From Silvibacterium bohemicum (lineage in GTDB: Bacteria > Acidobacteriota > Terriglobia > Terriglobales > Acidobacteriaceae): a stretch of DNA of 64,000 nucleotides. The DNA lies in the NCBI RefSeq assembly GCF_001006305.1, contig NZ_LBHJ01000020.1, forward strand, positions 62,001-126,000, written 5' to 3'. Positions 1-64,000 of this stretch are shown here, in pieces. The notes below the pieces were generated by a model, which searched no databases, was not told the origin of the DNA, and saw nothing but the letters and a program-made list of their open reading frames with translations. Within the stretch, counting starts at the first letter, position 1. Every line of letters starts with the position of its first letter. The position numbers were made by a program, and so were the translations under genes.

Positions 1-3000
1 GTTGTAGAGCTCGGCGCGGAATTGCAGTCGCATTGCCTCACTGAATTGCCAGTTCTTCATCAGTGCCGTGTCCCAGTTCTGGTAATGCGGCCCACGCAGA
101 TAGGAGAAGTAGCGAGGAGATGTCCCGAAGGTTCCGTAGGGAGCGAAGGCAAATGCCCCGGTGTTGAACCATTCGTGGATGCTCTGGTTCGGTGTATGCA
201 CATCCCCGATTACGTCGGGACGAGGATTGCCTCCATAAGAATTGTAGTTTGATCCGCTGATGCTCAGCGGAAGTCCGGATTTGAAGGTGGCGATCTGTGA
301 GACCTCCCATCCGCCAACCACGGCATCGGCAAGACGGTTCATGTGTCCGCCAACTGCGCGGTTGCGCCCGATCGGCAGTTGATACACATAATTCGCTACC
401 AGGCTGTGCGGTGTGTCGGACCCATCGACGCTCTTCTCGGCCGCCAGATTGTAGTTATTCGCGGGCCCCTGGTTGCCGGCGTATGACCAGTTTTGGTTTC
501 CTTCCACGTTGTCGAGGAACTTGGAGTAGGTGTAGGAAACCAGCGCAGTGAGGCCGCGGCTGAAGCGATGGTTGTAGTTCGCCTGCAGCGCGTTGTAGAT
601 GGAGAACCCAACCGGCGGATCGTTCTCGCTCACGCCGCAATACTGCGGATAAGGGGAAAGAAGATGCGACTGGACGATTGTTGGCTGATCGAGGGCGCAG
701 CTGCTGGTTCCGGCTGCAATGGCTCCGTAAAAGGGATTTGCAACGAGCGTGTTCAACGTAGCAGCTCCCTGGGCAAGATATTTGGGATCAAGCTGGCTGC
801 GATTGATCGAGGCATTGATCATATGCGTGCCGTGGTTGCCGACGTAGTTTACATCGAGCAGATCGTTCGATGTCATCGCCCACTGCAGTCCGAAGAGGTA
901 TTGCTGCACGTAGCTGGACTTGCGGCTGATGAACGCGCTGCCTACGCCGTTGCCTACTTGCTGCAGGCCTCCGAGCGAACTCCCGGTGATGGGTATGTAG
1001 CCATTCGGCCATGGGTTCGCGAGCGAGACGGCCGGATTGGGTGTGATCGAGTCCAGCGTTGCGGGGACATTCGTCTGACTGGCGAAGCCCGCACTTTCTC
1101 CGGGAAAGCAGCAGGTGATGGATGGCGGATAAAAGATGCCATAGCCTCCGCGAAAGACAATCTTCGGGAAGGCGCGGTAACTGAACCCGATGCGAGGAGC
1201 TACGTTTTCGTAGTTCGTGTCGTAGACGCCGCGTTGACTCGATGAGAGGAACTGCAACTCGCCGGGCAGCGTCTCACCCACCGCTGAGCTGATGGGATTG
1301 GTCGCCGCCGGATTGAAGGTCGAGGCGATGTTATGCCGGTAGGTTGGCGCGGTCTGGAATTCATAGCGGATGCCGAGATTCAGCGTCAGCTTCTGCGTCG
1401 GCTTCCAATCATCCTGCAGATACCAGCCGAGATAATGTACGGCGACGGCTGGATTGTAGGTAGTTCCGGTGGAGCCGCCATCGAGGACGCCTAGCAGCAA
1501 CTGCGCAAGGCCATTGCCTGTTGAAAAGGGCACGGGATTGTTAGGATCTGGGCCCGAGGTGAACGTTCCGTTCGAAACCAGTGTTGACTGGAAGTAGTTC
1601 GCCTGGTCGTCTTCGAGCTCCGCGCCCATGAATCCGAAGTTGAGGGTGTGCCTGCCCAGCGACTTGATGAAGTCTGCTGAAAAGCTGCCGATGGGGCCGT
1701 GGTTTGTCACGGTTTCATTGGTCAGCGGCCCGAGGGGCGACTGGCTGCCGATGGTCACGATGGGAAACTCGGGGCTGTTGGCGTCGAGATACGAGGGCAA
1801 TCCAAGCCCAGTGGGCTGGAAGCCGCGCGACTGGTTGGTCGATGTCTCGTGCCATAGCTCCACGCCGGTGAGCAGGTTCATGGTGAAGGTCGGACTGAAC
1901 ACTTGGTTATAGCCGAAGACGAGATTCCAGCGATTGTTCGGCCGCGAGTTTCCGGGGCCGGCGGGATCGCTCGATCCCCAGTAGGCGGGCGTGCCTGTCT
2001 TGTACTCCTCTTTGTAAGAGTAACGGCCATAGATACGAATGTCTTTGCTGAGGTTGTGGTCGATACGGAGCAGATATTCATTCGAGTGAGCAGGAGCTGT
2101 TCCCGAGGCAAAGAAGTTACTGGAGAGACCCGAGCCGGTGGGTTTTGGGTAAAACGAGGCGAGTTTAGCGCCAATAGAGTTCTGGGGACCGAGCGTGTTG
2201 ATATTGTTGCCGGCTATCGGATCGCGGATATATCCGGTTTGGGTCGCCACCAATCCTGTCGTGGGATCGACCGTTCCCGCCGTGATGGGCCGCGTGCTGC
2301 GCGGATTGTAGATTTGCCCCAGATAGATGGGGCGTCCCAGAGCATCGGTGCTCATTTGCGGACCGAGCAGCGCAGAGAAGTCTCCATTTAGAAAACCAGC
2401 CGCCGGAACGGTGAATGTGCTGTTGACCGGCGTAGCCAGGCTGAGATGCTCATAGAGGCCGAAGATGAAGGTCTTCTCACGCTGCTTGTAGAGGCCAGGG
2501 ATGTAGAGTGGTCCGCCTGCCGATACGCCGGTCTGGTTTCTGTTGAAATCTCCCCGCTTGATGCCGTTGTGATTGTTGAACCAGAGGTTCGCATCGAGCG
2601 CATCGTTGCGGTAAAACTCGTACACATCGCCGTGAAAGGAGTTGGTTCCCGACTTGGTGACGACGTTCACGACGTTGCCCGTGCTCCAGCCGTATTGCGC
2701 GGTAAAGGAGTTGTTTTGAACCTTGAACTCCTGCACCGAATCCACTGATGGGACGTAATCAACGGCGCCCCACTCGGGATCGGTGTCCCAAATACCGTCG
2801 AGCAGGTACGCGGAGGTCCCGAAGAAGCCGCCGGCAAAGTTGAGGAAGGAGATGTCCTGATCCGCGTCATCGGTGCTCGGGCCTCCGCCGCCGAGGAGCT
2901 GCTGGCCTTCGGAGGTGTTATTCACCGAGGAGTTCAGCGTCGCCAGCCCATAAACATTGCGCAGGTTGAGAGGCAGTTCCACTACTTGTTTGCCGTCGAT

Positions 3001-3429
3001 GTCGGTAGAGATGTTGGCATTATCGGTGTTGAGCTGCGAGGCCTGCGCGTTGACCACCACCTGCTGCGCCGCTGCGCCGATGGTTAGAGTGACGTTTTGC
3101 GTCGCCGACTGCCCGGCGTCGAGGATGATGCCGGTCTGCCGATAAGTCTCGAATCCGTGCGCCTGAATCGTCAAAATGTATGTCGATGGCGGCAGTTGGG
3201 AGAAGAGATAGCGGCCGGTTGCATCGCTGGTATAGACTCGCGAGACACCCAACTGCTGGCTCTCCAGTCTGAGAGTTGCCTGGGGAACGACCGCCCCTGA
3301 GGGATCGGCCACATTGCCGCTGAGCGTAGCCGTGGTTACTGCGAGCTGCGCGTATCCTAGAGAAAATCCCAGCAGCAAGATCAGCAGGACCAGTGGCCCG
3401 TGCTTTTGTATGTCTCTCACGATTTTCAA
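1..3429 (-). CDS. Oar-like TonB-dependent receptor, C-terminus cut by window edge
   Basis: An open frame of about 1143 codons runs off the left edge. A TTG start at 3427-3429 follows GGGAGG by five bases; no in-frame ATG lies near. The product has a hydrophobic signal peptide (about residues 1-28), a carboxypeptidase-regulatory-like beta-sandwich (about 30-115; SGNVADPSGA, then YLFSQLPPSTY), a plug domain with NVVTKSGTNSFHGDVYEF near residue 260, and a long beta-barrel rich in Asn and aromatics. The last visible residues (FRAELYN) are the usual start of the final strands, so only a few dozen residues are missing. Known family: acidobacterial and myxobacterial Oar-type outer-membrane receptors, probably for carbohydrate or peptide uptake. 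The substrate is not readable from the sequence. Confidence 0.9.
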   Translation of the reverse strand, partial: MKIVRDIQKHGPLVLLILLLGFSLGYAQLAVTTATLSGNVADPSGAVVPQATLRLESQQLGVSRVYTSDATGRYLFSQLPPSTYILTIQAHGFETYRQTGIILDAGQSATQNVTLTIGAAAQQVVVNAQASQLNTDNANISTDIDGKQVVELPLNLRNVYGLATLNSSVNNTSEGQQLLGGGGPSTDDADQDISFLNFAGGFFGTSAYLLDGIWDTDPEWGAVDYVPSVDSVQEFKVQNNSFTAQYGWSTGNVVNVVTKSGTNSFHGDVYEFYRNDALDANLWFNNHNGIKRGDFNRNQTGVSAGGPLYIPGLYKQREKTFIFGLYEHLSLATPVNSTFTVPAAGFLNGDFSALLGPQMSTDALGRPIYLGQIYNPRSTRPITAGTVDPTTGLVATQTGYIRDPIAGNNINTLGPQNSIGAKLASFYPKPTGSGLSSNFFASGTAPAHSNEYLLRIDHNLSKDIRIYGRYSYKEEYKTGTPAYWGSSDPAGPGNSRPNNRWNLVFGYNQVFSPTFTMNLLTGVELWHETSTNQSRGFQPTGLGLPSYLDANSPEFPIVTIGSQSPLGPLTNETVTNHGPIGSFSADFIKSLGRHTLNFGFMGAELEDDQANYFQSTLVSNGTFTSGPDPNNPVPFSTGNGLAQLLLGVLDGGSTGTTYNPAVAVHYLGWYLQDDWKPTQKLTLNLGIRYEFQTAPTYRHNIASTFNPAATNPISSAVGETLPGELQFLSSSQRGVYDTNYENVAPRIGFSYRAFPKIVFRGGYGIFYPPSITCCFPGESAGFASQTNVPATLDSITPNPAVSLANPWPNGYIPITGSSLGGLQQVGNGVGSAFISRKSSYVQQYLFGLQWAMTSNDLLDVNYVGNHGTHMINASINRSQLDPKYLAQGAATLNTLVANPFYGAIAAGTSSCALDQPTIVQSHLLSPYPQYCGVSENDPPVGFSIYNALQANYNHRFSRGLTALVSYTYSKFLDNVEGNQNWSYAGNQGPANNYNLAAEKSVDGSDTPHSLVANYVYQLPIGRNRAVGGHMNRLADAVVGGWEVSQIATFKSGLPLSISGSNYNSYGGNPRPDVIGDVHTPNQSIHEWFNTGAFAFAPYGTFGTSPRYFSYLRGPHYQNWDTALMKNWQFSEAMRLQFRAELYN

Positions 3430-3692
3430 TGTTGCCTCCCGAAATAGACCCTGAAGCACTGTTCTCCGCTGCCTCTGCCGCCTGTTCCTGCGAAGCTTTG
3501 GACGTTGTTTCAGAGCACGGTCCTTATAAGGGCAAAGAGAAATGGTGAATAAGGTCCTTGCGGCAAGGCGGCACGGTAATTTACCTGTAAAGCACCGTCA
3601 ATTGCGTTTTATTTTGTATGGCTTGCGCCGTATGGCGGAGAAGCGGGAGCTTATCTCTGCGATGTATAATCCATCGCGGAACTCATTGTCGC

Positions 3693-4940
3693 ATGCTACT
3701 TGACTCAGCAACGGGCACCCATTCTGTCCTGACCAAAGAAGAAAAGACTGCGATTCAGGAGCAGATGGAAAGACTGGTAGCAAGTTCCTACTTCAGTCAT
3801 AGCCGCCGCTTCCCAAGTTTCCTGCGCTTCGTGGTTGAGCAGACGCTTGCCGGTCACGAAGATGTGCTGAAGGAGCGGACCATCGGCATCGAGATTTTCG
3901 GCCGGCCGGCTGACTACGACACCTCAACCGACCCTATCGTCCGCGTGACGGCCGCCGAGATCCGCAAGCGCATCGCTCAGTATTACCAGGACGCCGGACA
4001 TGAGCACGATTTACGCATCTCGCTGCCTGCCGGATCGTACGTACCTCAGTTTCAGTTGCCACACAGTTCACCAATCACAGATGCGGGCAGCGCCGAGCAT
4101 ACCTCGCTTCTAGAAAACCCCTCTTCGGAGCTATCGGCGACGGCAGAGGTAAAGGGATGGAACTCGTGGAAGCTTTTCGTGTCCGTGGCATTGATCTTGA
4201 TTCTGGCCTTGGGCGCGAGCCTTTGGATGTGGCGGTCAGCGCGGCGAACGCCCTTTGAGTTCTTCTGGGAACCGATGCTGACGTCGGGCGATCCTATCCT
4301 TATATGTGTCGCCGATCAGAAGCAGTATTCGACGATTGCCCTGCGCGACGCCAACGATCAGAGCCGGCAGACAATCCTGCCCGACAATCTAATCGCCGTG
4401 GTCTACGACGACCTGAGCCCGACGGTGAAGATCGCGGGTATTCTGCAGGCGAACGGCAAGAAATACAGCCTGCGCAGCGAGAGCACGACTAACCTAACAG
4501 ACTTGCGTGGAGGGCCAACGGTTTTCGTCGGAGCCTTTGACAATACCTGGACGCTGCGCTTGGTGAAGCCGCTGCGCTATCACTTCGCCAACGATCCTGC
4601 GATGACCAGGCTGGGGATCGTCGACGCCAATGCGCCCACAGCGATGCGGTGGTTTGTCGACAGGACACAGCAGATGGCCACCAACAACTATCGCGACTAC
4701 GCTATCGTCGCACGCTTCACCGATCCAACGACCGGTAAGCTGGCCGTGATCAGTGCGGGCGTGGGACGTGGCGGCACGATTGCCAGCGGAGAGTTTCTTA
4801 CCGACTCCTCAAACCTCGCGGAGCTGATGCGTGCTGCCAAGGCCGCTGGCGACAAGAAGAATATGGAAGCCGTGATCAGTACGCAGATCATCGGCGGCGA
4901 ACCCGGCTCGCCCAAGATGGAAGCGGTCTACTTCTGGTAG
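3693..4940 (+). CDS. Membrane-anchored regulator-like protein of unknown function
   Basis: The frame is open from 3618, but I prefer the ATG at 3693 (415 residues) because a TATAAT at 3665-3670 would place transcription start just after it. Neither start has a convincing ribosome binding site. Residues about 10-120 form a charged helical domain (RRFPSFLRFVVEQ, then RKRIAQYYQD and SLPAGSYVP) that I recall from acidobacterial proteins where it precedes TPRs or cyclase-like domains; it may be a DNA-binding or regulatory module. One transmembrane helix follows (about 160-182), then an external domain of about 230 residues with no motif I recognise. It diverges from the Oar-like receptor gene and is convergent with the AmiE-NamZ gene, so it could regulate either. 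Function unproven. Confidence 0.6.
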   Translation: MLLDSATGTHSVLTKEEKTAIQEQMERLVASSYFSHSRRFPSFLRFVVEQTLAGHEDVLKERTIGIEIFGRPADYDTSTDPIVRVTAAEIRKRIAQYYQDAGHEHDLRISLPAGSYVPQFQLPHSSPITDAGSAEHTSLLENPSSELSATAEVKGWNSWKLFVSVALILILALGASLWMWRSARRTPFEFFWEPMLTSGDPILICVADQKQYSTIALRDANDQSRQTILPDNLIAVVYDDLSPTVKIAGILQANGKKYSLRSESTTNLTDLRGGPTVFVGAFDNTWTLRLVKPLRYHFANDPAMTRLGIVDANAPTAMRWFVDRTQQMATNNYRDYAIVARFTDPTTGKLAVISAGVGRGGTIASGEFLTDSSNLAELMRAAKAAGDKKNMEAVISTQIIGGEPGSPKMEAVYFW

Positions 4941-5004
4941 ACAGACGAAGCCTGTCCGCTCCCAGATTTTATCCCCTTATCGCCGACTAGCAGGAATCTA
5001 CCCA

Positions 5005-7404
5005 TTAGTAGATCAAATATTGTTTTCGTTTCTCCACGTAGCTCCGGAGAGGAGACTGCCAATCCTCCTCGATGCGCTGCGGATCGCGGTCGGCCGCAAG
5101 GTCACTTAGCACTCCCCTATTGGCGAGAAGAGTCTCAATCTTGTCGAGTTGGTATTGATCGGGATAGAGCTTGTGGAGCTCGGATGCTATTTCCAGACCC
5201 AGCTCCGGCGTATCGAGCACATTACGGCCGGTGACGATTAGCTCGATTCCATGGCAAAGCTGGTTCGCATATGGATATGGAGCTTGCGGAGTAAAGTTCA
5301 CAGGTACGAAGCGAATTCCTGGAAGGAATCTTGCATTGAGCGCACGCGCCAGCGCGCGACCGTCGATCCAGGGTGCACCCACATATTCAAAAGGAGTATC
5401 TGTACCGCGGCCCACAGAGACGTTGCTTGTTTCTATGAGTCCGATGGCCGGATAGAGGATGGCTTCCTGCAAACTGCGCAGGTTAGGCGAAGGATTGGTC
5501 CAGGTAAGGCCGGTGGCATCGAACCAGTCGCCGCGCTGCCACCCCTGCATCGCGATGACGGTAAGAGGTGCGTGGAGCTGGTACTCTCCGTTCAGATAAC
5601 CCGCTAGCTCGCCTAACGTCAGTCCGTGACGGACGGGAACGGGCGCGACATTCACATAGCTTTCGGCGCCGGCGTCTGAAAGAGGGCCTTGAACGAAGGA
5701 GCCTCCAAGAGGATTTGGACGGTCGAGAATGACGATTGCGGTGCCGCTTTTGCCTGCCGCTTCCAGAAAATAGCGTACCTCCGCTTCATAGGTGTAGAAG
5801 CGCACGCCGACGTCCTGAAGATCGATGAGAACAGCATCGAAGTCGCGTAGCGTTTCCAGCGGCGGATGGCGATTGTCTACCTTGCTGCTGTACAGACTGA
5901 CGACGGGAAGCCCTGTTGACGCATCCGTCGAATTCGCGATGTCTGTCTTATCGAGCGCGCCGTCGATGCCGTGCTCGGGAGAGAAGAGCAGCTTGAGCTG
6001 CAGGCCGGGGACGGCGGCTTCGGCATTCTTGGCAAGGACATCGATGGTGCGCCTGCCCTGCGCATCGAGCCCCGTCTGATTGGTGAGCAGCGCGATGCGC
6101 AGCGCGCCGGCGTGCTGCGCGGCAAGTTTCGATAGCTCCGCAAAGTGATCTGCCTCAAGAACATCGATGCCCGTGAGCACGGAGCCATTCCGATCCTGCA
6201 GGCGTCGCATCCCGGAGATCGATTCGTTATAGCCTGTCAGGTTCGCGATCAGCTTACCGTTGTCATCGTGCACCCCGAGCGCGATGGCCGCAGCGTTGGC
6301 CACCGCAGCACGAACGGCAGTAATACCGGTAGGTCCGTTGGGATAGACCGCATTCGCCATCATGACGACGTAAGCATCGTCGGCCGGATCGATCCAAACC
6401 GATGTGCCGGTGAAACCGGTGTGGCCGAAGGAGCCTACAGGAAAAAGCTCGCCGCGGTTGCTCGAGAAGGGTGAGTCAATGTCCCAGCCAAGAGCGCGTA
6501 GCGCGGTGCCCGTTGCTGGCTGTTCTGGAATCGTCATCTTTTCGAGGACCAATCGATTCAGGGGAAAGCGGCTGGCGCGGCCTGCGAGGCGGTCGAGCAG
6601 GTTCTGCGCATAGACTGCGACATCTCCCGCGGTACTGAAGAGCCCAGCGTGCCCCGCCACTCCGCCCATGCGTCTCGCCGTGGGATCGTGCACCAATCCA
6701 CGCAGCATTACTCCGTGGTCATACTGCGTGGGAGCGATGCGGTCATGCCACGACTCTGGCGGAAGAAAACGCGTGCTCTTCAGACCGAGCGGGCCTGCGA
6801 TGAACCTAGTTTCATATTCATCGAGGGTAATTCCGGAGATCTTTTCGACGAGTGCGCCGAGCACGATGAAGTTGATGTCGCTATAACGGAACTGCACACC
6901 TGGAGCCGTGACAGGTGTGCTGGCGAAGGCGCGCCGCAGTCCCTCATCCTTCCCCAGCCAAGGATCTTCCAGCGAGAGATCGGGCGGAAGACCGGAGTAA
7001 TGCGTGAGCAACTGCCGGATCGTAATATCTTCCTTGCCATTGGCGGAAAATTCCGGCAGATATTTCGCAACCGGATCGTTCAACTGAAGACGTCCCTGCT
7101 GGTAAAGCTGCATCACAGCGGGTGCGGTGGCCAGCACCTTCGTAAGCGAGGCAACATCGAAGACGGTATTCTCTGACGTCGCTTCAGGCTGCGGAAGAAG
7201 CGACCGGTTTCCGTAGGCCTTATGGAAAACGATCCGGCCGTGATGGCCGATGATAACGACTGCTCCCGGAAACTTTTTGGCTGCGATAGCCTCTGTGATG
7301 AGGCGATCGATGGGTGCGAAGTCCGATGTCTGCTGGCCTTCGAGACGGAAGGTAGCGGCGAGCGCAATCAGCAACAGGGAAAGATATTTTATGCAGCGGA
7401 TCAT
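5005..7404 (-). CDS. AmiE-like serine hydrolase fused to NamZ (DUF1343) exo-muramidase
   Basis: A 799-residue exported two-domain enzyme. After a signal peptide (about 1-23) comes a class C beta-lactamase-fold serine hydrolase with SxxK at 86-89 (SLTK), YSD at 174-176 and HTG at 328-330. From about residue 430 to the end is a DUF1343/NamZ domain with LFSPEHG, IDLQDVGVRFYTYE and DRPNPLGG signatures. In Bacillus subtilis AmiE (a MurNAc-L-Ala amidase of the beta-lactamase fold) and NamZ (exo-beta-N-acetylmuramidase) are separate genes of one peptidoglycan-recycling cluster; here they are one polypeptide. The start ATG shares one base with the symporter stop (TGATG), indicating translational coupling. 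Amidase specificity of the N-domain is inferred; esterase activity is the alternative. Confidence 0.88.
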   Translation of the reverse strand: MIRCIKYLSLLLIALAATFRLEGQQTSDFAPIDRLITEAIAAKKFPGAVVIIGHHGRIVFHKAYGNRSLLPQPEATSENTVFDVASLTKVLATAPAVMQLYQQGRLQLNDPVAKYLPEFSANGKEDITIRQLLTHYSGLPPDLSLEDPWLGKDEGLRRAFASTPVTAPGVQFRYSDINFIVLGALVEKISGITLDEYETRFIAGPLGLKSTRFLPPESWHDRIAPTQYDHGVMLRGLVHDPTARRMGGVAGHAGLFSTAGDVAVYAQNLLDRLAGRASRFPLNRLVLEKMTIPEQPATGTALRALGWDIDSPFSSNRGELFPVGSFGHTGFTGTSVWIDPADDAYVVMMANAVYPNGPTGITAVRAAVANAAAIALGVHDDNGKLIANLTGYNESISGMRRLQDRNGSVLTGIDVLEADHFAELSKLAAQHAGALRIALLTNQTGLDAQGRRTIDVLAKNAEAAVPGLQLKLLFSPEHGIDGALDKTDIANSTDASTGLPVVSLYSSKVDNRHPPLETLRDFDAVLIDLQDVGVRFYTYEAEVRYFLEAAGKSGTAIVILDRPNPLGGSFVQGPLSDAGAESYVNVAPVPVRHGLTLGELAGYLNGEYQLHAPLTVIAMQGWQRGDWFDATGLTWTNPSPNLRSLQEAILYPAIGLIETSNVSVGRGTDTPFEYVGAPWIDGRALARALNARFLPGIRFVPVNFTPQAPYPYANQLCHGIELIVTGRNVLDTPELGLEIASELHKLYPDQYQLDKIETLLANRGVLSDLAADRDPQRIEEDWQSPLRSYVEKRKQYLIY

Positions 7405-8939
7405 CAGCGGCTCCGATGAGCTTTGGGTAAGAGCTTACTGGCAATCCAGCCGAGCGCAAAGGTAAAGAGCGAGCCAATCACCACGAACCACGTCCACGCG
7501 ATGATAGGCAGCACAATGTGTATGCTGCCCAGTGCGAGAGGAATCGGCCGCGATTGTCTCCACAGAAAAAGATTCAGCGCGAATCCCCCGATCATTCCAA
7601 CGATCGCGCCGGATTCTGTAGTTTCGCTGCTCAGCGTACCGAGAAGAAAGACACCGAGAAGCGCTCCGTATGCGACCGATGCAATGGAGAGACCGACCTC
7701 GACAACGTGGCCGTCTCCGCGCGAGACGCATGCCAGAACGAAGAGCAGCATCGCCCAGAAGATCGTCATCACGCGAGACGCTACGATGCGATGCCGCTCA
7801 CCAGCCGCGGGCTTCCACTGAAGATACAGATCGACCATGCTGCTGGAGCTGAGCGAATTGACCGCGGCGCTGAGATTGGACATGGCTGCAGCAAGAATCG
7901 CAGCAACCATCATGCCGGCGATGCCGCGCGGCATCTGCCGCACGATGAATGTCGGAAAGACACGATCGGCACTCGATGGAGCGCCACCGGTTGCAAAGCG
8001 CGAATAGAAGAAATAAAGGCCGGTGCCGATGGCGAGGAAGAGAACAAACTGCACCAGGATGACGAGTCCGCTGCTCAGCAAGGCAAGGCGTGACTCGCGC
8101 AGATTTCTGGCTGCGAGCAGGCGTTGGACCATAAGTTGGTCCGTGCCATGGCTGGCCATGGTCAAAAAGCATCCGCCGATAAGACCTGCCCAGAAGGTAT
8201 AGGCAGTCGAGAGGTGAAAGGCAAAATGAAAGATGGTGAGCTTGCCTGCTCCGGCGGCTGTGGCATGTATGGCATGCCAGCCGCCGGGTATCAGACGGTT
8301 AAGAGTAAGGACGCCTGCGATGGTTCCCACAAGGTAGAGAATCATCTGCACGACGTCTGTCCAGATAACGGCGGCCATGCCTCCTTCAAGCGTGTAAGCC
8401 AAGGTGAGCGCGCAGATGATGGCGATGGAGATGATGTCCGGCGTGCCGATGGCGATCCCAACCACGATGGAGACGGCGAAGACGCGCACACCTTCTGCCG
8501 CCGCGCGCAGAAAAAGGAAGAGGATTGCAGTCAGCTTGTGCAGGCGCGGCCCAAAGCGCTGTCCGATCACTTGATATGCGGTGAGCAATTCGCCGCGAAA
8601 GTATCGGGGCAAGAAAAGAAAGCATACTACGATGCGACCCAGCAGATATCCGAAGACTATCTGAAGGAACCCCCAATCGCCCGTATAGGCGACCCCGGGC
8701 ACGCTGATGATGGTAAGCGTGCTCGTCTCCGCAGCGACAATGGAAAGCGCAATCGCCCACCACGGAATACGCTGGTCGGCTAGAAAGTAGCTCTTGAGTG
8801 AACGATCGCCGCTACGGAAGCGCAGACCAAAAATTGTAACGGCCACCAGATAAAGAACGACCAGCAGCAGATCCGGATAGCTCAACCGAAGCGTAGAAAG
8901 GGCGGCGTGCGCCGCCATGCCAGATGAGTCGACGAGCAC
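7404..8939 (-). CDS. Sodium:solute symporter (SSS family)
   Basis: A 511-residue polytopic membrane protein with about 13 hydrophobic helices. The N-terminal pattern (YPDLLLVVLYL, SYFLADQRIPWW, then VAAETSTLTIISVPG) is that of the SSS family, which couples Na+ entry to uptake of sugars, amino acids or vitamins. The start is GTG at 8937-8939; an in-frame ATG at 8918 is a possible alternative. It lies five bases after the GH20 gene and overlaps the AmiE-NamZ start by one base, so the three form a transcription unit. The context suggests it imports an amino sugar or small muropeptide fragment released by the neighbouring enzymes; the substrate itself cannot be read from the sequence. Confidence 0.9.
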   Translation of the reverse strand: MLVDSSGMAAHAALSTLRLSYPDLLLVVLYLVAVTIFGLRFRSGDRSLKSYFLADQRIPWWAIALSIVAAETSTLTIISVPGVAYTGDWGFLQIVFGYLLGRIVVCFLFLPRYFRGELLTAYQVIGQRFGPRLHKLTAILFLFLRAAAEGVRVFAVSIVVGIAIGTPDIISIAIICALTLAYTLEGGMAAVIWTDVVQMILYLVGTIAGVLTLNRLIPGGWHAIHATAAGAGKLTIFHFAFHLSTAYTFWAGLIGGCFLTMASHGTDQLMVQRLLAARNLRESRLALLSSGLVILVQFVLFLAIGTGLYFFYSRFATGGAPSSADRVFPTFIVRQMPRGIAGMMVAAILAAAMSNLSAAVNSLSSSSMVDLYLQWKPAAGERHRIVASRVMTIFWAMLLFVLACVSRGDGHVVEVGLSIASVAYGALLGVFLLGTLSSETTESGAIVGMIGGFALNLFLWRQSRPIPLALGSIHIVLPIIAWTWFVVIGSLFTFALGWIASKLLPKAHRSR

Positions 8940-8944
8940 CAGAG

Positions 8945-11080
8945 CTATTTCCCCTGAACCAATTGCGCAGTTGGGATGCCTAGCTCAGGCGGTGGCGGAA
9001 GACTGTGCTGTGTTCGCCAGGCAAGTTGGGCTGAATGAAAAGCCGCACTGCGCTGGACCCACAGCTGCGTTGCGAGATCGTAGCGAACGAGCACGTTTGG
9101 AAGCCAGTAAGGCCGGTTCTCCCGCATCCAGAGATCGGAATATTTCACACGCGCATAGCTGTAACCATCGCGCATATCTTCGCAGAGACCATTTGCGCCG
9201 GAAATTGTGTAGAACAACCCATTTACCTTCTTGGAATTCTGTCCGTCGTTCTGCCACTTGTACATCTGGTCGTAAAGATTCGCGATAAGGTCGGCGGTCT
9301 CGAACTTCTGCCCAATGAAGTCCAGCCTACGCGCGCCGAGCTCGAGTGCATCCAGAGCATCGTTCTCACGCAAGGGTCCGGCAGATCGCGCCTGCGCCAG
9401 TAGAGTGAGGGCGTGTTCCGCATGCAGACGCATGTCATGGAGGAGCGGCCGGAGAGTCGCAGAAACTGTTTGTCCTTCCGCGCTCCAGGGATCGAGCCAG
9501 TAGAGCCCATCGGTCGACTCGCTAATTTTGGCTCCGTCAAGCATCTGGTAGATGGCGATAAGCTCGCGTTGCGCCTGGTTGATGTCGCCGGTATCGTCGC
9601 CGTGGAAAACACTTCCATAGGCGTCCTGGAACTTCGCCGTGTCGCTGCTTCCCTCCTGCCACGCTGCTGCCGCTCCAAAGAGCACGCCGTACCAATTGGA
9701 TTGAAAGAGTCCTTCGCCGTCGTCGTTCCACACGGTGTTAAGCATGCCGGTGCTCCGCGCGGTCTGCCCATCGCGCACGAAGCCCTGAATATTGCGCAAC
9801 GCATAATCGTTGTCAGGATAAACGCGGTTCCAGTTATTCACGCCAGGCGCGACCCAGGTTTCCATACCAGCATCTACGTACGGGTTAAGCCATCGCATGA
9901 AGCCGTTGTCCTCCGGCGAGTAAGTCCAGGCGACGGCGATCATATCCTTAGGCAGGCGTTTAACCTCAGCCGGATCGTTCATCGCGATGTCCCCCCAGAA
10001 GAGAAGCCGGCGGTTCAAGGGAGCGAGTTTGTCATGAACATGCAGAAGAAAGTCGATATAGACAGGACCCAGGCCGTTGGCTTCAACAGCGGCATGCGTC
10101 TGCCCTTTTCCCAGGTCGGCTGTCTCATCCGCACCAATGTGCAGGAAAGGCGAGGGGAAAATCTCTGCAATCTCTCTGAACCACTGACTGATGAGATCGA
10201 GTGATCCAGACTGGCCCGGCGCCAGAACGTTGCCCATCGGAGTTTCTGCAAACGGAGTGTACTGCTCATATTTGAGGACGTGGTGCAGATGGCCAAAAGC
10301 CTCCTGCTCGGGGATGACCATGACATGATAGCTTCGCGCATATGCGACAAGCTCGCGTGCCTCTTCCGGAGTCATGCTGCCTCCGTTGAGACCAGGCACC
10401 GGGTTCGAAGGGTATTGTAGTGTGTTCTCGAAGTAGGGCGAGTAGACGTTGAGCTTGTATGCGGCAAGGGTTCGGATCTGACGCTTCTGAAACTCGAGCG
10501 TAGGCAGAGGGCCGCGGGAGAGATCGTCCGAGAGACCGCGGTAGCGCATGGCCGGCCAGTCACGGATGGTCGCCACCTGGAGCTTCGCGCTCGATCCTCG
10601 TGCGACGATCATCTGCTTAACTGTCTGTTCTCCGTAAAAAATGCCGATAGGCGTGTCGGCGATTACTGCGACCCCTTTGGGAGCCGGAACGATCGCATAA
10701 CCTTCCTCATGCATTGCAGGGTCGAGCCTGACATTAGACTTGGTGAGGAGTTTCTGGGCTCGGGAAGAAGACTTGAGAAGCAGTTGAACGGAAGCGAAGG
10801 CGCGGCCGTGGGCTGCAGTTACATTGAGCTGCTGCAGCCAATCGGAGAGATCCTTTGCGGCAAAATGGACATCCGGATCGTTGTCACCGCTGACCGTGAC
10901 ACCTCGATCGAGTGGAATAACGCCATCGCTTGCATATTCGCGGGGTGCGGGAATCAGTTGTGCGCCGCTGATTTGCTGTGCGACTGCAGTATTGACAAAG
11001 GCTACGAGCGCTAGTGCGGCTGCAACACCGTAGATGACGAATTTCCCTCGCTCACGCTGAGTCGACGATACCGGTTTCAA
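8945..11080 (-). CDS. Exported beta-N-acetylhexosaminidase, GH20
   Basis: The frame is open from 11353, but that would overlap the upstream gene by 80 bases. A TTG at 11078-11080, six bases after AGGA, gives a 711-residue protein that begins with a proper signal peptide (about residues 14-34, ending TAVAQ). A GH20b N-terminal alpha/beta domain precedes the TIM barrel. The catalytic Asp-Glu pair lies in HIGADET at D318-E319; GH20 enzymes work by substrate-assisted catalysis, the Asp orienting the substrate acetamido group. Substrates are terminal beta-linked GlcNAc/GalNAc from chitin, glycans or peptidoglycan. First gene of the operon with the symporter and AmiE-NamZ, where it would take the place NagZ holds in Bacillus. 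The C-terminal 200 residues are helical. Confidence 0.9.
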   Translation of the reverse strand: MKPVSSTQRERGKFVIYGVAAALALVAFVNTAVAQQISGAQLIPAPREYASDGVIPLDRGVTVSGDNDPDVHFAAKDLSDWLQQLNVTAAHGRAFASVQLLLKSSSRAQKLLTKSNVRLDPAMHEEGYAIVPAPKGVAVIADTPIGIFYGEQTVKQMIVARGSSAKLQVATIRDWPAMRYRGLSDDLSRGPLPTLEFQKRQIRTLAAYKLNVYSPYFENTLQYPSNPVPGLNGGSMTPEEARELVAYARSYHVMVIPEQEAFGHLHHVLKYEQYTPFAETPMGNVLAPGQSGSLDLISQWFREIAEIFPSPFLHIGADETADLGKGQTHAAVEANGLGPVYIDFLLHVHDKLAPLNRRLLFWGDIAMNDPAEVKRLPKDMIAVAWTYSPEDNGFMRWLNPYVDAGMETWVAPGVNNWNRVYPDNDYALRNIQGFVRDGQTARSTGMLNTVWNDDGEGLFQSNWYGVLFGAAAAWQEGSSDTAKFQDAYGSVFHGDDTGDINQAQRELIAIYQMLDGAKISESTDGLYWLDPWSAEGQTVSATLRPLLHDMRLHAEHALTLLAQARSAGPLRENDALDALELGARRLDFIGQKFETADLIANLYDQMYKWQNDGQNSKKVNGLFYTISGANGLCEDMRDGYSYARVKYSDLWMRENRPYWLPNVLVRYDLATQLWVQRSAAFHSAQLAWRTQHSLPPPPELGIPTAQLVQGK

Positions 11081-11273
11081 CCTTCTTCCTTTCTCTGTTT
11101 GATTTACGTTTTCCCTGAATGTCTCTCGCCCTACCGTCTTCGCCGCCGCGACCCGCTTAGTTCCCCGCGGGTCTGGTGTTTGTTCAAACTCTATCCCATG
11201 TCTTGCTTTCGATAGGAAGATATCCGGAAAATCAATGCAGGAACCCGAGTAAAACGCGGCGAAATGGCCAAAG

Positions 11274-13163
11274 CTAGGCTTTGGCTTTTGCAGGAGCCTT
11301 TGCTTGAGCGAGAGGAGTGGACTTAAGAATTTTTCCGCCTTCCTGGACAACATAGAGCTGGTTGACCTCGAGATTCTTGAGCTGATCCACCTGACCGCTC
11401 AGCCAGCGAATCTCTACCGCGTCAACTTTATTTGCCTGGTCGAGCCCGAAGTGCATGCGCAGGTCATTTTGCGAGAAGTAGCTGCCTCCGCTACGCAGTT
11501 CGTCCATCTGCACCAGCGGCTTGACGGCGTCCGGCGCGGTTCGAGCTGTGACGATGACGCGAGTGCCAATTCCCGAACGATTCGACTTGACGCCTACCAG
11601 CTTGATCTTGATCCAGTTGCGATGAAGTGTTGAATCGCCCCGCAGGAGTTGAGGCCGCGCATTGATGCAGTTGACGACGATGTCGATGACTCCATCATTG
11701 TTGTAGTCGCCGAATGCGCAGCCGCGAGCCGGAGCGTTCTCCAGAATTCCAGGCCCTCCCTCATTCGTGACCTCTTCGAATCGACCGTTGCGTAAGTTGC
11801 GATAGAGATATTTATGCTCCGCGTACTTCAGATCAGCCTTCGACTTATCGACCTCGGGATAGACGTGCCCATTCGACATGAGAATGTCGAGCCAGCCATC
11901 GTTATCCATATCAAAGAAGCCAACTCCCCAACCCAACAGCCGCGTGTTCACGCCGAGACCGCCGGGGTAGGTTCGGTCCTCGAATGACGCGTCGCCAAGA
12001 TTTGTGTAGAGAGAATCTGTGTCGCCTGCGAAGTTGGTCTTCACTACGTCCAGATTGCCATCCCGGTTGTAATCGCCGATGGAAACGCCCATGCCGGCCT
12101 GCGGTTTGGCTTCTTCTGAGAGGGCCGCTCCCGCTTCGATGGCAATGTCGCGGAAGGTGCCATCTTTCTGGTTAAGATAGAGTGTGGCCGGAGCGGAGTC
12201 GTTCGCAACATAAATATCAGGCCAGCCATCGTTGTCCAGATCCGATGCGGCAACGCTAAGTCCATAGGTGCCGACCGCCGTCCACATGCCTGATTTTTCG
12301 CTGACGTCGGTAAAGGTTCCGTCGCCATTGTTGTGATAAAGAATATTTCTTCCGCCCGGTAATCCAGGCGGACCGCAGGCGACGAGGATTCCCTTATAAG
12401 TGCACGGTCCATCTTCCGGCTTCGGCGCCGTCTTGAGATCGAAGTCCACGTAATTTGCGACGAAGAGATCGAGATGTCCGTCGCGGTCATAGTCGACAAA
12501 AGTGCAACCCGTGTTCCAGCGTATCTTTGGTCCGGGTTGAATCAGGCCCGCCCGTTGCGTCACGTCCGTGAACGTGCCGTTGCCGTTATTTCGATAAAGT
12601 ACGTTCTGGCCGTAGTAGGTGACGAACAGATCGTCGTTCCCATCGTTGTCGTAATCGCCCACGCAGCAGGCTTGGCCCCACCCTGTCTTGTGTTCTAATC
12701 CTGAGCCCGTGGTCACATCGGTAAAGGTTCCGTCACGATTGTTTTTGAAGAGATGGCAGTGCGGCTCCTGGCCTGGCGCGAAACCCTCGAGCCTCCAGCC
12801 GTTCACCAGAAAAAGATCGGGCCAGCCATCATTGTCGTAATCGTAGAAGGCCAAGCCGCAACCGGTTGTTTCCAAGAGATATTGATTCGCGCCTTCGCCG
12901 CCGTAGATGGTCTTGACGTCAAGGCCAGACTCTTTCACTACGTCGACGAAGCTCACACCCAGCGGCGTGCCTTCGATGGGAGACTTCGGGCCGGGAGGAG
13001 GAGGCGCAGGTTTGGCGTCATAGGTTCGTTCCTGCGGTCCAATGCCGTTGGGCTGTGTTGGCAGTGTCTGTTGCTGCCAGGGCGACGCGAGTGCGAGAAC
13101 ATCGGCGAAAGGCAGAACAAGCGCCGTGCGGCTGAGCGAACGCATGAACTTACGACGATTCAA
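11274..13163 (-). CDS. CRTAC1-family FG-GAP/VCBS repeat protein with ASPIC/UnbV domain, Tat signal
   Basis: I choose the TTG at 13161-13163, which gives a protein starting NRRKFMRSLSRTALVLP, a twin-arginine signal; the frame is open to 13232. The body holds repeated calcium-binding FG-GAP/VCBS units with DYDNDGWPDLFLVN, DYDNDGNDDLFV and DYDRDGHLDLFV, which build a beta-propeller. The C-terminal 110 residues are an ASPIC/UnbV domain (NWIKIKLVG, GIGTRVIV, DLRMHFGLD, EIRWLSG). Exported, probably periplasmic or surface bound. Such proteins are abundant in Acidobacteria and Planctomycetes, frequently next to long TPR proteins as here; their biochemical role is not established. A Pro-rich linker (about residues 50-70) separates the signal from the propeller. 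Confidence 0.87.
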   Translation of the reverse strand: MNRRKFMRSLSRTALVLPFADVLALASPWQQQTLPTQPNGIGPQERTYDAKPAPPPPGPKSPIEGTPLGVSFVDVVKESGLDVKTIYGGEGANQYLLETTGCGLAFYDYDNDGWPDLFLVNGWRLEGFAPGQEPHCHLFKNNRDGTFTDVTTGSGLEHKTGWGQACCVGDYDNDGNDDLFVTYYGQNVLYRNNGNGTFTDVTQRAGLIQPGPKIRWNTGCTFVDYDRDGHLDLFVANYVDFDLKTAPKPEDGPCTYKGILVACGPPGLPGGRNILYHNNGDGTFTDVSEKSGMWTAVGTYGLSVAASDLDNDGWPDIYVANDSAPATLYLNQKDGTFRDIAIEAGAALSEEAKPQAGMGVSIGDYNRDGNLDVVKTNFAGDTDSLYTNLGDASFEDRTYPGGLGVNTRLLGWGVGFFDMDNDGWLDILMSNGHVYPEVDKSKADLKYAEHKYLYRNLRNGRFEEVTNEGGPGILENAPARGCAFGDYNNDGVIDIVVNCINARPQLLRGDSTLHRNWIKIKLVGVKSNRSGIGTRVIVTARTAPDAVKPLVQMDELRSGGSYFSQNDLRMHFGLDQANKVDAVEIRWLSGQVDQLKNLEVNQLYVVQEGGKILKSTPLAQAKAPAKAKA

Positions 13164-13306
13164 GGAATCACCATCCTCATGGTTTAATGCCGCCGAATCC
13201 AGCGCCTGAAATATAGCGAATGCGGCTAGCATCTGTATAGAGGGTCATCGCCAATTGCCATGACTTTGCGGTCGGTCGTGCCTGGACATTTTCAAACTTT
13301 GGGCTG

Positions 13307-15088
13307 CTATTGGCGAACCTTTTCCAACGCTTCGGCCTTTTGTCGCTCTACGGTTGATTCCGCAAGCTTCCCCTGCTGCTCAAGCCCCTTCGAAAGCCCT
13401 CTATGCGCCTCTGCATAATCTGGGTCGTAACTCAGAGCACTGCGAAAATCCACGATCGCATCTTCTACCTTGCCACTCTTCAGTAAGGAGTTGCCCGAGT
13501 TGCAGGCGACCTCGGCCTGCTGACGATTCATGTTCGTGTGCATCAGAGCTGCGCCTTTTTTCCGCTCCGCTGCCGCGCCCGCAGGGTCGTTCTGTTTCAC
13601 CAGCACAGAGGCAAGCGTGAGGTGCGGATCGGCCTGCTGCGGAAGCTGCCGAATCGCTTCTTTTAACGCGGCCGCAGCCTCCGGTAGCTTATTCAGATTG
13701 TTGTCAACGCTGCCCAGCATTGCCCAGCCCTCGCCATTCTCAGGGCGCAGCTTTAAGGAAAGATTCAATTCTCTCTCGGCATCGGCATAGCGGCCCGCCT
13801 GCAGATACAACACACCTAGAGCGTAGGGCGGTTCGGACGCAGAGGCATCGAGCTTCTCTGCCCTTTCCAACTCCGGGATTGCATTCGCGGCGTCATCCTG
13901 CATCTTGAATGCGAGTCCCAGGTTGTAGTGCAGTTGCGCTGCATTCGGAGAAATTTCCACTGCGGTTCGCAACTGTGCTACTGCGTCGTCGAACTGACTT
14001 AGCTGAATATAAGCGGCGGCTAGATTTTGATGAGCCGTTGCATCGTCCGGCATTCGCGCCACGGCTCGCTGCAGGATGGGCACCGCATCCTTGGCCTGCT
14101 GCGCCTGGCAAAGAGCCATCCCCAGATTCGTTAGCACCTGTCCATTGTCCGGATCTGCAGCCAATGCTTTCTGAAGCAGAGGAACCGCCTCCGGCAGCTG
14201 ATTCGAGCGTTGTAGCGCGAGGCCCAGCTGATACGCTGCTGCAGCCAGAGCAGGATCAAGCTCCAGCGCATGGCGGAGCACGGGGATTGCCTGGGCATCC
14301 TGGCCTGCGTTCGCCAGGGCCTGGCCCAGCTGCAAGGCTATCGCTGCATTCTGTGGCGCCAGTTGCGATGCCTTCTTCAACTCATCCAGCGCACCCGGCT
14401 GCTGCCCGGCCTGCAACGTGATCCCCAAATGCAGATGGACCATCGCCGAATCCGGACTCAACTGCAGAGCAGCGGTGAACGCCTTTGTCGCGTCGGCCCA
14501 GTCCTGGCGTTGTGCATAGAGAGAACCCAGCTCATCCTGCCATTCCGCATTTTGTGGATCGCCCGCGACGGCCAGCTTCATGTTTGAAATTGCCGCTGGA
14601 AACTGCTGTGTTGCCGCCAGCGCCCGGGAATATGAGGCGAAGATATACGGCGGCAGTGCGCTTTTTTCTAAGCGAGACGCGGCCTCGAGCTTCGCAAACC
14701 AGGGCAGAGCTTTTCGAGCTTCTCCACTCTGCTCATAAGCGAAAGCCAGGTTCAACTGAGCGCTGCGATCGCTGGGAGTAATAGCCAAGGCCTTTTCGAG
14801 TTCGCGAATCGCTTCGCTAGTTCGCCCAAGTCTCAACAAAATAGCGCCGAGTGCACTGTGCCCCTGCTCTGCAGCAGGCGCAAGATGGACGACCTTCTCG
14901 AAATCTGCAAGGGCAGCATTCAAATCATGGCGGGATAATGCAGCCACGCCCGCCCGGTAATCGGATTCAGCCTGCTTCAGGCCGGGCGACGGCTCCTGCG
15001 CGTGGCCCAGCCAGGAAAGTACAGGCAGCGCGCCAAGCATAAAACCTGCAGCCAACCGGGCTTTGAGGAGACGAATATCCATGGTCAT
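13307..15088 (-). CDS. Exported tetratricopeptide-repeat protein
   Basis: A 593-residue protein with a signal peptide (about 8-27, ending GHAQ) followed by roughly fifteen consecutive TPR units filling the rest (for example AEQGHSALGAILLRLGRTSEA and AQLHYNLGLAFKMQDDAANA patterns). TPR superhelices are peptide- or protein-binding scaffolds; no catalytic domain is present. A second ATG two codons in (15082) is equally possible as start. It lies 143 bases upstream of, and in the same direction as, the CRTAC1 gene, a pairing that recurs in Acidobacteria, so a shared complex in the periplasm is plausible but unproven. Confidence 0.87.
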   Translation of the reverse strand: MTMDIRLLKARLAAGFMLGALPVLSWLGHAQEPSPGLKQAESDYRAGVAALSRHDLNAALADFEKVVHLAPAAEQGHSALGAILLRLGRTSEAIRELEKALAITPSDRSAQLNLAFAYEQSGEARKALPWFAKLEAASRLEKSALPPYIFASYSRALAATQQFPAAISNMKLAVAGDPQNAEWQDELGSLYAQRQDWADATKAFTAALQLSPDSAMVHLHLGITLQAGQQPGALDELKKASQLAPQNAAIALQLGQALANAGQDAQAIPVLRHALELDPALAAAAYQLGLALQRSNQLPEAVPLLQKALAADPDNGQVLTNLGMALCQAQQAKDAVPILQRAVARMPDDATAHQNLAAAYIQLSQFDDAVAQLRTAVEISPNAAQLHYNLGLAFKMQDDAANAIPELERAEKLDASASEPPYALGVLYLQAGRYADAERELNLSLKLRPENGEGWAMLGSVDNNLNKLPEAAAALKEAIRQLPQQADPHLTLASVLVKQNDPAGAAAERKKGAALMHTNMNRQQAEVACNSGNSLLKSGKVEDAIVDFRSALSYDPDYAEAHRGLSKGLEQQGKLAESTVERQKAEALEKVRQ

Positions 15089-15126
15089 CCAAGGTCAACA
15101 TAGTACCCGATCCATCGTGCGGGTTA

Positions 15127-15158
15127 CAGAAAAGGCCGGCGCGAGTTGCGCACGGCCT
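15127..15158 (-). terminator. Rho-independent terminator after the GH105 gene
   Basis: On the minus strand a stem AGGCCG/CGGCCT plus GCGC/GCGC with one bulged T and loop AACTC is followed directly by TTTTCT. It lies 28 bases past the GH105 stop and before the TPR gene, so the TPR gene likely has its own promoter. Confidence 0.6.
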
Positions 15159-15185
15159 GGAATACGGGAGATTCCGGCTAACCGG

Positions 15186-16391
15186 TCACAGCTTGTGTGG
15201 GCGTTTGAGCTGTCGCACTTCTGAGCCGGCGAGCAGGAAAGCGCCGACACCGAAGTTATAGCTTGCGGATGGCAGATAGAAGGCTGGCTCCGCTCCGGTC
15301 TGCTGCATACAGCCAATTCGGCCATCGGCATAGATGTGCTTCACCAGTCCCGCCCAACCACGCTCAACGACACGCTGATACCTCTTTCGACTGAGCAGGC
15401 CGTGATTCACTCCCCACGCGAGGGCATAAGTGAAGAGCGCCGAGCCTGAATTCTCAGGCAGCACGTAATAATCGGCGTCGAGAAGGCCGGAGCGCCACAA
15501 TCCGTCGGGGCTCTGCAGCCCGGCGACACGTTCGGCCATCTGCCGAAACTGCTCGACGTATCGAGCTCGCATCGGGTTATCTTCAGGCATGAATTCCAGC
15601 GTGCGCACCAGCCCGCCCATGACCCAGCCATTGCCGCGCGACCAGAACATCTTCTGACCATTCGGCTCGGTCTTGTGAAGATAAGTGGCATCCCGGAAGT
15701 ACAGGTGCTCTTTCTCGTCATAAAGTAAGCTGGATGTCTTCCACCATTCGCGATTGATGTAATCGAGGTATTTGCGCTCGTTGGTGATAGCGTACAAGCG
15801 GGTCCACACCGGCGGCCCCATATAGAGCGCATCGCACCACCACCAGGGAATGCGCGTCACAGGCTGGTCTTCTGCTGCGATAAGCGCGTCGAGCTGCTCG
15901 CGCGTGTTCGCGATTATCCTGGAATCGTGCTTCTGCAGGTAAATTTCGGAGTACATCTGCGCGATGCTCTGGTCGTCAGCGTTGGGCAGATGCGATCGCA
16001 GCTTCCAATCGAACTTCTGTCCTACCGCATCCATGGTTTCCAGATATTTCGGATCATGCAATGAGTCGGCCGCCGCCATCACGCCCGTATACAAAACACT
16101 CCATTCCCATGTGTCCCCAAAATAAGGCTGCGCCCTCGCGATTTCCCAATCCGCGACCTTGCGCATTGCGCGGTCCACGGCTGCGGGGTTAATACTGCTA
16201 TCGAGATCGGTAGCGAGCGGACCAGGGCTATCCGGCTGATCGCCGTTATGCTTCGTCACGTTGTCATACTCGATGCGCTTCTGCTGTTCCGGTGTGGGAA
16301 GATGTTGCCCAACCGCGGCAGGCTGGCCGCCTCCCAAAAACATTCCGCAGATCGATAATGCGGAGAGCATGCGTACGACACACATTGTCAT
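15186..16391 (-). CDS. Unsaturated rhamnogalacturonyl hydrolase-like glycosidase, GH105 (YteR type)
   Basis: A 401-residue alpha/alpha-barrel enzyme with an N-terminal signal peptide (about residues 1-29). Diagnostic stretches are WWWCDALYMGPPVW, FWSRGNGWVMGGL, LQSPDGLWRSGLLD and the late ENSGSALFTYALAWGV, the usual spacing for GH105/GH88. These enzymes hydrolyse the unsaturated uronyl group left at oligosaccharide ends by pectate or rhamnogalacturonan lyases. A conserved Asp in WCDALY is the expected general acid. The gene diverges from a sugar transporter/ribokinase pair; a 22-base palindrome lies between them. No lyase is seen in the window, so the exact uronide is undetermined. Confidence 0.88.
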   Translation of the reverse strand: MTMCVVRMLSALSICGMFLGGGQPAAVGQHLPTPEQQKRIEYDNVTKHNGDQPDSPGPLATDLDSSINPAAVDRAMRKVADWEIARAQPYFGDTWEWSVLYTGVMAAADSLHDPKYLETMDAVGQKFDWKLRSHLPNADDQSIAQMYSEIYLQKHDSRIIANTREQLDALIAAEDQPVTRIPWWWCDALYMGPPVWTRLYAITNERKYLDYINREWWKTSSLLYDEKEHLYFRDATYLHKTEPNGQKMFWSRGNGWVMGGLVRTLEFMPEDNPMRARYVEQFRQMAERVAGLQSPDGLWRSGLLDADYYVLPENSGSALFTYALAWGVNHGLLSRKRYQRVVERGWAGLVKHIYADGRIGCMQQTGAEPAFYLPSASYNFGVGAFLLAGSEVRQLKRPHKL

Positions 16392-16703
16392 TTCCTATTC
16401 CTCAAGGTTCCTTTTTTATCCGGCAGCAGAACAATTGCTTGATCGGACTACTTCTATGTATCGAAATCCCGCTGCCTGCGTCGTCCGACTTTGTTGCCAT
16501 ACTGTATTGCGAGATCAAGCGCACTATACCAACAAAGGTATAGTCGAATACACTCGCAGCACGATTTGAATCGTGTCATCTGAGATCTTTTCGTTCTACT
16601 CACCGCTCTGGCTCTATAGATGCGGGGGGGCCCGCGGCAGGAATCGAACGAATATGTCGTCTGCGATTCGAAGATCTGCCAAGCGAAGCCTAGAGGAGCC
16701 GAT
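16392..16703. other. Divergent intergenic region between GH105 and sugar-transporter genes
   Basis: These 312 bases hold the perfect palindrome annotated separately. A frame open from 16620 reads into the transporter without a family-like N-terminus and is taken as untranslated leader. No clear -35/-10 pair was recognised. Confidence 0.6.
16523..16544. promoter_or_regulatory. Candidate operator: perfect 8-bp inverted repeat, 6-base spacer
   Basis: ACTATACC and GGTATAGT flank AACAAA. The repeat lies between two divergent sugar-use genes, has low GC content and no following T-run, so it looks like a protein-binding site rather than a terminator. Its size fits a dimeric GntR- or LacI-type repressor. 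No such regulator lies next to it. Confidence 0.4.
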
Positions 16704-17699
16704 TTGTTTCAGCCTGAGACATACGCCGTTGCTCTTTCGTTCATGGTCATCACGATGCTCTGCTGGGGATCGTGGGCAAACACGATCAAGCTCTGTCCGA
16801 ATTACCGCTTTCAACTCTTTTACTGGGACTATGTAGTCGGCCTTATTGCCGGCGCACTTCTGTGGGGTTCCACGCTTGGCAGCATGGGGCTTTCCGGCAG
16901 GCCCTTCTGGCAGGACATACAACATGCCGATACCAGCCATATCCTCTTCGCCGCAATCGGAGGAGTAGTCTTTAATGTCGCGAACCTGCTTCTCGTCGCC
17001 GCCATCGAGATCGCGGGCCTCGCCGTAGCCTTCCCCATCGGAATCGGCCTTGCGCTCGTCGTCGGAGCGATCAGCAGTTATGTCTTATCGCCGAACGGCA
17101 ATCCGATCCTGCTCTTCAGTGGCATTGCCCTGGTCGTGGCCGCCATTGTCTTCGATGCCATCGCCTATCGCCTGCGTGAGACCGAACATCGCGCGGCAAG
17201 CAGACGCGGCGTGGTCATCAGCCTGATTGCCGGATTGCTCATGGGCAGCTTCTATCCCTTTGTATCCCGCTCCATGACCGGCGTGAATGCTCCGGGGCCC
17301 TATGCGGTCACGCTCTTCTTTGCGCTTGGCGTTGCCCTTTGCGCGATTCCATTCAACTACCTGCTGATGCGACGGCCGCTCGACCGCAACACGCCCGCAA
17401 CCATGAGCGCCTACTGGTCGGCGAAAGGCATGTGGCATGTGTGGGGAGTTCTTGGCGGCATCATCTGGTGCACAGGGGCTGTACTTAACTTCGTCGCATC
17501 TCGTGCGCACATCGTGGGGCCTGCTGTCTCCTACTCCATCGGGCAAGGTGCGACGATGATCTCCGCTGCCTGGGGCGTATTTATCTGGCGCGAATTTGCC
17601 GACGCTCCCCGGCGATCAAGAACATTTTTGATTTGGATGTTTGTTTTCTTCCTTTGCGGGTTGAGCGCGATCGCACTCGCCCCGATTCTGGCTAAGTAA
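16704..17699 (+). CDS. GRP-family (RbsU/GlcU-like) sugar transporter
   Basis: The frame is open from 16620, but TTG at 16704-16706 sits five bases after GAGGAG (16693-16698) and gives a 331-residue protein that begins right at the first helix (TYAVALSFMVITMLCWGSWANT region), as in the family. Ten hydrophobic helices follow, with YWDYVVG and the repeated drug/metabolite-transporter architecture. GRP (glucose/ribose porter) members carry monosaccharides by proton symport in the inner membrane. The ribokinase gene follows after 31 bases in the same direction, which argues for ribose or a related pentose as substrate; another monosaccharide is possible. The C-terminus (FFLCGLSAIALAPILAK) is complete. 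Confidence 0.85.
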   Translation: MFQPETYAVALSFMVITMLCWGSWANTIKLCPNYRFQLFYWDYVVGLIAGALLWGSTLGSMGLSGRPFWQDIQHADTSHILFAAIGGVVFNVANLLLVAAIEIAGLAVAFPIGIGLALVVGAISSYVLSPNGNPILLFSGIALVVAAIVFDAIAYRLRETEHRAASRRGVVISLIAGLLMGSFYPFVSRSMTGVNAPGPYAVTLFFALGVALCAIPFNYLLMRRPLDRNTPATMSAYWSAKGMWHVWGVLGGIIWCTGAVLNFVASRAHIVGPAVSYSIGQGATMISAAWGVFIWREFADAPRRSRTFLIWMFVFFLCGLSAIALAPILAK

Positions 17700-17730
17700 G
17701 ACACCGCCGCATTTGATTTGAGGAGAGGCT

Positions 17731-18672
17731 ATGCAGATGAGTAAGGCTCCTGTGGTTGTCGTAGGCAGTATCAACATCGATCTGGTTGCGAATACCGATC
17801 GCATCCCCGTCGAGGGCGAGACGATCCTGGGCCGCGACTTTCAGATTCATCCCGGCGGCAAGGGTGCGAACCAGGCGGTTGCCGTAGCGCGACTTGGCCA
17901 TCCGGTAAGCATGATCGGCAAACTTGGGGACGATGCTTTTGGTTCACAGCTCAAGGCCCAACTCGAGAGCGCGGGTGTCGATGCCGCCGGGGTGATGACG
18001 GCACCCGGCACATCGGGCGTCGCAGTCATCATCGTTGGACAGAAAGGCGAAAACTGCATCGTCATCACACCTGGCGCGAATGCTTTGCTTACGCCACAGG
18101 ATCTGGATACTCACATCCACATCATCCGCTCCGCCGGCGTAGTGCTTACGCAGCTTGAGATTCCGATCGAAACGGTGCAGCATCTGGCGAAGATCTGCAG
18201 GCGGGAAAAGGTTCCGCTCATTCTTGATCCGGCGCCTGCGAAAGAGATCCCTGAAAGCCTCTTGGAAGAGGTTGAATGGTTCACTCCGAATGAAACAGAA
18301 GCCTCGTTTTTCGCCGGGGGCAGCAATGGGGCGATCGACACGAGCGATCTCGAGCTAATGGCCAAGACCCTGATGAAACGAGGCGTCAAAGGGTTGGTTC
18401 TTAAGCTCGGCGCGCGGGGAGCTTTCCTCGCGACACGCGAAGGCCTGGCCGAAATGCTCCCATCCTTCCCTGTGCGCACCGTCGATACTACCGCCGCCGG
18501 CGACGCCTTCAACGGGGCGTTTGCGACCGCTCTGATGACACAGATGGACCCGCTTGAGAGCGCGCGTTTTGCCGCCGCCGCGGCCGCGATATCGGTCACG
18601 CGGCATGGCGCGCAGCCTTCTATGCCCACCATGGCCGACGTGAAGCATCTGCGGGAAGGATCGAGTGCCTGA
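17731..18672 (+). CDS. rbsK: Ribokinase
   Basis: A 313-residue PfkB-family kinase: N-terminal GSINIDLV, substrate-binding GGKGANQ at 42-48, ATP-site region LILDPAPAKE with TPNETEA, and the anion hole DTTAAGDAF with catalytic Asp258. It phosphorylates D-ribose to ribose 5-phosphate in the cytoplasm. The start ATG has GAGGAGAG just upstream. Adjacent genes make sense of it: a monosaccharide importer upstream and, convergent downstream, the oxidative pentose phosphate enzymes. The first anion-hole residue is Ala rather than the more usual Gly of the GAGD motif, as in many ribokinases. Adenosine or another sugar kinase is less likely given the RbsK-like N-terminus. Confidence 0.9.
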   Translation: MQMSKAPVVVVGSINIDLVANTDRIPVEGETILGRDFQIHPGGKGANQAVAVARLGHPVSMIGKLGDDAFGSQLKAQLESAGVDAAGVMTAPGTSGVAVIIVGQKGENCIVITPGANALLTPQDLDTHIHIIRSAGVVLTQLEIPIETVQHLAKICRREKVPLILDPAPAKEIPESLLEEVEWFTPNETEASFFAGGSNGAIDTSDLELMAKTLMKRGVKGLVLKLGARGAFLATREGLAEMLPSFPVRTVDTTAAGDAFNGAFATALMTQMDPLESARFAAAAAAISVTRHGAQPSMPTMADVKHLREGSSA

Positions 18673-18673
18673 T

Positions 18674-18700
18674 GTGCCAATCAAAAGATTGGCCACTCTT
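18674..18700. terminator. Hairpin between convergent rbsK and zwf genes
   Basis: GCCAATC and GATTGGC pair around an AAAA loop directly after the rbsK stop, followed by a moderately T-rich stretch. The hairpin sits between convergent genes and may end transcription from either side. The stem is short and the T-run is weak. Confidence 0.4.
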
Positions 18701-18709
18701 GATTGAGAG

Positions 18710-20113
18710 CTACATCAAGACCCGGAAATCCTCTGCCTCAGCGGCCTTCGGCTCGTCCCATCCGCCGGAAGGAATAAGGTGCTCAGGCACTCCCGCCGGT
18801 CCCCAGGTGTGAGGCTCATAGGAGTGAACCGGCACTCCCGCTTTGAGGACCGGATCGACGATGCGCCACGCCTCTTCCACGTAATCCTGCCGCGCGAAGA
18901 GAGTCGCGTCGCCGGCCATCGCGTCGGTGATAACTTTCTCATAGGCCTCAGGCTCCAGCGGCTGAGGATGCCGGCTTGCAACCAGTTCGATCGCCTCACT
19001 GGCCGTCGGATTCTCTAGAGAAGGAACGGAAACCGCCATGGCAACCGTGATCTCCGGGCTGATCCGGAACCGGATGTGATTCTTAGGGGAAGATGTCAGG
19101 AGCAACTCACTGGTAGGTGGCCGGCGCAGACGGGCCACGACCTGGGTGCAGGTGACAGGAAGATTTTTGCCCGATCGAATGTAAAAAGGCACTCCCTCCC
19201 ATCTCCAGGATTTGATGCCCAGACGCAGCGCGGCGAAGGTCTCGGTCTGCGAGCCGGACGCGACACCCTTCTCTTGGAGATAACCGTTGAATTGCCCGCG
19301 GAAAAGATCCGACGGCGCCAGCGGCTCAATGGCCTTCAGCACCTTTACCTTTTCGTCGCGCATCGATTCGCTATCGTTGCGTGCTGGAGCCTCCATCGCG
19401 AGATTGCACATCACCTGAAAGATATGGTTCTGAATGACGTCGCGAACGGTTCCGGTCTGGTCGTAAAAGCCGCCCCGCCCCTGGACGCCGAAGTCTTCCG
19501 CCATGGTGATCTGTACACTCTCGACGTAGTTGCGGTTCCAGAGCGGTTCGAGCAGCGCGTTGGAAAAGCGAAAGGCCACCATATTATGGACCGGCCCTTT
19601 GGCGAGATAGTGATCGATGCGGAAGATCGACGACTCGGGAAAGACGGCCAGGAGAACCCGGTTGAGGTCCTGGGCCGAGGCAAGATCGTGGCCGAATGGC
19701 TTCTCCACAATCATGCGTGCGCCTTCCGCCGAGCCCGACTTCACGAGCTGGTCGATCACCGTCTCGAAGAGTGAAGGAGGAATAGCGAGGTAATGGGCGG
19801 GATGCTTCGCCCCGCCCAGCTCTTTGCGGACCGCCGCGAAGGTGGACGGATCGACATAATCTCCGTCCACATAGCGCAGCAGTCCGCTGAGTTTCTCCCA
19901 CGCGGCTGGATCAAGACCGCCATGTTTTTCCAGGCTGTCCTTTGCCCTTGCCTTTAGCTGGTCGAGGTTCCAGCCTGCCTTGGCCACCCCGATAACGGGA
20001 ACATTCAGGTTCCCGCGTTTGATCATCGACTGAAGGGCCGGGAAGATTTTCTTGTAGGCTAGATCTCCGGTGGCGCCGAAGAAGACAAGGGCGTCCGCGT
20101 GATTTCCGTTCAC
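18710..20113 (-). CDS. zwf: Glucose-6-phosphate dehydrogenase
   Basis: A 467-residue protein, slightly shorter than the usual 480-500. The Rossmann motif FFGATGDLA (residues 11-19) binds NAD(P); EKPFGHDL and RIDHYL (165-170) mark the active site, with the catalytic His in RIDHYL. The usual continuation GKE is AKG here (171-173), so the family Glu is replaced; this is worth noting but the rest of the site is intact. It oxidises glucose 6-phosphate to 6-phosphogluconolactone. It lies 21 bases after gnd in the same direction, giving a gnd-zwf unit. No lactonase gene lies between them, although pgl often accompanies the pair. Confidence 0.93.
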
Positions 20114-20134
20114 GGCAGTTCCTTTCGTTCGCGT

Positions 20135-21157
20135 TTATTTGGTGTGAGGTTTCTCGAGATGGCCGCCGAACGCGTAGCGCATGGCGGACAGAAGCTTATT
20201 CGAATAATCAGCTTCGCCGCGAGAGCTAAAGCGTTCATATAAGGATGCCGTGAGTACCGGGGTCGGCACGCCTTCATCGATGCCGGCCTTGATCGTCCAG
20301 CGGCCTTCGCCTGAATCAGACACGCGGCCACCGAACTTCGCGAGCGCCGGATCTTCGATCAGAGCGGAGGCGGTGAGATCAAGCAGCCAAGAAGCAATCA
20401 CGCTTCCGCGACGCCAGACCTCGGTGATATCGGGCAACGGCAGGTCATATTGATAGTGCTCGGGATCGCGGAGCGGCGTTGTCTCGGCGTCGATCTCGCC
20501 AACGTGTTTGCCGATATTTGCTGCCTTGAGAACTCCGAGGCCTTCTGCGTAGGCGGCCATCATTCCATATTCAATGCCGTTGTGGACCATCTTCACGAAA
20601 TGGCCTGCGCCGCTCTGTCCGCAGTGGAGGTAGCCATTTTCGGCCGTGCCGGTGTCCGGTTTCCGCCCTGGGGTCCGGGGAATGTCTCCGATGCCGGGGG
20701 CGATGGTCTTGAAAATCGGATCGAGATGCTTCACAACAGCTTCCGGGCCGCCGATCATCATGCAGTAGCCGCGCTCCAGACCCCAAACTCCGCCGCTGGT
20801 GCCTACGTCGACGTACTCAATGCCCTTTTCGGCGAGCATCTTGGAACGGCTGATGTCATCGATGTAGTAGGAATTGCCGCCGTCGATCAGGATGTCCCCC
20901 TTTTCGAGGTGTGGCACGACTTCCTTGATGGTGTCATCGACGACGCCGGCCGGAATCATCAGCCAGATGGCCCGCGGCTTGCTCAGCTTGCCGATCAGGT
21001 CTTCCACCGAAGACGCTCCGATCACGCCCGGCGTCTTCGCCAGGTCTTCGACGGCCTTCGCAGAGCGGTCGAAAACCACGCACTCGTGACCGTTCTTGGC
21101 GAGCCGCCGAACCATGTTGGCTCCCATCCGCCCCAAACCTACCATTGCCAGTTGCAT
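20135..21157 (-). CDS. gnd: 6-phosphogluconate dehydrogenase (decarboxylating), short NAD-type
   Basis: 340 residues, the length of the short GntZ/YqeC class rather than the 470-residue classical enzyme. Motifs: nucleotide-binding GLGRMGANM at the N-terminus, IDGGNSYY, the signature DVGTSGGVWGLERGYCMMIGG stretch, and the catalytic GAGHFVKMVHNGIEYGMM with the active Lys. Short enzymes of this class commonly prefer NAD+. It converts 6-phosphogluconate to ribulose 5-phosphate and CO2. First gene of the leftward gnd-zwf unit. Confidence 0.92.
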   Translation of the reverse strand: MQLAMVGLGRMGANMVRRLAKNGHECVVFDRSAKAVEDLAKTPGVIGASSVEDLIGKLSKPRAIWLMIPAGVVDDTIKEVVPHLEKGDILIDGGNSYYIDDISRSKMLAEKGIEYVDVGTSGGVWGLERGYCMMIGGPEAVVKHLDPIFKTIAPGIGDIPRTPGRKPDTGTAENGYLHCGQSGAGHFVKMVHNGIEYGMMAAYAEGLGVLKAANIGKHVGEIDAETTPLRDPEHYQYDLPLPDITEVWRRGSVIASWLLDLTASALIEDPALAKFGGRVSDSGEGRWTIKAGIDEGVPTPVLTASLYERFSSRGEADYSNKLLSAMRYAFGGHLEKPHTK

Positions 21158-21555
21158 ATAAACTCCTCACCTTCCGTTCCTGCGGTATCGATGGATGGTA
21201 TCAGCATGAGAACAATCGCCGGTCATTTCCTGCGAAAGCTGCGTTTTCAGGAAAATGACGAACGATTGTCCACAAACCATAAGATGTCACGCCAGAAGAT
21301 TTGGCGTCACCGACTATTCTAATCCGCGTGCCGTCAAGGATTTCCCACACTTCTGGGATACGAGACCGTCGGCAGCCAACGGCGGAAGGCGACTTTTCGG
21401 CAAGGGCCAAGGACTATGCAGCTGCGGCACCCAACGCCGACTCATCCATGCGGCAGCTCTCGCGACCTCCTGCTCGCCCCGGTTATCAGCGCCCGGAGAA
21501 CCGGCTGATAGCCGAAGCGATTCGTCCCTATACTGGACTGGCATGTGGAGGCAAG
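21158..21555. other. Intergenic region between gnd and the LysR gene
   Basis: 398 bases between divergent genes. The frame of the LysR gene is open back to 21301, but the encoded extension is unlike LysR proteins and is treated as noncoding. The stretch holds a long imperfect hairpin (21212-21268) and, at 21293-21309, a small CGCCA/TGGCG repeat. No other gene was recognised. Confidence 0.6.
21212..21268. repeat. Long imperfect inverted repeat (26-base arms)
   Basis: The left arm (21212-21237) and right arm (21243-21268) match through ACAATCG, GTCATTT and CCTG with a three-base mismatch and small bulges, around a loop of about five bases. No T-run follows. It could be a remnant of a mobile repeat, a regulatory hairpin or a terminator-like structure between divergent genes. 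Confidence 0.5.
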
Positions 21556-22464
21556 ATGCACATGGACGCAGATGATTTGAGAATTGTGGATGCTGTGGCG
21601 AGAATCGGCAGCATGAACCGGGCTGCGACTGAATTGAACATGGTGCAGTCAAATGTCACCTCTCGAATTCGTCTCCTGGAGGAAGAGCTCGGAGTTCAAT
21701 TGTTCGTCAGGCACAGCCGTGGCGTAGAACCGAGTGAAGCCGGTCTACGTCTTCTTTCCTACGTGGAGCGGATACGCGCGCTCTTTCAGGAAGCCATCAC
21801 CGCGGTCAAAGAGGACGGAACTCCAAAGGGCAAACTCCGTTTCGGAATGATGGAGACCACGGCCGGACTGCAGCTGCCCACACTCGTAGCCCGGTACGCG
21901 CAGGAGTACCCCAAGGTCGAGTTGGCCATCATGACCGGGACTACATCATCTCTCATCAATCAGGTGATAGAGCGCGAATTGGATGGCGCCTTTGTAGCCG
22001 GACCCGTTCACCAGCAGGCACTAAGCGAAGAGCTGCTCTTCCTTGAAGAACTTGTTCTCGTAAGCCCTCTAGCCGTACGAAACTTCGACGACCTCGCCAA
22101 AGTTGAAAACCTCAAAGCGATCGTATTTCGACAGCGTTGTTCTTATCGCCAGAGACTCAGCTCTATCCTCGATGGGCTAGGCATTCTCTACACAGTGATG
22201 GAATTTGCATCTCTCGATGCAATCATCACCTGCATCACTGCAGGCGTGGGTATAACGCTGCTACCGAAGACGCTGGTCAATAAGCTGTGGATAGATCATT
22301 CGGTCACAGTGCATGAACTCCCGGTAGATCAGGCGCAGATAGAAACTGTATTTGTCAGACGGCATGATCACTATCCGACGAGCGCACTCAACGCTTTCCT
22401 GAAAATGAGCCGTCAGATCTCGAATGTCACGACCCTCGATCGACAATTGGAAGTTATCGACTAG
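21556..22464 (+). CDS. LysR-family transcriptional regulator
   Basis: A 302-residue protein started at ATG 21556, with GGAGG four bases upstream; an ATG two codons later is also spaced well. The N-terminal winged helix-turn-helix is classical (DAVARIGSMNRAATELNMVQSNVTSRI, LEEELGVQLFVR). The effector-binding domain from about residue 95 has two alpha/beta lobes (KGKLRFGMMETTAGLQLP, then GVGITLLPK). It is transcribed toward the SDR, broken RidA and nitronate monooxygenase genes 173 bases downstream and is a likely local activator of them. The effector is unknown. Confidence 0.9.
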   Translation: MHMDADDLRIVDAVARIGSMNRAATELNMVQSNVTSRIRLLEEELGVQLFVRHSRGVEPSEAGLRLLSYVERIRALFQEAITAVKEDGTPKGKLRFGMMETTAGLQLPTLVARYAQEYPKVELAIMTGTTSSLINQVIERELDGAFVAGPVHQQALSEELLFLEELVLVSPLAVRNFDDLAKVENLKAIVFRQRCSYRQRLSSILDGLGILYTVMEFASLDAIITCITAGVGITLLPKTLVNKLWIDHSVTVHELPVDQAQIETVFVRRHDHYPTSALNAFLKMSRQISNVTTLDRQLEVID

Positions 22465-22637
22465 AGGGATAGCGGGTATCAGAACAAATCGGGCCTCATA
22501 ACAATTTCCTCTCGCATCTATATCCCAGCTTGAACGCCGCAGATGGCCGAATCAACAAGGGTCATCGGCAATGTTGAGAAACCTTCTCATTTTGCCCACT
22601 GCGGCTCCGGCGGTATTGATTTCGACAGGAGTAACAC

Positions 22638-23366
22638 ATGAAAAACACATCAAAAACAGTAATCGTGACAGGCGCCTCCCAGGGAATCGGCGCTGCAGTG
22701 GTAAAGGCATTCCTGGAACGTGGTTATAACGTAGTTGGCACCTCTCGCCATGCGACAAAGTCGGTTGAGTTAAAAGCTTCGGACAAGCTGGTGTTAGTGG
22801 ACGGAGACATCGGCCAGGCAGCCACCGCTCAGAAAGTAGTCGACGCAGCTATCCAGAAGTTTGGCTCGATCGATATCGTTGTCAATAACGCTGGCATCTT
22901 CTCGGCGAAGCCCTTCACGGATTACAGCGCTGATGACTTCCATGCCCTGGTCTCGACAAATCTTGAAGGCTACATCTATATCACCCAGTTCGCAGTCAAG
23001 CAGATGCTCGCTCAGAAGTCGGGCGGAAGCGTGATCGGCATCACATCATCGTTGGTTGAAAACCCAATCGGCGGTTTGCCGGTGTCCCTGCCCATGATTA
23101 CGAAGGGCGGCATCGAGGCCATTACGCGCAGCCTGGCCTCGGAGTACGCGAAGGAGAATATCCGCTTCAATACGGTCGCGCCCGGCATCGTTGACACGCC
23201 TCTTCACAAAGACAATCCTAAGGATTTCCTGAAGACCCTGTCGCCGATGGGCACGATCTCCACTTCAGAAGAAATCGCAGACGCGGTGGTCTATCTCAGC
23301 GAATCGCGCCATATCACCGGAGAGGTGCTGCACGTAGACGGCGGTGCGCACAACGGCAAATGGTAA
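22638..23366 (+). CDS. SDR-family oxidoreductase lacking the catalytic Tyr
   Basis: A 242-residue Rossmann protein with cofactor motif TGASQGIG (11-18), NNAG at 83-86, catalytic-Ser region ITSS (135-138) and Lys156 before GG. In active SDRs a Tyr sits four residues before that Lys; here position 152 is Pro (LPMITK), so the Tyr is missing. C-terminal VAPGIVDTPLH and HVDGGAHNG are typical. The start has AGGAG six bases upstream. The stop overlaps the start of the broken RidA gene (ATGGTAA). I recall an SDR subgroup with similar substitutions, so it may still bind NAD(P) and act by another mechanism; substrate unknown. Confidence 0.87.
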   Translation: MKNTSKTVIVTGASQGIGAAVVKAFLERGYNVVGTSRHATKSVELKASDKLVLVDGDIGQAATAQKVVDAAIQKFGSIDIVVNNAGIFSAKPFTDYSADDFHALVSTNLEGYIYITQFAVKQMLAQKSGGSVIGITSSLVENPIGGLPVSLPMITKGGIEAITRSLASEYAKENIRFNTVAPGIVDTPLHKDNPKDFLKTLSPMGTISTSEEIADAVVYLSESRHITGEVLHVDGGAHNGKW

Positions 23367-23715
23367 ACACAAAGGGCTTGCAACTGGCCGGCGCAGAGCG
23401 CCGGCTGCAGGATCTCGAGATCGTGCTTCCCGATGCCCCGCTGCCGCTTGGAGCATACGTCGAGGCCGTCCACTCAGGCAGCCTGCTCTTCCTTAGCGGA
23501 ATGTTGCCCGTCAAGGATGGCAAGCTTCAATCCGCTGGACGGCTCGGTAAAGATCTCCTATCGTTGCCGACGCAGCATCGGAACTTCTCCGCGATATATT
23601 TGGAGACGACAAAATGTCCGTGCGATCAGTATTAGGGGTGACAGCCTTGCCTCTTGGCGCGCCGGTCATGCTTGAGGTGACGTTCGAATTCGAGCAAAAG
23701 GAGAGCGGGAGCTAA
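23360..23715 (+). pseudogene. RidA (YjgF) family gene broken by internal deletion and frameshift
   Basis: The 5' part codes for a good RidA-family N-terminus (ATG 23360; LPLGAYVEAVHSGSLLFLSG, PVKDGKL, GRLGKDL). The frame then turns to nonsense and stops at 23635. The matching C-terminal part (SELLRDIFGDDKMSVRSVLG, then TALPLGAPVMLEVTFEFE) reads in a different frame from about 23572 to the stop at 23713-23715. Together the two parts make about 110 residues against roughly 150 for this subfamily, so about 40-50 codons of the centre are gone. Members deaminate reactive enamines or imines. The start overlaps the SDR stop. A sequencing or assembly error cannot be excluded, but the missing middle argues for a true deletion. 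Confidence 0.8.
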
Positions 23716-23750
23716 GCTTCCGCCTTCTGTCTGCAATATGGGGGATCGTT

Positions 23751-24893
23751 ATGGCGGATCGGACAGGTTCAAAACTGTGGACAGATAATCGACTGACTTC
23801 GCGATTGGGACTTCAATATCCGATTATTCAAGGCCCACTCGGAGGTTTGTCCTCGCAGAAGCTCACCGCAGCCGTTTCGAACTACGGAGGACTCGGATCT
23901 TTCGGCGCTCATGGCCTCAAGCCGGAAGCTATCCGTGAGGTCATTCGCGAGATCAAGGGAATCACATCAAAGCCATTTGCGATGAACCTGTGGGTCTCCA
24001 TGGAAGACGAAGGAACCCTCACCTCGACAGAAGAAGCATTTCATCGCAGCCTCTCTCCTCTAACAAAACATATTGAAAGTGTCGGAGGAGACCTGCCTTC
24101 TTATCGCCCGTACGAACCGATTCGTTTCGAAGATCAGGTACAGGTTCTACTGGATGAAGGGATCCCGGCGTTCAGTTTTATTTATGGCATCCCTTCCAAG
24201 CAGATTTTGAACGCGTTTCATCACAAAGGAATCTCGCTGATTGGGACGGCAACTACTGTGGACGAAGCAATCGCTTTGGAGCGAGCGGGCGTGGACGTAA
24301 TTGCGGCCTCCGGCTTCGAAGCAGGCGGCCATCGCGGCTCCTTTCTGCAATCCTCCGAAGACTCCCTTACGGGAACGATGGCGCTGGTGCCACAGGTTGT
24401 CGATGCCGTGCGACTCCCGGTCGTAGCCGCAGGTGGAATCGGAGATGCCCGCGGAATTGTGGCAGCCTTCGCCCTCGGAGCAGAAGGCGTACAGATGGGA
24501 ACCGCCTTTCTCGCCTGCGAGGAGTCGGGAGCTAGCTCACTTCACCGTAAAGCGATCCTCAGCGGTCAAGCGAAGCAGACTGCTCTAACTCGCGGATTCA
24601 CCGGAAGACTTGCCCGAGGCGTCAAGAATCGCCTGCTCGACAACTTCAACGAAAAAGATATAGAGATTTTGCCTTATCCACTTCAACGTGCACTCGTGCG
24701 GCACATATCAATTCCGGCCGAGAAGGCGGGACAGATCGAATTGCTTCCTCTCTGGGCAGGACAAAGCGCCAGCCTGTCGCGACACACAGATGTGCGCACA
24801 CTCCTCGACACGCTAGTGAAGGAAACTTCTGGAATTGGCGAAGCGGTCCAGAGTTGGAGCGCACGTCGTCAGCGAGAAGGCGTACTAGAGTGA
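23751..24893 (+). CDS. Nitronate monooxygenase (2-nitropropane dioxygenase family)
   Basis: A 380-residue FMN-dependent TIM-barrel protein. Recognisable parts are PIIQGPLGG near the N-terminus, SNYGGLGSFGAHG, MNLWVS, ERAGVDVIAASGFEAGGHRG with the catalytic-His position, PVVAAGGIGDARG and GAEGVQMGTAFLACEE. These enzymes oxidise toxic alkyl nitronates with O2. GGGG lies six bases before the ATG. It follows the LysR, SDR and broken RidA genes in one direction, an arrangement consistent with detoxification of reactive nitro or imine compounds, though this is inference. Other flavin reductases of the same fold (FabK-like) are a less likely reading. Confidence 0.9.
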   Translation: MADRTGSKLWTDNRLTSRLGLQYPIIQGPLGGLSSQKLTAAVSNYGGLGSFGAHGLKPEAIREVIREIKGITSKPFAMNLWVSMEDEGTLTSTEEAFHRSLSPLTKHIESVGGDLPSYRPYEPIRFEDQVQVLLDEGIPAFSFIYGIPSKQILNAFHHKGISLIGTATTVDEAIALERAGVDVIAASGFEAGGHRGSFLQSSEDSLTGTMALVPQVVDAVRLPVVAAGGIGDARGIVAAFALGAEGVQMGTAFLACEESGASSLHRKAILSGQAKQTALTRGFTGRLARGVKNRLLDNFNEKDIEILPYPLQRALVRHISIPAEKAGQIELLPLWAGQSASLSRHTDVRTLLDTLVKETSGIGEAVQSWSARRQREGVLE

Positions 24894-25003
24894 TCGCATT
24901 CCCCGGCTGACCAGAAGAAGGTCGATCGGACAGCTTTGATGATAGCGAACAGGTTTCCGAAAGAAGTTTGCGGAGCTGCGGTCACGCAAATTATCGATTT
25001 CTT

Positions 25004-25089
25004 GGTGCCCAGAGGGGGACTTGAACCCCCACGGGATTGCTCCCTGCGGATTTTAAGTCCGCTGCGTCTGCCGATTTCGCCATCCGGGC
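25004..25089 (-). tRNA. tRNA-Leu (anticodon TAA)
   Basis: An 86-base cloverleaf including an encoded CCA end. Acceptor GCCCGGA pairs with TCTGGGC with one G-T pair; the anticodon loop is CTTAAAA with anticodon TAA; the T-loop is GTTCAAG; a long variable arm is present, as expected for leucine. It reads leftward and is convergent with the nitronate monooxygenase gene. Confidence 0.95.
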
Positions 25090-25224
25090 TTTCTTTAATC
25101 CTAGCGGATTCTGAACAGCTTCGGGAAGCTGCGCCTGGAGAAACAGCAATGCTCATATGCGAAGTTTGACGGCGGACAATGGTGCCTGGAGGCACAACCA
25201 CGTCCGCCGATATTTCGCCGCGGC

Positions 25225-25488
25225 CTAATGCGGTTTGCGATATTCGATCTGATCTTCGCGGAGGAAATATTCAGCCGAGCAATCGTCTGCTCCGCAGATC
25301 ATCGATTCCATGCCTGAGAACTGAGCGCGGGTAATGAGGCCGAGGGCTCCGCAGCTGGGGCAAGCCAAAACCGCCCAATATGGGTTCTTTGCGTCGCCGA
25401 GCGATCCGGCGTTTTCGAGCACAAAAAGCGTTCCCGGTTCCATCTGCTCAGGTATCCATTGATCGAGCAATTGCAGTTCCGATGACAT
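25225..25488 (-). CDS. Small zinc-ribbon-like hypothetical protein
   Basis: The frame is open to 25581, but GGAGGG four bases before the ATG at 25486-25488 points to an 87-residue product. It has two CxxC-like pairs (ACPSCGALG and MICGADDCSAEYF), which suggests a single zinc ribbon, and a Leu/Trp-rich N-terminus (LLDQWIPEQ). No family was recognised. It lies between the MerR regulator upstream and tRNA-Leu downstream, all leftward. It could be a nucleic-acid-binding accessory protein; function is open. Confidence 0.6.
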   Translation of the reverse strand: MSSELQLLDQWIPEQMEPGTLFVLENAGSLGDAKNPYWAVLACPSCGALGLITRAQFSGMESMICGADDCSAEYFLREDQIEYRKPH

Positions 25489-25577
25489 GCTTCCCTCCGT
25501 GGTCTTTTCGTGCCTTTCGGTTTTGCAATCCGGGCAAAAAAACCCGGACCGCGATTCGCTGGCTCTAACTCCTCTGC

Positions 25578-26120
25578 TCACGCCGTGGTGCGCCGTTTAC
25601 GCCCCACCGAATCGAGGGCGCCATGATTCCCTATCGGTCGCTTGCGCCTCCCGGTATCGCCTTTTTCCGCCAATTTGTTTAACAGGTCCTTCAACTCGAC
25701 ACGCAGGGGCTTGATCGCATCGGTGAGACATACCAGAAGCATTGGCTGCTTTGCATTGCGTAAGAGATCGACGATCTGCCTCGATTCCGTTTCGAGATAG
25801 ACGTGCTTGCCTTCGAGCAGCAGATGAAATTCGCGGGCGCCGGTGACCAGGTCGGCAAGGCGTGCATGCAGTTCCGTTCGCAGGAAGCGTAAGGCTCTCC
25901 TCACTTGGGCGAGTGAGATTTTGCGGCGACGAAGTTGTTCGATGACAAGAATATCGACCACGTCGGTGGCCGAATAAAGGCGGTTGCGTCCGTGGCGCGC
26001 GGGCACCACGATGCGGCGCTCATCCCACCACTGCAGCTGGCGGGCGGTGACCCCGGTCAACTCCATTACCTCGCTCGTGCTGAAAGACTCTTTCGGCAAG
26101 CCTGAGGTTTCCAGTTCCAA
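25578..26120 (-). CDS. MerR-family transcriptional regulator
   Basis: 180 residues. The start is TTG at 26118-26120 preceded by AGGA. The N-terminal winged helix reads STSEVMELTGVTARQLQWWDERRIV, then RLYSATDVVDILVIEQLRRRKISLAQVRRAL, which is the MerR DNA-binding and first wing region. The remaining 110 residues are helical with no metal-binding Cys cluster, so it is not a classic metal sensor. The C-terminus is basic (GRRKRPIG, GRKRRTT). Effector and target are unknown; the divergent or downstream zinc-ribbon gene is a possible target. Confidence 0.88.
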   Translation of the reverse strand: MELETSGLPKESFSTSEVMELTGVTARQLQWWDERRIVVPARHGRNRLYSATDVVDILVIEQLRRRKISLAQVRRALRFLRTELHARLADLVTGAREFHLLLEGKHVYLETESRQIVDLLRNAKQPMLLVCLTDAIKPLRVELKDLLNKLAEKGDTGRRKRPIGNHGALDSVGRKRRTTA

Positions 26121-26208
26121 ACATTCCTAGAAAGAAATGTTTGAGATTATTTTTTATTGAGCCGCATCTTCTGTCAATGGCTCTTGTGAACGAGGTTTGA
26201 AATTCTCA

Positions 26209-27333
26209 TTACTTACTGGGTTCCGCATTCGACCGTAGAGCTGCCTGCAAAGCAGCGCTAACGAGATTGGCATCGGCCGGAGTCTGATAAGGGTGCATGG
26301 GAAGACTGAGTACGCGCGCCGATGCTCGTTCGGAATGAGGAAAACTTCCCTCGGTCCAGCCGTGTGCGCGGCTCAACTTCTCAAAAACCGGCTGGAGGTG
26401 AAGGGACGTCGGATAATGCACTGCGGTCGGAACACCGGCCGTACGCATGGCGTCTTCGACAGCGCCACGGCCGTCTACCTCGATCGTGTACTGCGCCCAG
26501 GCGCTGGTCGAGTGCGTTGCAATCTTTGGCGTCTCAATCAAGCCCTTCAGCAGCGCGCTGTAGCGGTCGGCGGTTTCATTACGGGCGAGCAGCTCGTCAT
26601 CGAAAACCTCGAGCTTGGCCAGCAGCACAGCGGCCTGAATCGTATCCATGCGCCCGTTGATGCCAATGCGGGTGTGATGGTAGCGGCGATCTTGTCCATG
26701 GTTTCGCAATTCGATAATGGCTGTCGCGAGGCCGTCATCATTCGTGAAGCAGGCTCCTCCATCTCCATAGCAACCCAGGGGTTTGGACGGAAAAAAGCTG
26801 GTACAGCCGATGGTGCTGAGATTGCCGGAGTGGCGTCCTTTGTACAGCGCTCCGAAGCTCTGCGCCGCGTCTTCAATGACGGCGAGCTTGTGGCGGTCGG
26901 CGATCGCATTGATGGAATCCATCTCTGCGGGCTGGCCATACAGGCTTACCGGCATAATGGCTCTGGTGCGCGGGGTGATCGCAGCTTCAATCTTCGCGGG
27001 GTCGATGTTGTAGGTCGCTGGATCGATATCCACGAAGACGGGCACCGCGCCGGCCAACGCAATCATTTCACCGGTGGCGAAGAAGGTGAACGGAGCGGTG
27101 ATGACTTCGTTGCCGGGTTGGATCTCAAGTGCGAGCAGGGCTAAAAGTAAAGCGTCGGTCCCGCTGGCACAGGTGATGCAATGCTTCGCTCCCGTGCGTT
27201 CTGCGAGCCTTTCCTCCAGCTCGCGGACTTCGGGACCCAAGATGTACTGGCCGTGATCAAGAACAGCTTGAATACGTGCGTCTACAGACGCTTTCAGATG
27301 CCGGTATTGCGCCTTAAGATCGATGAACTCCAT
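26209..27333 (-). CDS. DegT/DnrJ/EryC1/StrS sugar aminotransferase, WbpE-like
   Basis: About 374 residues, PLP fold type I. The N-terminus FIDLKAQYRHLK, GQYILGPEV, ASGTDALLLAL, then EDAAQSFGALYKG and SFFPSKPLGCYGDGG with the PLP Lys, and the HGQDRRYHHTRIGINGRMD stretch, closely recall WbpE/WlbC enzymes that aminate UDP-3-keto-GlcNAcA in surface polysaccharide synthesis. ATG 27333 is preferred over the GTG one codon earlier. It stands alone between a MerR gene and the cobalamin operon; no other polysaccharide genes are adjacent, so the pathway cannot be confirmed from the context. Confidence 0.87.
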   Translation of the reverse strand: MEFIDLKAQYRHLKASVDARIQAVLDHGQYILGPEVRELEERLAERTGAKHCITCASGTDALLLALLALEIQPGNEVITAPFTFFATGEMIALAGAVPVFVDIDPATYNIDPAKIEAAITPRTRAIMPVSLYGQPAEMDSINAIADRHKLAVIEDAAQSFGALYKGRHSGNLSTIGCTSFFPSKPLGCYGDGGACFTNDDGLATAIIELRNHGQDRRYHHTRIGINGRMDTIQAAVLLAKLEVFDDELLARNETADRYSALLKGLIETPKIATHSTSAWAQYTIEVDGRGAVEDAMRTAGVPTAVHYPTSLHLQPVFEKLSRAHGWTEGSFPHSERASARVLSLPMHPYQTPADANLVSAALQAALRSNAEPSK

Positions 27334-27451
27334 CACATTATTTTCTCAGGTTCGGCGAATTTTGGCGGAAGAACGAAAGGATGGCGACTCGCTCTTGCTC
27401 GAGGACCGTAGATTCGTCGCCCGGTGACAAGGAGCTCCAATAATGCCCGTC

Positions 27452-28531
27452 CTATTGAAGTACTCGGGAAAGAGCCTCGACTAAGCGAGAATTTTCTTCT
27501 TCAGTGCGAACGGCCACGCGCAGATGGCCAGCTTCGAGAGCTTCATAGTTGAAGCATGAACGCATGACGATGCGATAATCGACGAGCATGCGCTGCCAGA
27601 AATCAGCCGGATCAACAGCAGCGGGCAGGCGAAGCAGAAGAAAGTTCGCTGCGGATGGGTACGTCTGGATACCCAGCGCCTTGATCGAACTCTGCAGGAG
27701 GGCTCGACGACGGTCATTGAGATCTCTGGTTTTCACCGCGTAGGCGACATCTTTCAGAGCCGAGCTGACAGCACACGAGGCAAGAGTTGTAATTGGCCAG
27801 GGAGGCAGATTTTCGTTTAACGCTTGCGCCGTCTTCCGATTTGCTACCGCGTAGGCGACGCGCAATCCAGGCATGCCGTGAAACTTTGTAACGGATCGGA
27901 AGACGATGAGATTGGTCCAGCTGTCGATGTGCGGAGTAATGGACAGCTCGGGGATGTAATCGATAAAAGCTTCGTCGAGCAAAACGCAGGCATTGCGTTC
28001 AGCAGCTTTCGTCAGGATGCGGGTAAGTGTTTCATGGCTGCATACAACGCCCGAAGGGTTTTGCGGATTCGTTAGGAGGATTGCATCCTGCGACCCCGCA
28101 CATATTACATCGGCGTTGTAAGAGAACGACTCTTCCGCGGAAAGCAGGTGCGGAAAGACTTCAATCCGAGCTCGCGCAAGGGCCTTCCGATATTCAACGA
28201 AAGCGGGAACGGGAAGAAGGCACCTTCGAATATCCAGGGTACGGAGCGCCGCTTCGAGCAGCGGAACGAAGCCGTTGGCGACTGCAATGTTTTGATGGCT
28301 CACTCCCGCATAGCGAGCGATCGATTGCTTTAGGTCGATCTCTTCGAGGTCAGGATAGCTCATAAGCATCGACAGGTCGTCGAGACTTGCGCGCAGCGTT
28401 GAATGAACCACGGCCGGAGGACCTTCAGGATTGATGTTCGCGCTGAAGTCCAGCAGCTGTGATTCGGCTATGCCGAAGCGTTGCGCCAGCGAACGAAGCT
28501 GGCCACCGTGGGTCGGCAGTTCGTCGATCAT
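27452..28531 (-). CDS. cobD: L-threonine-O-3-phosphate decarboxylase (CobD type)
   Basis: Started at the ATG 28529-28531, which overlaps the cbiB stop by four bases (ATGA); the frame is open to 28591. The 359-residue PLP protein has THGGQLR, DFSANINPEGPP near the N-terminus, LTNPQNPSGVV, LLDEAFIDY and SVTKFHGMPGLRVAY, where the SxTK Lys binds PLP. CobD makes (R)-1-amino-2-propanol O-2-phosphate, the linker used by CbiB. Its order directly after cbiB in the operon fits this. HisC-type histidinol-phosphate aminotransferase is the close relative but is excluded by the DFSANxNPxG opening and the context. Last gene of the cobalamin operon. Confidence 0.92.
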   Translation of the reverse strand: MIDELPTHGGQLRSLAQRFGIAESQLLDFSANINPEGPPAVVHSTLRASLDDLSMLMSYPDLEEIDLKQSIARYAGVSHQNIAVANGFVPLLEAALRTLDIRRCLLPVPAFVEYRKALARARIEVFPHLLSAEESFSYNADVICAGSQDAILLTNPQNPSGVVCSHETLTRILTKAAERNACVLLDEAFIDYIPELSITPHIDSWTNLIVFRSVTKFHGMPGLRVAYAVANRKTAQALNENLPPWPITTLASCAVSSALKDVAYAVKTRDLNDRRRALLQSSIKALGIQTYPSAANFLLLRLPAAVDPADFWQRMLVDYRIVMRSCFNYEALEAGHLRVAVRTEEENSRLVEALSRVLQ

Positions 28532-29499
28532 CGCGGCTCTCTTGCGTTGAGGACAGCACTTATCAATATGCCGAAGCCCACGCCGAGGCATGCCACAACG
28601 GAGACCATGCGAATGGCTTTTTTGGAATCGCCAACTTCAGCGGCCGAAAACTCTTGTCCCATCACCGACGCCGGGATGACCTCACCGGCATACGTGTTTT
28701 CGCCACCCAGCCGCACATGCAATGCTCCCGCCATCGCACTCTCCGGCTGACCGGCATTCGGACTTTTGTGTTTGTCGCCGTCGCGCAACCATATGCTCAT
28801 CGCAGCTCCAGGATCGGCATCTCTTAAAACGGTAGCTGCCGCGACAATACCGAATGCAGTGAGACGCGCAGGAAGATAATTTGCTGCATCGTCGAGCCGA
28901 GCCGCTGCCTTACCAAAGTAAAAGTATCGGGAGTCCGCATGCCCGATCATGGAATCCAGAGTATTGACCGCTTTGTAAGCCATGGCCAGCGGAACGCCAC
29001 CGAGCGCCATGTAGAACAGCGGCGCCATAATTCCATCCGACGCACTTTCTGCGGCGGTCTCGATAACTGCGCGGCTGATTTCTCGATCATCGAGATGCTG
29101 CGTATCGCGGCCGACGATGCGGGAAAGCCTGCGGCGAGCAAGAGGAATGTCGTCTAATGCGAGAGCCTCGACAACTGCAGACGTCTCCTGCTGGAGATTG
29201 CGAGCGGCTAGGCATGTCCACCCGAGAATCAGTTCGGCCATATCGCCAAGATGCGTCGAACGACGATTCGCTTGCCGGATAATCTCAGCGGTAAAGAAGT
29301 ACGTGGAGAAAACAATGGCCGCCGTGAGTGCTGCGCCTGAAGCAAGTTCAACAGCTACCGATTGATCGGGACGGCGGAGCGCTGTTTCTCCGCGCGCGAT
29401 CCCGAAACCTATCAGCCGCACGGGATGAGGTAAGCACTCCGGATCTCCTGCAAGCTGGTCGAGAAGATAGGCCGCTGGAAGGAGAATACAACGATTCAA
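28528..29499 (-). CDS. cbiB: Adenosylcobinamide-phosphate synthase
   Basis: A 323-residue membrane protein. The start is TTG at 29497-29499 (TTGA overlap with the cobQ stop), with AGGAGG seven bases upstream. Signatures: LDQLAGDPECLPHPVRLIG, NRRSTHLGDMAELILGWTCLAARNL, RDTQHLDDREISRAVIETAAESASDGIMAPLFY and YKAVNTLDSMIGH. CbiB attaches aminopropanol phosphate to adenosylcobyric acid at the inner membrane. Neighbours cobQ (substrate maker) and cobD (second substrate maker) bracket it. Confidence 0.95.
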   Translation of the reverse strand: MNRCILLPAAYLLDQLAGDPECLPHPVRLIGFGIARGETALRRPDQSVAVELASGAALTAAIVFSTYFFTAEIIRQANRRSTHLGDMAELILGWTCLAARNLQQETSAVVEALALDDIPLARRRLSRIVGRDTQHLDDREISRAVIETAAESASDGIMAPLFYMALGGVPLAMAYKAVNTLDSMIGHADSRYFYFGKAAARLDDAANYLPARLTAFGIVAAATVLRDADPGAAMSIWLRDGDKHKSPNAGQPESAMAGALHVRLGGENTYAGEVIPASVMGQEFSAAEVGDSKKAIRMVSVVACLGVGFGILISAVLNAREPR

Positions 29500-31088
29500 C
29501 GAAGCGCCTCCTGACTCCTAGTTTGCAACCGACTCTGATACTCAACTCCTAGCCAGCCGAATATCTTCTCCATATCCAGCGATTCCTCCACAGAATCAGC
29601 GAGACGATTCAGTGCATCTTCGCGTTTTTGTTTCCAATTTTCGCGAGTAAGAGCCGGAGCCAATCGGTGGAAGCTACGAGCAGCATCGATAAAGAGATGA
29701 CGGAAGCTATCTTCATCGAAAAGCCCGTGCAAATAAGTACCGAAGACGCGGCCGTCCTTCGTGATACAGCCATCACGAATGCGTGTCGGTTGCGACTCGT
29801 CCTGGCGACTCAGCTCGGCCAGCGGCTCGGCTTCGCCAAGATAGCTGGTCTCACCGATGTGAATCTCATACCCGCTCAACGTCATCGGAGTCACCGACTG
29901 ACCAAAGAGAGCCGGTGCTATCAGCTCACCTGCAGAGATGTTGGTGACCTTCATGGGCTGCATCGTGGTCCGAATGGGAAGCAATCCGAGTCCGCGGATC
30001 GCACCTTGGTGCTCCATACCTTCGGGATCCACGATCGATTCGCCGAGCATCTGCATACCTCCGCAGATGCCAACGATAAGGCCATGAAGGGCGTGATCCA
30101 TCAAGGCTCGTTCGATTCCTTCGCTTCGCAGCCAGATTAGATCATCGACCGTCTGTTTGCTGCCCGGAAGGATAATGATGTCAGCGTATTGCAGCTGAGC
30201 CACAGCTTTGCAGAAGCGAAGCGACACGGACGGCTCCGACCGCAGAGCGTCGAAATCTGTAAAGTTCGAGAAGGATGGAAGAGCCACGACTGCGATGCGC
30301 AACTGCCGGTCAACAGCGGTCGAGAGTTGCCACTGCTGGCTCTTCTGCTCTCCTTGATCCGGAAGACCGAGGCTATCTTCCTCGTCGAGCGTCAGGTTCT
30401 GCAAGTACGGCACCACGCCCAGGCAGGGCTTGAGGAGCCGCTGCTCCATCATGCGAATTCCCGGTTCCAGAAGCGAAACGTCGCCCCGAAATTTGTTGAT
30501 GACGAACCCTCGAATGCGCTCTTGCTCGTCGCGCTCGAGAAGTTCGACGGTGCCGAGAAGCGATGCAAAGACGCCGCCGCGATCGATATCTCCGACGAGG
30601 AGACAACTGGCGTCCGCCATCTCTGCGATACGCATGTTGACGATGTCGTTTTGCTTGAGGTTGATCTCCGCTGGCGAACCTGCTCCCTCGATCACAACAA
30701 TATCGTTTTTTGCAGCGAGGGCTTCATAGCTCTCACGAACGATGGGCAAGAGCTCTTGCACTCGGCGCTGGTGATAATCCGAGGCGGTAAGCTTGCCCCA
30801 TATTTTCCCTCGAACAATAATTTGCGATGCTCTCTCTCCAGCCGGCTTCAGAAGAATTGGATTCATGTCGACGGAAGGGGCGATGCCGGCGGCTTCCGCC
30901 TGCAGCGCCTGAGCGCGACCGATCTCCAGGCCCTCGATGGTGGCGGCAGAGTTGAGCGACATGTTTTGTGACTTAAAAGGCGCGACGCGATATCCATGGC
31001 GCGCAAAGATGCGGCAAAGCGCTGCGGTGAGCAGAGATTTTCCCACATGCGAGCTCGTTCCCAGCACCATGATGGATCGAGCTTTCAT
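29496..31088 (-). CDS. cobQ: Cobyric acid synthase
   Basis: The ATG at 31086-31088 overlaps the bluB stop (ATGA) and gives 530 residues; the frame open to 31220 adds an unlikely extension. The N-terminal ATPase domain has VLGTSSHVGKSLLTAALCRIF, the glutamine-amidotransferase domain has ILPGSKQTVDDL and GICGGMQMLGE with the nucleophilic Cys, and a His-containing GTYLHGLFDED motif. It amidates side chains b, d, e and g of adenosylcobyrinic a,c-diamide. The position between bluB and cbiB fits the pathway. Confidence 0.95.
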   Translation of the reverse strand: MKARSIMVLGTSSHVGKSLLTAALCRIFARHGYRVAPFKSQNMSLNSAATIEGLEIGRAQALQAEAAGIAPSVDMNPILLKPAGERASQIIVRGKIWGKLTASDYHQRRVQELLPIVRESYEALAAKNDIVVIEGAGSPAEINLKQNDIVNMRIAEMADASCLLVGDIDRGGVFASLLGTVELLERDEQERIRGFVINKFRGDVSLLEPGIRMMEQRLLKPCLGVVPYLQNLTLDEEDSLGLPDQGEQKSQQWQLSTAVDRQLRIAVVALPSFSNFTDFDALRSEPSVSLRFCKAVAQLQYADIIILPGSKQTVDDLIWLRSEGIERALMDHALHGLIVGICGGMQMLGESIVDPEGMEHQGAIRGLGLLPIRTTMQPMKVTNISAGELIAPALFGQSVTPMTLSGYEIHIGETSYLGEAEPLAELSRQDESQPTRIRDGCITKDGRVFGTYLHGLFDEDSFRHLFIDAARSFHRLAPALTRENWKQKREDALNRLADSVEESLDMEKIFGWLGVEYQSRLQTRSQEALR

Positions 31089-31759
31089 GAGCAATCGGCT
31101 CCGGAGCAGGCATCCGAATATCGATCGTAGGAGATCACCGATCGAAGCTGCGTACGCGTTTCCCACCCGTGGCGTTCGAGGTCTGGCTCTGCGGCAAAAT
31201 GGTCGACGTAGCCTATACACAGATACGCCACGATTACTAAATGCTGAGGAATGCCGAGCAGCTCTTGAAGCCTTTCCGGATCGATAATGCTAACCCAACC
31301 AACCCCGACTCCTTCAGCGCGGGCGGCGAGCCAGAGATTCTGAATCGCGCATACGGTCGAGTAGAGAGAGGTTTCCGGCATCGTCTGGCGGCCAAGCTTG
31401 TGACCCCGCTCGCTGTTCGCATCACAGACCACGCATAGATTTTGCGGAGCCTCGCGTATGCCTTCGAGCTTGAGGTCGGAATAATGTTGCCGCTGCTCTC
31501 CCGAATAGGTCGCAGCCGCCGCGGTATTTGCTTTCGAGAAAATGCCATGGACGACCTCGCGAACGGCGGGATCTCGGACGACGATAAAGCGCGATGGCTG
31601 CATCAGTCCGACAGAGGGTGCGCTGTGAGCGGCGCTCAGCAGACGTTCCAGCAATTCGTCCGGCAGAGGCTGCGCCGTGTAACCCCTGCGCACGTCTCGA
31701 CGCGTCGCGATGGCACGGTAGACCGCGTTCCGCTCCGATTCACTGAATGCGTTGCTCAT
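31085..31759 (-). CDS. bluB: 5,6-dimethylbenzimidazole synthase
   Basis: 224 residues from the ATG at 31757-31759, seven bases after the adenosyltransferase stop; the frame is open further upstream but the extension overlaps that gene. It is a nitroreductase-fold flavoprotein with RRDVRRGYTAQPLPDELLERLL, HSAPSVGLMQPSRF and WLAARAEGVGVGWVSI, the BluB pattern. BluB fragments reduced FMN with O2 to make the lower ligand DMB used by CobT, which is encoded in the same operon. Its presence implies aerobic synthesis of the true B12 lower ligand. Confidence 0.93.
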   Translation of the reverse strand: MSNAFSESERNAVYRAIATRRDVRRGYTAQPLPDELLERLLSAAHSAPSVGLMQPSRFIVVRDPAVREVVHGIFSKANTAAAATYSGEQRQHYSDLKLEGIREAPQNLCVVCDANSERGHKLGRQTMPETSLYSTVCAIQNLWLAARAEGVGVGWVSIIDPERLQELLGIPQHLVIVAYLCIGYVDHFAAEPDLERHGWETRTQLRSVISYDRYSDACSGADCS

Positions 31760-31766
31760 GAAATTG

Positions 31767-32342
31767 TCACCACGCTCTCGACCACTTGGGGCCTGCCTTC
31801 TCTTCGACGCGGAGACGCGAGTCCACACCTGCATTGAACTCAATAAGGCGGCCAAAGAGCCAGATGACGTCGGACAAACGGTTGAGATACGCAATCACTT
31901 CTGGCTGGACGACACCGCCGCTTTCAATAAACCTGACGACGTTGCGCTCTGCCCTTCGGCAAACGGTCCGCGCGACTTCGTAAGCTGCCGATTCGGTGTG
32001 TCCCCCTGGAAGCGACCAGTCGGAGAGAATGCCTTCCGTTGCTTCAATCTTGTGGACGAGATCCGTAAGCTTGTCCACATCTTCGGTGGACACGACGGGC
32101 GGCTTCTTCTTGCTTTCGGGTGGAGTCGCCAACGCCGATCCCACGCGGAAAAGAGTGCGCTGAATCTCCTCTGTCCACGCGGCGATTTCGTTGTTCTGAC
32201 AGATACTGCGCGCAAAGCCTAGAAACGAATTCAACTCGTCTACCGATCCGTACGATTCGACACGAAGATCCGACTTGGAGACGCGGATGCCGCCGGCAAG
32301 CCCGGTCTGGCCGCCGTCGCCACGTTTGGTTGCGATACTCAT
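31767..32342 (-). CDS. Cob(I)alamin adenosyltransferase, PduO type
   Basis: 191 residues; AAGGAGG lies six bases before the ATG, and the start overlaps the preceding stop by four bases. The N-terminal TKRGDGGQTGLAGG, SYGSVDELNSFLG and the RTVCRRAERNVVRF helix are diagnostic of the PduO/MMAB trimeric fold, as opposed to the CobA/CobO P-loop enzyme usually expected at this step. It moves adenosyl from ATP to cob(I)alamin or precursor corrinoid. In the operon it stands before bluB and cobQ, where the corrinoid must be adenosylated. Confidence 0.93.
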   Translation of the reverse strand: MSIATKRGDGGQTGLAGGIRVSKSDLRVESYGSVDELNSFLGFARSICQNNEIAAWTEEIQRTLFRVGSALATPPESKKKPPVVSTEDVDKLTDLVHKIEATEGILSDWSLPGGHTESAAYEVARTVCRRAERNVVRFIESGGVVQPEVIAYLNRLSDVIWLFGRLIEFNAGVDSRLRVEEKAGPKWSRAW

Positions 32343-33154
32343 GATGATCCTCCTTGCGATACTGCTGGCGCGAACGTCTCTTCAATAGCAATTCTTAGCG
32401 TCTTGATGAGCGGTGGACGCTCGTATTCGATGGTCAATGCGGCGTCTAAAAAATCTGTGACAAGCGGTGGCGAATCCGAGAGCAAAACATCTTCGGGAAA
32501 AAACCACGGTTGATTGGCACCAAGCTCCTCCAGCGTTCGAGCCTGGACGATAACCGCAGGAAGCGTGAAGATGCCAGCTCGAAGAAGAGCGTAGGCGCGA
32601 TGATAACCGTCGCGCAGAAACCACCGGCCGCGGTAGCGTCCCACTTCAAAGAAGGGGCTGCCCGCGTGAACAATCACGGGCGTCGAGCCTTCGGTCGAGA
32701 ATCGAAAGTGCAGATTCGGATCTCGGGACTCCAAAACGAGGTTTCGGTTTGTCTCGGCATGCACCAGATCGAAGCTTATCGTCTTCGCCGGTCCGAAGGC
32801 CAGGGTAAGGAGGTCCTCTATCTGTGCAGGGTCAACTACGGAGCCAGCACTGGCGTTAAAACAAAGCCGCCGCTGGAATGCTAAAAGCAGACGCAGGTCC
32901 ACAACGCCAAGCGACCAATCGAGACCAGCCATCTCGGCTTGCAGGTCCCGTCTTGCGGCCTGTACAGAGAAGGCATCGCGGAACTTTTCGGACTCCTCAA
33001 GGATCATCGCATTCGCAGCCTCGAAAGGCGCGCGCTGCGTGACAATGCGGCGTGCATCGGCCCACTTGCCGCGATCGTAAGTGGCGGCCCTATACTCATA
33101 AGCGTCGAAATCCCAGCCGCTCAGCTCTCGTATACGATCGTTCTGGTCGCTCAT
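32339..33154 (-). CDS. Unknown protein embedded in the cobalamin operon, ParB-like motif
   Basis: 271 residues from the ATG at 33152-33154. Both ends overlap neighbours by four bases (ATGA): cobC upstream and the adenosyltransferase downstream, so it is translationally tied to B12 genes. No signal peptide or membrane helix. Residues about 182-194 read DGYHRAYALLRAG, preceded by GRYRGRWFLR and followed by PAVIVQAR; this spacing resembles the DGHHR..A/G..VPV core of ParB/sulfiredoxin-like domains, which in some cases bind nucleotides. The N-terminal half is helical. I recognise no named family. A cobalamin-related role is inferred only from position. Confidence 0.7.
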   Translation of the reverse strand: MSDQNDRIRELSGWDFDAYEYRAATYDRGKWADARRIVTQRAPFEAANAMILEESEKFRDAFSVQAARRDLQAEMAGLDWSLGVVDLRLLLAFQRRLCFNASAGSVVDPAQIEDLLTLAFGPAKTISFDLVHAETNRNLVLESRDPNLHFRFSTEGSTPVIVHAGSPFFEVGRYRGRWFLRDGYHRAYALLRAGIFTLPAVIVQARTLEELGANQPWFFPEDVLLSDSPPLVTDFLDAALTIEYERPPLIKTLRIAIEETFAPAVSQGGSS

Positions 33155-33711
33155 CGACCTGCCTCGCACGGATATTTGAAGAAGCTGCAATAGATCTCAG
33201 TCCTGCGCCATGCATCACGCTCATCGAGACCGCATAGACTTTGCAGCACAACGCGCATTACTCCAGCGTGCGTGACGACAGCGGCCTGGCTATCGCGCGA
33301 GCAGGAAAGGATGTTGTCTATCTCAACGAGCACACGGGACCGAAAAGCATCGAACGATTCACCTTGCGGCGCAGAATGATTCGGATAGTTCGCCATCCAT
33401 TTCGACGCATAGACCGGATCTCTGTTTTCGATCTCCTGCCAGGCAAGCCCTTCCCATTCTCCAAACGCGATCTCCCGCAGACCTTGCCGCACGATTGGAT
33501 CCTGAGCCAACGGTCTGGCCAGAGCCTTCGCTGTCGTTATCGCGCGCCGCAGGTCGCTGGTATAAACGGCTGAGATCGGCTCGGCTGCGATTTTGCTCAC
33601 AAGCTCAGCAATCTGCAGCCGCCCACGTGCATTCACCGGTGGATCGGAGTGTCCGCAAAACTTGCCTGCCATATCGGTTTCAGCATGACGGATAAAGAGG
33701 AGAGAGCTCAT
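33151..33711 (-). CDS. cobC: Alpha-ribazole phosphatase-like histidine phosphatase
   Basis: 186 residues from the ATG at 33709-33711, which overlaps the cobS stop (ATGA). The frame is open to 34497 but that part is antisense-like shadow of cobS. The N-terminal FIRHAETD carries the phospho-histidine RHxE motif; REIAFGEWEGLAWQEI and VVTHAGVMRVVL provide the acid and second His. CobC dephosphorylates adenosylcobalamin 5'-phosphate or alpha-ribazole phosphate. Placement between cobS and the rest of the operon supports this; a general phosphoglycerate mutase-like phosphatase is the alternative. Confidence 0.92.
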   Translation of the reverse strand: MSSLLFIRHAETDMAGKFCGHSDPPVNARGRLQIAELVSKIAAEPISAVYTSDLRRAITTAKALARPLAQDPIVRQGLREIAFGEWEGLAWQEIENRDPVYASKWMANYPNHSAPQGESFDAFRSRVLVEIDNILSCSRDSQAAVVTHAGVMRVVLQSLCGLDERDAWRRTEIYCSFFKYPCEAGR

Positions 33712-34484
33712 GCGATCCACACACCGCAAAGATAGACGGCTATCTCGGTGAGCTGGTTCGTCGCTCCGAAGCAATCGCCGGTTATACCGTCGATCTTTCG
33801 CCGGTAATAGAGGGCGCTGAGCAGTGTAACCATTATCGTCATCAGAATTGGGGCGACGGCTTGGATGCGCAACAAAAGACCAACAATGACAAGGCTGAAA
33901 ACACTTCCTGCGATAAGCGCGCCGCGGCTCGTAAGCTGGGCGACGCGTGCGCCCTGACCGTCCGTTGTGTCGCCGCCACTTCGCGCCGGCCTCAAATAAT
34001 AGCTGAGCGGCAGCGTCGTCCATCGGCACAGCACGTGCGAAGAAATCAGGTATTGCGTGACGTGCGCAAGAGGAAGCGACGAGAGCAGCAGCACCCGCGC
34101 CAGTAAGCTCAAAGCCAAGGCCGCGGCACCGTAGGTGCCTATGCGGCTGTCGCGCATGATACGCAGAATCTGCTCGCGGTCGCGACCGCCACCGAAGCCG
34201 TCGGCCACGTCGGCAAGCCCGTCTTCGTGAAGGCAGCCGGTAAGGCAAAGCAGAAAGATCAGCACCAGCAACGCAACCACCAGAGGCGGAAGATGAGGAG
34301 CGAGCAAAAAATAGAGAAGCGCCGCCAGCGAGCCAAGAATCAACCCGCCGACAGGAAAGAACTTCACTGCTCTCGCCAGCGAATCCGCCTCGTAGGACTG
34401 CGATGGAACGGGAATGCGGGTGAGGAACTGGATTGCCGTGAGCAACTCCAACCAAGTTCTCCGTAAAAACACAAGAGCTGTCAT
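33708..34484 (-). CDS. cobS: Adenosylcobinamide-GDP ribazoletransferase
   Basis: 258 residues from the ATG at 34482-34484, which overlaps the cobT stop (ATGA). A polytopic inner-membrane protein: AIQFLTRIPVP, then the CLTGCLHEDGLADVADGFGGGRDREQILRIMRDSRIGTYG region holding the conserved acidic DGLAD..DG motif, and DCFGATNQLTEIAVYL near the end. CobS joins alpha-ribazole (phosphate) to adenosylcobinamide-GDP to complete cobalamin. Directly downstream of cobT, which supplies the ribazole phosphate. Confidence 0.95.
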   Translation of the reverse strand: MTALVFLRRTWLELLTAIQFLTRIPVPSQSYEADSLARAVKFFPVGGLILGSLAALLYFLLAPHLPPLVVALLVLIFLLCLTGCLHEDGLADVADGFGGGRDREQILRIMRDSRIGTYGAAALALSLLARVLLLSSLPLAHVTQYLISSHVLCRWTTLPLSYYLRPARSGGDTTDGQGARVAQLTSRGALIAGSVFSLVIVGLLLRIQAVAPILMTIMVTLLSALYYRRKIDGITGDCFGATNQLTEIAVYLCGVWIA

Positions 34485-35563
34485 GCCGAAGGCCCACTCA
34501 CGCCGGCGGAAGCAAAGGTTGCCATCTGCTGATAGAGACAAATTGCAGATTCGAGGATAGGCATGGCCAGCACCGCTCCGGTACCTTCTCCGAGACGCAT
34601 ATCGAGCGTGAGCAGAGGTGTCAGAGCCAGGTAATCGAGTAAGAGCTTATGCCCCGGTTCTTGCGAGCAATGTCCGGCAATTAGATATCCGCCAACCTTC
34701 GGTTCGATTGCGGCGGCGATTGCGGCAGCAGCCGTGGAGATGAACCCATCGGCTACGATAACTAGCTTGTGCCGCGCCGCAGAGAGCACCATCCCGGTCA
34801 TCGCCGCAATCTCTAAGCCTCCGAGGCAACGCAAAATATCCAGGGCCGCGGACGGCTGACCCGCTGCTCCAAAATGTCGCTCCCCTACAGCTCGAACCAC
34901 GGCTACTTTGCGGGCGTGAGCTTCAGCGTCGAGGCCCGTTCCCCGCCCTGTTGCCAAGTCGGAGGAAGCGCCCGTAAGCGCACAGGTAATTGCGCTGGCG
35001 GAGGTGGTGTTGCCGATGCCCATCTCGCCTATGGCAAGGAACGAGTGGCCTGCGCGCGCTGCGTCGGCGGCCAGATCCATACCGATGGTGAGGGCTTGCG
35101 CGAGCTGTTCCTCACTCATCGCCGGCTCGTGCAGCATGTTGCGCGTGCCTCTGGCTACCTTGCGATGGAGAAGGCCGGGAGCACCTTCGAGACCGGCGTC
35201 AACCCCGACGTCCACCACCTGAAGATGGACATGATGCAGGCGCGCAAGCACGTTAATCGCTGCGCCCTGAGCCAGGAAGTTCAGCACCATCTGGTGTGTG
35301 ACTTCGCGCGGATAGGCACTTACGCCCTCGGCGACGATGCCGTGGTCGGCGGCAAAAATATAGACGGCTTTACTGACGGTGTCTCCGGCTTTGTCCTGAC
35401 GAATGGAGACAATCTGAGCTGCGAGATCTTCGAGTCGCCCCAGGCTGCCAAGAGGCTTGGTGAGCGAATCGAGACGCTCGCGAGCACGGGCTCGCCATGT
35501 TTCGCTTGGAGGCTCGATGCCGTTCGTCACCCGTTCAACAACCGCTGCACTTTTCGAGGTCAC
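34481..35563 (-). CDS. cobT: Nicotinate-nucleotide-dimethylbenzimidazole phosphoribosyltransferase
   Basis: 360 residues; GTG start at 35561-35563 with AGGA seven bases upstream. Signatures are LTKPLGSLGRLEDLAAQ, FAADHGIVAEGVSAYP, GEMGIGNTTSASAI and SQEPGHKLLLDYL, with the catalytic Glu expected in the final region (MRLGEGTGAVLA). CobT activates DMB to alpha-ribazole phosphate using nicotinate mononucleotide. It lies 46 bases after cbiA and overlaps cobS, and pairs functionally with the bluB product. Confidence 0.95.
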   Translation of the reverse strand: MTSKSAAVVERVTNGIEPPSETWRARARERLDSLTKPLGSLGRLEDLAAQIVSIRQDKAGDTVSKAVYIFAADHGIVAEGVSAYPREVTHQMVLNFLAQGAAINVLARLHHVHLQVVDVGVDAGLEGAPGLLHRKVARGTRNMLHEPAMSEEQLAQALTIGMDLAADAARAGHSFLAIGEMGIGNTTSASAITCALTGASSDLATGRGTGLDAEAHARKVAVVRAVGERHFGAAGQPSAALDILRCLGGLEIAAMTGMVLSAARHKLVIVADGFISTAAAAIAAAIEPKVGGYLIAGHCSQEPGHKLLLDYLALTPLLTLDMRLGEGTGAVLAMPILESAICLYQQMATFASAGVSGPSA

Positions 35564-35609
35564 GCGGCGTCCTGCATCGATGAATGGTTACTTGCTAGAA
35601 GGAGAGTCT

Positions 35610-36998
35610 TCATGCCGTGGCCAGCTCCAGCGAACGCACCCTGCGGGCAGCTTCGACCAGGTGCGGAGCGATCGACGGCGCGGCTCGGAAGTGGAGATGG
35701 ACGTAGCTCGCCAGAATGTTCCCCACGCTGAAGCCCTCGCTCTCCTCGCGCCCCGAGAGCGAATAGTGCACGCGATAGGCTGTGGGCATTTCCGGTTTCT
35801 CGCTTATTCGGGAATAGTGGAAGCTGTGCCCGCGGATCACGGTTCCGCGCGGACCAACGATGCAGTCTTTTGTAATTGTGACTGTGGCGTATCCAAAGTG
35901 CACCAGCTTGCCGGTCATTTCAAATGCGCAAGGCAACACGCCGGCCATGGAGTGCGCAACACCGTCTCTCGTGGTGAGCTGACGGGAAAGATAGATCATC
36001 CCGCCGCATTCGGCATAGACCGGCCGGCCAGAAGCAGCAAAATCCCGGACAGATGTCAGCATATTCGTGTTCCGGCTGAGTTGATCCGCGTAAAGCTCGG
36101 GATAGCCGCCGCCAAGATACAAACCATCGAGATTCGCTGGAAGCGACGGATCATTCGCCGGACTGAATGGAACGATCACTGCTCCTTGTTGACGGAGCAA
36201 ATCCAAATTGTCTTCGTAGTAGAAGGAGAAGGCTCGATCCCGGGCCACACCGATACGAACGGCAGGCTTGTTCTCGCTTCGATCCGCTGCGTTGTATTTG
36301 AACTCCAGACCGCACTCCAGCGATAGAAGCCGATCGAGATCGAGATGCTTCTCCGCAGTGGCAGCAAGTGCATCGATCATCTTCTCGGTCTCAGCAGGCG
36401 AGTCGGCCTCCTCCGCGGTGTGAAGTCCAAGATGCCGTTCGGGAATGGCAAGGGCAGGCTCTCGCGGAATCCAGCCCATAATCGGCGTTTTGCAAGTAGA
36501 GGCTATTGCCGCTTCGAGCATGCGGTAGTGCCGGTCGCTGGCCACGCGGTTCAGAATGACTCCCGCAAGAGTCGATTGCGGATCGAAGAGTTCAAAGCCC
36601 AATACCACGGCGGCCACGCTGCGCGCGCTCTTCGCCGCATCGACGACCAACACCACGGGCAGCTTGAGGAGCTTTGCAATCTCGGCACTGCTTCCCACAT
36701 CACTCGCCCCTTCCTTGCCGTCGAAGAGACCCATCATGCCTTCGACCAAAATGGCATCGGCATCATTCGATGCCTCGCGCAGCACATCGCGGTTCGCGTC
36801 GGAAGAGAGCATCCAGGTGTCGAGGTTGCGTGCAACGCGGCCTGAAATGCGCGTGTGATGGCCAGTGTCGAGGAAATCCGGGCCGCCTTTGAAGGGCTGG
36901 ACCCTGCAACCGCGACGGCGCATTGCCGCAAGAAGACTCAGAACTACCGTGGTCTTGCCTACTCCACTGGCGGTGCCCGCAATGAGCATGCCCTTCAT
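35610..36998 (-). CDS. cbiA: Cobyrinate a,c-diamide synthase
   Basis: 462 residues; the start overlaps the cobU stop (ATGA). N-terminal LIAGTASGVGKTTVVLSLLAAM with a P-loop-like ATPase site, FKGGPDFLDTGHH, VEGMMGLFDGKEG; C-terminal type-1-like glutamine amidotransferase with LYLGGGYPELYA and VYAECGGMIYLSR (nucleophilic Cys) and HSFHYSRI. It amidates side chains a and c of cobyrinate before adenosylation. Its retention in an operon without any corrin-ring genes in view suggests use of an imported incomplete corrinoid or that ring genes are elsewhere. Confidence 0.94.
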   Translation of the reverse strand: MKGMLIAGTASGVGKTTVVLSLLAAMRRRGCRVQPFKGGPDFLDTGHHTRISGRVARNLDTWMLSSDANRDVLREASNDADAILVEGMMGLFDGKEGASDVGSSAEIAKLLKLPVVLVVDAAKSARSVAAVVLGFELFDPQSTLAGVILNRVASDRHYRMLEAAIASTCKTPIMGWIPREPALAIPERHLGLHTAEEADSPAETEKMIDALAATAEKHLDLDRLLSLECGLEFKYNAADRSENKPAVRIGVARDRAFSFYYEDNLDLLRQQGAVIVPFSPANDPSLPANLDGLYLGGGYPELYADQLSRNTNMLTSVRDFAASGRPVYAECGGMIYLSRQLTTRDGVAHSMAGVLPCAFEMTGKLVHFGYATVTITKDCIVGPRGTVIRGHSFHYSRISEKPEMPTAYRVHYSLSGREESEGFSVGNILASYVHLHFRAAPSIAPHLVEAARRVRSLELATA

Positions 36999-37558
36999 TG
37001 GCCAACTCCGGTTGGAATCGATCCTTTGAGCGCGAGCGGAAGGCCAGCAACCATCAGCAGCACATTGTCTGCGACAGCGGCAACACGCTGGTTCACCTCG
37101 CCGACAAGATCGCGGAAGCGCCTTCCCATTGCGTACGCGGGCACCACGCCGCTGCCTACCTCATTCGAAACCAGCACGACCGAGCAGGGAGCGGAGGTAA
37201 GTGCGGCACAAAAATCATCGACATTGGAGTCTGAATGCGAGGCTTTTTCACCCTGGGCTTCCATCAGGTTTGCGGCAAAGAAAGTGAGGCAGTCGATGAG
37301 GATGACGTCGCTCGCTCGGCTCGCGGAATCGATGGCGCCGGCAAGCTTCAGAGGCTCCTCGATGGTGGTCCAGCTCTCCGGACGTTCCGCACGATGCCGC
37401 TCGATCTTTCGCAGCATTTCTTCATCGTCGCGGCGCTCCGCGGTCGCGATGAAGGTGACGCGGCTCGAGCGCTCCGCCAGCCGCTGCGCGTAGCGGCTTT
37501 TTCCGCTGCGAACCCCGCCAAGAACCAGAGTTATGAGCTTGATTTGATCCTGCTGCAT
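36995..37558 (-). CDS. cobU: Adenosylcobinamide kinase / adenosylcobinamide-phosphate guanylyltransferase
   Basis: 187 residues; AAGGAG lies six bases before the ATG. The N-terminal P-loop is VLGGVRSGKSRYAQRLAE; then ATAERRDDEE and HRAERPESWTTIEEP with the guanylylated His, IDCLTFFAANLM, VSNEVGSGVVP and FRDLVGEVNQRVA. CobU phosphorylates and then guanylylates cobinamide. First gene of the operon, 143 bases downstream of the cobalamin riboswitch. Confidence 0.95.
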   Translation of the reverse strand: MQQDQIKLITLVLGGVRSGKSRYAQRLAERSSRVTFIATAERRDDEEMLRKIERHRAERPESWTTIEEPLKLAGAIDSASRASDVILIDCLTFFAANLMEAQGEKASHSDSNVDDFCAALTSAPCSVVLVSNEVGSGVVPAYAMGRRFRDLVGEVNQRVAAVADNVLLMVAGLPLALKGSIPTGVGQ

Positions 37559-37662
37559 GCATCGCTCCTTGCATCCGGTCGCCCACTGCGGCCAGGACAG
37601 AGCGGGAACTAATTAGAGGCAGCTACCACGCCATTCCGAATGAGGAGTGGATGGATATGCTC

Positions 37663-37686
37663 TTCAACTCTCCCAGCGAAGTTGAA
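37663..37686 (-). promoter_or_regulatory. Hairpin in the expression platform of the cob riboswitch
   Basis: TTCAACT and AGTTGAA pair around a ten-base loop, just downstream of the aptamer and about 105 bases before cobU. There is no T-run, so it more likely forms part of a translational or anti-termination fold than an intrinsic terminator. Confidence 0.4.
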
Positions 37687-37700
37687 ACAAGCCCGGTTAG

Positions 37701-37851
37701 CATCTGGCCGGTCTCCTGACTCACGCTTCATCGAGCTTGAACAGCCTTCCCGGAACATCCGCTCCAGTGGCTCAGGTTCAATAGCCAAGCTCTCTGCGCT
37801 TACAGTTACGGGGTAGTGACGGATTTGCACCGTCTTCCCGAACACCAGATG
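37701..37851 (-). promoter_or_regulatory. Cobalamin (AdoCbl-type) riboswitch
   Basis: The outer P1 helix is CATCTGG at 37845-37851 with CCAGATG at 37701-37707. Between them lie, in order on the minus strand, GGTGCAAATCCGTCACTACCCCG (core; described by position 37807-37830), the GAGCCACTGG segment, and the B12 box GTCAGGAGACCGGCC at 37706-37720. This is the full aptamer with usual spacing. It heads the cobU operon, which it should repress when adenosylcobalamin is plentiful. A 100-codon frame across it is a chance reading. Confidence 0.93.
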
Positions 37852-37857
37852 GATTGA

Positions 37858-37886
37858 ACTATATATTTCATGGAGATTCAGGTCAA
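37858..37886 (-). promoter_or_regulatory. Sigma-70 type promoter of the cobalamin operon
   Basis: TTGACC (37881-37886) and TATAGT (37858-37863) are separated by exactly 17 bases, each one base from consensus. The predicted start at about 37851 coincides with the first base of the riboswitch P1 helix. The -35 box overlaps the stop codon of the methyltransferase gene. Confidence 0.7.
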
Positions 37887-38707
37887 TGCGAGGCGGCAGA
37901 CGCCGAAGCAAGCGGCTCGCGCAGCCGGAAGTAAAACCCGTGATAGAACGGCACGGATTGCGCTGGATGGAACGGAATCTTCAGGGACCGGGAAAGATAC
38001 CACTGATCGACCTTTTCGTAGCCCAACTCCTCCATATTGACGACAAAAGATTCCAGATTCGAAACCTTATAGGGCGCAAAGGAGTGCAACGAATGCTGCA
38101 CCGTGTAATAGGTCTTGCCGCTATACATGGGAACACGATTGACAAGCACATGTTCGGGTAGCTTGCTCAGGCTCGCGAGAAGCGACGGCAGTTCCGCTTC
38201 GACGTACTGCAGGACGCCTGTTGTCATCAGGACCGCCGCTCCACAGGCCTGCGAAAAGCTGGTAGTAAATTCCAGATTCGGTGCGTGGTTCTCCTCGGCC
38301 AGCTGCCCTCCTCTTCGAGCCAGAGCCTCGACCTCGCATACCAGCCAGTGCGTCCGCTCGGGGAAGGGCAGAAAACGCTGATAAAGGTAAAAGGATTGCC
38401 CGACGCCACCCCCGAAATCGAACAGCAGGTCTCCACTCTTCATCAGCTTCGACAACCAGAACACGACGGGATAATCGCTTGGATTAAAAACCATGTGAGT
38501 GTCGACGAAATACTCGGCGACACTGGCGTGATCGAAGCCATGAAATGCTCCTGCTGGAAGAGCCGCCTGCGCTGCCGCGTAGGAAGCATAAACACCTTTA
38601 AATCGATGAGAACTGCCGTGCCTGCTGAACGAAAGATAGTTGCCCGCATCGTATGCAGTCGATAGGAGTGCTCGGATTGAACTGCGGACCGCTGCCATCG
38701 ATGCCAT
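37883..38707 (-). CDS. Putative methyltransferase, TIGR04325 family
   Basis: About 274 residues from the ATG at 38705-38707 (two further ATG choices lie nearby and the frame is open to 38749). The SAM-binding signature LLFDFGGGVGQSFYLY sits near residue 115; FKGVYASYAAAQAAL near the N-terminus and NLEFTTSF are further family-like parts. LIC12133/TIGR04325 proteins are uncharacterised methyltransferases often found with surface-polysaccharide genes. It directly precedes the cobalamin operon on the same strand, but that operon has its own promoter within this gene's end, so co-regulation is not implied. Substrate unknown. Confidence 0.8.
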   Translation of the reverse strand: MASMAAVRSSIRALLSTAYDAGNYLSFSRHGSSHRFKGVYASYAAAQAALPAGAFHGFDHASVAEYFVDTHMVFNPSDYPVVFWLSKLMKSGDLLFDFGGGVGQSFYLYQRFLPFPERTHWLVCEVEALARRGGQLAEENHAPNLEFTTSFSQACGAAVLMTTGVLQYVEAELPSLLASLSKLPEHVLVNRVPMYSGKTYYTVQHSLHSFAPYKVSNLESFVVNMEELGYEKVDQWYLSRSLKIPFHPAQSVPFYHGFYFRLREPLASASAASH

Positions 38708-38838
38708 CCATCGAACGGAGTGCGAGCATATCGCTTTCTTGGATGCCAATCTGACAGACCCGTCGATGAATGGAAAGAACTAATTCCTGAATTGCCGAAT
38801 CCGCCACGCACGGCGAATCGACTGACTCAATTTCCTGA

Positions 38839-38855
38839 ATACCCTAGGGGGGTAT
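38839..38855. promoter_or_regulatory. CsoR-type copper operator upstream of copZ
   Basis: ATACCC and GGGTAT flank TAGGG, the G-tract pseudo-palindrome typical of CsoR binding sites. It lies 31 bases before copZ, overlapping the likely -10 region (TATATG at 38853-38858). The csoR gene is third in the same unit, so autoregulation by copper is expected. Confidence 0.7.
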
Positions 38856-38886
38856 ATGCATCTAAAAAAAGGACGAAGGGAAAATC

Positions 38887-39099
38887 ATGCAAGAAGAACT
38901 CAAGTTGACTATCGAAGGAATGCATTGCGGGGCCTGTGTGCGCAGAGTTACGAACGCGCTCGAAGGCGTTTCCGGCCTAAAGCTGGAGGCGGTGAATGTG
39001 GGCTCGGCGCAAGTGAGATTCAACCCTGAAGTTGCGACCCCGAAACAGATTGCAGAAGCGGTGAATCGCATTGGTTTTCAAGCCCGCGTCGAAAAGTAA
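38887..39099 (+). CDS. copZ: Copper chaperone CopZ-like heavy-metal-associated domain protein
   Basis: 70 residues forming one complete HMA (ferredoxin-like) domain: GMHCGAC with the Cu(I)-binding CxxC at 14-17, [20 protein letters not shown] at the end. It carries Cu(I) in the cytoplasm to the CopA ATPase, whose gene follows after 11 bases. Start ATG is preceded by the weak GAAGGG. First gene behind the CsoR operator. Confidence 0.9.
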
Positions 39100-39110
39100 G
39101 CAGGCCTGTC

Positions 39111-41507
39111 ATGTTTGCAGATCGCAAGGAAAATACCATCGACCGAAGTAAGGCCGCGGCGTCGGAGCGTGTCACCATCCCTGTGACCGGGATGACCTGC
39201 GCCGCCTGCCAATCTTTTGTTCAACGAACCCTCGCGGACCAGGCGGGCGTACGCGATGCCAACGTGAACCTCATGCTGAACAACGCGACGGTGACGTTTG
39301 ACCCGCGCGTGGCATCGATCGCCGGGCTGGTCGAGAGTATTCGCAGCACGGGTTATGGAGCGTCCGAACTTAGCCCGAACGCATCGGTTCTCGAGGAGCA
39401 GGAGCAGCATGATGTGGAGCAGCTCCGCGAATACAAACAATTGCGCGTGAAGGCGGCAGTAAGCCTGGCCTCAGGATGCGTCGCCATGCTGCTTTCCATG
39501 CCATTGATGGGCATGACGGATGCCGGCACATCGCGCTTGCATGATCCCCTGATGAGCTGGAACATGCGCGTCCTCGACCCCATCCTGCGCAAAGCCCTAC
39601 CCTGGATTTATGAGCTGAGTGGCGACACCATCCGGTGGTTTCTCTTCGCCCTCTCCGCATTGATCGTTGCCTGGGCGGGACGCCGCTTCTACACCAAGGC
39701 ATGGTCTGCGCTTCTGCACAAAACGGCCGACATGAATACGCTGGTCGCACTTGGAACCGGAGCCGCTTTTCTTTACTCCGCTGCGAGCACTATTGCACCC
39801 GGCTTTTTTCTCGCGCACGGCATCGCTCCGGATGTTTATTTCGAAGCGGGATTGCTCATCATCGGGCTGGTGCTCGTCGGAAATACACTGGAGAGCAGGG
39901 CGAAAGGCCAGACCGTGACTGCATTGCGGAAGCTGGTGCAGCTGCAACCGAAGACGGCGACTGTCCTTAAAGATGACGTCGAAGCTACGGTTGCCATCGA
40001 TTCGATTCAGGCCGGGGATCTGATTCTGGTGCGTCCCGGCGAGCGTGTACCGACTGACGGAGAAGTGGTTTCGGGACGAAGCAGCGTTGACGAATCCATG
40101 CTCACTGGCGAATCGCTGCCGGTCGAGAAGGTTGCTCAAGATCGGGTCATCGGAGGAACGCTCAATCAGAATGGAGCGTTTCAATACCGGGCGGCCGCGC
40201 TGGGATCCGGAAGCACCCTGTCGCAGGTCGTGAGGCTGCTACGCGAAGCGCAGGGATCGCGCGCGCCGATTCAACGCATTGCCGACCGTATCAGCGCCAT
40301 CTTCGTGCCAACGGTCCTGGGCATCGCGGCGGTGACATTTTTGGCGTGGCGGGCGTTCGCTCCGCATGCCGGCGTTATGCAGGCTTTTGCCGCCGCCGTC
40401 ACGGTCCTGGTTATCGCATGTCCATGCGCGATGGGACTGGCAGTTCCCACCGCGGTCATGGTGTCCACGGGACGCGGCGCGGCCTTCGGCATTCTTATCA
40501 AGGGTGGTGAGGCCCTCCAGAGGATGGAAAAGATCGACACCGTCGTTCTCGATAAGACAGGCACCATCACGACCGGCCGGCCTCAGGTCACTGACGTCCT
40601 CGGGATCGCACAAAACGAAGCTGGTTCGGATACTGCGGACGCCGCGATTCGCATTGCAGCGGCGCTCGAACGAGCCAGCGAGCATCCGCTGGCAGAGGCT
40701 ATCGTGCGCTACGCTCGGGAACACGAGTTGAGCCTTTCACAACCGGAAGAGTTCGAATCCTTGCCCGGCCTCGGAGTCTTAGGCCGCGTCGATGGAGATT
40801 CAGCGATGGTCGGCAATGCCGCCCTGATGGAGAAATTTGGAGTGTCAACAGATTCGCTACTGTCGGCTGCAATGCGTTATGCAGAAGAAGGCAAAACGCC
40901 GCTCTGGATTGCCGTCAACGGTAAGCTGGCGGCGATGATTGCCGTGGCGGATACGATCAAGCCCACTTCCCTTGCGGCTATCCGGCAATTGCATGCTGAG
41001 GGGCTGCGGGTGGTCATGTTGACCGGCGACAATGAGCGGACGGCGCAGGCGATTGCACGCACGGTTGGAGTCGATGAGGTGATCGCGGGCGTCCTGCCGG
41101 CCGGCAAGGTGGAGGCCATCCAGCGCATCCAGGCCGAGCGGCGCCTCGTAGCGATGGTCGGGGACGGCGTCAATGACGCTCCAGCGTTGGCCCAGTCCGA
41201 TGTTGGATTGACGATGGCCAACGGCGCCGACATTGCCATGGAAGCCGGAGACGTAACTCTGATGCGCAACGACCTGACGGGCGTGGCGACGGCCATTGCG
41301 CTCTCCCGCAACACGATGCGCGTGATTCGCCAGAACCTCTTTTGGGCCTTCATCTATAACGTGATCGGGATACCGCTCGCGGCGGGCGCGCTTTATCCGG
41401 TCTTCGGGCTGCTGCTCAGCCCGGTAATCGCCAGTGCGGCAATGGCTCTCAGTTCATTCAGCGTGGTGGCAAACAGTTTGCGACTTCGAAATTTAAAGCT
41501 CGCGTAA
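39111..41507 (+). CDS. copA: Cu(I)-exporting P-type ATPase
   Basis: 798 residues. One N-terminal HMA domain with GMTCAAC, then paired transmembrane helices, the CPC motif at 437-439 in [12 protein letters not shown], phosphorylation Asp481 in [15 protein letters not shown] at 684-691, and two final helices with the N-Y and M-S-type residues ([27 protein letters not shown]) used by Cu-ATPases. It pumps Cu(I) out of the cytoplasm. Located between copZ and csoR. A silver-exporting function is also common to this family. Confidence 0.96.
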
Positions 41508-41522
41508 GGAGGCCAATCGGAG

Positions 41523-41891
41523 ATGTCTACCAGGAAGACAGTGGAAAAGGATGAGCCTGCCGAGGTTACTTCAGGCCTTGAGGAGAGTTGCGGGAGTGAG
41601 CGCAAAGCGGTGGGCACCGACGGAGAGATCAAGGCCTCGAACCTCCGCCGGTTGAGCCGTATCGAAGGCCAGGTCCGGGGAATTCAGCGCATGGTTGACG
41701 ATGAGCGCTATTGCACCGACATTCTCACCCAAATTTCTTCGGTTCAGGAGGCGCTGCGCGCCGTCGCCCGGTCTCTGATGCGAAACCACCTCACGCATTG
41801 CGCGACGCATGCCATTCGCGACGGCTCCGAGGAAGACCGGCAGGCGATGTACGACGAGTTGCTGGACACCATCTACAAGAACGCACGATAA
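41523..41891 (+). CDS. csoR: CsoR-family copper-sensing repressor
   Basis: 122 residues with an acidic, Ser/Glu-rich N-terminal extension of about 35. The all-helical DUF156 core carries the Cu(I) ligands C64, H89 and C93 with the 25 and 4 spacing of CsoR (ERYCTDILTQ and NHLTHCATH). Apo-CsoR binds GC-rich operators like the one at 38839-38855 and is released by Cu(I). Last gene of copZ-copA-csoR, 15 bases after copA; AAGGAGG precedes it. RcnR/FrmR relatives are excluded by the Cys-His-Cys set and context. Confidence 0.93.
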   Translation: MSTRKTVEKDEPAEVTSGLEESCGSERKAVGTDGEIKASNLRRLSRIEGQVRGIQRMVDDERYCTDILTQISSVQEALRAVARSLMRNHLTHCATHAIRDGSEEDRQAMYDELLDTIYKNAR

Positions 41892-42223
41892 TCCTGCGGC
41901 TCACCAAAAATTGTAGCCACTCAAGCTCCCTCTTTGATCTTCTCTATGAACATCTTGCCGGTATATTTGGCGGTGGCTTCTTAGGGTCGCAGCGTGGGCT
42001 ATTACGAGTCGAAACAACAAGTTGTGGGGAGGTTCGTCATTCCATATTTGGTGGAATATTGATTCGACCGCAACTAGACGTTCGCAATACACGGATCGTT
42101 CGTTTTTATTCCTGCGATTCCGCCTCTTCCCGTCGATTTTCTCGGTTCAGTAACTTTGCTGTAACCCCTCAGACATGAATAGGTGAAAAAAAGGCTTCTG
42201 CCGGCCAAACCGGTAGGAGGACC
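41892..42223. other. Intergenic region upstream of the secreted phosphoesterase
   Basis: 332 bases. It holds a candidate Pho box (42148-42176) and a perfect ATTCCA/TGGAAT repeat at about 42040-42058. No small gene was recognised. A GGCT/AGCC hairpin just after csoR is too weak to call a terminator. Confidence 0.5.
42148..42176 (+). promoter_or_regulatory. Candidate Pho box of three direct repeats, 11-base period
   Basis: CAGTAAC, CTGTAAC and CAGACAT are each separated by four bases, the 7+4 spacing of PhoB/PhoP sites. It lies 48-76 bases before a secreted phosphoesterase gene. A good -10 box was not found, so this is suggestive only. Confidence 0.4.
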
Positions 42224-43825
42224 ATGATGCAGAGGTATATTGCCACATCGCTGGCAAGCATTCTTTTCGCCACCCAGATCGGCGGCCCCGTTGCCGCAAA
42301 CGCTCAAAACGGCGGCTCGACCGCCACTCCAATCAAGCATGTTGTTGTCATCTTTGGAGAGAACATCTCCTTCGACCACTATTTCGGAGCCTATCCCAAC
42401 GCGTTGAACCCAGGCCAGGAGCCCCGCTTCGTAGCAAAGCCGGGCACACCGTCCGTCAACGGCTTCAACGATGCGCTGCTTTTCACCAATCCGAACTTCC
42501 TGAACAAGACCGGCAATTCATCGGGAGCAGCCAATCCCTTCCGTCTGGATCGGACCGAAGCTGCAACCGCCGACCAGGATCACGACTACACCCCTGAGCA
42601 GCAGGCATTCCACGGCGGTCTGATGGACTCATTCCCCCAGTACACCGGAACCGCAGGCCCGCCGCCCGCCGGACAGACCACCAATGGTCTGGTCATGGGC
42701 TACTACGACGGCAACACCGTGACAGCGATGTGGAATTACGCGCAACGCTATGCGATCAGCGATAACTCCTACGACACGAACTTTGGCCCCTCCACTCCAG
42801 GCGCCATCAACCTGATCTCCGGCCAGACGAACGGTGTCGATGAGCAGGTCAACGCAACCGGTGATGTCATCGACGATGGCAACGGCGGCTTCACGCTGAT
42901 CAGCGATGCCGATCCTCTCGGCGACGTCTGCTCGACCACGACCGGTGCGCAGGTGCACTTGTCGGGTCAGAACATCGGCGATCTGTTGAACTCCCGCGGC
43001 ATTACCTGGGGCTGGTTCGAGCAGGGCTTCGACCTTCGTCAGGTTATGGGCAACGGCAGCACCGGTTGCAACCGTTCGCACACCTCGGCCATCACCAAAA
43101 CTCTGAAGGCTGATTACATTCCGCACCACGAGCCGTTCCAGTACTACACCACCACAGCCAATCCGAAGCACCTTCCTCCGACCTCTGAATCCATGGTCGG
43201 CGTCGATGGTGATCAGGCCAACCACCAGTACGACACCACCGACTTCCTGGCTTCCATCCAGTGGGGCGTCCTTCCCGCGGTCAGCTTCATCAAGGCTCCG
43301 GGCTACCAGGATGCGCATGCCGGATACTCCGACCCTCTGGACGAGCAGAAGTTCGTAGTCGACATCATCAACGCATTGCAGCAGAGCAAGTACTGGGCGT
43401 CGACCGCGGTATTCCTCGCGTATGACGATTCCGATGGCTGGTATGACCATCAGATGAGCCCGATCCTGAACCAGTCCGCCACCGCCGCCGACGCGCTGAC
43501 CGGTCCCGGACAGTGCGGCAACGGTGTAGATACCGCCCTGGCCGGCCCGAACGTTCTTCACGCCCAGGGTCGCTGCGGCTACGGACCTCGTCTGCCGCTG
43601 CTGGTCATCTCGCCTTACGCGAAGGTCAACTACGTCGATCACAACATCACGGATCAGACTTCGATCATCCACTTCATCGAAGACAACTGGCTCGGCGGGC
43701 AGCGCATCGGCAACGGATCTTTCGATGCGATCTCCGGCACTGTAAACAACATGTTCGACTTCTCGCACCCCCGTCCGGATGCCTACATCCTGGACGACAG
43801 CACCGGTCAGATCGTCGCACAGTAA
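42224..43825 (+). CDS. Secreted phosphoesterase (phospholipase C / acid phosphatase family)
   Basis: 533 residues with a signal peptide (about 1-26, ending AANAQ). KHVVVIFGENISFDHYFG at the start of the mature protein is the metal-site and catalytic region of the PF04185 family; later VFLAYDDSDGWYDHQMSP and SPYAKVNYVDH with further metal-binding Asp/His, and DQTSIIHFIEDNWL. These enzymes hydrolyse phospholipids or phosphomonoesters outside the cytoplasm. AGGAGG precedes two adjacent ATGs (42224, 42227); either may be used. A Pho-box-like site upstream suggests control by phosphate starvation. Codon use is strongly biased toward GC-ending codons, a sign of high expression. Confidence 0.9.
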   Translation: MMQRYIATSLASILFATQIGGPVAANAQNGGSTATPIKHVVVIFGENISFDHYFGAYPNALNPGQEPRFVAKPGTPSVNGFNDALLFTNPNFLNKTGNSSGAANPFRLDRTEAATADQDHDYTPEQQAFHGGLMDSFPQYTGTAGPPPAGQTTNGLVMGYYDGNTVTAMWNYAQRYAISDNSYDTNFGPSTPGAINLISGQTNGVDEQVNATGDVIDDGNGGFTLISDADPLGDVCSTTTGAQVHLSGQNIGDLLNSRGITWGWFEQGFDLRQVMGNGSTGCNRSHTSAITKTLKADYIPHHEPFQYYTTTANPKHLPPTSESMVGVDGDQANHQYDTTDFLASIQWGVLPAVSFIKAPGYQDAHAGYSDPLDEQKFVVDIINALQQSKYWASTAVFLAYDDSDGWYDHQMSPILNQSATAADALTGPGQCGNGVDTALAGPNVLHAQGRCGYGPRLPLLVISPYAKVNYVDHNITDQTSIIHFIEDNWLGGQRIGNGSFDAISGTVNNMFDFSHPRPDAYILDDSTGQIVAQ

Positions 43826-43854
43826 AACCTGGCCTCACGCAGTACCTTGTCTCA

Positions 43855-43912
43855 TCTGCGAGGACACATCTTTCGCGCTTCATTGCGCGGGGATGTGTCC
43901 TCAGATTTTTTT
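43855..43912 (+). terminator. Strong rho-independent terminator after the phosphoesterase gene
   Basis: An 11-base perfect stem (GAGGACACATC with GATGTGTCCTC) enclosing a further CGCGC/GCGCG stem, followed by AGATTTTTTT. It separates the phosphoesterase from the multicopper oxidase. Confidence 0.85.
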
Positions 43913-43968
43913 GGAAAGGCCCGATTCTCTACTCGCCCTTCATATTCTCAGGCGAAAATAAATCTCAC

Positions 43969-45567
43969 ATGACCGACCTATTTCGTTCTACCCGCAGAAC
44001 TTTCCTAAAAACCAGCTCGCTGATCGTGGCCGGCACCGGCCTGGGATGGGCAGAAGCTCCCAGCGATGCCCTTGACCCATCGACGCTCACTCCTTTTGTC
44101 GATCCGCTTCCCATCCCACGGGTTCTGACTCCCAGCGGCAAACGGGCGAATCCGGAGCACCACGGCGAGCAGCTTCCCTTTTATCGGGTCTCGATGCGCG
44201 AAATCTCCCAGAAAGTCCACCGTGACCTGCCGGCAACCCGCATGTGGAGCTTCGAAGACAGCTTTCCGGGGCCCACTCTGGAGGTGCAGAGCGGCCAGGG
44301 GGCGATAGTGGAGTGGGCCAATGCCCTGCCCATCCGTCACTTCCTCCCCATCGATCACACCCTTCATGGCGCCGAGAAGTCCGTGCCCGAGGTGCGCTCG
44401 GTCATCCACCTTCACGGCGGGAGAACTCCTCCGGACAGCGATGGCTATCCCGAGAACTGGGTGGTTCCGGGGAAATCGCAGAACTGTTTCTATCCTGCTA
44501 AGCAGGATGCCGCGCTGCTCTTCTACCACGACCACACGATGGGCATAAACCGGCTTAATATCTATGCCGGCATGCAGGGTTTGTTTATCGTGCGCGATCC
44601 GCTCGAAGCGTCGCTCAATCTGCCCAGCGGGAAGTACGAGATTCCGATGCTGATTTGCGACCGCATGCTGCGCAAGGATGGCCAACTCAGCTATCCAGTC
44701 TCCGAGCATCCCGACCGGCCGTGGGTGCCCGAAGTCTTCGGCAACGCCATGCTGGTGAATGGAAAACTGCTGCCCTATCACGAGGTCGAGCCCCGGAAGT
44801 ACCGGCTGCGGATCATGAATGGTTCGAACGCTCGCTTTTACCGGTTTTCACTGGAAAACAAGAAGCCCCTCAGCGTAATTGGCGATGACCAAGGCCTGTT
44901 GAGCGCTCCGGTCACGGTTCAAAAGATCCCACTGGCGCCGGCCGAACGCACCGATCTAGTGGTGGATTTCTCCGACATGGCCGGAACCCACGTAAAGCTC
45001 ATTAGCGATTCGTTCGATATCCTCGAGTTCCGCGTGAGCGCCAAGGCGGCGGGCGATGCCTCTCCCCTGCCTTCGACTCTGCGTCCGCCCCTGCGCCTCG
45101 ATCCAGCGACTGCGGTCACCACGAGGAGACTCACGCTCGACGAACGCATGGATGACATCCAGCGGTCCATGGGCATGCTACTCAACAATACGCCGTGGCA
45201 CATGCCAATCACGGAGAAGCCCACGCTGGGAACGACGGAAATCTGGGAACTGGTCAATCTCACCGACGACTCCCATCCCATTCATCTTCACCTGGTCCGG
45301 TTCCAAATTCTTGATCGCCGCCGCTTCGACCAATTCGAATATCAGACCAAGGGAACCTTGCGCTATACCGGAGCCGCAATTCCGCCCGAGTCCCATGAAG
45401 CGGGATGGAAGGACACTGTCCGCGCCGATCCAGCCATGGTGACCCGCATCATCATTCCGTTTGAAGGCTATGCCGGACGGTACGTATGGCATTGCCACAT
45501 CCTCGAACATGAAGACAACGAGATGATGCGTCCCTTCGAAGTGCTGGCCGCTCCGGAGAAGGCTTGA
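43969..45567 (+). CDS. Multicopper oxidase (CotA/bilirubin-oxidase-like), Tat-exported
   Basis: 532 residues from the ATG at 43969; the frame is open earlier but the earlier part shadows the preceding gene. The N-terminus RSTRRTFLKTSSLIVAG is a twin-arginine signal. Copper ligands: HLHGG (H147, H149), YHDH (H187, H189), HPIHLH (H436, H439, H441) and WHCHILEHEDNEMM with C509, H514 and Met519 axial ligand. These form one type 1 and one trinuclear site, so it should reduce O2 to water while oxidising phenols, bilirubin, Mn(II) or Cu(I). It is 2 kb from the copZ-copA-csoR unit, and a role in periplasmic copper detoxification is possible. Native substrate unknown. Confidence 0.94.
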   Translation: MTDLFRSTRRTFLKTSSLIVAGTGLGWAEAPSDALDPSTLTPFVDPLPIPRVLTPSGKRANPEHHGEQLPFYRVSMREISQKVHRDLPATRMWSFEDSFPGPTLEVQSGQGAIVEWANALPIRHFLPIDHTLHGAEKSVPEVRSVIHLHGGRTPPDSDGYPENWVVPGKSQNCFYPAKQDAALLFYHDHTMGINRLNIYAGMQGLFIVRDPLEASLNLPSGKYEIPMLICDRMLRKDGQLSYPVSEHPDRPWVPEVFGNAMLVNGKLLPYHEVEPRKYRLRIMNGSNARFYRFSLENKKPLSVIGDDQGLLSAPVTVQKIPLAPAERTDLVVDFSDMAGTHVKLISDSFDILEFRVSAKAAGDASPLPSTLRPPLRLDPATAVTTRRLTLDERMDDIQRSMGMLLNNTPWHMPITEKPTLGTTEIWELVNLTDDSHPIHLHLVRFQILDRRRFDQFEYQTKGTLRYTGAAIPPESHEAGWKDTVRADPAMVTRIIIPFEGYAGRYVWHCHILEHEDNEMMRPFEVLAAPEKA

Positions 45568-46039
45568 CCGCGGTCAGACACCGGAAGCTATCACTTAACC
45601 GCTTCCGCCAGTGAGATCATGCATGAGACCCGCCATCGAGGCGGGTCTTATGCGTTTCGCTCAAGCAGCAGATGCTTCGATGAGACAGCTTCCAGGCATA
45701 CAATATTTTTTATGCCCGAGCTGGGAATTGAACCTGAAATCAGCCTGAAACCAAACCCGAAATCAAACGTGGATCGGTAGTCTCTACTTCGCCAGCCGGC
45801 TCGAGCACGGCCGACCTTCCGCGGACACGTGAATGAATCGCCTTGCTTCTCCAAGAAAGAGAAGCTCATATTACGTCAATCAACAAACTGACCTATATCG
45901 CGATGTTCAGGTCCCGGTTTAGGATATGAGTCGAAAGAAGTCATAAACTAAGGCTACGGACCGAAAGCACAATTTCGTCCGGGTCACTTTAAATCTGCCG
46001 CTGAATGGTGCTCGCGATGAACGCGAGGGAGACGCTACC
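45568..46039. other. Intergenic region with terminator, no gene recognised
   Basis: 472 bases after the multicopper oxidase. The first 100 hold a hairpin terminator; the remainder has several short frames on both strands, none resembling a protein. The region includes the upstream sequence of the response-regulator gene, without a clear promoter. Confidence 0.6.
45624..45660 (+). terminator. Hairpin terminator after the multicopper oxidase gene
   Basis: AGACCCGCC pairs with GGCGGGTCT around loop ATCGA, a nine-base GC-rich stem. The following tract is only loosely T-rich (TATGCGTTT). Confidence 0.6.
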
Positions 46040-46669
46040 ATGGAAACGACTAAGCAGATAAGCATTTTGAGTGTGGAAGACCATCCGGTTTTCGGAGAAG
46101 GCCTGAGCACAATCATCGGTTCCCAATCCGATATGGCGCTCGTAGGCCATGCAGCCACTGCGGGTGAAGCCATCTCCGAGTTTCGGAAGCATAGGCCGGA
46201 TATCACACTCATGGATCTTCGATTGGGAGAAACGGATGGCATCGACGCTTTGGTCGCTATCCGCGGCGAGTTTTCCCACGCGCGAATCATCATTCTCACC
46301 ACTTCTGATGGTGACGGGGAAATTCAGCGCGCACTTCGCGCCGGAGCATCGGGGTACGTCTTAAAAAGCACTCCGAAGAACGAGCTGCTTTCTATCATTC
46401 GGTCGGTGAACGCAGGCCGTCGCCATGTACCCGCCGAAGTCGCGGCGCGCCTCGTTGAATTCATGGGAGAAGATGACCTTACGCCGCGCGAAATTCAGGT
46501 TCTGCGATTGATTCGAGACGGCAATCGCAATAAAGAGATTGCATCCCGGCTGGACATCTCAGAAACTACTGTGAACTTTCACATCAAAAACATCGTCGAC
46601 AAGCTGAGAGCCAATGATCGGACGCACGCGGTCACCATCGCAGTTCGCCGCGGCCTATTGCAGATCTAA
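46040..46669 (+). CDS. NarL/FixJ-type response regulator
   Basis: 209 residues. The receiver domain has the acidic pair (VEDHPVFGEG), phospho-acceptor Asp in DITLMDLRL, TTSDG and the Lys in YVLKS. The C-terminal LuxR helix-turn-helix reads TPREIQVLRLI, NKEIASRLDISETTVNFHIKNIVDKL. It should bind DNA when phosphorylated. The histidine kinase 500 bases downstream has the HisKA_3 dimer helix that matches NarL-type regulators and is the likely partner, with a DoxX-like gene between. Target genes unknown. Confidence 0.93.
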   Translation: METTKQISILSVEDHPVFGEGLSTIIGSQSDMALVGHAATAGEAISEFRKHRPDITLMDLRLGETDGIDALVAIRGEFSHARIIILTTSDGDGEIQRALRAGASGYVLKSTPKNELLSIIRSVNAGRRHVPAEVAARLVEFMGEDDLTPREIQVLRLIRDGNRNKEIASRLDISETTVNFHIKNIVDKLRANDRTHAVTIAVRRGLLQI

Positions 46670-46766
46670 TTCTTTGTGCCATCTATGGCCAACCTATAGA
46701 GAACTATGGGGGGGCGGCTGCAGATTTCAGGATTTCGCTGGATTTTAGGGAACGGTATCATCCGAC

Positions 46767-47153
46767 TTGGGGTTCAGGCTTCTGAGTCTACTGTTTCCAA
46801 GCTTTTCAGAAAGCTTCCGCGACGTTGCCATGTTTTGGCTCCGGATCGCCGTCGCAGCGGCCCTGGCAGGTGAAGGCGCCGAGCTCTCAGGCCGCGATCA
46901 ACATTTAGGATGCGCTTTCTTGTGCGTCGCGGCGTTTCTCATGGCCGCCGGTTTCATAACGTCGGCTGTCGCCCTACTCACGGCCGCAACGGTGATCGTA
47001 AGAATGATACTTGACACCGCCGAAGAAAATTGGACCTCATTCCTAGTTGCAAGTATTCTGATCGCCATCACGGTGTTAGGTCCAGGTGCATATTCGATCG
47101 ATCACTGGCTATTCGGCCGTAAGAGAATCACGATTGGACGCCCCTTGCGTTGA
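46767..47153 (+). CDS. DoxX-like small integral membrane protein
   Basis: 128 residues. The TTG at 46767 gives an N-terminus (LLSLLFPSFSESFRDVAMFWLRIAVAAALAGEG) matching DoxX-family starts better than the ATG at 46830. Four hydrophobic helices follow, and the C-terminus GPGAYSIDHWLFGRKRITI is a well-known DoxX-like ending. These proteins sit in the inner membrane; some belong to thiosulfate or redox systems, but most are uncharacterised. It lies between a response regulator and a sensor kinase, same strand, and may be part of their signalling unit. Confidence 0.75.
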   Translation: MGFRLLSLLFPSFSESFRDVAMFWLRIAVAAALAGEGAELSGRDQHLGCAFLCVAAFLMAAGFITSAVALLTAATVIVRMILDTAEENWTSFLVASILIAITVLGPGAYSIDHWLFGRKRITIGRPLR

Positions 47154-47175
47154 TTGCCGGCCTTCCTCTCGGTTC

Positions 47176-50100
47176 GTGAAACTGTTGCGAGCGAACCGGC
47201 TGCTGATACTCGCTGCTCTCGGGTGGCTGATGCTGGCCACGACGCCGGCGTACGCTCTCAATCCATCGAGACAACTCTCTCAATATGCCCACACCTCCTG
47301 GCGTATCTCCGATGGAGAGTTCAGCGGCATTCCCACGGTCATGACGCAAACTGCCGACGGCTACCTGTGGCTGGGAACGAACATAGGATTGCTGCGCTTC
47401 GACGGCAATCGCTTTCTGCCCTGGTCTCTGCCGCCGGGTCAGAGACTGGCCGATTCCCGAATCTTCTCTATTGGAGGAGCGAAGGATGGAAGCCTGTGGA
47501 TCGGTTCCGGCTATAGTGTGTCGCATTGGGCCAATGGCACGTTGACGACTTACGCGCACCCTCAAGGCCGTATCGAATCGATGTACATGGACAGGAAAGA
47601 CGCAGCCTGGATCGTTCGGACCCAGGCCACCGATCGCCAAGGCCCCCTGTGCAGGATGACCAGTGGAGGCTTTCGCTGCCTTGGACCGGCCGATGGCGTG
47701 CCTTATGATTCGGCGCTCGCGGTCACGGCCGATACTTCGGGAAATCTTTGGATCGGCGGCTATTACGGGCTCTGTCGATGGAAGGACGAAACATCCATCT
47801 GCTACTTCCACCGAAGTGACAAAGAAGAGCAGGGTGTCGGTTCGGTCAGGGCTATCGCCGCCAGTCCGGATGGATCTTTGTGGGCCAATATAGAGACCTC
47901 TTCCACCAAATTAGAGCTGGAACAATTCCAGAATGGTCAATGGATCCGCCATATTTATCCAAGTATTCCGGCGAACAATGCAGATGTCATCACGTTGTTT
48001 GTCGACCGCGAAAACTTTCTCTGGGTGGGCACGGCTCATCATGGTGTCTTCCGCATTCAGGGCTCTAGAGTGGAGCACTTCGGAAGCGAATACGGCCTTT
48101 CCAGTGACGCTATCGGCAGCTTCTACGAGGATCGCGAAGGCACGATGTGGGTTGTCACTTCAGGTGGCGTGGATAATTTTCGCGATGTGCGGGTCGCATC
48201 GTATTCGATGCGCGAGGGCATGTACGCGGACGGCGCCAGCTCACTCATTGCCCGCCGCGATGGGACGGTGTGGGTCGGCAACTTCCAATCTATTAACTTT
48301 CTCCGGGATGGAAAACTCTCTTCCATTCGCGAATACCACGATCTTCCGGGACGCAGTGTCACGACGCTGTTCGAAGATCATGCCGGCCGGCTCTGGGTGG
48401 GAATCGACAATGGACTGTGGGTATACGAGAACAATCGCTTCCGGGCGATTCTCGATGCCGATAACCAGCCCATCGGCATTGTTTTCTCGATCTGCGAAGA
48501 TGCCGACCACAGCTTATGGGTTAAAGCCGGACCGCATCTCTACCACATCCGCGATTTCCAGATCGAGGAAGAAAAAACCTCATTCGAAATTGCTCACTCC
48601 TACATCCTCGCAGCCCATCCCGCGGGCGGCGCCATTCTCGGAACAGTAACCGGGAACCTGGTCCGTTACAACAACGGACGCGAAGAGATTCTTCCGGTAA
48701 GCGATGGCAAAAAGAAAATCTGGCCATCGGAGGAGGAAGATAACCTCCGGCATATCCGCGATCTTCAGGCCTTACCGGATGGTTCTATATGGGGAACTAC
48801 CGTCTCGGAGTTCTTTATATGGAAAGATGGCGTACGAGAGAACCTGACCGCCGCGAACGGACTTCCTTGCACCGATGTTTTTGCCTTTCTCAGGGACAGT
48901 CGAGGTTCCCTCTGGCTCTCGATGTCATGCGGACTCGTCCACATCTCGTCTTCTGAAGTCGCTCGCTGGTGGAAGCACCCCGAGGCCATCATTCATGCAC
49001 CGCTGGTCGTCGGAACCCTCGACGGCGTCCAGCCGGGAGTCACCTCCCTGAAGCCTCAGATGGCGATGACACCCGATCATAAGATATGGGTGGTCAACAG
49101 CCGCATTCTGCAGATGTACGATCCCGACGATGAACGGAGAAACGAGGTTCCACCTCCGATTCACATCGAGCAAATCGTGGCCGACCGAACGATCTACGCG
49201 CCTCAGCAGAATCTTCATCTGCCTCCCCACACAAAGGATTTGCAGATCGACTATGCCGCTCTCAGCTTCGTCGTGCCAAAGAAGGTTCGCTATCGCTACA
49301 AATTGGAGGGGCGAGATCACGATTGGCAGGATCCGGACATCCGCCGCCAAGCTCTCTATAGCGATCTCAGCCCAGGCAACTATCGCTTCCGCCTGATCGC
49401 ATGTAACAACGACGGATTGTGGAACGAGGCTGAAGCTTCCTGGAACTTTGTCGTTGAGCCAGCCTACTACCAGACAGAGTGGTTCAGGGTGATGTGCACC
49501 GTCCTGGCGCTAATGAGCTTGTGGCTGCTTCATCGGCTACGTATGTGGCGCATGCGCGAAAGTATCAACGCCCGCTTCGACGAACGCATGGCAGAACGCA
49601 CCCGATTGGCGCGCGAGCTTCACGACACTCTATTGCAAACCATACAGGGCAGCAAGATGGTGGCTGACGATGCGCTAGAGAATCCCGGCGATAACGAACA
49701 CATGCGTCACGCATTGCAGCGGCTGTCGCGCTGGCTAGACAAGGCGATGGAAGAGGGCCGCGCCGCACTCAATTCTTTGCGCACTTCGACAATTCAAGTC
49801 AACGATCTTGCGCCTGCTTTTGAACGTGCGGCCAGAGAATGCAGCGACGGCAGCTCTATGGAGTTCACGCTGCTCGTGGATGGCGTTGCCCGCGAGATGC
49901 ATCCCATCGTGCGCGACGAGGTTTACCGCATCGGGTATGAAGCGATTCGTAACGCATGCACCCACTCCGGCGGATCCCGCGTCGAGGTAGACCTTAGCTA
50001 CACGCGCGATCTCGTTCTACGTGTGCGCGACGACGGCAAGGGGATTCATCCTGAGATTGCGGCCAGTGGCAAGAATGGACACTTTGGACTGAAGGGGATG

Positions 50101-50283
50101 CACGAACGCGCTTTACGTGTAGGCGGCGCGCTGACTCTTTCCAGTTCAGCATATTCCGGAACTGAAGTCGAACTGATTGTTCCCGGCGATGTGGTCTTCT
50201 ATAACGCAGGCACGCAGCGCCCGAGTATTTCCGCTATGCTGCGATCCATTTTCCGTCCACGCCCTTCAAGCCCGAACAAGTAG
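47176..50283 (+). CDS. Two-component sensor: periplasmic beta-propeller, YYY domain, HisKA_3 histidine kinase
   Basis: About 1035 residues from the GTG at 47176, which gives a good signal/anchor (KLLRANRLLILAALGWLMLATTPAYA); the frame is open to 47086. Roughly 14 Reg_prop repeats (for example TADGYLWLGTNIGLLRFDG, DRENFLWVGTAHHGVFR) form two seven-bladed propellers, then a Y_Y_Y beta-sandwich (KVRYRYKLEGRDHDWQD), one transmembrane helix, HisKA_3 with RELHDTLLQ (phospho-His about 816), and HATPase_c with NACTHSG and DDGKGI. Ligand sensing is outside the cell; in Bacteroidetes such sensors detect polysaccharide fragments. No receiver or AraC domain is fused, so the NarL-type regulator at 46040 is the probable partner. 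Confidence 0.9.
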   Translation: MKLLRANRLLILAALGWLMLATTPAYALNPSRQLSQYAHTSWRISDGEFSGIPTVMTQTADGYLWLGTNIGLLRFDGNRFLPWSLPPGQRLADSRIFSIGGAKDGSLWIGSGYSVSHWANGTLTTYAHPQGRIESMYMDRKDAAWIVRTQATDRQGPLCRMTSGGFRCLGPADGVPYDSALAVTADTSGNLWIGGYYGLCRWKDETSICYFHRSDKEEQGVGSVRAIAASPDGSLWANIETSSTKLELEQFQNGQWIRHIYPSIPANNADVITLFVDRENFLWVGTAHHGVFRIQGSRVEHFGSEYGLSSDAIGSFYEDREGTMWVVTSGGVDNFRDVRVASYSMREGMYADGASSLIARRDGTVWVGNFQSINFLRDGKLSSIREYHDLPGRSVTTLFEDHAGRLWVGIDNGLWVYENNRFRAILDADNQPIGIVFSICEDADHSLWVKAGPHLYHIRDFQIEEEKTSFEIAHSYILAAHPAGGAILGTVTGNLVRYNNGREEILPVSDGKKKIWPSEEEDNLRHIRDLQALPDGSIWGTTVSEFFIWKDGVRENLTAANGLPCTDVFAFLRDSRGSLWLSMSCGLVHISSSEVARWWKHPEAIIHAPLVVGTLDGVQPGVTSLKPQMAMTPDHKIWVVNSRILQMYDPDDERRNEVPPPIHIEQIVADRTIYAPQQNLHLPPHTKDLQIDYAALSFVVPKKVRYRYKLEGRDHDWQDPDIRRQALYSDLSPGNYRFRLIACNNDGLWNEAEASWNFVVEPAYYQTEWFRVMCTVLALMSLWLLHRLRMWRMRESINARFDERMAERTRLARELHDTLLQTIQGSKMVADDALENPGDNEHMRHALQRLSRWLDKAMEEGRAALNSLRTSTIQVNDLAPAFERAARECSDGSSMEFTLLVDGVAREMHPIVRDEVYRIGYEAIRNACTHSGGSRVEVDLSYTRDLVLRVRDDGKGIHPEIAASGKNGHFGLKGMHERALRVGGALTLSSSAYSGTEVELIVPGDVVFYNAGTQRPSISAMLRSIFRPRPSSPNK

Positions 50284-50292
50284 CTATTGAAA

Positions 50293-50328
50293 TCCTGCAG
50301 AAAAATGCAGGAGCTCCGCTAATGTTTT
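50293..50328 (+). terminator. Possible terminator after the sensor kinase
   Basis: TCCTGCA and TGCAGGA form a seven-base perfect stem around GAAAAA. A T-run appears only 12 bases later, so termination efficiency is uncertain. The remaining sequence to the sigma-factor gene (up to 50558) holds nothing else recognised. Confidence 0.4.
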
Positions 50329-50558
50329 TGAGGTTTCGAAGAACACGGGCATCCCCTAAGCTTCAGGCATTGAAGTTGAAATGTAAGACCTTCATAGCAA
50401 TATGAGCGGCCGTCCTTAACTGCGCAGTCAGCAGTTTTCCGACAATCCGATCCGATAGTGCACTGAACGGTGGAGAGTCGCCGTGGTTACAGTCGGTGCC
50501 AGTGGATACGATGTCTGCAATTTCCAGGCAATGCAAATCGAATTCAATCGAGAGCGAC

Positions 50559-51260
50559 ATGGAAAATACAATGAGACCTCAACAACAGATCGAAGCACCT
50601 ACATGGCAGGCATCCAACTACTCTGTTCACCCGGCGAGCGAGGAACTTCTCGGAGTCCAGGACACAATGAGCGAGCCTCTGCTCGTTGCCGCTGCACAAG
50701 CCGGGGACGCAGCTGCATTTGTAACTCTGTGTAAACTTCATTCCGATAAAATCTTGCGGAGGCTCTACCGCATTACGAAGAATTGGGAAGACGCCGAGGA
50801 CGCGCTCCAGGACTCGTTTCTCAAAGCATTCAAGCACATTCATAAATTCGAAGGCCGCTCGAATTTCTCTTCCTGGCTTACACGGATCGCAATCAATTCG
50901 GCTCTTATGCTTTTGCGCAAAAAGCGTTCTCGCAATGAGATCCCGATGGAAGTGCCGGGCGATGGCGATCAGACTCCGCAGCAGCGCGAATTTGCTGATC
51001 CAGCAGACAGCCCTGAACATTGGTATGTTCAGTGCGAGACGCGGGAACGGCTGGGAAACGCAATTCCACGTCTGCGCCCCTGCTTCCGCAATGTAGTAGA
51101 GCTGTATCACTTTCAGGATCGCTCCACTGCCGAAATCGCAGATGCGCTCAGCATTTCGGTTCCGGCTGTGAAGTCGCGCTTGCTTAGGGCGAAGACCGCT
51201 CTGCGCAGAACGCTTGTTCGTAGGCAGCCGGCAAGCAATGCGCGCAATGTCTCGGTATAA
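50559..51260 (+). CDS. ECF-type RNA polymerase sigma factor
   Basis: 233 residues from the ATG at 50559; the frame is open to 50496. Region 2 reads LHSDKILRRLYRITKNWEDAEDALQDSFLKAFKHIHKFEG with the NWEDAED..LQ.F pattern, then FSSWLTRIAINSALMLLRKKRSR. Region 4 has LPRLRPCFRNVVELYHFQ-like stretch and ALSISVPAVKSRLLRAKTALRR. The N-terminal extension of about 45 residues is unusual. There is no adjacent anti-sigma gene, unlike the pair at 61154-62610. A terminator follows directly. Confidence 0.88.
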   Translation: MENTMRPQQQIEAPTWQASNYSVHPASEELLGVQDTMSEPLLVAAAQAGDAAAFVTLCKLHSDKILRRLYRITKNWEDAEDALQDSFLKAFKHIHKFEGRSNFSSWLTRIAINSALMLLRKKRSRNEIPMEVPGDGDQTPQQREFADPADSPEHWYVQCETRERLGNAIPRLRPCFRNVVELYHFQDRSTAEIADALSISVPAVKSRLLRAKTALRRTLVRRQPASNARNVSV

Positions 51261-51652
51261 CCGCCGAAGATCGATCCGATCTTTCCGTCAAATGGATTTC
51301 ACTAAATAGAAATTAGAAGCCCGCCGGCCCCAAACGCCGGTGGGCTTATTTTTTGCATACCTATGCCCGCCTCTTCTGCCTGACTGCGGTCTCAAATTTA
51401 AATTCCATTTCCTCTGAATTCCGGTGACACGGCTGCGCGTTCTAAGGGGGCGGCTACACCTGGCCCCAGACAGATCGCATGGTATGCACTCGGCCTGGAG
51501 TTCACTGGCGTGGTGCAGAAACCCGGGAAACCTCGCCTCGTATTAGTATGGACGGGTTGAAAAGACACCCATCGAAGCCGGCGTTCTCTGTTGGCTAACT
51601 TCCGCTGCATTCATGCGAGGGAAGTTATTCGCTGCATGTCTGAAGGAGACGG
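51261..51652. other. Intergenic region between sigma factor and Gfo/Idh gene
   Basis: 392 bases. A strong terminator occupies 51317-51354. The remainder is noncoding as far as I can tell and must hold the promoter of the oxidoreductase-isomerase pair, though no clear box was found. Confidence 0.6.
51317..51354 (+). terminator. Rho-independent terminator after the sigma factor gene
   Basis: AAGCCCGCCGGC pairs with GCCGGTGGGCTT (12 pairs, one G-T) around a short loop, then ATTTTTT. Confidence 0.85.
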
Positions 51653-52972
51653 ATGGTTACACGCAGAGAGTTTCTCGACACGCTTGCAGTAGGAGCAGCA
51701 GGACTGGCGGTAGGGTCGACAGCGAAGAGCTACAGCCAGATTCTGGGCTCCAATGATCGGCTTAATTTTGCGGTCATCGGACTCCACAGCCGCGCCTATG
51801 CGCACCTCTCTTCCCTCAAGGCAAATAAGGCTGCGGCACGCATCACACATCTCTGCGATGTGGACAGTAATACACTCGACAAGTTCGCCAAGGATACGCA
51901 GCAGGAGCTGGGCGAAGCTCCGTCGACGAAGAGAGACTTCCGGGAGATCCTGGCGATCAAGGAAGTCGATGCGATCACTATCGCCGCGCCCGATCACTGG
52001 CATACTCCGATGGCCATCGCCGGACTGCAAGCGGGTAAGCATATCTACGTTGAAAAGCCGTGCAGTCACAATCCTGGCGAGGGCGCGCTCCTGGTGCGCG
52101 CGCAGCAGAAGTACGGCAAGCTGGTGCAGATGGGGACACAACAGCGCTCCTCTCCTCACACCATCGAGATTGTCGACAAAATTCACAACGGTCTGATTGG
52201 CCGCGCATACTACGCCAAGGCCTGGTACAGCAATACCCGCAAGTCGATTGGCTTCGGGAAGGAGGCTCCGGTGCCGTCGCAGCTCGATTGGGAGCTGTGG
52301 CAGGGCCCAGCTCCGCGCCGCGCTTACACCGACAACATTCAACCTTATAACTGGCACTGGTTTCGTATTTACGGTACCGGCGAGACCCTCAATAACGGCA
52401 CGCATGAGGTCGATGTGTGCCGCTGGGCGCTCGGTGTTGACTATCCGAACAGGATTACAGCATCGGGCGGACGATACACGTTCAAGGACGATTGGCAGTT
52501 CTATGACACGCTCGTCACCAGCTTCGAATATGACGAGAAGCTGATCTCCTGGGAGGGCAAGTCCTGCTCGGGAATGAAAATTTATAACCGCGATCGCGGA
52601 TCGACCATCATGGGAACTACCGGTTCGGCACTGGTCGATCGCGATGGGTATGAGGTCTACGACCTTAAGGGGAATAAGGTCGATGAGTTCAAACTAGGCA
52701 AACAGACATCGTCCTCCGACCTTATCGGCGCAGACTCCATGACAGACGCTCATTTCGCAAACTTCATCGCCGGCATTCGCAAAGGCGAGAAGCTCAATGC
52801 GCCGGTTTCTGTGGGCAATGTCGCCGTCACCATGCTCCAGCTCTCCAACATCGCGTGGGAAGTGCAACACGAGCTGCATCTCGACAGCAAGGATGGTAAG
52901 GTGCTGAACGATGCGCAAGCCATGGCTATGTGGGAGCGCGAATACGAGAAGGGCTGGGCGCCGCGTCTCTGA
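51653..52972 (+). CDS. Tat-exported Gfo/Idh/MocA-family oxidoreductase
   Basis: 439 residues; AAGGAG lies four bases before the ATG. N-terminal TRREFLDTLAVGAAGLAVG is a twin-arginine signal, so the folded, NAD(P)-loaded enzyme is exported. Rossmann part: NFAVIGLHSRAYAHLSSL, CDVDSNTLDKFA, TIAAPDHWHTPMAIAGLQ and EKPCSHNPGEG with the catalytic Lys; then the substrate domain with LDWELWQGPAPRR, YNWHWFRIYGTGETLNNGTHEVDVCRWALG, where H and D are typical active residues. Relatives act on sugars or their keto forms. The isomerase-like gene follows after 49 bases. Confidence 0.9.
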   Translation: MVTRREFLDTLAVGAAGLAVGSTAKSYSQILGSNDRLNFAVIGLHSRAYAHLSSLKANKAAARITHLCDVDSNTLDKFAKDTQQELGEAPSTKRDFREILAIKEVDAITIAAPDHWHTPMAIAGLQAGKHIYVEKPCSHNPGEGALLVRAQQKYGKLVQMGTQQRSSPHTIEIVDKIHNGLIGRAYYAKAWYSNTRKSIGFGKEAPVPSQLDWELWQGPAPRRAYTDNIQPYNWHWFRIYGTGETLNNGTHEVDVCRWALGVDYPNRITASGGRYTFKDDWQFYDTLVTSFEYDEKLISWEGKSCSGMKIYNRDRGSTIMGTTGSALVDRDGYEVYDLKGNKVDEFKLGKQTSSSDLIGADSMTDAHFANFIAGIRKGEKLNAPVSVGNVAVTMLQLSNIAWEVQHELHLDSKDGKVLNDAQAMAMWEREYEKGWAPRL

Positions 52973-53021
52973 GATGCGGGCATGGGCATAAGCATGAAGT
53001 TCATCAGAGGAATTTCCATCT

Positions 53022-53870
53022 ATGAAAAATGCTTTCTCGCGTCGCGACTTCATTCAATCTGCAGCGTTGGTTAGCGCCGCCGCAGCCATTCCCTCATTCG
53101 CGCAGCCATCCGTAGAAACGGGCCGGCCATCGCCGATTCGCCTGGGCTTGGCCAGCTATACCTTCCGCACTTTCAGCCGCGCACAGATGATCGGATTCAT
53201 GAAGCAGCTCAGCGTAACTGCTCTCAACGTGAAGGACACCAAAGATCATCTCCCAATCGATCAGGCTGGTGAGGCGCAGGCCATCGCCGACTACACTGCT
53301 GCAGGCATCAAACTCCACGCGGCGGGAGCCATCTACTTCCCTAAAGATGAAGACGATGACATCCGCGGCAAGTTCGAATATTGCAAACGGGCGAATATCC
53401 CGGTCATCGTCGCTGGCGACCCCGTGCCGGAAACTCTTTCGCGCATAGAAAAATTTGTAAGGGAATACGACATACGCTTCGCCATACACAATCACGGCCC
53501 CGAGGATAAGATCTGGCACTCTCCGCTCGATGTGCTGAAGGCGGTTGAGAATATGGACCCGCGCATGGGCTGTTGCATCGACGTGGGGCACTGCGTGCGC
53601 GCCGGTATAGACGTAGTGCAGGCCATTCACGCAGTCGGGCCACGGCTCTTCAACATGCACATGAAAGATCTGACCAGCTTTGGGAGCAAAGAGAGCCAAG
53701 TAGCGGTGGGAGACGGCATCATGCCGGTGCGGGAGATATTTGCGGCACTCATCGACACGAAGTACCCAGGATTCGTCGATCTAGAGTACGAAGTCCATGC
53801 CGACGATCCGATGCCTGGAGTCATCGCCAGCTTTGCTTATATGCGCGGTGTTCTCACTGGCATGGGATAG
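53022..53870 (+). CDS. Exported sugar-phosphate isomerase/epimerase-like TIM barrel protein
   Basis: 282 residues; the N-terminus SRRDFIQSAALVSAAAAIPSFA is a twin-arginine signal. The barrel (AP_endonuc_2/xylose isomerase-like) has GLASYTFRTF, AIHNHGPEDKIW, CCIDVGHCVRAG, MHMKDLT and FVDLEYEVH; the conserved acidic and His residues form a divalent-metal site. It is the second gene after the Gfo/Idh oxidoreductase on the same strand, and the two together suggest a periplasmic route that oxidises and then rearranges or cleaves a sugar. The specific reaction cannot be read from the sequence. Confidence 0.87.
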   Translation: MKNAFSRRDFIQSAALVSAAAAIPSFAQPSVETGRPSPIRLGLASYTFRTFSRAQMIGFMKQLSVTALNVKDTKDHLPIDQAGEAQAIADYTAAGIKLHAAGAIYFPKDEDDDIRGKFEYCKRANIPVIVAGDPVPETLSRIEKFVREYDIRFAIHNHGPEDKIWHSPLDVLKAVENMDPRMGCCIDVGHCVRAGIDVVQAIHAVGPRLFNMHMKDLTSFGSKESQVAVGDGIMPVREIFAALIDTKYPGFVDLEYEVHADDPMPGVIASFAYMRGVLTGMG

Positions 53871-54112
53871 AAGACTCGCGACTCAAGCCTTATCTGAGCA
53901 GGTCGGCGCCATTGCATGGACCAGCGGAAACGGGAATCCAGCGCCTGCGGTTCCTCGTCGGAGCCGCGTTCCGCGCTGCGCGCAGACTATGTCCCAAAAT
54001 ATGGGTTTTGCCGGGACGGTCAGCAATCTGGACGTCGCTCTTCCCGAGAAGACCGCTGCGCAGCAGTTTTATATCGACTGCTGCGGACTGGCCGCGATGC
54101 AGCAGCGGGGCG

Positions 54113-56716
54113 TTATTGTGTAACACCCGCGGTTACGTTTTCCACCGCGGGATGCGCCAGCGTGCCGCCGACGTGCAGAGGCGTCCCGGCGCGACCAGCC
54201 GCCCAGGTCAGATCGAGCTTGCGGTCAAAGGAAATCTTGCCGCTGACCGGATTGGTCGTACCCACTTTATTCAGCGTCAGCGCGCGGTCGGCGACTGCGC
54301 CTGTCGCATTCCACTGAGTGAAGCGCGATGGGGCAAAGGCAACATTCGCGACTTCCCCGCCGTTGACAGCGAGAGAACCCGCATTCCACCGCCAGTGAAA
54401 TTTACCCTGCGCCGAGGAAGCCAGATCCGAGGACGAATAGCCCTGCAGGGTCAGATCCGTTCCACCATCCATGCGTCCCGACGCTGGCCACTTTTCATCA
54501 AAAAGGGCTGCCACCTGACCCACGTCAACACCGCTCCAAGTGATCGCAAGAGAATACTGCGGCTGCGATCCGGAAGCCTCTACCGTGCCCGTTGCATGGG
54601 CGGACCCGCCGAGAGCTGCGGCATCGAGCGAGGTAATGTCCAGCCGATGATCTTTCACGCTGATGGAAGCGAGAGTGTTATGCAGAATGAGATCGCCGAG
54701 CGCGAAGGCCCCGATATGAACCTGCCCGTCCATGGTCGGCCACGGAGCCGTCTTCCGCTCGACCTCCGCGAGAATTCTTTCCAGCAATTCCCCATGCTGA
54801 CCGGCGCCAAGCAGAGCTGACTGGAGCGCGGCTGCGTCCAACTGCGGAATGTCGATATTGAAATGCGTCGCGCATGGCTCGGTGCTTTCGCATCGCGTCG
54901 CAGTGTCGGCCGACCCGCGAATCGCCACACCGTTGACCAACACGTTCGCATTGCTCCAGCTGATCTTGCCACCTCCAAAACTCGCCGTTGCCGAGGTGAT
55001 CGTCACCTGCTCTGGCAGCCAGTCGACCTTTGCCACCGCATTCTGGAGATGTATCCAACCTTGTGTGGATGAGCCGGTAGCAGCATTCAGACCGTCGTCT
55101 ACGGACGAGGGCTCTGCCAGCCATGGCCCTGCCACCGTCGCATCCATATCTGCGAGCCCTTGTGTTCCGAGTTGCTCTGTCGATGGGCGAAGCGAGGCGA
55201 GCGAAGTAGTCAGCCCCTTGAGCCTACCCACGGCCGCAGATCCCGCCAGGTGAAGGCTGAATCGTGCCGGCGTGAAGTCACCGGAAACCTGCAGCGGACT
55301 GGGCGCTCCCAGATCGACCGCCGCTGGTTCCAATACGATGGTCGACTGCGTGGGAACATTCACGGCACGAACATTGCGTTGGCTATGCTTCTTACCGTGA
55401 GACATAGGGGGTGTCGCAGTCGACGGCGTCATGAAATGCAGCGCCGGAAGCATAAGCGGCGCTCCGCCATCGGAAAATGTGAGGTTCAGAGGCTCGACCG
55501 TCGCGTCACCTTTCCAGGCAGGTACAGCGGCAGTCGCATAGGTGAAGCTTCCGTTGATGGTGCCCTTCGCTCCCCATGAAGACGATAACGAGGGACGTAA
55601 GAGCGCCATCAGATCGAGTGCCAGTGACGCGGGCGTCCGATTGATTTCCAGTGTGAGTTGGGACTGCGGCGCGGAAAAATTCCGGACATTGCCCGTCAGC
55701 AACAGATGTCCGTCCCCCACCGGCCAAAGGCAGGTGAGATTTTCAAGAGACTGCTCGTTATGCCGATATTCCGCCCGGCACTGCGCATCGATATTCAGCG
55801 GCGATAGCGGAGAGAACTCCTGCCGATGCGCATCCGCCACGCGCAATCGCGTCGTCACCTGCATATCGCCAACCTCGCCCGCTATGTCGGCTTCTGCACG
55901 TAGATCGCCGCGCCATCCCATATCGTCGGCGAAGAGCATACGGCTCACCTGACCCAAGGGAGCCCGCAACCATTCCGCGTGCAGCTTCACCGGCATCTGC
56001 TCCAATGTTGGAGCGCGATCGATCGATCCCTCCAGACGCATGGAGCCGGTGTCTTCGAGATCGATGTCGAGGTCGGTGCGAGCCGGCTGCGCCTCGAAGC
56101 GCAGTCTCCATTGATGAGGATTGTCCAGCCAGATGGAGAGGTCCGAGTTTAAGAACGCGAAGCCTTTCTTTTCGTTACCCGATTTGAAATTGATACGCGC
56201 CGACTTGAATTGAATGTACGGAAAGCGTGGATTTCCGCCGGAGTGCCGTTGCGCTGTTGGAGCATTTGGAATTCGCGAAGCCTGCTCCAGCAAAGAGCCG
56301 AAGTTCCACTGGCCTTTCGGGTCGCGGACAAGATTCACGCTGGCCTCGTCCAGATCGATGCGGCTTACTTCCAGCCTGCCGCGCCAGAGAGAGGTCAGGC
56401 GAACGGAAACCACGACGGAAGGGGAACGCAACAGCGGCTCGGCGCCGAAGTCGGAATTCTCCTCGACAACCAAATCGCTAATTGCGAGGCCGGGGCGCGG
56501 CAGAAGTTGAAGCTTTACCGATCCCAGATGAACGGGATGTCCGATGCTCCGCGCAAGAGTCTCGGAGATCGTCCGGTGATAGCGGTTGATATTGATCAGC
56601 GGCAGCAGGAAGGCTGCCGCGATCACAGTCACAATCAGCGCGAGCGAAAACCATCGCAGCAACTTCTCATGGCGATGTGCGGGCACGGGCGCAACACCCG
56701 GAGCGGATCCGCTCAT
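54113..56716 (-). CDS. AsmA-family protein
   Basis: 867 residues. An N-terminal cytoplasmic segment and one membrane helix (about 24-41), then the AsmA opening (NINRYHRTISETLARSIGHPVHLGSVKLQLLPRPGLAISDLVV) in the periplasm. The rest is a long beta-rich region typical of AsmA-like proteins, thought to form a hydrophobic groove that carries phospholipids toward the outer membrane. The C-terminus has the conserved late segment (GRMDGGTDLTLQGYS, LTWAAGRAGTPLHVGGTLAHP). One base separates it from the lepB gene upstream. Exact role in this organism is unknown. Confidence 0.87.
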   Translation of the reverse strand: MSGSAPGVAPVPAHRHEKLLRWFSLALIVTVIAAAFLLPLININRYHRTISETLARSIGHPVHLGSVKLQLLPRPGLAISDLVVEENSDFGAEPLLRSPSVVVSVRLTSLWRGRLEVSRIDLDEASVNLVRDPKGQWNFGSLLEQASRIPNAPTAQRHSGGNPRFPYIQFKSARINFKSGNEKKGFAFLNSDLSIWLDNPHQWRLRFEAQPARTDLDIDLEDTGSMRLEGSIDRAPTLEQMPVKLHAEWLRAPLGQVSRMLFADDMGWRGDLRAEADIAGEVGDMQVTTRLRVADAHRQEFSPLSPLNIDAQCRAEYRHNEQSLENLTCLWPVGDGHLLLTGNVRNFSAPQSQLTLEINRTPASLALDLMALLRPSLSSSWGAKGTINGSFTYATAAVPAWKGDATVEPLNLTFSDGGAPLMLPALHFMTPSTATPPMSHGKKHSQRNVRAVNVPTQSTIVLEPAAVDLGAPSPLQVSGDFTPARFSLHLAGSAAVGRLKGLTTSLASLRPSTEQLGTQGLADMDATVAGPWLAEPSSVDDGLNAATGSSTQGWIHLQNAVAKVDWLPEQVTITSATASFGGGKISWSNANVLVNGVAIRGSADTATRCESTEPCATHFNIDIPQLDAAALQSALLGAGQHGELLERILAEVERKTAPWPTMDGQVHIGAFALGDLILHNTLASISVKDHRLDITSLDAAALGGSAHATGTVEASGSQPQYSLAITWSGVDVGQVAALFDEKWPASGRMDGGTDLTLQGYSSSDLASSAQGKFHWRWNAGSLAVNGGEVANVAFAPSRFTQWNATGAVADRALTLNKVGTTNPVSGKISFDRKLDLTWAAGRAGTPLHVGGTLAHPAVENVTAGVTQ

Positions 56717-56717
56717 G

Positions 56718-57524
56718 CTACTTCACCAGATGTAAAGTCCGGCTCCAGCGCGTCTGATCGAAGAAGTGCAGCAGGATGTGGCTCATGAATCCCACGCGAT
56801 CCCCAACGCCAGTCCGCTCGTACTGCGTCTCCGGCGTGATGAACGACCAGTACACGAAGAGCGGCCGGCCGACGATGTTGGCGCGAGGCACGAAGCCCCA
56901 GTAACGGCTGTCCAGACTCACGGTGCGGTTGTCACCCATGGCGAAATATTTGCCCTGCGGCACAACCAGGTCGCCATTCTGAATGTGACTGGGCAGATCC
57001 AATGCCCAGGTAGCCGTGACTTCGACGCCATCCGTGGGTGCAAACGCAGGGAAGTCGTCGCGATACGGGAAGATGTTGTCGGGCGCGGGTTTTCCTGCCT
57101 GTGGCTCGTTCTGAGCCACGCCATTCAGATAGACGATGCCGTTCACAAGATGAATGTGATCGCCCGGAATGCCGATCACCCGCTTCACCAAGTAGAGGTC
57201 GGGCTCGCCGGGCTTGAAGAAGACGATGATGTCGCCACGGCTCACGTCACGATAGTGCACGAAGGGCGCCCAATGAGTGGGAGGAGCCAGGGTTACGCGG
57301 TCCACCATCACGTGGTCGCCTACCAGGAGCGTCTTCTCCATCGATGACGAGGGGATCGCAAAATTCTGAAAGACGAATGTGAGCGCGAAAAGCCCTAAGA
57401 CCAATACCCCGCAAATTGAGGCAAAGGCCTCAAACGGAGTTTCTTCGCCGCTCTGCTTGCTCTTCCCTGCCTGCTCTTCGAGCGCCTGCTCCATATTCTC
57501 CTGCAACGATCGTCTCCGCGACAC
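56718..57524 (-). CDS. lepB: Signal peptidase I, second copy
   Basis: 268 residues from the GTG at 57522-57524; an ATG at 57494 preceded by AGGAG is an alternative. One membrane helix (about 36-53) then PSSSMEKTLLVGD with catalytic Ser61, LVKRVIGIPGD with general-base Lys114, and MGDNRTVSLDSRYWG. It cleaves signal peptides on the outer face of the inner membrane. It starts three bases after the other lepB stop, so the two are co-transcribed. The N-terminus has an extra basic, Gln/Glu-rich stretch absent in its neighbour. Confidence 0.92.
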   Translation of the reverse strand: MSRRRSLQENMEQALEEQAGKSKQSGEETPFEAFASICGVLVLGLFALTFVFQNFAIPSSSMEKTLLVGDHVMVDRVTLAPPTHWAPFVHYRDVSRGDIIVFFKPGEPDLYLVKRVIGIPGDHIHLVNGIVYLNGVAQNEPQAGKPAPDNIFPYRDDFPAFAPTDGVEVTATWALDLPSHIQNGDLVVPQGKYFAMGDNRTVSLDSRYWGFVPRANIVGRPLFVYWSFITPETQYERTGVGDRVGFMSHILLHFFDQTRWSRTLHLVK

Positions 57525-57527
57525 TTA

Positions 57528-58367
57528 TCAGCGAACAATGCGCAACATACGGTCCCAGCGCGCAAAATCCGCTACCTTGCCGGCAACTGCATTCCCGTGT
57601 CCGAGTTTATCATCGGAAGACCCGGCCGCCCTGACCTGCGGCATCTCCGGCAAATCCGTTGCCGAAGGTTGCCGCAGCGAGAAATAGATCACAAACGGAC
57701 GCCCCACGATGTTGGCGCGCGGCACAAAACCCCAGTACCGGCTGTCGCGGCTATGATTTCGGTTATCTCCGAGCACAAAGTAAGAATTTGCCGGAACTAT
57801 CAGTTCCCCGTTTTGAACGTCGCCCCGCATGGCCTGCCACCAGTGCGGATCGATTCCAGGATTGGTATAGCCTCCTGCCGGAAACTGATCCCGAAACGCA
57901 TCCTCGTCGGCCGATTCATAGATCGCGTAGGGCTCGGTGACCGGATCGCCATTGCGATAAACCACTCCGTTCTTAAGGCGAATCCGATCTCCGGGAATGC
58001 CGACGACCCGCTTCACAACATGATCGGCCGGGTCGAGCGGGAAATGAAAAACAATGATGTCTCCCCGCTGCACCTTCCGGTATGGCAGCAGGTGCGACAA
58101 CCATCCCGGCTTGCCGTAGATCATCTTGTTCACCAGCAGGAAGTCGCCGACCAGCAGCGTGCGCTCCATCGACTCGGAGGGTATCCGGAACGGCTGCAAG
58201 ATGAAGGTCAGGGCGAACAGGGCGATCACGATGATCGACAGCAGAGAGCGTACCGTCTCCAGCGGCGAGGGAAAAACGATATGCGCAGCCTCAGGCCCGC
58301 TCGATGGCAAGACAGGCGCGGACTCTTCCACCGATGGCCTCTCCGAATTGGATGCGGGGAGGTTCAT
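57528..58367 (-). CDS. lepB: Signal peptidase I, first copy
   Basis: 279 residues from the ATG at 58365-58367 (ATGA overlap with the rnc stop); the longer open frame is shadow of rnc. One membrane helix (about 41-59), PSESMERTLLVGD with catalytic Ser66, HVVKRVVGIPGD with Lys119 and LGDNRNHSRDSRYWGFVP. A Pro/Ser-rich cytoplasmic N-terminus of about 40 residues precedes the helix. The copies share the catalytic motifs but differ elsewhere, suggesting old duplication and different client preference. Confidence 0.93.
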   Translation of the reverse strand: MNLPASNSERPSVEESAPVLPSSGPEAAHIVFPSPLETVRSLLSIIVIALFALTFILQPFRIPSESMERTLLVGDFLLVNKMIYGKPGWLSHLLPYRKVQRGDIIVFHFPLDPADHVVKRVVGIPGDRIRLKNGVVYRNGDPVTEPYAIYESADEDAFRDQFPAGGYTNPGIDPHWWQAMRGDVQNGELIVPANSYFVLGDNRNHSRDSRYWGFVPRANIVGRPFVIYFSLRQPSATDLPEMPQVRAAGSSDDKLGHGNAVAGKVADFARWDRMLRIVR

Positions 58368-59245
58368 GACGGGGATTCTGTGGGTGACTCTACCGGATCG
58401 TGCCGCTTGAGCCGCACGATAGCCCGGCGCGCCGCCTCCTGCTCCGCTTTTTTCTTGGTATTGCCCAACCCTCGAGCCAGCGCTTTGGATTTTGTTCCGC
58501 TCTTCGCGACGAAGACCTCGACCAGAAACCGCTTGCGATGATCGGGACCGCTCTCGGCTTTCACCACGTATTCGGGCTGCCCGGACTTCTGTGCCTGCAG
58601 GAGTTCCTGCAGAGCCGATTTGTGGTCGCCGATGCTGCTGCCGCCCAGCATCTGCTCGCGAAGTACTTCCACCGAGGGTTCGATCACTTCGCGCACTACG
58701 AAGTTTCGCGTGTGTTCGATTCCCGCATCGAGATAAAGCGCGGCTACCACCGCTTCCATGCAGTTGGCCAGCAATGCATTCTTTTTGCGGCCGCCGCTCC
58801 GCTCTTCTCCGCGCCCCAGCAGCATGTACGAGCCGAGACTCAGTCTGCCGGCCACTGCGCCAAGATGTTTTCGACTTACCAGCTCGGCACGTAGGCGCGT
58901 GAGCTGCCCCTCGTCGAGGTCCGGATAGCGCCGGCAAAGATCGTCCGCCGCTAGAAATCCAATGACCGCGTCTCCAAGGAACTCCAGCTGCTCGTTGTCC
59001 GAATCAGGAACGCTCGCGGCGGCATCCGGATCTTTCAGCTTGTTCTCATAGGCCAGAGAGCGGTGAGTGAGAGCCTGGGTCAGCAGCTCCGGCTTGCGAA
59101 AGCGATGTTCGAGCAATGCCTCGATCTCGCCTGGGTCTTCTCCACTCGCCTCACCCTCTCTCGGATTCGCCTGCTTCAATTCGGCCGTCGCTCCCTGCCC
59201 GTATTTTTGCGTCCAGACTTTCGCAACTGAATCTTGCGCCTGCAT
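58364..59245 (-). CDS. rnc: Ribonuclease III
   Basis: 293 residues, longer than the usual 220-230 because of an N-terminal extension of about 40. The nuclease domain has NEQLEFLGDAV (E85, E88, D92), and the second metal-binding motif reads ANCMEAVVAALYLD, with Asn161 where Asp is common and Glu164 present. The C-terminal dsRNA-binding domain reads DHKSALQELLQAQ, PEYVV and AKGLG-like ALARGLGNTKKKAEQEAAR. It processes rRNA precursors and structured mRNAs. First gene of the rnc-lepB-lepB-asmA unit. Confidence 0.93.
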   Translation of the reverse strand: MQAQDSVAKVWTQKYGQGATAELKQANPREGEASGEDPGEIEALLEHRFRKPELLTQALTHRSLAYENKLKDPDAAASVPDSDNEQLEFLGDAVIGFLAADDLCRRYPDLDEGQLTRLRAELVSRKHLGAVAGRLSLGSYMLLGRGEERSGGRKKNALLANCMEAVVAALYLDAGIEHTRNFVVREVIEPSVEVLREQMLGGSSIGDHKSALQELLQAQKSGQPEYVVKAESGPDHRKRFLVEVFVAKSGTKSKALARGLGNTKKKAEQEAARRAIVRLKRHDPVESPTESPS

Positions 59246-59289
59246 TTTCGCGTTCGATGTTCAGTCTCGATACTCTCAACTGTTAAGGT

Positions 59290-61029
59290 CTATTGCGGGT
59301 GCTGAGTATTCGCGGGCGGCGGATTTTTAGACGGTGGATCATCTTGGTCCTCGGTAACCTCGCGTTTCGGCAGCGCAAACGGATTCTTCAACCCCTTCTC
59401 TGCCGCTTGTTTCGTATCAGGCTGTCCATCGCGAACCGTCAATGCAGCCTTATATTCCAGCATCGCATCGTCGCGCTTGTCCTCGACGTCAAGAATCCGG
59501 CCCAGGTAGATGTGCGACCAGGCAAGCATCCGCGGATCGCTCGACAGCCGCACCGTCTCCTTGAAGGCGCTCTCCGCGTCATCAATGTTGCCCGTCATCA
59601 AGCTGGCCCGCGCCAGGATGAAGTTCGCGCGCGCCGGATCGGCCGTGTGCTCTTTCAGCGCAGTCTCGGAGAGGCCGGTCGCCGTCTTGGCGTCGCCTTT
59701 GCTCAGGTTCAGTTCCGCGAGATCCAGGCCGCGCGGTTGAATCGGGGTGCGCCGCAATACATCCTGCGAGCCTTCTTCCACAAAATGCACTTCGCGAGCC
59801 CGGTGCAGCTCCTGATCCACCGGCATGCCATAAACCATCTCGCCGATGCTCTCCTGGAGACTGACCGGAGTGTGCTCGAAAGCCACCAGCTGGTCGTAGA
59901 AATATTGACTCAGGACATAGCCTTCAGACATGGAACGCCCTACCGACTGCTCTCGAATCGCCGTATCCTTCTGCACGTCGGCGTTGTGCTCGCGATAGAT
60001 CCGCTCCAAATCCACACGCTCCGTATTCGCCGGTATCTGATGGATCGTGATTCCCGTGGACATGGTCCGCGCTTCTACTGCCCGAATCATCGACTCGATC
60101 ACCAGAGAAACGATATCGCTGCGATAAATGAAGTCGAGAGGAGCATCGCGCACCACCTTCAGGAACGGCAGCATTCTGTCGATTGCTCCGGCCCGCTGAT
60201 AGAGCAGGGGCTCAATCTCGTAGTGCAGATAGGTGTGACGAACCTGCTGCATGGGAATCTGGCCATTTGATGGGGATACCACGACGACGTAGTCGGCGCC
60301 ATAGACGCGCGCGTTGGTCTCCGCCGGCGACAGCATGGGTTCGAGAACCACCAGAAAGCGGCGTCCGTCGTACGCGCTGGCCGGCATCTTCAGGTAAATA
60401 TTGGTATCCACGATCATCTTGGTCAGTGGATCGTGGAGCTGCGCCACCTCGGCGTCGTAAGTAGGATGATTTTCCACCCAGATCACGTGAAGTTGCGCGG
60501 CCTGCACAAACTTCTGCAGAAGCGGCACGATGTCCGCGACCTGCGTCGAGTCCGGAGGCATGTCCGCTTCATCGACGCTCGGAGCAAGATCGGGCGGCGG
60601 CGTCAGATAGAGCGCCAGCGAAACATACTGTGCCAGGTCGTGGGCGCTATCCGCCAGACGATGCTGATCGATGTAGAAGCAGATACGGTCGCGGGCATCG
60701 CGAGCGTCGGCAGATTGCTGCGTCGCCTGATTGATCTGATCGCGAACGTGCTGCCGGATCGGATCCGAATTCTCGAGGCCGTTATCGTAGCCGCAGGCGT
60801 TAAGCGCGGCCGCGATGTCGAACAAGGCTTCGCTGGTCTGCAGGCTGATGGCCGGCCCTGCCGGATCGACCAAAGCCGGAGGCTTCGGCGGCGGAGGCGG
60901 CGTAATGGGGCTCTGCCCAACGGGCGACTTCGCCTTGACCGGCGTCTGGGCAAAGCAGCAGCTGCCCAGAGCAAGAGAAATGGCGATAACGGGAAGTGAG
61001 AAACGAGTCAGTGGTAGGAAAAACCGCAT
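59290..61029 (-). CDS. Secreted protein of unknown function with C-terminal TPRs
   Basis: About 579 residues from the ATG at 61027-61029; a TTG nine codons earlier is possible. Signal peptide (about 1-28, ending CCFAQ) then a Pro-rich linker (PPPPPKPP). The middle 300 residues hold no motif I can name; VRHTYLHYEIEPLLYQR around residue 230-260 has His/Glu spacing that recalls a metallopeptidase-like site but lacks HExxH. The last 130 residues contain three TPR-like units (AELNLSKGDAKTATGLSE, ANFILARASLMTGNIDDAES). The C-terminus is Pro/Asn-rich. It lies just upstream of rnc, leftward. Confidence 0.75.
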   Translation of the reverse strand: MRFFLPLTRFSLPVIAISLALGSCCFAQTPVKAKSPVGQSPITPPPPPKPPALVDPAGPAISLQTSEALFDIAAALNACGYDNGLENSDPIRQHVRDQINQATQQSADARDARDRICFYIDQHRLADSAHDLAQYVSLALYLTPPPDLAPSVDEADMPPDSTQVADIVPLLQKFVQAAQLHVIWVENHPTYDAEVAQLHDPLTKMIVDTNIYLKMPASAYDGRRFLVVLEPMLSPAETNARVYGADYVVVVSPSNGQIPMQQVRHTYLHYEIEPLLYQRAGAIDRMLPFLKVVRDAPLDFIYRSDIVSLVIESMIRAVEARTMSTGITIHQIPANTERVDLERIYREHNADVQKDTAIREQSVGRSMSEGYVLSQYFYDQLVAFEHTPVSLQESIGEMVYGMPVDQELHRAREVHFVEEGSQDVLRRTPIQPRGLDLAELNLSKGDAKTATGLSETALKEHTADPARANFILARASLMTGNIDDAESAFKETVRLSSDPRMLAWSHIYLGRILDVEDKRDDAMLEYKAALTVRDGQPDTKQAAEKGLKNPFALPKREVTEDQDDPPSKNPPPANTQHPQ

Positions 61030-61153
61030 AGAGAAGGCCAAGAACGAGCCTACCAAAGTCTATGCGTCTGCGAGAGCCAGGGTCAATCTTTGAGCACGAA
61101 GGAAAGGCGGCGGGCCTTCCCTCTCGCGTGTTTTGGAGGTGGTATTTCCCGGG

Positions 61154-61900
61154 TCAGCCCTGTACGGAAATGCCGGATAAAGTGATCAGCGCGATGCCAT
61201 GAACGGGCTCACCAAACACCCGCGCCGGTTCGAAAACGCTAAACAGGAGCAGTGTTTCCACCCGAGCCCGGGACTGGGGATCGCTTGGCCCGGAAACGAT
61301 GCGGTAGTCGTAAGCGAGCCCGGCGCTATTGACATAGGCCTCAACGACAATCGGATTGATGGAGCTATCTGTTGTGAAAACAGCGGTTCTGGCCTGTGTC
61401 CGGACTTCCTTTTGATGGTCATCGAGATCGGCGGTGTTCTCCAGGCTGTTCGACTCGGTCATCGAATAGAGAAACCGCGGACTGGTCGCGGCGTCGGACG
61501 GCACGTCCCGTGCCTCTACCGGCTCAGGAGAGGTGAATGCTCCGATCATGAGAGCAGCCGTTCCCACCAGCAATACCGCGCTGGCAAACCCCGCCGAAGC
61601 ACGCAATAGAAATGGCGCGAAGGTATTGGCCCACTGCACCTGAAACCGGGCTAGACTTTGGCGCGGTGTCTTTGCCTGCTCCTGAGAAATGGCGACACGC
61701 AACCGCAAGGCAAGATCCGCCGGAGCTTTCGCCGGACCGACGTCCGTGAGCAACTGCTGCATCTGCCGCCACTCCAGGAACTCCTGCGAGCATTCAGCAC
61801 AGCGGTCCAGGTGGGATGCGACCTGCTGCATGGCCACACCGGTCAATGCTCCGTCCAGGTAGTCCGAGAATTGATCGCGAATCGAACGGCAGCTCTTCAT
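61154..61900 (-). CDS. Anti-sigma factor with zinc finger
   Basis: 248 residues. The N-terminal HLDRCAECSQEF has the zf-HC2 HxxxCxxC signature of ZAS anti-sigma domains; a membrane helix (about 97-121) and a 120-residue outer domain follow, which has a TonB-C-like look (VVEAYVNSAGLAYDYRIVSG, ALITLSG). The start overlaps the sigma stop (ATGA), and it should hold that sigma factor at the membrane until an envelope signal frees it. Confidence 0.85.
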   Translation of the reverse strand: MKSCRSIRDQFSDYLDGALTGVAMQQVASHLDRCAECSQEFLEWRQMQQLLTDVGPAKAPADLALRLRVAISQEQAKTPRQSLARFQVQWANTFAPFLLRASAGFASAVLLVGTAALMIGAFTSPEPVEARDVPSDAATSPRFLYSMTESNSLENTADLDDHQKEVRTQARTAVFTTDSSINPIVVEAYVNSAGLAYDYRIVSGPSDPQSRARVETLLLFSVFEPARVFGEPVHGIALITLSGISVQG

Positions 61901-62610
61901 CGCGCCTCCTCTGCGGCGAAAGACCGCGAACCCATGGTGGCTTCGACCGCGCCATGCGAAGGCCGCTTCCGAGCGGCTTCCGCGAAAGAAGCCAGGCGGG
62001 CCTTCAGATGTGCGCGCCCGCGCATTAGCCGTGACTTGACGGTGCCCAGGTTGATATTCAATATCTCCGCAACTTCTTCGTACGCCAGCCCTTCCAGGTC
62101 GCGCAGGATGACGACGGTGCGGAAAGGTTCCGGTACTTCCCTTAATTCGGCCTCGACCTTGGCGCGAATCTCAGCTTTTTCGGCTGTTTCAAAGGGAGAC
62201 TCGTGCTGATCGATCAGGGTGTCCTTAATACAAAGCGGCTGGCCTTCATTGGATTCGCCCGTTTCCGCCTCGATCGTCACTTCCTGGCGACGATGACGCG
62301 ACCACCAGCGGCGCTGGTTCGAGGCCTCATGAAGAGCAATCCGATAAATCCAGGTGCGCAGGCTGGCATCCCCATGAAATCCCGAGATTCCCCGGAAAAT
62401 CTTCACGAAAACTTCCTGGGTCAGATCGGCGGCATCGGAGGAAAGCGGGATAGTGCGGGCGATCAAGCTATAAACAGGTTGGTGATAGGTGGAAATCAGC
62501 CACCCAAAAGCATCTTCCGAACCGGCCTTGAGCTGAGCGACCAAGGCCGTCTCTTCGGGCCGGATCCCGATTACGCTTGCAACATTTCCCACGGCAATCC
62601 CCGCTTGCAT
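61897..62610 (-). CDS. ECF sigma factor (RpoE-like), paired with anti-sigma
   Basis: 237 residues; AGGAGGAG lies seven bases before the ATG. Region 2 has PVYSLIARTIPLSSDAADLTQEVFVKIFRGISGFHG and RTWIYRIALHEASNQRRW; region 4 has EPFRTVVILRDLEGLAYEEVAEILNINLGTVKSRLMRGR. The C-terminus continues about 30 residues past region 4. Overlap with the downstream zf-HC2 gene marks a sigma/anti-sigma operon, probably for envelope stress. Confidence 0.92.
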   Translation of the reverse strand: MQAGIAVGNVASVIGIRPEETALVAQLKAGSEDAFGWLISTYHQPVYSLIARTIPLSSDAADLTQEVFVKIFRGISGFHGDASLRTWIYRIALHEASNQRRWWSRHRRQEVTIEAETGESNEGQPLCIKDTLIDQHESPFETAEKAEIRAKVEAELREVPEPFRTVVILRDLEGLAYEEVAEILNINLGTVKSRLMRGRAHLKARLASFAEAARKRPSHGAVEATMGSRSFAAEEAR

Positions 62611-62670
62611 GAAAAAACTCCTCCTACAGTATCAGGAAGCCCCAACGACTCGCGAGTGGGCGCGCGCTTT

Positions 62671-62785
62671 AGCATTTTCCCTATGGGTGCCAGACCGAAG
62701 AAGAGAGGCTCAACGCAGCTTTTCCGTTAAGAAAAGCTGCACCTAGCCAATCTCCCAAAGGACATCGTAAATAGGGAAAAATGCT
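62671..62785. repeat. Nested inverted repeats, MITE-like
   Basis: Outer arms AGCATTTTCCCTAT (62671-62684) and ATAGGGAAAAATGCT (62771-62785) match except for one extra A. Inside, GCAGCTTTTC (62715-62724) and GAAAAGCTGC (62731-62740) form a perfect ten-base stem. No coding capacity. The whole occupies the gap between two leftward genes (62611-62886). Confidence 0.55.
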
Positions 62786-62886
62786 TTAGCCGCCGGCGGC
62801 CGAGTGTCTCGCTCACTCTATTATGCTTAGACACCGGCCTGAGGTGCTTCGGTTCCCGGCACTCCTAACTTTTCTGAGGCGGAGCG

Positions 62887-63585
62887 CTAGTTGGAAGGCG
62901 GATTCGATGCCGAACCGCTGGTCGTCGCGGGCGTTGGCGCAGGAGCCTTTTGGGCCGCCGGCTTCCGCTTTTTCTTCACGGCCGGTTGCACCGGTCCATC
63001 GTCCACAACCGCGGCCTTCGCCGGAGGAGGCGCAGGTATAGCGGCTGCGGCAGCTTTAACAGCGGCTTGCAGCTTCACGATCTGCGCTTCGCGAGCCTGA
63101 GCGGCAGACACAATTACATCGCCCAGCTGCTTGCGCGCAGACTCCAGACGATCGAGCGAGGATGCTATCGCGGATGCCTCGTTGTCTGGCGCAGCCAACA
63201 TCGCAGTCTGATCCACGCGCAGCAAAACGTCGTAGAGGGCGTCGATATTGCGATACACGGCGAACGAGGGGGCGATGGAGCCTGCAGCGCCATCGGCCTG
63301 CGCGATCAGACCCGGAAGCGTCTCCACCAAGTCCCGCTGAATCGACGAAAGATTGCGATCGGTTGCGGCCCTCACCTCGCCGGGCGCTTTCCATCTCCCG
63401 GTATTCAGCGCGCCGGCTGTGCTCTGCACATCCTGCAAAGCAGGTTGCACGATCGCGGCAATACTCGATCCCGGTGTTCCCGGACCGGTACCCCCATTCG
63501 GGCTGAGAGCAGATTGAGAGAATCCGGCGGAACTCGCCAGAGCGGCCGCCGCAAAGAACTGCAAAATGCATTTCGAAATTGACAT
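62887..63585 (-). CDS. Small secreted hypothetical protein, Lys/Ala/Pro-rich C-terminus
   Basis: 232 residues from the ATG at 63583-63585; a TTG four codons earlier is possible. Signal peptide (about 1-24, ending AGFSQ). The mature part has helical segments with heptad-like Leu/Ala (RNLSSIQRDLVETLPGLIAQ, SLDRLESARKQLGDVIVSAAQ) and ends in an Ala/Pro/Lys-rich tail (VKKKRKPAAQKAP) that may bind an anionic cell-wall polymer. No family recognised. Distribution likely limited to Acidobacteria, which I cannot verify. Confidence 0.7.
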   Translation of the reverse strand: MSISKCILQFFAAAALASSAGFSQSALSPNGGTGPGTPGSSIAAIVQPALQDVQSTAGALNTGRWKAPGEVRAATDRNLSSIQRDLVETLPGLIAQADGAAGSIAPSFAVYRNIDALYDVLLRVDQTAMLAAPDNEASAIASSLDRLESARKQLGDVIVSAAQAREAQIVKLQAAVKAAAAAIPAPPPAKAAVVDDGPVQPAVKKKRKPAAQKAPAPTPATTSGSASNPPSN

Positions 63586-63687
63586 GTCTTTCGTCAACGA
63601 TGCGGGATCTCCCCAACCGGTTGCAAGAGACTGGCAGGATTGACGAAACTGCCACAGTAAACGACAATGAAATCACCCTACCAATGT

Positions 63688-63763
63688 GGGCCTGTGGCGC
63701 AGCTGGGAGCGCGCTTCCATGGCATGGAAGAGGTCATCGGTTCGATCCCGATCAGGTCCACCA
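63688..63763 (+). tRNA. tRNA-Ala (anticodon GGC)
   Basis: A 76-base cloverleaf with encoded CCA. Acceptor GGGCCTG pairs with CAGGTCC including the G3-T70 pair that identifies alanine; anticodon loop ATGGCAT with GGC; T-loop GTTCGATC. Its 3' end is the likely integration site of the element to its right. Confidence 0.95.
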
Positions 63764-63820
63764 ATTATTCCAACAACTTAGACGATTTCGCGCTTTTTCA
63801 AAAAGGTCCAAGAAGGTCCA
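63754..63820. other. Attachment-site-like AGGTCCA repeats at the tRNA 3' end
   Basis: AGGTCCA occurs in the tRNA 3' end (63754-63760) and twice just beyond it (63804-63810, 63814-63820), next to the integrase stop. This may mark attL and integrase arm sites; the second att copy would lie outside the window. Confidence 0.4.
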
Positions 63821-63834
63821 ATAAGAGCTTGCCG

Positions 63835-64000
63835 TCATTTGGACCCCGCTTTCAGAAGTCCTGCGAGCTTTGACTGAGCCTCCCGCTTGGCCGGAGTGAC
63901 CGCCTGCGCGTAGACCTCAAGCGTCATCTTCACCGTCGCGTGCCGCAGTAGCTCCTGCACCACTTTGACATCCTCGCCGTTGGCCTTCAGCAAGGTGGTA
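63835..64000 (-). CDS. Tyrosine recombinase/phage integrase, C-terminal end only
   Basis: The last 54 codons of a gene that continues past the right edge. LLKANGEDVKVVQELLRHAT carries the box II His of the catalytic set, and MTLEVYAQ carries the nucleophilic Tyr; the tail is helical and basic. The stop lies 71 bases from tRNA-Ala. It is the first gene of an element probably integrated in that tRNA. Site-specific recombination between att sites would be its role. Confidence 0.85.
   Translation of the reverse strand, partial: TTLLKANGEDVKVVQELLRHATVKMTLEVYAQAVTPAKREAQSKLAGLLKAGSK

Follow-up and report, generated by a model that had tools for sequence, protein, structure and literature searches.

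The protein encoded at the locus joins an AmiE-like serine hydrolase of the S12 type to a putative exo-muramidase, NamZ, and it is a conserved representative of an architecture that is common among Acidobacteriota. In one clade of the same family, the sodium:solute symporter (SSS) that is encoded next to this fusion in the window (by which we mean the whole stretch of 64,000 nucleotides that was analysed) continues into it in a single open frame. We consider it probable that the locus is a scavenging module for peptidoglycan amino sugars, which would act on chain ends outside the inner membrane. The systems with which we compare it keep the cell-wall enzymes and the importer as separate proteins. 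A chain that combines an amidase-like enzyme with an exo-muramidase, and in one clade also with the importer, offers a direct test of the coupling of digestion and uptake, and the fusion family provides a genetic handle on the question whether soil Acidobacteriota feed on dead bacteria.

The fusion gene and its neighbours in the window

Table 1. Genes of the locus and domains of the fusion protein, in positions of the window.
Feature	Position	Strand	Description
AmiE-NamZ fusion gene	5005..7404	-	799 aa, ATG start, Pfam domains
S12 serine-hydrolase (beta-lactamase fold) domain	6301..7311	-	residues 32-368; Pfam Beta-lactamase 3.3e-68
NamZ N-terminal domain	5470..6096	-	residues 437-645; Pfam NamZ_N 4.3e-70
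NamZ C-terminal domain	5008..5460	-	residues 649-799; Pfam NamZ_C PF20732 5.9e-42
Sodium:solute symporter (SSS)	7404..8939	-	at most 511 aa from GTG 8939; Pfam SSF 1.5e-42
GH20 hexosaminidase	8945..11080	-	711 aa from TTG 11080; signal-like N-terminus; Glyco_hydro_20 1.6e-17, Glyco_hydro_20b 3.3e-13

A preliminary description of this DNA had proposed one 799-residue protein with an SxxK/YSD/HTG set and DUF1343 signatures, and the open reading frame, the Pfam domains and the motifs bear this out. All three Pfam domains score well above their curated cut-offs (NamZ_N 235.7 versus 26.9 bits, NamZ_C 144.5 versus 25 bits), and the motifs are SxxK at S86-K89, YSD at 174-176, HTG at 328-330 and the NamZ motif PEHG at 476-479. 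In a residue tally over 98 fusions of the family, S86, K89, Y174, D176, H328, G330, P476, E477 and G479 are invariant, and T329 and H478 are kept in 97. The NamZ half thus retains the conserved residues of this family (DUF1343, GH171); the preliminary description had made its reading depend on the presence of the NamZ catalytic residues. Hydropathy indicates a hydrophobic, signal-like stretch at residues 1-19, the AlphaFold2 model has a mean pLDDT of 85.5, and the NamZ part shares the fold of solved DUF1343 proteins of B. fragilis. Family, fold and conserved residues characterize this half, which is the single NamZ_N match in the window genome, as a putative exo-beta-N-acetylmuramidase.

The S12 half can be named less precisely. 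SxxK, YxD and HTG motifs mark the AmiE-type S12 class, and the domain has both these motifs and the fold, but it also resembles PBP4B, AmpH, esterases and class C beta-lactamases, and its top curated NCBIfam model is PBP4B (NF002968). Of the proposed AmiE identity, the S12 motifs and fold stand, while the assignment to AmiE rather than to another S12 enzyme is not unique. This half could instead be a PBP4B-like DD-carboxypeptidase/endopeptidase or an esterase that, ahead of NamZ, trims only part of the peptide or takes off a different group. Besides the best model, the solved S12 relatives, which include esterases and beta-lactamases, would fit such an activity, as would the position of PBP4B itself in the E. 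coli murQ operon described in the part of PMC5061867 used here. We nevertheless regard it as unlikely, as the score of 151.1 bits lies far below the equivalog cut-off of 385, as amiE of B. subtilis is clustered with ybbC (same part of PMC5061867), and as an amidase ahead of NamZ suits the chemical order.

The symporter exceeds the cut-offs of both SSF and TIGR00813 (218.3 bits versus 184 for the latter) and has a 13-helix fold. Its nearest solved relative by sequence is SiaT (5nv9, 1.1e-43), which binds an acidic N-acetylated sugar whose carboxylate is held by Ser60, Thr63 and Arg135 (PMC5931594). In the alignments, Ser60 and Thr63 are kept (as invariant S55 and T58), while the position of Arg135 is occupied by Ala and an Arg sits three residues earlier, which departs from the SiaT-type site. 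With this likeness and two of the three carboxylate residues kept, MurNAc is a plausible substrate, though not a proven one.

In case of the hexosaminidase, the longest open frame begins at 11353, and the start at TTG 11080, which agrees with the end given in the preliminary description, has AAAGGAAGAAGG in front of it and, judged by eye, a signal-peptide-like stretch behind it. The catalytic domain carries an Asp-Glu pair in HIGADE (Pfam; alignment to Nag2, 6ezr), and solved relatives of the protein are named for other hexosaminides. The proposed gene order GH20-SSS-fusion is confirmed: GH20 ends 5 nt before the GTG start of the symporter gene, whose stop overlaps the fusion gene's ATG by one base (TGATG). 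A scan for promoter- and terminator-like sites around the locus found no excess over shuffled sequence. As the genes overlap or nearly touch, the spacing suggests co-transcription, as had been supposed.

Elsewhere in the window, 29499-31220 and 35613-36998 on the reverse strand each encode a glutamine amidotransferase of the CobB/CobQ type, and the region 29499-36998 with these two genes is probably part of a cobalamin cluster. The forward strand encodes a heavy-metal P-type ATPase, a phosphoesterase and an overlapping frame with a multicopper-oxidase domain (39111-45567), as well as a large sensor that combines a two-component-regulator propeller with Y_Y_Y, HisKA_3 and HATPase_c domains (47086-50283).

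Distribution and gene neighbourhoods of the fusion

Of 200 genomes sampled within the family, 171 have a NamZ_N match (130 of the 146 of good quality), as have 241 of 297 genomes of the phylum that are at least 90% complete. The 101 family loci that were examined, with that of the window among them, divide into 78 with AmiE-NamZ, 20 with SSS-AmiE-NamZ in a single frame and 3 with NamZ only, of which one lies at a contig end; as these loci were chosen by hand (about one per genus plus the genomes with long frames), 20 of 101 is not a frequency. The best 30 phylum loci (L140-L169) comprise 7 AmiE-NamZ fusions by tblastn and 19 NamZ frames of 391-462 aa. The fusion is thus ordinary for the family, and neither rare nor peculiar to the window genome. 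In three loci of other acidobacterial families (L147, L156, L165), about 280-500 residues precede NamZ in the same open frame; no Pfam domain was matched in these N-terminal parts, which are possibly another fusion partner or merely a long open frame.

Two arrangements dominate around the fusion. In the first, GH20 and often NagA lie ahead of the symporter, and in the second, a second S12 gene and MurQ adjoin the fusion, usually divergently (both in 36 of the 78 double-fusion loci). These 78 loci include SSS in 28, GH20 in 17, both together in 16 and MurA in 33, while 10 have none of SSS, MurQ and the second S12 gene within the stretch examined. The linkage with SSS and GH20 therefore holds for part of the family only, with MurQ and a second S12 gene instead in many genera. 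The scanned examples of MurQ, NagA and MurA exceed their NCBIfam cut-offs, and the best model of the second S12 gene is again PBP4B, below its cut-off. A GH3 gene occurs in 6 of the 78 loci; the one of these six that was scanned is a two-domain protein that scores 150.9 bits against a cut-off of 207 for the NagZ model, and the identification as NagZ was rejected. In twelve further loci, several of them Bryobacterales by title (L234-L241, L244, L245, L247, L249), the symporter gene lies a few kb downstream of AmiE-NamZ on the opposite strand.

The 20 one-frame loci include GH20 in 19 and NagA in 14, and MurQ was found in none of them. A BcrAD-family kinase, whose best solved relative is the MurNAc/GlcNAc kinase 8zo3 (9e-25 for L032), is encoded in 5 of these 20 loci, in 21 of 49 one-frame loci from named organisms and in only 2 of 81 others, both of which are members of the one-frame clade with the symporter split off again. 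With MurQ, NagA and a relative of MurNAc/GlcNAc kinases adjoining fusion relatives in other genera, and with the symporter in one frame, the functional reading of the fusion is strengthened.

Chitin and host glycans are the typical substrates of GH20 enzymes. The symporter and GH20 might accordingly serve the uptake of GlcNAc or chitobiose, with AmiE-NamZ as a mere neighbour in an amino-sugar cluster; NagA and a kinase of the NagK type could equally be used for GlcNAc. We consider this quite improbable, since the symporter shares one frame with AmiE-NamZ across a clade, since 12 of the 28 double-fusion loci with a separate symporter lack GH20 in the stretch examined (some stretches being short), and since the sodium symporter superfamily member MurT of T. 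forsythia imports MurNAc, as stated in the part of PMC5790795 used here.

Genes for downstream steps are present elsewhere in the genomes. MurQ scored above the cut-off in all 30 genomes tested, the kinase family occurred in 8 of 8, and NagA was above the cut-off in 7 of 8. The kinase gene of the window genome adjoins NagA and has 8zo3 as best solved relative of its product (6e-28). This genome has two MurQ genes, one of which lies on contig C16 in a cluster of one direction (L251, 6542-12128) with a second S12 gene, a VWA-domain gene and, about 0.8 kb later, MurA; S12, MurQ and MurA genes of this type adjoin AmiE-NamZ in many other genera. On contig C13, a NagZ-AnmK pair (L256, 6702-8926) follows directly downstream of a long frame that resembles MutS by eye, and its gene content points to recycling of anhydro-MurNAc in the cytoplasm in addition to the exolytic route. 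In four one-frame genomes (G031, G067, G098, G174), all GH3 frames found exceed 700 aa, so that none is of NagZ size, which lies below that length, and GH20 may replace NagZ there.

These genes bear on the question whether the system recycles the cell's own wall instead of scavenging foreign peptidoglycan. The NagZ-AnmK pair and the two MurQ genes are typical of recycling and would suit such a role. On the other hand, an exported GH20 and a dedicated importer would rather suit exogenous material, the NagZ-AnmK route would already handle anhydro-muropeptides, and the four one-frame genomes lack GH3 frames of NagZ size, so that we regard own-wall recycling as possible but rather doubtful.

The one-frame form in relatives

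In at least 20 of the 171 NamZ-bearing family genomes, symporter, AmiE and NamZ lie in one open frame of 1258-1695 codons from stop to stop, one of the 20 being cut by a contig end. In the AmiE-NamZ tree, these 20 form one clade together with two members in which the parts are separate again (SH-aLRT 98; a quick tree of 96 rows with midpoint root and no bootstrap, L066 and L137 left out). Four genomes were not counted, two with long AmiE-NamZ frames that do not include SSS (G109, G115) and two with SSS in a different, overlapping frame (G099, G144). The window genome has the unfused form with overlapping genes.

A second set of 80 loci from named organisms comprises 49 one-frame loci, 6 cut or broken SSS-AmiE loci, 23 with AmiE-NamZ and a separate or absent symporter, and 2 with neither; its retrieval relied on symporter patterns derived from aligned one-frame sequences and favours the one-frame form. 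The 49 include L180 and L204, which touch a contig end, and exclude L210, L212 and L232 (broken frame) and L201, L220 and L226 (running into a contig end). At least 8 of the 49 repeat family loci, so that the two sets are not independent, and the tree covers the family loci. One-frame loci are found on the chromosome of Terriglobus roseus DSM 18391 and in Granulicella mallensis X5P3, G. rosea DSM 18704, G. paludicola DSM 22464, Bryocella elongata DSM 22489 and several Edaphobacter. Two others, L188 and L198, carry the titles Verrucomicrobia and Rhodanobacteraceae; they appear to come from metagenome assemblies and are possibly misnamed. In the T. roseus protein and in that of L037, Pfam finds SSF, Beta-lactamase, NamZ_N and NamZ_C together. 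An origin by assembly error was rejected, given the single clade, the absence of internal stops, the single-contig genomes G095, G158, G174 and G194 and the complete T. roseus chromosome. In the open-access papers searched, by title and abstract start, no description of a symporter fused to NamZ or AmiE was found.

Of 9 junctions read by eye, 8 lack a start codon with a properly spaced ribosome-binding site, and AmiE-NamZ should therefore be made there within the long chain. The exception is L050, where an ATG is preceded by GGAG and AmiE-NamZ may have a separate start. Junction differences at codon positions 1/2/3 are 7/2/16 (L035/L036), 8/4/14 (L035/L132), 4/2/5 (L036/L132) and 14/9/22 (L038/L039), and the junction changes fast, with 7 amino-acid changes in 36 codons versus 9 in 488 in the SSS part in one example. 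Together with the many amino-acid changes, this codon-position pattern argues for a linker that is coding but under weak constraint.

In the one-frame clade, the 13-helix symporter is complete, and behind it the former signal peptide of the enzyme forms an additional hydrophobic segment. This segment would place the two hydrolases on the periplasmic side, beside the importer of their product, and cutting and uptake may thus be physically linked. It is nearly an even matter to us whether it forms a fourteenth membrane helix, with a sodium symporter covalently joined to both hydrolases that make its substrate, such that a single chain removes the peptide, sets MurNAc free and takes it up, the product being handed over at the membrane. 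The long chain could also be a polyprotein with a signal peptidase I cleavage site behind the internal signal peptide, giving a separate mature symporter and enzyme. AHAQ, AEAQ, AVAQ and similar sequences follow the hydrophobic segment in many members (by eye), residues 508-528, in the linker of the L037 model, have pLDDT values below 50, and two clade members have been split again with signal-like starts of their own; some members, such as L129, keep the frame and yet lack a clear site. We give the polyprotein serious weight while tending to doubt it. In the two split members (L130, 7515-10085; L131, 7308-9965), about 1 kb of other sequence separates the symporter from the enzyme.

Since gene fusion often marks functional partnership, MurNAc is predicted as the substrate of this SSS subfamily, which otherwise has no assigned substrate; the one-frame form turns a guess from neighbourhood into a testable prediction.

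The proposed route and its relation to known systems

For the scavenging that we favour, the order of steps is modelled on B. subtilis and T. forsythia. The exported GH20 would remove the terminal GlcNAc, the AmiE-like half would then strip the stem peptide from the exposed MurNAc, the NamZ half would cut off the bare MurNAc, and the SSS symporter would import it. Inside the cell, a NagK/MurK-type kinase, MurQ and NagA would convert MurNAc to GlcNAc-6-P and GlcN-6-P; genes for all three are present in the window genome, with putative roles here. The architecture, motifs and gene order given in the preliminary description are confirmed, and its scavenging reading is supported in part; the AmiE label is not unique, and GH20 accompanies the fusion in part of the family only. 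The likeness of the S12 half to PBP4B, AmpH, esterases and beta-lactamases, the patchy occurrence of SSS and GH20, the displaced SiaT Arg and the fast junction are points against this reading, and our confidence is lowered further by the separate start that L050 may have and by the lack of MurQ in the one-frame loci. We also know of no GH20 that has been shown to act on peptidoglycan.

The closest comparison is the murQRP-amiE-nagZ-ybbC cluster of B. subtilis. The ybbC gene was later named namZ. As far as the part of PMC5061867 used here describes it, AmiE and NagZ degrade muropeptides sequentially outside the cell, and AmiE, YbbC, an exo-GlcNAc-ase, a MurNAc importer and MurQ are encoded together, but as separate enzymes, with the PTS importer MurP and with NagZ as GlcNAc-ase. 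In the window, by contrast, AmiE and NamZ form one chain, the importer is an SSS protein, GH20 stands in as GlcNAc-ase, and MurQ lies elsewhere in the genome. The operon of E. coli, murQ-murP-yfeW (PBP4B), likewise encodes an S12-type hydrolase with MurQ and a MurNAc importer, and differs, according to the same part of that paper, by a PTS importer and by having neither NamZ nor a fusion.

The ybbC gene of Tannerella forsythia is presumably a DUF1343 gene. It lies with ampG upstream in an operon that encodes MurT, a MurNAc importer of the symporter type, with the kinase MurK and MurQ; in the parts of PMC5790795 and PMC5388701 used here, these genes are separate and importer and hydrolases unfused, and the symporters are alike at the level of the superfamily. 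The domain order itself was tabulated for one protein in 2008: the DDPept-DUF1343 protein YP_439122.1 has the same S12-DUF1343 order, and in the GH3-DDPept proteins NP_811352.1 and YP_444518.1 an S12 domain is joined to GH3 modules. In the part of PMC2605481 that lists them, all three are given as rare architectures and no symporter part is named, which distinguishes them from the one-frame proteins, in which the importer belongs to the same chain.
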